The position numbers were made by a program, and so were the translations under genes. The notes under the pieces were generated by a model, which saw only the letters and a program-made list of their open reading frames with translations, was not told the origin of the DNA and made no database searches. DNA of 15,358 nucleotides from Roseibacillus sp. GTDB taxonomy: Bacteria; Verrucomicrobiota; Verrucomicrobiia; Verrucomicrobiales; Akkermansiaceae. The number at the start of each line of letters is the position of its first letter. The stretch's first letter is position 1. The stretch spans positions 1 through 15,358 of the forward strand of contig PBTP01000140.1 of NCBI GenBank assembly GCA_002729275.1, read 5' to 3'. Positions 1 through 15,358 of the stretch are shown here, one piece after another.

Positions 1-1
1 C

Positions 2-451
2 ATCAACCAGTATGATCACTTCCAAGCCACCTTGAAGCATGCCTTTGCCGACAAGGATCTTGATAATGACGGCGAGCCCGACACTCTGATTCCCTCCGGT
101 ATTCTCTGGATGCAGGGCGAGAGCGATGCGGACAATGAGGAAGTTGCCAGGCGCTACGAGTCCAACCTCTCCGAACTCATGAGCCTCATCCGCAAGGATC
201 TGGGAAAATCCAAAACGCAGATCCCCGTAGTGATTGGGCGTATCACTGACTGGAAAGTCTGGAAATTTGGCGCCATCGTTCGCAAGGCGCAGGCGTTGTT
301 CGTGGAAGGTGATCCCCGGGCAGCGCTCGTTACCTCGACAGACTCCTACGGGAACTCGGACCCCTGGCACTATGACTCTGCCGGTTACCTCGATCTCGGC
401 GAACAATTTGCGAAGGCCCTGATCTCGGTGGAAAAGGGCCCTTCAAAATGA
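2..451 (+). CDS. Sialate O-acetylesterase/SASA-family esterase, C-terminal part (5' truncated by window edge)
   Basis: The reading frame is open from base 2 with no need for an internal start, so this is the last ~149 codons of a gene that begins upstream of the window. A WMQGESDADN segment matches the conserved W-x-QGESD block of the SASA / carbohydrate esterase 6 family (SGNH-like hydrolases). Near the end, a DPWHYDSAGY segment fits the C-terminal D-x-x-H that supplies the catalytic Asp and His. The catalytic Ser block (GQSN-like) should lie in the missing N-terminal part. Members remove O-acetyl groups from sugars such as sialic acid or xylan and are usually exported; a signal peptide cannot be seen here. 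A DLDNDGEPD stretch near residues 18-26 resembles a calcium-binding Asp-rich loop (inference). The stop overlaps the next start as ATGA, suggesting translational coupling. Family assignment is fairly sure; substrate is unknown. Confidence 0.85.
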   Translation: MNQYDHFQATLKHAFADKDLDNDGEPDTLIPSGILWMQGESDADNEEVARRYESNLSELMSLIRKDLGKSKTQIPVVIGRITDWKVWKFGAIVRKAQALFVEGDPRAALVTSTDSYGNSDPWHYDSAGYLDLGEQFAKALISVEKGPSK

Positions 452-1332
452 GTTCTCTCACTCAGCCGCTGCTTAGAGCAGAGGACTGGCTGCAAAAGTC
501 AGCCAGCCACAGATCACAGGCTCTGACATGGACACAACCCACGCGGGATCGCAGAGCACGCGGTGAAAAGCATCCAGTTCATGATTTCCTGCATACCTAT
601 TACCGACTCTCTCTGGGTCAGCTGGAGCGGTGGCACCCAGGAATTGGGGTCATCATAGAAGATTGCTCAGAAGCCCGTCAGATGTTTCGTCAAACGCACT
701 ACCGGTTTAAGGAAGGGACCTGCTCGGTCGACCCTGCCCAGTTGGGTCCCAAAGCTCGCACACGACTTAAATTTTATCTTCAAATCCTCCAATCGACCAA
801 CAAAAGGCCTCCTAATTTCGCCTGTCACGGCCTCCATGAATGGGCCATGCTCTACGAGGGTGCGGAGGTTCGTCATGGCGAAACAGTTCCCCTGCGTCTC
901 CCCAGGAAGGAAATCGACACTCTGGTTCACTCCCGTCCGCTGTGCTGTAGTCACTTTGATGCCTTCCGTTTTTTCGCACCCGGGGCCAAAGTAATGAACC
1001 GTGTGCAGCCAGATCTCTCAGCCCGCGAGGAGAATGAACAGCCAGGCTGCATCCATGCCAATATGGACCTCTACAAATGGGCAGCAAAGTCACTGCCATG
1101 GGTCTCGAGTGATCTTTTGTGGAACTGCTTCGGCCTTGCCACGAGGGCACGCGAAATTGATATGAGAGCAAGCCCCTACGACCTGACCGGCTTTGGTTAT
1201 GATCCCATAAAAGTGGAGACTCCCGAGGGACGTCGCCTCTACGAGAAGTTACAACGCCAGCTCGCTGATGAGGCCCTGCCTCTCCGTGGCAGCCTCATCC
1301 TCCAGCTCAAGAAGACTCTGAGCGCTGACTGA
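448..1332 (+). CDS. Conserved protein of the family often annotated '3-methyladenine DNA glycosylase' (function unproven)
   Basis: This 294-residue protein overlaps the preceding esterase stop by 4 bp (ATGA). From memory it matches a family found in actinobacteria and verrucomicrobia that databases often label 3-methyladenine DNA glycosylase. Recognisable blocks in order are HPVHDFLHTYY, LERWHPG, CHGLHEWAMLY, CSHFDAFRFF, CIHANMDLYKW and DMRASPYDL, followed by a basic amphipathic C-terminus. I see no helix-hairpin-helix plus Gly/Pro-Asp motif (AlkA), no TagI zinc pattern and no AAG/MPG signature, so the glycosylase label looks weakly founded. The repeated conserved His residues beside acidic or aromatic residues could bind a metal, which is inference. 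There is no signal peptide, so it is probably cytosolic. An AAGGG lies 9 bases before the ATG, one of few possible Shine-Dalgarno sites here. Sure as a gene; unsure of function. Confidence 0.85.
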   Translation: MSSLTQPLLRAEDWLQKSASHRSQALTWTQPTRDRRARGEKHPVHDFLHTYYRLSLGQLERWHPGIGVIIEDCSEARQMFRQTHYRFKEGTCSVDPAQLGPKARTRLKFYLQILQSTNKRPPNFACHGLHEWAMLYEGAEVRHGETVPLRLPRKEIDTLVHSRPLCCSHFDAFRFFAPGAKVMNRVQPDLSAREENEQPGCIHANMDLYKWAAKSLPWVSSDLLWNCFGLATRAREIDMRASPYDLTGFGYDPIKVETPEGRRLYEKLQRQLADEALPLRGSLILQLKKTLSAD

Positions 1333-1339
1333 CGACAGG

Positions 1340-1828
1340 ATGTCTCTTCCTATCTCTTTCTCCTCAACGCTGCTGCTCCTCAGCGTGGTTCTCACCTCCA
1401 TCTACTGTAGCTCATGCAGCCACCACGGGGAAACCACCCTGCCCGATCGCACGAACGCCACCATGGATCTTGCCCTCGATACCGCTGGCGAGAGAATGTT
1501 TTACCGGGGCACCGCCCTGATTCCCCGGGGCTTCAATTCGGACAAGCCTTTTGACCTCAGGATCCGCCTCGCCCCCTGGGGAAACCCGCCCGCTAACGAA
1601 ACAAGCCGGGAGGCCAGCGCGGTCCTGGCGGAAAAATTTGATGGGCAAGGTCGGTATCAGCCCCGCGGCAAGAGGGAGGGAAAGGTCACCTTCGCCGGCC
1701 AGCGCCTTCAACTCTGCGGCGTGATCCGCAACAACGGAAAAGAGCTGGATGGCGAGTGGTTCCTGGACGGAGTCGAGGGAGGAGGCTTTCGCATCATGCC
1801 CGAGGGCTACCTCTTTCCCGGGGATTAA
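1340..1828 (+). CDS. Hypothetical exported protein, possible lipoprotein
   Basis: I do not recognise this 162-residue protein. Its N-terminus (MSLPISFSSTLLLLSVVLTSIYCSSC) is a hydrophobic signal segment ending in two cysteines. Neither cysteine has a perfect lipobox (-1 is Tyr or Ser), so a lipoprotein is possible but not clear. The mature part is polar and probably beta-rich, with a central IRLAPWGNPP segment and a Gly-rich end (DGEWFLDGVEGGGFRIMPEG) that resembles a small beta-barrel or sandwich. It starts 7 bp after the previous stop and probably belongs to the same transcript as the esterase. The long antisense frame across 1412-1834 is less plausible because it lacks family features and would sit alone against the operon. 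ATG at 1340 is chosen because it gives the full signal segment. Confidence 0.7.
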   Translation: MSLPISFSSTLLLLSVVLTSIYCSSCSHHGETTLPDRTNATMDLALDTAGERMFYRGTALIPRGFNSDKPFDLRIRLAPWGNPPANETSREASAVLAEKFDGQGRYQPRGKREGKVTFAGQRLQLCGVIRNNGKELDGEWFLDGVEGGGFRIMPEGYLFPGD

Positions 1829-1948
1829 GCACAAGGAACTTCCGCAATGACGCCCCCAGGGCCGGAGACAGCCTCGATCCGTTCTTGCCCAAAATTGTCC
1901 CGCGGCTTGCTACCCGTGAGACATTCCTTTACCCCTGTATTTCCTGAC

Positions 1949-3367
1949 ATGATCCCAAACGTTCTTGCCGATCGCTATGCTTCCCGCGCCATGAAGGAGA
2001 TCTGGTCCGCGGAGGGCCGTATCATCTTGGAGCGCGACTTCTGGATCTCGGTCATGCGTGCCCAACGAGAGCTTGGCCTCCCAATCACGGAAGAAGCCAT
2101 CAATGCCTACGAGGCCGTCAAGGCAGAGGTTAATCTGGAGTCGATCCAGGAGCGCGAACGCATTTCCCGTCATGACGTTAAGGCTCGGCTTGAGGAATTC
2201 AACGACCTTGCCGGCCATCAGGAGATCCACAAGGGGATGACCTCGAGGGATCTCACCGAGAACGTAGAGCAGTTGCAGGTTTTCTCCTCACTTCGCCTGA
2301 TTCACGACAAGGCCATTGCCTCCCTGACCACGCTCGCGAGACGGGCTCATGAATGGAGAGACATCATTCTGGCAGGAAGGACCCATAACGTTGCAGCCCA
2401 GCCTACAACCTTCGGCAAGCGCCTCTCCATGTCGGGAGAGGAGCTTCTCGACGCCCGGCAACGTCTCGAGAACCTCGTGGAAAGCTATCCTGTCCGGGGA
2501 TTGAAGGGGGCCGTGGGTACGCAGATGGATCAGCTCTCTCTCTTCGATGGCGATGTTGAGAAGGTCAAGGAGCTAGAGCAGAAAGTAGCTTTTCACCTTG
2601 GGCTTCCCGGTGACTGGGTGTGCGTGGGCCAAGTATATCCCAGGTCTATGGACATGAGAACCGTGTCGACGCTGACCGACCTCACTGCTGCGCCCTCCTC
2701 AATGTGTACTACCTTACGTCTGATGGCAGGGCACGAGCTTGCTTCAGAGGGGTTTGCCAAGGGTCAGACTGGCTCAAGTGCAATGCCCCACAAGATGAAT
2801 GCAAGGTCATGCGAACGCGTGAATGGCTTTCACGTGATCCTGAAGGGCTATCTCGCGATGGGAGCAGGCCTGAGTGGGGCCCAGTGGAATGAGGGCGATG
2901 TGTCCTGCTCGGTCGTGCGCAGAGTCATGCTACCAGACGCATTTTTCGCTGCAGATGGCCTGCTCGAAACCTTCCTGACCATCCTGACCCAGATGCAGGT
3001 CTTTCCCGGAACCGTCAGCAGAGAAAACGAGCGCTATATGCCTTTCCTGCTGAGCACCTCTTTCCTTATGGCTGCGGTAAAGGCCGGAGCTGGTCGGGAG
3101 ACCGCCCATGCTGCGATCAAGGAACATGCGCTGGCGGTAGCCAGAGATCTCCGGGAAGCCACCATCTCCGACAATGATCTGCTGGACCGACTTGCTGGTG
3201 ACGATCGCATCCCCGTCTCCCGTGATGAACTCCAAAAGGTATTTGAGGACGGCAAGGGCAATACCGGAGCCGCCACCTCTCAGGTAGACGCCTTTGTTGA
3301 CGCTGTTGCCAGCCTCAAGGAGCGATATCCAGAAGCTGCTGCATACCAGCCCGGGGACATCCTTTAA
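1949..3367 (+). CDS. purB: Adenylosuccinate lyase
   Basis: PurB cleaves SAICAR to AICAR plus fumarate and adenylosuccinate to AMP plus fumarate in de novo purine synthesis, as a cytosolic homotetramer. Visible motifs are HKGMTSRDLTEN (residues 94-105), GRTHNVAAQPTTFGKR with the general-acid His at about 146, and the signature loop GSSAMPHKMN (residues 275-284) with the catalytic Ser. The loop reads PHKMN rather than PYKRN, and it is followed by ARSCERVNG and QWNEGDVSCSVVRR, the version I know from actinobacterial PurB. The frame is open back to 1847, but the ATG at 1949 gives a typical N-terminus (MIPNVLADRYAS) and a 472-residue protein. The 34 residues upstream are Pro/Ser/Arg-rich and not conserved-looking. 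No Shine-Dalgarno is seen. It ends 61 bp from a convergent gene. Confidence 0.95.
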   Translation: MIPNVLADRYASRAMKEIWSAEGRIILERDFWISVMRAQRELGLPITEEAINAYEAVKAEVNLESIQERERISRHDVKARLEEFNDLAGHQEIHKGMTSRDLTENVEQLQVFSSLRLIHDKAIASLTTLARRAHEWRDIILAGRTHNVAAQPTTFGKRLSMSGEELLDARQRLENLVESYPVRGLKGAVGTQMDQLSLFDGDVEKVKELEQKVAFHLGLPGDWVCVGQVYPRSMDMRTVSTLTDLTAAPSSMCTTLRLMAGHELASEGFAKGQTGSSAMPHKMNARSCERVNGFHVILKGYLAMGAGLSGAQWNEGDVSCSVVRRVMLPDAFFAADGLLETFLTILTQMQVFPGTVSRENERYMPFLLSTSFLMAAVKAGAGRETAHAAIKEHALAVARDLREATISDNDLLDRLAGDDRIPVSRDELQKVFEDGKGNTGAATSQVDAFVDAVASLKERYPEAAAYQPGDIL

Positions 3368-3428
3368 TCAGTAGCCGGAACATCCGCAACCCCGTGGTCC
3401 GGTAGCATCTGATCTCTTCGAGGGCCTG

Positions 3429-3932
3429 CTATTCCTCCTCTTCCTGTTTCTTCAAGAGCTCGCGATGCATCTTCTTGGCCTCACGAAATATCTTGCTGCC
3501 CTCTTGGTAAATTTCGTTGCCAGAAGCTTTCCCGAGAACTGTATTCATCGACCCATCGAGGATCACAACCAGGGGGTAGGAATTTCCCGCTCCACTCAAG
3601 CCGGTGATTAAGGCCTTGGGGACATCATTTTTCTTACCTCGTGAAGCATCAACTACTTCCTGGTAGTTGCCCTTGACCACAACGCAAAATGACTTGAGGG
3701 CGCGAATCGCATCATTAGTCGCATCGATAGATCGAACCACTCCACTATCTTTCGTATCCCACACCGTTGGTATAAAGATAAAGGCAAATCCTTTTTCCTC
3801 CTTTTGTGCCACCTCCTTCGCTGCCTCGAGTTTTTCCCACTCAACAACGTCGCGCGGCCAGCGCACCTTGGGGGCCGCGGAAACAAGTGACGCCCCCAGC
3901 GCCATCAGCAAAACGATAACAGGTAACTTCAT
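3429..3932 (-). CDS. Small secreted protein, thioredoxin-fold-like without CxxC
   Basis: This is a 167-residue protein from the ATG at 3932 (the frame extends two codons to a TTG at 3938). Residues 1-20 (MKLPVIVLLMALGASLVSAA) form a clear Sec signal peptide, probably cut near Ala19/Ala20. The mature protein shows a pattern like a minimal thioredoxin fold: a helix (VVEWEKLEAAKEVAQKEEKG), a strand (FAFIFIPTVW), a helix and strand (AIRALKSFCVVVKG), a strand (YPLVVILDG) where the Pro could be the cis-Pro, and a charged C-terminal helix ending in poly-Glu. The expected active site CxxC is absent; the only Cys is in SFCVVV. Verrucomicrobial and planctomycete genomes have many such degenerate secreted thioredoxin-like proteins. 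The fold is inferred, not proven. It is probably a separate unit downstream of the adenosyltransferase gene. Confidence 0.75.
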   Translation of the reverse strand: MKLPVIVLLMALGASLVSAAPKVRWPRDVVEWEKLEAAKEVAQKEEKGFAFIFIPTVWDTKDSGVVRSIDATNDAIRALKSFCVVVKGNYQEVVDASRGKKNDVPKALITGLSGAGNSYPLVVILDGSMNTVLGKASGNEIYQEGSKIFREAKKMHRELLKKQEEEE

Positions 3933-3997
3933 CACCAAGAGATGTTAGAGTCTTCCGGGAAATTTAAAATTCTAATTTATCATTTCGTGAGCCGTTC

Positions 3998-4525
3998 TTA
4001 GGCCACAGCTTCGCAATGGCGCGCATAAAGCCATAGCAGGTCCGAGAGACGGTTAAGAAACAGAAGCATATTCGTATTCGGGAGTTCCTCCGACAGAGCA
4101 AGCACCCGGCGCTCCGCCCTACGGCAGACGGTTCGGGCAAAGTCGAGCTGAGCGCCGGTCCGGTTCCCCTTGGCACCCGGGCGAGCCCACCCATCAAATA
4201 CGATTCCGCTTTCCTCCAGTTCTCGGGCAAGATTCTCGAGAATTTTTACCTCATCTTCGGTGATCGAAGGGTGACCCGAGGATCTGTACTTCTCGAGATC
4301 CTCGGAAAGAACTGCGAGCTCGCCCATCAGTCCCACAAGATAACCCTGCAGCAGATCGATGGATTTTCCCATGGAAGCACCCCCATCTACTCGGACTAAT
4401 CCCAGGGCCGCGTTAAGCTCATCAAGGGAACCAATAGCTTCAATACGGTCACCCATCTTTGCCGCCCGTTTACCAAACATGAGGTCGGTGCCCCCGTCGT
4501 CACCACGTTTCGTTGTAATGCTCAT
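3998..4525 (-). CDS. pduO: Cob(I)yrinic acid a,c-diamide adenosyltransferase, PduO type
   Basis: PduO-type corrinoid adenosyltransferases transfer adenosine from ATP to cob(I)alamin, giving coenzyme B12 for enzymes such as methylmalonyl-CoA mutase. The start MSITTKRGDDGGTDL at residues 1-15 is the ATP-binding N-terminal block (TRxGDxGxT). SLDELNAALG (33-42) matches the conserved S/TxDELNxxxG. Near the C-terminus, ARTVCRRAERRVL and FLNRLSDLLW are the ATP/corrinoid site blocks, with the Arg residues that match those mutated in human MMAB disease. The length of 175 residues is slightly short for the family (~185-190) but all blocks are present. The frame runs upstream to 4663, but the ATG at 4525 gives the canonical N-terminus and the extension is unlike the family. 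No corrinoid synthesis genes are nearby, so this may serve salvage. Confidence 0.93.
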   Translation of the reverse strand: MSITTKRGDDGGTDLMFGKRAAKMGDRIEAIGSLDELNAALGLVRVDGGASMGKSIDLLQGYLVGLMGELAVLSEDLEKYRSSGHPSITEDEVKILENLARELEESGIVFDGWARPGAKGNRTGAQLDFARTVCRRAERRVLALSEELPNTNMLLFLNRLSDLLWLYARHCEAVA

Positions 4526-4707
4526 GGATGAGCCGTAGCCTAGTTTACCCCGGTTTCTCAACCGCAACTTGGTTCCTATCTGAGCAAAGATGGCTAATTG
4601 CCCAAATCTGTTCCGATTTTTCAGCCATCCGGGCACTCTTTTTGCTCCAACCTGCGGGGACAACTTGGAGCTTTCCGGGAAAGAGCCTCCCAGTCTAGTT
4701 TCTCCCT
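4526..4707. promoter_or_regulatory. Divergent intergenic region between the adenosyltransferase and the sugar isomerase-like gene
   Basis: These 182 bases separate two divergent starts, so both promoters should lie here. I see no convincing -35/-10 pair, no cobalamin-riboswitch B12 box and no Shine-Dalgarno before either start. A near-perfect dyad CTTTCCGGGAAAG at about 4672-4684 lies ~24 bases before the ATG at 4708 and could be an operator or a chance palindrome. The open frames crossing the region are upstream extensions or shadows. Confidence 0.35.
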
Positions 4708-5619
4708 ATGACCACAAGACGCCTCTTTCTGAAGCAAAGCGCTGCCACCGGCGGGACACTCCTAATACCCGGCCTGTCATCCGCCGACCATCACACGAAG
4801 TCCAAGCCTCTTTTCGATCTCTCACTCGCAGAGTGGTCTCTTCATAAGACCCTCTTCAGCAAGAAAATGACCAACCTCGACTTTCCTCAGGTTACCAAGG
4901 AGAAATTCGGGATCACCGCCGTGGAATATGTGAACCAGTTTTTCAAGGACAAGGCCACGGACCAGAAATATCTCACTGAACTGCGAACTCGCTGTGACGA
5001 CCTGGGAGTGGAAAGTCTTCTCATCATGATCGACGGAGAAGGTCACCTTGGGGAAGCTGAGGAGTCCCGACGTCAGAAAGTGATAGACAACCATAAGAAG
5101 TGGGTCGAAGCCGCCAAGTTCCTTGGGTGCCACTCGATACGAGTCAATGCCCACGGAGTTGGGAACTCTGATGAGGAGAAGGCTGCCAATACTACCAAAG
5201 GGTTGCGGGGGCTCTCCGAATTTGGCCAGAACCACGGAATCAATGTGATCGTGGAAAACCACGGAGGCCTGTCCTCAAATGGCAAGTGGCTCTCCAAGGT
5301 TCTTAAGGATGTTGACCTGCCCAACTGTGGATCTCTTCCCGACTTCGGAAACTTCGGCGGATACGACCGGTATATGGGAATCAAGGAACTCATGCCCTTC
5401 GCTAAGGGCGTCAGCGCCAAGAGTCATAACTTCGACTCTAAAGGGAACGAGACCAAGACCGATTACGTCAAAGCTTTGAAGCTTGTGCTAGACGCGGGCT
5501 ATCGCGGCCACGTCGGAATCGAGTATGAAGGCCGTAAAATGGGAGAAGATGAGGGCATCCTTGCGACAAAAGAACTTCTTCTCACAGTGCGAGATCAACT
5601 CGCCAAAGACTATAAATAA
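4708..5619 (+). CDS. Sugar phosphate isomerase/epimerase-like TIM-barrel protein with Tat signal
   Basis: This 303-residue protein begins [16 protein letters not shown], a twin-arginine signal (TRRLFLK, residues 3-9), then [11 protein letters not shown], so it is probably exported folded with its metal. The rest is a xylose isomerase-like AP-endonuclease 2 TIM barrel. Likely metal ligands on successive strands are E183 (IVENHGG), D212 (LPDFGNF), H240 (AKSHNF) and E272 (GHVGIEYEG), the usual Glu/Asp/His/Glu set for a divalent metal. Related exported enzymes in Verrucomicrobia and Planctomycetes are numerous and presumably act on sugars, but the substrate cannot be read here. It has a divergent neighbour and is followed by a likely terminator hairpin at 5625-5640, so it is probably monocistronic. 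The start is fixed by the RR motif two residues inside. Confidence 0.88.
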
Positions 5620-5624
5620 GCAGT

Positions 5625-5640
5625 AGCTCCTGCAGGGGCT
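5625..5640 (+). terminator. Hairpin after the sugar isomerase-like gene
   Basis: AGCTCC / GGGGCT form a 6-bp stem (one G-T pair) around a TGCA loop, six bases after the stop at 5619. The following bases are pyrimidine-rich (CTTCCCTCCC) but not a T run, so an intrinsic terminator is only possible. Confidence 0.35.
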
Positions 5641-5693
5641 CTTCCCTCCCGGTCCCGAAGCCATCTTTTTGCATAATTTACCCTGACCCCCCG

Positions 5694-5718
5694 CAACTTT
5701 CCCCGTCTCGGGGAGTTG
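5694..5718 (+). promoter_or_regulatory. Strong hairpin covering the ribosome-binding region of the 5733 gene
   Basis: CAAC (5694-5697) pairs with GTTG (5715-5718), and TCCCCG (5700-5705) pairs with CGGGGA (5709-5714) around a 3-base loop TCT, with a two-T bulge. The right arm contains GGGGAG, the only good Shine-Dalgarno-like sequence nearby. It lies 5 bases before an in-frame TTG at 5721 and 17 before the ATG at 5733. If that site is used, the stem would mask it. The pairing is seen; the control role is inferred. Confidence 0.45.
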
Positions 5719-5732
5719 AATTGCATGTAACC

Positions 5733-6134
5733 ATGTCGATTAAGGTCAAGCACGAGGAAAGCTCATGGGAAAATGATCCCGTATGGGACCTGCTGGACAA
5801 GGTGGAGAGGGCAGATGTCGACCCTCTTTTCGTCTCCAACGTGATGCGTGAAGTGCGTCTTGCCAACGAGGTGAAAGGTTCGTGGTGGAAGTATTCAACA
5901 ACCTTCAGACCTCTTCTGGCTGGATCATCGGCTATCCTCATTACGGTTCTCTTCATTGCTTTCAGTGGCGATGAGCCCTCCTCCCCGAACGCAGGCGTTG
6001 ATTCACTTCCTCCTCAAGGGGAACTCGAGGCCCCTCACCTTGATACCCTGCTCGACGAAGAAATGCTTTCGCAGGCAGCTGAGAATCCGGCCGCGTTCAG
6101 TGACGAAGCACTGGTGGCATTGCTTTCCCAGTAG
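5733..6134 (+). CDS. Small single-pass membrane protein, anti-sigma-factor-like layout
   Basis: This protein has 133 residues from the ATG at 5733 or 137 from the TTG at 5721, which has a better-placed GGGGAG. ATG was chosen because most genes in this window lack Shine-Dalgarno sites. The N-terminal cytosolic part is acidic and helical (WENDPVWDLLDKVERADVDPLFVSNVMREVR). A single membrane helix follows at about residues 48-66 (LLAGSSAILITVLFIAF). A short acidic outer part ends with EMLSQAAENPAAFSDEALVALLSQ. This layout is like small anti-sigma or regulatory proteins commonly encoded after ECF sigma genes in Verrucomicrobia, but no sigma gene is next to it here and no zinc-binding HxxxCxxC is present. 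I do not recognise a family. It lies 24 bp before the phosphatase gene, probably in one transcript. Confidence 0.75.
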   Translation: MSIKVKHEESSWENDPVWDLLDKVERADVDPLFVSNVMREVRLANEVKGSWWKYSTTFRPLLAGSSAILITVLFIAFSGDEPSSPNAGVDSLPPQGELEAPHLDTLLDEEMLSQAAENPAAFSDEALVALLSQ

Positions 6135-6158
6135 GTGCCCGTCACATTATAGTTACTG

Positions 6159-6809
6159 ATGCGGGCAGCCATCTTCGATCTAGACGGGACTCTTGTTAAT
6201 TCTCTTCCGGGAATCGCAGACGCGCTGAACAGCGCTCTTGCTGCGCAGGGTCTGTCAACCCACCCACGTGACCTGGTCGAGCGGTTCATCGGCAATGGTA
6301 GCCGAATGCTAGTAAGCCGGGGCATTGGGGGAGAGCCTCCCGACACCTTGGTCGATAAAATTCATGAGAGCTTTCTCTCCTTTTACTCGGAATCTCTCAT
6401 CTCAGGCACACACCTCTATCCGGGTGTACGGACAATGCTCAAGGACCTGCACCTTGATGGAATGCCTATGGCGGTTTGTTCCAACAAGCCCCACCAGTAT
6501 ACCGTGGCAATTATGACTCAGATGTTTTCCTGGGTTCCATGGATCATGGTCCTCGGCCAGAAGAAATCCATTCCTATCAAACCAGATCCGACCGGGGCTC
6601 TCTCCATCGCGAGTGCCATGCAGATTCCAGCCTCTGAGATTGCCTTTGTAGGAGACTCCACCGTCGACTTTGAAACCGCCCAGGCTGCTGGTATGAACCC
6701 TGTTCTCGTTGAATGGGGTTTCAGCCCCCTAGAAAAGCTCGCCCTGACCACCGCCCCACTAGTATCCTCTACAACGGCTCTTCGTAAATGCCTTCAAGCG
6801 CCTCATTGA
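6159..6809 (+). CDS. gph: HAD-family hydrolase, phosphoglycolate phosphatase-like
   Basis: This 216-residue protein has all four HAD motifs: DLDGT (D7, D9 nucleophile pair) in MRAAIFDLDGTLVNS, the Ser of CSNKP (S108, K110), the Lys in IKPDP, and GDSTVDF (D166, D170). The helical cap between motifs I and II (LPGIADALNSALAAQGL onward) is the C1 cap of the Gph/PGMB subgroup. Gph removes phosphate from 2-phosphoglycolate, a by-product of oxidative DNA repair and of photorespiration. Other small phosphates are possible for this subgroup, so the exact substrate is uncertain. Its 3' end overlaps the convergent aat gene by 41 bp. It follows the membrane protein gene by 24 bp, and no Shine-Dalgarno is present. 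Confidence 0.88.
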   Translation: MRAAIFDLDGTLVNSLPGIADALNSALAAQGLSTHPRDLVERFIGNGSRMLVSRGIGGEPPDTLVDKIHESFLSFYSESLISGTHLYPGVRTMLKDLHLDGMPMAVCSNKPHQYTVAIMTQMFSWVPWIMVLGQKKSIPIKPDPTGALSIASAMQIPASEIAFVGDSTVDFETAQAAGMNPVLVEWGFSPLEKLALTTAPLVSSTTALRKCLQAPH

Positions 6810-7347
6810 GTATCGTAAGATACTCCTCACGGGGAATTTCCTCACCTCCAAACTGGCGCAGATGGTCAGTCATCCACTGAGTATCAAGTAAGAGATACTG
6901 CTCTTCACGAAGCCACTCTACAAGATGAACGAGGGCCACCTTACTGGCATCCGTCTTCAGCGAAAACATGGATTCGCCGAAAAAGGCCCGACCCAGGGAA
7001 ACTCCGTAGAGCCCGCCTTGAAGGCCATCTCCGTCCCAGCACTCCACTGAATGAGCAAAACCAATCTCGTGCAATTGAACATAGCTCTCAATGATTGCAT
7101 CATCGATCCAAGTCTCGTTTCTCGCTCCACATGATTCAATCACCTGCCGGAAGGCCGAGTTACGCCTCACCTCAAATGGCTGTTTCCTGAGGACTCGCTT
7201 TAGTCCATGGGGAATATGGAACCTTCCATCGAGCGGAATGAGGCCCCGCTTCAAGGGGGAAAACCAAAGAATTTCTCCGTCCTCGGACATCGGGAATACC
7301 CCTTCGGTGTAAGCTCCAAGCAGGACATGAGGGGGAATGCGCTCCAC
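6769..7347 (-). CDS. aat: Leucyl/phenylalanyl-tRNA--protein transferase
   Basis: Aat attaches Leu or Phe from aminoacyl-tRNA to proteins with N-terminal Arg or Lys, marking them for ClpS/ClpAP in the N-degron pathway. The protein has 192 residues against ~234 in E. coli, normal for shorter bacterial forms. Visible blocks are LLGAYTEGVFPM, ILWFSPLKRGLIPLDG, TWIDDAIIESYVQLHEIGFAHSVE (in part), GGLYGVSLGRAFFGESMF, ASKVALVHLVEWL and LLDTQW, which together define the family. The start is GTG at 7347 (MERIPPHVLLGAY): no ATG lies upstream in frame, and the first internal ATG would remove the conserved YxxGxFPM block. An AAGGG lies just before the GTG, possibly too close. It is divergent from yceD with 49 bp between them and overlaps the phosphatase gene tail to tail. 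Confidence 0.95.
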   Translation of the reverse strand: MERIPPHVLLGAYTEGVFPMSEDGEILWFSPLKRGLIPLDGRFHIPHGLKRVLRKQPFEVRRNSAFRQVIESCGARNETWIDDAIIESYVQLHEIGFAHSVECWDGDGLQGGLYGVSLGRAFFGESMFSLKTDASKVALVHLVEWLREEQYLLLDTQWMTDHLRQFGGEEIPREEYLTILNEALEGIYEEPL

Positions 7348-7396
7348 GGCCCTTATTTCAATCGTCCATTCCCAATATTCAATCTACATTAATGCC

Positions 7397-7891
7397 ATGG
7401 AACGGCTTGTCATTGATCTCGCCCTGTTACCCGAGGACGGTCAGCTTCTGGAAGACGACCTTTCCACAACCATTTTTGATCTTCCGGAAAATGATGCAAA
7501 ACCACTCGGACCCCTTACTTTCAGGCTCCAAGTGCAACGATTTGGCGATGAACTCCTACTGCAGGGTCATCTCCAGGCCCCTTTTGAGTTCCTGTGCGTT
7601 CGCACCCTGACCCCTTTCAAAAAGACCATTAGCCTGCCCGAAGCTGCAATTGCGCTCGAAATAGGCACCAAAGGTGAGATCGATGCTACGGAGGCCGTCC
7701 GAGAAGAGATTCTTCTGAATTTTCCGGCCTATCCCAGGTGCGACGAGGGAGACGAGCCAGTAAAGTGCGAAATCAACCCCCGTTATTTAGCGGTGGACAA
7801 GGCCACCACGGATGATGTAGATCACCCGCCCGTCACGGAGGGGGACAGTCGATGGGCTGCCCTCGACGAGCTGGAAAACTCAGATCAGTAA
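7397..7891 (+). CDS. yceD: YceD family (DUF177) protein, 23S rRNA accumulation protein
   Basis: This 164-residue acidic protein starts MERLVIDLALLPEDGQ. The core holds PFEFLCVRTLTPF (P62-F63, C67), matching the DUF177 pattern PFxxxCxRxLxxF, and later EEILLNFPAYPRCD (C115), matching the second conserved block before a Cys. YceD proteins are linked to 23S rRNA accumulation and large-subunit assembly and are nearly always encoded just before rpmF, as here (21 bp gap). Open frame extends to 7337, but that would overlap the start of aat and adds a non-conserved N-terminus, so the ATG at 7397 is preferred. There is no clear Shine-Dalgarno. It is the likely first gene of the yceD-rpmF-plsX-fabH unit, with its promoter in the short divergent spacer 7348-7396. 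Confidence 0.93.
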   Translation: MERLVIDLALLPEDGQLLEDDLSTTIFDLPENDAKPLGPLTFRLQVQRFGDELLLQGHLQAPFEFLCVRTLTPFKKTISLPEAAIALEIGTKGEIDATEAVREEILLNFPAYPRCDEGDEPVKCEINPRYLAVDKATTDDVDHPPVTEGDSRWAALDELENSDQ

Positions 7892-7912
7892 TCCTAACCG
7901 CCCCAGATCGCC

Positions 7913-8095
7913 ATGGCAGTGCCAAAACGCAGAACGTCGAAAATGAAACAGCGCATGCGCAGGGGTGCCAATCGCTGGCGGAAGCCACTGCTTCAAACCT
8001 GCCCAGAATGCGGCAGCCGCGTTCCAGGCCATATCGCTTGCCCTTCCTGCGGGTTTTACCGCGAGCGCCAGGTCCTTGACGTTGACGTGATGTAA
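7913..8095 (+). CDS. rpmF: 50S ribosomal protein bL32
   Basis: This 60-residue basic protein has the invariant start MAVPKRRTSK and a zinc ribbon made by CPEC (C30, C33) and CPSC (C43, C46). It is therefore the zinc-containing C+ form, not the zinc-free paralogue made under zinc starvation. It is part of the large ribosomal subunit. Position between yceD and plsX is the classic conserved arrangement that links ribosome supply and lipid synthesis. The C-terminal YRERQVLDVDVM is typical. It is followed by a 7-bp hairpin at 8099-8118. Confidence 0.98.
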   Translation: MAVPKRRTSKMKQRMRRGANRWRKPLLQTCPECGSRVPGHIACPSCGFYRERQVLDVDVM

Positions 8096-8098
8096 CCT

Positions 8099-8118
8099 CG
8101 GTGGCGGCCCTGCCACTG
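8099..8118 (+). other. Hairpin in the rpmF-plsX spacer
   Basis: CGGTGGC (8099-8105) pairs with GCCACTG (8112-8118) around a 6-base loop, seven pairs with one G-T, starting three bases after the rpmF stop. No T run follows, so a full intrinsic terminator is unlikely. It could protect the rpmF 3' end or partly attenuate plsX expression. The role is inference. Confidence 0.45.
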
Positions 8119-8164
8119 AGTCTTCAACTCCTCCACCGGAACTTTTGGCTCCCCGGGCTTTCTC

Positions 8165-9181
8165 ATGAAAATCGCCCTCGATGCGATGGGCGGAGACCGG
8201 GCGCCCGATGTCACCATCGGAGGTGCCCGGGATGCTCTCGCTCTCTATCCTGCAATCAAGAAGCTTTTTCTCGTCGGAGACGAGAGAACGCTCGAGCAGG
8301 GGTGCCTCGAACAGAAGCTAACCGATCCGAGACTTGAGATCATCCACGCTCCAGATGTCGTGGAAATGTCCGAATCCGCAGTTGATGCAGTCAGGCGTAA
8401 GAAGCAATCCTCGATCTCGGTCGCTACCGAACTGGTAAAAGACGGGCAGGCTGACGCAGTCGTCAGCGCCGGAAATACGGGGGCAGCGGTAGCCGCCTGC
8501 ACGCTGAAGCTTCGCCACCTTGAAGGAGTAGAACGCGCTGGAATCGCTTCACCCCTTCCCAACGAGTTCGGCCAATGCAACCTCCTTGATGCTGGAGCCA
8601 ACCCAGATGCGAAACCGAGTCATCTTCTCGGCTATGCGATCATGGGTAGCGCTTATGCCCAGCACGTTTTGCAAATCGAAACTCCCGTCGTAGGAATCAT
8701 GTCCAACGGCGCAGAAGAGGAAAAGGGCAACGAGTTTACCAAAGAAACTTCTGCCCTGATCCGGAAGTATGTAGACTCTGGAAAGGCTCCCTTCAGCTGG
8801 TCAGGCAATGTCGAGGGATATGACCTCTTCATGACCAAGCTCGATGTCTGCCTCTGTGATGGCTTCGTGGGAAACGTGCTCTTGAAGACCTGCGGAGCTA
8901 CCGGAAAGGCCATGTCCAAGTGGCTTCGCGAGGGCCTCAATTCCAACCCGATTCGGCAGGCCGGGGCCTTGCTGGCGAAAGGCGCTTTTCGCGACATTAA
9001 AGACCGTTTCAATTACGAGGCCTATGGTGGAAGCCCACTCCTCGGGGTCAACGGGGTCTGTATCATTGCTCACGGATCCTCTTCTGCCCTGGCGATTCAA
9101 AATGCTATCAGGGTCGCTACTGAAGCCATCCGGCAGGATCTCAATCCACACATCGTGAATGCCATGAAAGCCATTCATTAA
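8165..9181 (+). CDS. plsX: Phosphate acyltransferase PlsX
   Basis: PlsX converts acyl-ACP and phosphate to acyl-phosphate, the acyl donor for PlsY in making lysophosphatidate, the first step of phospholipid synthesis. The protein has 338 residues, normal for the family. Visible blocks are MKIALDAMGGDRAPD at the start, VEMSESAVDAVRRKKQSSI, AVVSAGNTGAAVA, LLDAGANPDAKPSHL, GIMSNGAEEEKGNE, CDGFVGNVLLK and AYGGSPLLGVNGVCIIAHG. The ATG at 8165 gives the standard N-terminus. No Shine-Dalgarno is seen. The gene sits 69 bp after rpmF and 99 bp before fabH, the usual order, and its stop codon is at the base of a long hairpin at 9179-9216. Confidence 0.98.
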   Translation: MKIALDAMGGDRAPDVTIGGARDALALYPAIKKLFLVGDERTLEQGCLEQKLTDPRLEIIHAPDVVEMSESAVDAVRRKKQSSISVATELVKDGQADAVVSAGNTGAAVAACTLKLRHLEGVERAGIASPLPNEFGQCNLLDAGANPDAKPSHLLGYAIMGSAYAQHVLQIETPVVGIMSNGAEEEKGNEFTKETSALIRKYVDSGKAPFSWSGNVEGYDLFMTKLDVCLCDGFVGNVLLKTCGATGKAMSKWLREGLNSNPIRQAGALLAKGAFRDIKDRFNYEAYGGSPLLGVNGVCIIAHGSSSALAIQNAIRVATEAIRQDLNPHIVNAMKAIH

Positions 9182-9216
9182 GCCGATCACTCCCTCTGAG
9201 GTGGGGGAGCGGCTTA
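9179..9216 (+). terminator. Hairpin over the plsX stop codon
   Basis: TAAGCCG (9179-9185, containing the TAA stop) pairs with CGGCTTA (9210-9216). Inside, CTCCC (9190-9194) pairs with GGGAG (9205-9209), with a 4-base bulge on one side. It makes 12 pairs in all. It is followed by TCTACCAAATTTTA, not a clean T run, so termination may be partial. It could set the plsX:fabH ratio. Confidence 0.45.
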
Positions 9217-9280
9217 TCTACCAAATTTTAGAGAAGGCAAGGCTTGCTCGAGCATCAAAGCTGTCATTCACTCAGCCCAC

Positions 9281-10282
9281 ATGAGCGAATCGGCCTCGCA
9301 GCTCCCAGTCGCAATCGCGGGCACGGGGAGTTACGTCCCTGAAAGAGTTCTAACCAATTCCGATCTGGAAATCATGGTTGAGACCTCTGACGAGTGGATC
9401 ACTACCCGGACCGGGATCAAGGAGAGGCGCATAGCTGCAGAGGACGAGTTTACCTCACACATGGCGGTCAAGGCATCTCGGAAAGCCCTTGAGCAGGCAG
9501 GAGTCGACCCTTCTGACGTAGAGCTGATTATTGTCGCGACTATTACCCCTAACACTCTGACACCTGCGACCGCCTGCTATGTCCAACATGATCTGGGAGC
9601 GCACCGGGCCGTCGCTTTCGATATCTCAGCAGCTTGCTCGGGATTCCTTTATGCAATGAAACTTGCGGAGCGGATGATCTCTGGAGGAACCTGCCAGAAC
9701 GCACTGATCCTCGGTGCCGAGAAACTTTCCGCATTCGTAAACTGGGACGATCGTTCTACCTGCGTACTTTTCGGGGACGGGGCTGGCGCTGCCGTTCTGA
9801 AGAAGGCGGAGAAGGGAAAGGGACGGATTCTGGCCACAGATATCGGTACCGATGGCAGCCAAACTGACCTCTTAAATATTCCAGGCGGGGGGTCCGCATG
9901 CCCCATCACTCTGGATAATGCCGATCAGCGCCTCTCCACTCTCGCGATGGTTGGCACCGATGTATTCAAGCAAGCCGTGACTCGTATGCGGGACTCCGCA
10001 AACTCTGTTATCGAGCGCTCGGGACTTCGCCCCGAGGACATCAAACTCCTCATTCCCCATCAGGCTAACCTGCGTATTATTGAGGCGGTCACCAAACGCA
10101 TCGAAATCCCTGAGGATAGGGTCTTCGTTAATCTGCACAAGTATGGCAACACCTCCGCCGCAGCATGCGCCATTGCTCTAGATGAGTCGCATCGGGCTGG
10201 AAAATTCGGACCAGGAGATAATATCGTGCTTGTGGCTTTCGGGGCGGGGCTGACCTGGGCTGCTGCTGCTATTCGCTGGTAG
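9281..10282 (+). CDS. fabH: Beta-ketoacyl-ACP synthase III (KAS III)
   Basis: FabH condenses acetyl-CoA with malonyl-ACP to begin type II fatty acid synthesis. The protein has 333 residues, usual length. The catalytic triad is visible: Cys119 in SAACSGFLYAM, His260 in IPHQANLRI and Asn290 in YGNTSAAA. Other hallmarks are GTGSYVPERVLTNSDLE near the N-terminus, DEWITTRTGIKERRI, LFGDGAGAAVL and the closing FGAGLTWAAAAIRW. The ATG at 9281 has MSESASQLP ahead of the conserved core, and no Shine-Dalgarno is seen. The gene is last in the yceD-rpmF-plsX-fabH cluster; fabD and acpP, often next in other phyla, are not here. Confidence 0.98.
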   Translation: MSESASQLPVAIAGTGSYVPERVLTNSDLEIMVETSDEWITTRTGIKERRIAAEDEFTSHMAVKASRKALEQAGVDPSDVELIIVATITPNTLTPATACYVQHDLGAHRAVAFDISAACSGFLYAMKLAERMISGGTCQNALILGAEKLSAFVNWDDRSTCVLFGDGAGAAVLKKAEKGKGRILATDIGTDGSQTDLLNIPGGGSACPITLDNADQRLSTLAMVGTDVFKQAVTRMRDSANSVIERSGLRPEDIKLLIPHQANLRIIEAVTKRIEIPEDRVFVNLHKYGNTSAAACAIALDESHRAGKFGPGDNIVLVAFGAGLTWAAAAIRW

Positions 10283-10373
10283 CGCCCGTCCAGAGATTAA
10301 TCTGTTTTCTCAATTCCGGTTGCACCCGGGCTCGGACTCCGGTGAACTAACTAGCGCCTAAGCGCGATCCGCA

Positions 10374-12260
10374 ATGTCAAATCCCCGCACTTCCCCGGAC
10401 CCAAATCTGGACAGAATGCCTTCGGGCATCCCCTACATTATCGGCAACGAAGCAGCCGAGAGATTCAGCTTCTACGGAATGAAGACGATCCTCGCGGTCT
10501 TCATGACAAAATACCTTTGGCTCATGAACGACACTCCCGGCCAGGCCATGGGCGAAGCATCTGCGACAGAAAAAGTGCATCTCTTTACCTTCGCGGTCTA
10601 TATCACACCCCTGCTGGGAGCCTTCATCTCGGATGCCGTCTTTGGGAAATACAAGACGATCATCCGCCTCTCTGTTGTATATTGTGCAGGCCATGCCGCA
10701 CTCGCTCTGATGGGCATAAAAGGTGACGCGGCGATCTGGTTTGTCGTCGGGCTGGCTCTGATCTCCCTGGGATCTGGAGGCATTAAACCGTGCGTATCAG
10801 CTCATGTAGGGGACCAGTTCGGTAGATCCAACGGGCACCTTTTGACACGGGTCTTCAACTATTTCTACTGGTCGATCAACCTGGGGGCTTTTCTCTCTAC
10901 CATGCTCACACCGTGGCTTCTTGAGTGGTATGGTCCGCACCTTGCGTTCGGAGTTCCCGGGGTTCTGATGATCCTCGCGACGATTGTATTCTGGTTGGGA
11001 CGGAACCGCTTTATCCATGTTCCTCCCGGAGGAAAAACCTTTATTCGAGAGACCTTCAGCCCAGTGGGGATCAAGGCCATGGCAAAGCTTTCGGTTCTTT
11101 TTCTCTTCGTCGCGATGTTTTGGGCCCTCTTTGATCAAACCGCTTCCCGGTGGGTATTTCAGGCCAGGGAGATGGACAGAAACTTTCTTGGTGTCGAGTG
11201 GCTGGAATCCCAGATCCAAGCGGTCAACCCGATTCTGATCCTTACCTTCATTCCCCTCTTTACCTTCATCCTCTATCCAAAGATCGGAAAGATAATCAAG
11301 CTTACACCTCTACGAAAAATAGGGGCCGGACTATTCCTGATGGGTGCAGCCTTTATCCTGAGCTCTACCATCCAAGAGTGGATTGATGCTGGGAAAAGAC
11401 CCAATATTGGATGGCAGATGCTCGCTTACCTGCTCCTTACCGCGGCCGAAATTCTTGTCTCCATCGTGGCACTAGAGTTCTCATACACTCAGGCTCCTCG
11501 CACAATGAAGTCGATGATTCTCGGCCTCTTCCTCGCGGCGGTTGCCCTGGGCAATCTTTTTACTGCGGGAGTCAATCATTATATCCAGATTCCGGAGCCG
11601 GGAAATGGAGTCCAGAAGCGGCTGGAAATCGTTGCCGCGCAGAATCACAAGTCTACAGCCTACGAGACTCACCCGGGAAAAGACGGATCAAAAGGAACTC
11701 CTGATGACCTCGTCTACTCACTTCAATTCGGCAGCCAGATACAGGTTGCCGTACCTGGCTCGGAGTCCCTGGAGGTTGCTGCATCGAGAATCGAATCTTG
11801 GGTCCTTGCTAACGGCTCAAAATTACCCCGTAGTGAGGAGGGTGAAAATGAGTTACTGGGATTAAAGGACACATGGGGGCAACCTCTGAATTATCACCTC
11901 GAAAACAGTCAAACTGCCCGTATCACCAGTATGGGACCGGACGGGCAGCGACAAACCGAGTGGGATGTGGGCATTCGGATCAAGCTCAGGCAAGAGCAGA
12001 GGGCACTGGCTAAATCCTGGACGGAGTCCTTCCGCCCCGATCGTCCTTGGCTCGAGCGCCGCAAGGAGGAATTGGGCTATCGAGAGGAGCAGAACGAACA
12101 GGAAACAGGACTATTCACACGGAAATTTTTCGCGGGCGGAGGAGAGCGCCTCGAGGGAGCTTCCTATTACTGGTTCTTTACGGCATTGATGTTCCTGACC
12201 GCCATCATCTTCATCCCCTATGCACGATTTTACAGGGGAGAAACGATCCTTCAGGAATAG
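10374..12260 (+). CDS. POT-family proton-dependent oligopeptide transporter with large last-loop insert
   Basis: POT (PTR2) transporters import di- and tripeptides with protons through the inner membrane. The first helix carries NEAAERFSFYG (E26, E29, R30), the family ExxER-F-YYG proton motif. SGGIKPCVSAHVGDQF and FNYFYWSINLGAFLS are the PTR2 signatures. About a dozen membrane helices are visible up to residue ~403 plus a last helix at ~598-618 (YYWFFTALMFLTAIIFIPYA). Normal bacterial members have ~450-520 residues; this one has 628 because of an insert of about 190 residues (~404-596) in the last loop, predicted to face the periplasm. Residues ~463-536 of it resemble the C-terminal domain of the pseudopilin GspG (KDTWGQPLNY at 498-507, then SMGPDGQ at 519-525). 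The frame is intact through the insert, so this is not a fusion error. Substrate may differ from classic peptides. Confidence 0.92.
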   Translation: MSNPRTSPDPNLDRMPSGIPYIIGNEAAERFSFYGMKTILAVFMTKYLWLMNDTPGQAMGEASATEKVHLFTFAVYITPLLGAFISDAVFGKYKTIIRLSVVYCAGHAALALMGIKGDAAIWFVVGLALISLGSGGIKPCVSAHVGDQFGRSNGHLLTRVFNYFYWSINLGAFLSTMLTPWLLEWYGPHLAFGVPGVLMILATIVFWLGRNRFIHVPPGGKTFIRETFSPVGIKAMAKLSVLFLFVAMFWALFDQTASRWVFQAREMDRNFLGVEWLESQIQAVNPILILTFIPLFTFILYPKIGKIIKLTPLRKIGAGLFLMGAAFILSSTIQEWIDAGKRPNIGWQMLAYLLLTAAEILVSIVALEFSYTQAPRTMKSMILGLFLAAVALGNLFTAGVNHYIQIPEPGNGVQKRLEIVAAQNHKSTAYETHPGKDGSKGTPDDLVYSLQFGSQIQVAVPGSESLEVAASRIESWVLANGSKLPRSEEGENELLGLKDTWGQPLNYHLENSQTARITSMGPDGQRQTEWDVGIRIKLRQEQRALAKSWTESFRPDRPWLERRKEELGYREEQNEQETGLFTRKFFAGGGERLEGASYYWFFTALMFLTAIIFIPYARFYRGETILQE

Positions 12261-12286
12261 AAACTCTTCAAGGCGCTCCGCTCTCG

Positions 12287-13093
12287 ATGCTTACCGATAG
12301 TCATTGCCATCTCGGTTCTCACAAGTTTGCAGAGGACGAACTTGGCCCGCTCATCGACCGTGCGCGTGACGCCGGGGTCACTCGTATGATGACCCTCGCA
12401 ACGAACTTGGAGGACATCCCCCGTAATCTTTCCATCGCAGAGAAATTTCCTGAGGTCTACGCATGTGTCGGGATTCATCCCTGTGATGTCCATGAGACCC
12501 CCGATGACTATCTCGAACCCCTTCAGGAATTCGCCACTCATCATCGTGTTGCCGCAATCGGAGAAACCGGTCTCGATTATTTTCACCCAGCTCCAAAGGG
12601 CTGGACCGAGGAGAGCTACCATCAGCGGCAAAGGGACTTTCTCAGACAGCACTTCGTGCTCGCTGTAGAAACGGGACAGAATGTCGTCATTCATACTCGT
12701 GACCGCCAAGGAGATGCTTCCTTCAGCGATGCCCTCGCCCTCTACAAACCGTTTGCGAGCAATCTGCAGGCTGTCTTTCACTGCTTTCCGGGACCCTACT
12801 CACAGGTAGAACGCGTTCTGGAGTTGGGGGGGCTGGTTTCGTTCACAGGTATTGCCACCTTCAAGAATGCAGCCGGAGTAGTCGACGCGGCTAGCAGAAC
12901 ACCAGCCGGAAGAATCATGGTGGAAACCGATTCCCCCTACCTTGCTCCTGTCCCACATCGTGGGAAACGCTGTGAGCCGGCCTATATCCGGCACATCGCT
13001 GAAGCCATCTCACTGGCGCGCTCGGAACAACTGGAAGAATTCTGCGCTCACACCGAGGCTACAGTAGATCGCTTCTTCAAAATCGGAAAATAG
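12287..13093 (+). CDS. tatD: TatD family metal-dependent hydrolase (DNase)
   Basis: This 268-residue amidohydrolase-fold protein begins MLTDSHCHL (H6, H8, first metal pair). Other ligands visible are E93 in AIGETGLDY, H136 in VIHTRD, H165 in VFHCFPG and D215 in ETDSPYLAP. TatD proteins are 3'-5' nucleases for DNA and RNA, linked to DNA repair and to fragment clearance, and are cytosolic; the name does not imply Tat export. The frame is open up to 12047 inside the transporter gene, but the ATG at 12287 gives the standard N-terminus and a 26-bp gap after the transporter stop. It is probably co-transcribed with the transporter. No Shine-Dalgarno is seen. A small inverted repeat (AGCAC/GTGCT, 13109-13125) lies after the stop but has no T run. 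Confidence 0.95.
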   Translation: MLTDSHCHLGSHKFAEDELGPLIDRARDAGVTRMMTLATNLEDIPRNLSIAEKFPEVYACVGIHPCDVHETPDDYLEPLQEFATHHRVAAIGETGLDYFHPAPKGWTEESYHQRQRDFLRQHFVLAVETGQNVVIHTRDRQGDASFSDALALYKPFASNLQAVFHCFPGPYSQVERVLELGGLVSFTGIATFKNAAGVVDAASRTPAGRIMVETDSPYLAPVPHRGKRCEPAYIRHIAEAISLARSEQLEEFCAHTEATVDRFFKIGK

Positions 13094-13156
13094 ACGAACC
13101 GCTCCTCCAGCACATTCAACGTGCTAGAAAAGCGGCAAAAATATTTCGTATTTCCG

Positions 13157-13172
13157 TAGTAATAGATTACTA
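13157..13172. promoter_or_regulatory. Inverted repeat just upstream of the LysM gene
   Basis: TAGTAATAGATTACTA is a 6-bp perfect dyad with a 4-base loop, ending 8 bases before the ATG at 13181, in an A/T-rich stretch. It could be an operator overlapping the promoter or a start-proximal stem. A -10-like TAGATT lies within it. The role is inferred only. Confidence 0.3.
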
Positions 13173-13180
13173 TTCTTCTC

Positions 13181-13624
13181 ATGAGGATGACTCACTACTC
13201 AGCCATTGGATTGTCGATCGTATTTGTTTCATGTTCGGCACTCGACCCTGACTACGCTGAATACAAGAAGTTGAAGGACGCACAAGGGGCCAGCCAATCT
13301 CCCTATGGCCAGATCGATGACTTTGGAATCCCCGGCGCTGGACCTGAGGGAGCCCCCTATCAGCCACTGCCTTCAGTTCTGAACAGTCCTTCGGCTCCGG
13401 CTCCCATTCCGTCTCTTCCTGGAGCGGCCCCGGCACCAATCCCATCCTTCCCCGGCGCAGTCCCCGCGGCAAACACCGTGCCTCATAGTGTGGCAAAGGG
13501 TGACTCCCTCTGGGGTCTGGCAAAGCGTTATAATACAACCGTGGAGGCAATCCAGGCTGCCAATGGAATTTCAGGAACTAATATCCAAGCAGGGCAGACT
13601 CTTCAGATTCCAAATAACAATTGA
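13181..13624 (+). CDS. LysM-domain lipoprotein-like cell-envelope protein
   Basis: This 147-residue protein has a short hydrophobic N-terminus (YSAIGLSIVFVSCS) with an FVSC that can serve as a weak lipobox, so a lipid-anchored protein is likely. A Pro/Ala-rich spacer follows, with a repeated API-PS-(L/F)-PGA unit at about residues 74-94. One LysM domain at residues ~100-142 (start VPHSVAKGDSLWGLAKRYN, end QAGQTLQIP) should bind peptidoglycan N-acetylglucosamine. No enzyme domain is fused, so it may be an anchor or scaffold at the cell wall. Its stop overlaps the next gene's TTG as TTGA, pointing to coupled translation with the thioredoxin-like protein. ATG at 13181 is followed by a second ATG at 13187 that could also be used. 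No Shine-Dalgarno is seen. Confidence 0.88.
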   Translation: MRMTHYSAIGLSIVFVSCSALDPDYAEYKKLKDAQGASQSPYGQIDDFGIPGAGPEGAPYQPLPSVLNSPSAPAPIPSLPGAAPAPIPSFPGAVPAANTVPHSVAKGDSLWGLAKRYNTTVEAIQAANGISGTNIQAGQTLQIPNNN

Positions 13625-14589
13625 TCCAGCGCTTCTCCACCTCGGTGCGAGTTTCTTTATTCGCACTGCTTCTGTTTTCTCTCTCACTGCCCGGATCCTC
13701 TCAGGAGGCTCGAGAGGAGCAGAGTCGAAAAGTCCTCATCCAGAATCTTTTCGAGGCGGATAATGAGAGCAATCTGAATGATGCCATCAAGGCCGCCGAA
13801 GCGGGTGGCGTGGCGAAGCAGGTCACTCTGGAAGCTCGCTTTCTCTTTCTCGTTGATCAGGAGGACTTCGCGGCAGTCGCCGCTCTTGGTCCGCTACTCG
13901 AAAGGCAGAAAAAATTCTTCCGTATAGATGACTCAGTTATCTTCAGTGTTCCGGAGGAGTTCTACTCCATAATTGAATACTGTTTCGCCCTCGAGGCTCT
14001 GGGAAATGGAGAGCTTGCCGGTTTTGAAACCCATATCAAAGAGGCTTTCTGGTTGAGCCCTCGACAAGCGACAGCCTTCGCCCCCCATATCGACAAGCTG
14101 CGTCGCGAGCAGGCCCTGGTTAATATGAAGGTGAATCTTGACCAAGCATTCCTGAGGCAGGCCGATCAAAAAAAGGTGCTTCTGAAGACCTTGATGATGG
14201 GTGGCGATTATCTGGTGATACATTTCTGGTCACCTTGGAGTACTGAGTCGGAGGCCTTCCTTCCCGACTTTCTCGCGATGGTGGAAACCCTGGAGTCGCA
14301 CAAGATCCCAGTGGTTTCAATTCTCATTGAGCCGGGTCAAGAGGCGTTGGTCGAAGCACGAAAATTTTGTACGGATCTCATTCCCCGTAAAACAGGAGAT
14401 TGGGTTGTGGATAACTCCAAGCGATCTCTCGCACGGAAACTGCGCGTCCTCGAACTCCCAACCATCACCATTCTGCAACGCGATGGATCTGTTTTGTTCA
14501 GTGGCCATCCGTCAGAGAAGCTCCTCTGGTCCACCTTGAAAAAGGTCGATCCAAAATTGGAACGCCCACGCCTCAAGCCAACTCCCTGA
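13621..14589 (+). CDS. Secreted protein with C-terminal TlpA/thioredoxin-like domain lacking the catalytic cysteines
   Basis: This 322-residue protein starts at a TTG that overlaps the previous TGA (TTGA). A GTG at 13645 is an alternative, but the TTG gives a better charged n-region. Residues 1-~28 (VRVSLFALLLFSLSLPGSSQ) are a signal peptide. The middle (~30-185) is helical, with an F-E-A-D... then paired helix pattern like TPR or SEL repeats. Residues ~195-310 form a TlpA/AhpC-like thioredoxin domain: YLVIHFWSPWSTES (201-210 region), IPVVSILIEPG, and LELPTITILQRDGSVLFSG with the cis-Pro. Where WCxxC would be, the sequence is W206-S-T-E-S, so it cannot do disulfide exchange in the usual way. 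It may be a structural or binding protein in the periplasm. It is followed by a weak hairpin at 14636-14650. Confidence 0.85.
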   Translation: MIQRFSTSVRVSLFALLLFSLSLPGSSQEAREEQSRKVLIQNLFEADNESNLNDAIKAAEAGGVAKQVTLEARFLFLVDQEDFAAVAALGPLLERQKKFFRIDDSVIFSVPEEFYSIIEYCFALEALGNGELAGFETHIKEAFWLSPRQATAFAPHIDKLRREQALVNMKVNLDQAFLRQADQKKVLLKTLMMGGDYLVIHFWSPWSTESEAFLPDFLAMVETLESHKIPVVSILIEPGQEALVEARKFCTDLIPRKTGDWVVDNSKRSLARKLRVLELPTITILQRDGSVLFSGHPSEKLLWSTLKKVDPKLERPRLKPTP

Positions 14590-14811
14590 CCGCTTTCAGT
14601 AGGGCTCGCTCTAAAACGCCCTTGATGTTCAGCCCTCCCGTTCTTCGGGAAAGAGTTTTAATAGGGCCACGTGCATCATACGTCGAATTCACCAATTAGA
14701 ACGGAATTCCCTATAAAAATAGCATTTTCATGGAGCCTCTCTCTCAATTCTTTCTGCGATATCCAGTTAAGGATTTCTCTTGTCGTCAGGATCCACGAAA
14801 AACAGAACCGC
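14590..14811. other. Intergenic region before the BlaI-like regulator
   Basis: These 222 bases hold no credible gene. The first part has small dyads: AGGGCT (14601-14606) with AGCCCT (14631-14636), and TCCCG/CGGGA (14636-14650). The second part is A/T-rich, with two GAATTC sites at 14685 and 14704 and a TATAAA at 14712-14717 that could be a -10 element; no matching -35 was found. The regulator's promoter and any autoregulatory operator should be here. Confidence 0.4.
14636..14650 (+). terminator. Possible terminator hairpin after the thioredoxin-like gene
   Basis: TCCCG-TTCTT-CGGGA makes a 5-bp stem with a 5-base loop, followed by AAGAGTTTTAAT with a short T run. The stem is short and the T run is delayed by five bases, so the call is weak. 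An alternative pairing uses AGGGCT at 14601-14606 with AGCCCT at 14631-14636. Confidence 0.3.
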
Positions 14812-15358
14812 ATGTCGGATCAGCCCCGCCCATCTAACCTCGAGCTGCAAGCACTCTCAGTTCTTTACTCTCTCGGTTCATCTACAGTCTCCGTTATCCG
14901 TGATCATCTCCCCGATGAAAGACCACGCGCATACACAACTGTCCTCTCGGTAATGCAATGCCTCGAGCGAAAGCAACTCGTCGAACACGTGCGTGAAGGA
15001 CGATTGTACATCTACAAAGCAACTAAAAGTCAAGAAAGTATCGTCTCTCCACTAGTAAAAGATTTTCTCTTAAACGCTTTCGGAGGCAGTGCAGGTCGCG
15101 CTATTCTCCACTTACTCTCTGACGAAGCGTTAGCTCCAGATGAGAGAACCGCCGTTGAGCGCAAACTCAAACAGCAAAGAGCCATGGCTGCAAAGAAGAA
15201 GACCACAAAAAGAAAACCCGCTGCAAAGCGGAAACCTGCTGCAAAGCGCAAACCTGCTAAGAAGGCCGCTAAGAAGCCCGCTAAGAAGGCTGCTAAGAAG
15301 CCCGCTAAGAAGGCTGCTAAGAAGCCCGCTAAGAAGGCTGCTAAGAAGCCCGCTAAGA
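14812..15358 (+). CDS. BlaI/MecI/CopY-family transcriptional regulator fused to histone H1-like Lys/Ala/Pro tail (3' truncated)
   Basis: I translated this by hand from the ATG at 14812; the frame stays open to the window end (182 full codons). Residues ~8-70 are a BlaI/MecI winged helix: LELQALSVLYSLG, then AYTTVLSVMQCLERK and LVEHVREGRLYIYKA, a close match to the family pattern (YTTV, LxxKG-like, EGRxYxY). Residues ~82-122 fit the dimerisation helices (VKDFLLNAFGG, then LAPDERTAVERKL). From about residue 126 the protein becomes a basic tail: AAKKKTTKR, three KPA blocks (KPAAKR), then AKKPAKKA repeats. BlaI proteins normally end near residue 125. Histone H1-like tails occur in bacterial nucleoid proteins (AlgP, Hc1-like). 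The usual partner, a BlaR1/MecR1-type M56 membrane peptidase, would lie past the window. No Shine-Dalgarno is seen. Confidence 0.88.
   Translation, partial: MSDQPRPSNLELQALSVLYSLGSSTVSVIRDHLPDERPRAYTTVLSVMQCLERKQLVEHVREGRLYIYKATKSQESIVSPLVKDFLLNAFGGSAGRAILHLLSDEALAPDERTAVERKLKQQRAMAAKKKTTKRKPAAKRKPAAKRKPAKKAAKKPAKKAAKKPAKKAAKKPAKKAAKKPAK
15214..15258 (+). repeat. 18-bp tandem repeat coding KPAAKR
   Basis: Two full copies (15214-15231, 15232-15249) and a partial third of an 18-bp unit that codes Lys-Pro-Ala-Ala-Lys-Arg; the copies differ at third positions (CCC/CCT, CGG/CGC). They lie inside the regulator gene and begin its basic tail. Confidence 0.8.
15256..15358 (+). repeat. 24-bp tandem repeat coding AKKPAKKA, running off the window
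   Basis: A unit of 24 bases codes Ala-Lys-Lys-Pro-Ala-Lys-Lys-Ala, with about four copies to the window end. Copies are nearly identical in DNA; the only change seen is one GCC for GCT in the first copy. Such near identity suggests recent expansion or conversion, so copy number may vary between strains. The repeat continues past 15358, and an assembly break here is possible. Confidence 0.85.

Follow-up and report, generated by a model that had tools for sequence, protein, structure and literature searches.

A pseudopilin-like ectodomain predicted between the last two helices of a bacterial POT family transporter

Results

A transporter of the POT family encoded by Roseibacillus sp. (Akkermansiaceae, Verrucomicrobiota) carries a large soluble insert between membrane helices 11 and 12 (H11 and H12) that, judged from its sequence, contains the C-terminal core of a pseudopilin without the pilin anchor helix. 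The gene lies in what we refer to as the window, the whole stretch of DNA that was analyzed (15,358 nucleotides; GenBank assembly GCA_002729275.1, contig PBTP01000140.1, positions 1 to 15,358 of the forward strand); all features below are on this strand.

The POT/PTR2 proton-coupled oligopeptide transporter gene (10374..12260) is an uninterrupted open reading frame (ORF) of 628 amino acids with 12 membrane helices, delimited by the ORF, Pfam, alignment to PDB entry 2xut, and hydropathy, and it is flanked by fabH on one side and a TatD gene on the other. Pfam PTR2 matched the product with 270.6 bits (E, 2.7e-80), which passes the gathering score of 27. The top NCBIfam model was TIGR00926 (oligopeptide symporter), which we take to represent the animal-type POT subfamily, at 324.6 bits and under its cut-off of 821.6, and the TIGR00924 cut-off of 130.2 bits was exceeded with 165.3 bits. 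The closest PDB match, 2xut, is a PepTSo-type bacterial POT with the same transporter core as the window protein and with its glutamates, arginine, and lysine at the aligned positions; E26, E29, R30, F31, K138, and E359 align with 2xut E21, E24, R25, F26, K127, and E419 (2xut residues counted by eye), and these six residues are invariant in a 54-row alignment (50 rows with the insert and 4 without). We take ExxERF on H1, the lysine on H4, and the glutamate on H10 to be hallmarks of the POT family, and the window protein has each of them; its putative proton-coupled uptake of di- and tripeptides is assigned from membership in this family. Unlike the window protein, 2xut has about 80 residues, rather than 8, between the matched halves and no large H11-H12 insert. 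The H6-H7 span comprises only 18 residues, compared with 40 to 135 in the outgroup rows, which indicates that HA-HB, the extra helix pair of structurally known bacterial POTs, is absent. In POTs without the insert from genomes of the same family (L160, L162, L167, and L169) the H6-H7 span is 135 residues, an expansion elsewhere in the protein. At the end of the window (14671-15358) lies a BlaI/penicillinase-repressor-like regulator (PF03965) with a long terminal lysine/alanine/proline repeat tail that presumably resembles a histone H1 tail; such a tail likewise ends 11 of 11 relatives from neighboring loci, several of which are cut by contig ends.

Hydropathy and the 2xut alignment place helix 11 at about residues 382-403 (11517..11582), helix 12 at about residues 596-617 (12159..12224), and the intervening loop at residues 404-597 (11583..12164). 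The alignment through helix 11 stops at residue 408, with a weak helix 12 match from 598, and the hydropathy maxima fall at 382-400 and 596-614, the insert itself containing no hydrophobic helix (top 19-residue mean, 0.54); together these indicate that residues 404-597 form a single soluble segment that connects the last two helices, in agreement with the first-pass annotation, which had described an intact frame with an insert in this place. The N terminus is presumably cytosolic, as in the transporter's superfamily, and a loop that runs from an odd- to an even-numbered helix would then lie in the periplasm, so the placement first proposed for the insert is borne out by helix parity. In most rows the three loop types described below have the same residues on either side of the insertion (N..I where it starts and G..Y..F ahead of H12), and GA-Y, the final loop residues before H12, is shared by most insert-less kin. 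A WLERRKEE segment (residues 559-566, 12048..12071), identified by conservation and in the model, joins the core to H12; W559 is present in 52 of 52 aligned inserts, among which the GG..L.GA.Y link to H12 is almost invariant.

The core that resembles GspG/T2SSG occupies residues 463-538 (11760..11987), where profile comparison and the model indicate a helix, a short helix, and three strands. The motif order that had first drawn attention to this region (helix, LP..GL, kDxWGxxLxY, and SxGPDG) is present, including a D-x-W-G-x-x-x-x-Y segment (residues 499-507, 11868..11894) that matches the pseudopilin DPWGNxYVY in alignments. An insert of about 190 residues with a pseudopilin-like domain had been claimed; the likeness stands, but the core makes up only about 76 of the 194 insert residues. 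Conservation is strongest at D499, S519, and G521 (52/52 aligned inserts) and at G502, D523, and D531 (51/52), in an alignment that retains 52 of 55 pseudopilin-type rows after omission of three that were near-duplicates or contained unread letters.

We compared these 52 inserts with 27 pseudopilin domains from genomes of the phylum, picked by Pfam T2SSG independently of the insert. The hhalign score was 49.3, with a probability of 94.5% over 34 columns (95.6% in the reverse direction), spanning the hairpin and the calcium loop. One hundred column-shuffled pseudopilin profiles reached at most a score of 20.0 and 3.2%, and the reversed profile reached 2.6%, so chance composition was rejected as the source of the likeness. 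The helix region alone gave only 6.6% against pseudopilins, which shows no homology, and its likeness to them therefore rests on the model. That model of the insert is alpha/beta and pilin-like, with the helix, short helix, and three strands in pseudopilin order and the pseudopilin fold of the globular part; it supports a pseudopilin-like fold and agrees with the alpha/beta core that the first-pass annotation had expected. The N-terminal half of the insert matched its C-terminal half at 54% (E, 1.3e-4 over 22 columns), which is no more than suggestive of a second pseudopilin end.

Single-sequence and database searches gave a graded picture. The T2SSG match that had been proposed as a check was obtained between profiles but not by Pfam T2SSG on the window insert alone, which scored 15.3 bits (E, 0.021), under the gathering score of 21; 24 of the 52 inserts matched this model at an E value of ≤1 (best, 1.8e-5), and 12 of 52 matched NCBIfam GspG at that threshold (best, 0.0062). 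With the insert profile as query against all PDB sequences, the first six matches were all GspG chains (E, 0.0087, then 0.095 to 0.52), and a PHROGs search with the insert recovered 0 families. The insert has the D-x-W-G-x-x-x-x-Y hairpin, the S-x-G-x-D....T-x-x-D calcium loop, and the helix followed by three strands of GspG/EpsG/PulG (T2SSG, PF08334), but it differs from them in lying inside a transporter, between H11 and H12, with no prepilin signal or hydrophobic N-terminal anchor helix, and in having an additional N-terminal PERCAL part and a C-terminal linker. A pseudopilin-like core without the pilin helix, as initially suggested, is thus what both the profile match and the hydropathy of the insert indicate.

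Among 387 genomes of the phylum, 194 had an insert-profile match at an E value of ≤0.01. Fifteen matches reached ≤2.1e-38, and 14 of these lay in frames of 591 to 724 amino acids; the fifteenth was in a 243-amino-acid frame where the POT frame is broken. The many weaker matches fell mostly over positions about 92-132. Of 14 ORFs from the next 15 loci, 11 start with FTL[VI]E, which we take to be a pilin-type start motif, and 3 lack it; by eye, several of the weaker sites coincided with T2SSG matches, for example at G010:C24, G066:C2, G075:C38, G099:C1, G102:C5, G122:C1, G131:C29, and G134:C3. When 5.8 billion proteins were searched, 5 of 8,000 scored passed an E value of ≤10: three with PTR2, one unannotated 140-residue protein, and one T2SSG protein, P0058 (E, 1.6e-3). 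P0058 (PF08334) is apparently membrane anchored without a pilin start and, by eye, has two T2SSG-like modules after one hydrophobic stretch. Two further ORFs also appear membrane anchored and lack a pilin start: L141:1042-1662, with a T2SSG E value of 0.0027 under the cut-off, and L134:1066-1683, which has no Pfam T2SSG match at an E value of ≤0.1 and resembles the module by the insert profile alone. P0058, L141, and perhaps L134 share with the window insert a T2SSG-like module outside pilins, but they are not transporters. In the genome of the window, T2SSG is matched three times, T2SSF in three frames, and secretin five times (G000:C86, C18, C54, C96, and others); across the phylum, T2SSG genes were found in 121 of 145 genomes.

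Two acidic loops in the insert are candidate calcium sites. Residues 435-445 (site I, GKDGSKGTPDD, 11676..11708) fit exactly the PERCAL calcium-binding motif G-x-D-G-x-x-[GN]-[TN]-x-D-D, known from bacterial peroxidases and pseudopilin 3G20; here the likeness is known from sequence. The part of PMC3396595 that defines this motif names the aspartates of motif positions 3 and 11 as side-chain ligands in 3G20. The strict motif was found in 19 of 52 inserts and the looser G-x-D-x(6)-D-D in 45 of 52, compared with 0 of 14 PKD-type and other inserts and 0 of 104,000 shuffled inserts for the strict form; only 2 of the 27 pseudopilins have the strict motif, which alone is therefore no pointer to pseudopilins. 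Site II is a pseudopilin-type calcium loop, SMGPDGQRQTEWD (residues 519-531, 11928..11966), recognized by conservation and from PMC3396595, in which D523 and D531 occupy ligand positions 3 and 11, each being conserved as aspartate in 51 of the 52 rows, and in which the window sequence deviates at motif positions 7 and 10. One pseudopilin from the window's genome has a similar loop at its end (KGKDGEAGTDDDL). We infer that both acidic loops may bind calcium and stabilize the domain in the periplasm.

The scan for relatives began from insert-bearing proteins, and the best 80 of 172 relatives were taken as loci; 76 had a usable loop after removal of L018, whose frame is broken inside the insert, and of L040, L057, and L072, which are partial at contig ends. 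Insert types were judged by eye and from the length of the loop, and the resulting counts (54 pseudopilin type, 12 PKD type, 2 other, and 8 with a 15-residue loop) are not frequencies because of how the scan began. Among these best 80 relatives, pseudopilin-type inserts occur in Akkermansiaceae/Verrucomicrobiaceae, other Verrucomicrobiota, and Planctomycetota, so the survey of Verrucomicrobiota and Planctomycetota suggested by the first-pass annotation found them in both. One of the loci (L046) belongs to Roseibacillus ishigakijimensis KCTC 12986, a carrier that can be cultured. Two relatives have broken frames that may reflect assembly errors: in L018:5001-6885 two frames meet inside the insert near residue 457, and in L123 the POT frame is broken near residue 387.

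PKD/Ig-like inserts occupy the same loop in sister transporters (L061, L062, L064-L071, L074, and L084) from Verrucomicrobiota, Planctomycetota, Myxococcota, and Bdellovibrionota. Of the 14 non-pseudopilin inserts scanned, 12 matched Pfam PKD_4 at an E value of ≤0.1, and 12 matched K319L-like PKD at this threshold. These transporters share the loop position and the transporter core of the window protein but carry an unrelated domain, which gave 0.4% against pseudopilins with hhalign. We rejected a PKD assignment for the window insert itself, for which the comparison gave 13% over 49 columns, a span that takes in the end common to both inserts next to H12. One of the two "other" loops is perhaps chimeric: in L073:3924-4688 the POT frame runs into DNA polymerase B-like sequence (Pfam, 1.8e-7; row assignment by reading), perhaps reflecting a chimeric contig.

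A transporter-core profile matched 65 of 374 genomes of the phylum at an E value of ≤1e-20. At ≤1e-60 it matched 14 genomes of the window's family, all 14 of which have a strong insert match, and 20 genomes outside this family, 16 of which are among the insert-profile matches listed; in those 16 the insert matches are pseudopilin-like and weak only, and among the matches listed none outside the family is better than 3.5e-9. Outgroup POTs have H11-H12 loops of 9 to 19 residues, so the loop was probably short originally and the domains were probably acquired later within the POT family, consistent with the independent acquisition first proposed. We built two rooted trees with 25 of the 55 pseudopilin-type rows, leaving out L073 because of its DNA polymerase B match; the first has very long outgroup branches, and the second drops L147, L154, and L157-L159. 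In a separate tree built before these two, pseudopilin-type inserts form one side of a branch with support of 97/93, but both rooted trees require two changes for this insert. As one group, these rows appear in 34% of bootstrap trees in the first rooted analysis and 0% in the second, and a single clade is compatible with the second (AU p, 0.32); the insert is thus compatible with one origin, though the rooted trees do not group the rows. A single clade of PKD-type rows was rejected (AU p, 0.00068, second rooted tree), which may reflect two gains or losses in between. Omega was 0.140 and 0.144 in the insert versus 0.037 and 0.039 in the core for the two unsaturated of six pairs; the insert is constrained, yet more loosely than the transporter core.

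Discussion

The H11-H12 loop of a POT peptide importer appears to have gained a periplasmic ectodomain that combines a pseudopilin C-terminal core with a second calcium motif. Beyond what the first-pass annotation had noted, the analysis adds the N-terminal PERCAL motif, the conserved calcium-ligand aspartates, and the different, PKD-type domain that sister lineages carry in this loop. We give about an even chance to the view that this ectodomain is an accessory docking or clustering platform outside the transport path. Calcium in both acidic loops would steady it in the periplasm, and, tethered to the C-terminal bundle, it would ride on the transporter and dock or cluster a periplasmic or cell-wall partner, for which a peptidase is the obvious candidate. 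We favor docking on two grounds that fit a platform better than a gate: the core of the transporter is whole even where the insert is lacking, in kin whose loop has 15 residues, and an unrelated domain can occupy this position; the insert-less kin, the invariant core residues, the exchange for a PKD domain, and the faster evolution of the insert likewise argue for an accessory rather than a catalytic role. The gene neighborhood revealed no partner among the 20 clusters shared by 4 or more loci (POT included, named by eye or Pfam).

Other roles are less probable. The ectodomain could act on transport itself, gating or accelerating peptide entry through contact with the N-bundle or the entrance, and calcium might serve as the signal. 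W559 and the link to H12 could couple it to the helices, and the title of Shen 2022 reports contacts of this kind for PepT1 and says that the PepT ectodomain facilitates transport; given close kin that have the same core without an insert and the unrelated domain found in this loop elsewhere, we consider this role unlikely. Topology would equally fit an ectodomain that captures peptides or peptidoglycan fragments in the manner of a fused binding protein, but conservation is highest in the hairpin and the calcium loop and we know of no peptide-binding role for the pseudopilin fold, which makes this quite improbable. It is more improbable still that the insert is carried along as a functionally neutral passenger, or that its likeness to pseudopilins is convergence on a calcium hairpin, since it is kept across Verrucomicrobiota and Planctomycetota, has an omega of 0.14, and is modeled with its elements in pseudopilin order. 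Least probable of all is an ectodomain that meets type II secretion or type IV pilus machinery through pilin-like contacts and places the importer nearby: genes for T2SSG, T2SSF, and secretin are present in the window's genome, but pilin packing depends on the anchor helix, which is absent here, and T2SSG is widespread across the phylum while strong insert matches were confined to one family among the matches listed.

The docking platform that we favor has precedents in the PepT1/2 ectodomain, which is described in part of PMC4597091 as binding trypsin and being dispensable for transport, and in the TM11/12 extensions of the MFS transporter Rv1410, which part of PMC10576003 proposes to hand lipid to LprG. 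Animal PepT1/PepT2 (SLC15A1/A2) resemble the window protein as POTs of 12 helices without HA-HB and with a large outer-side soluble domain among the helices of the C-terminal half. Their domain, however, is Ig-like and lies between TM9 and TM10 (PMC8565842 and PMC4597091, in part), whereas the window insert is pseudopilin-like and follows H11 in the 2xut alignment and by hydropathy, and the two ectodomains look convergent, not homologous. In the portions of these papers used here, bacterial POTs are described with two extra helices (PMC4597091 and PMC8565842), bacterial POT structures without a soluble domain (PMC8565842), and the large extracellular domain as confined to mammalian homologues (PMC4597091). 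Among the open-license PMC papers listed in our searches, none describes a bacterial POT ectodomain in its title or abstract opening.

A bacterial lineage of POTs with 12 helices and a large ectodomain, in which one loop hosts at least two unrelated kinds of domain, departs from this published picture, and as an independent second case with natural insert-less kin it offers a clean comparison for the differing accounts of the PepT ectodomain. It also suggests that the pseudopilin core can be used outside a filament. A broader and more doubtful possibility is that in this lineage unrelated ectodomains have entered the H11-H12 loop again and again, making it a hot spot, and that they dock peptide-releasing enzymes or wall components beside the importer, with the fold of the pseudopilin version set by periplasmic calcium and animals being convergent. 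If this is true, bacteria and animals would have independently invented the same trick.
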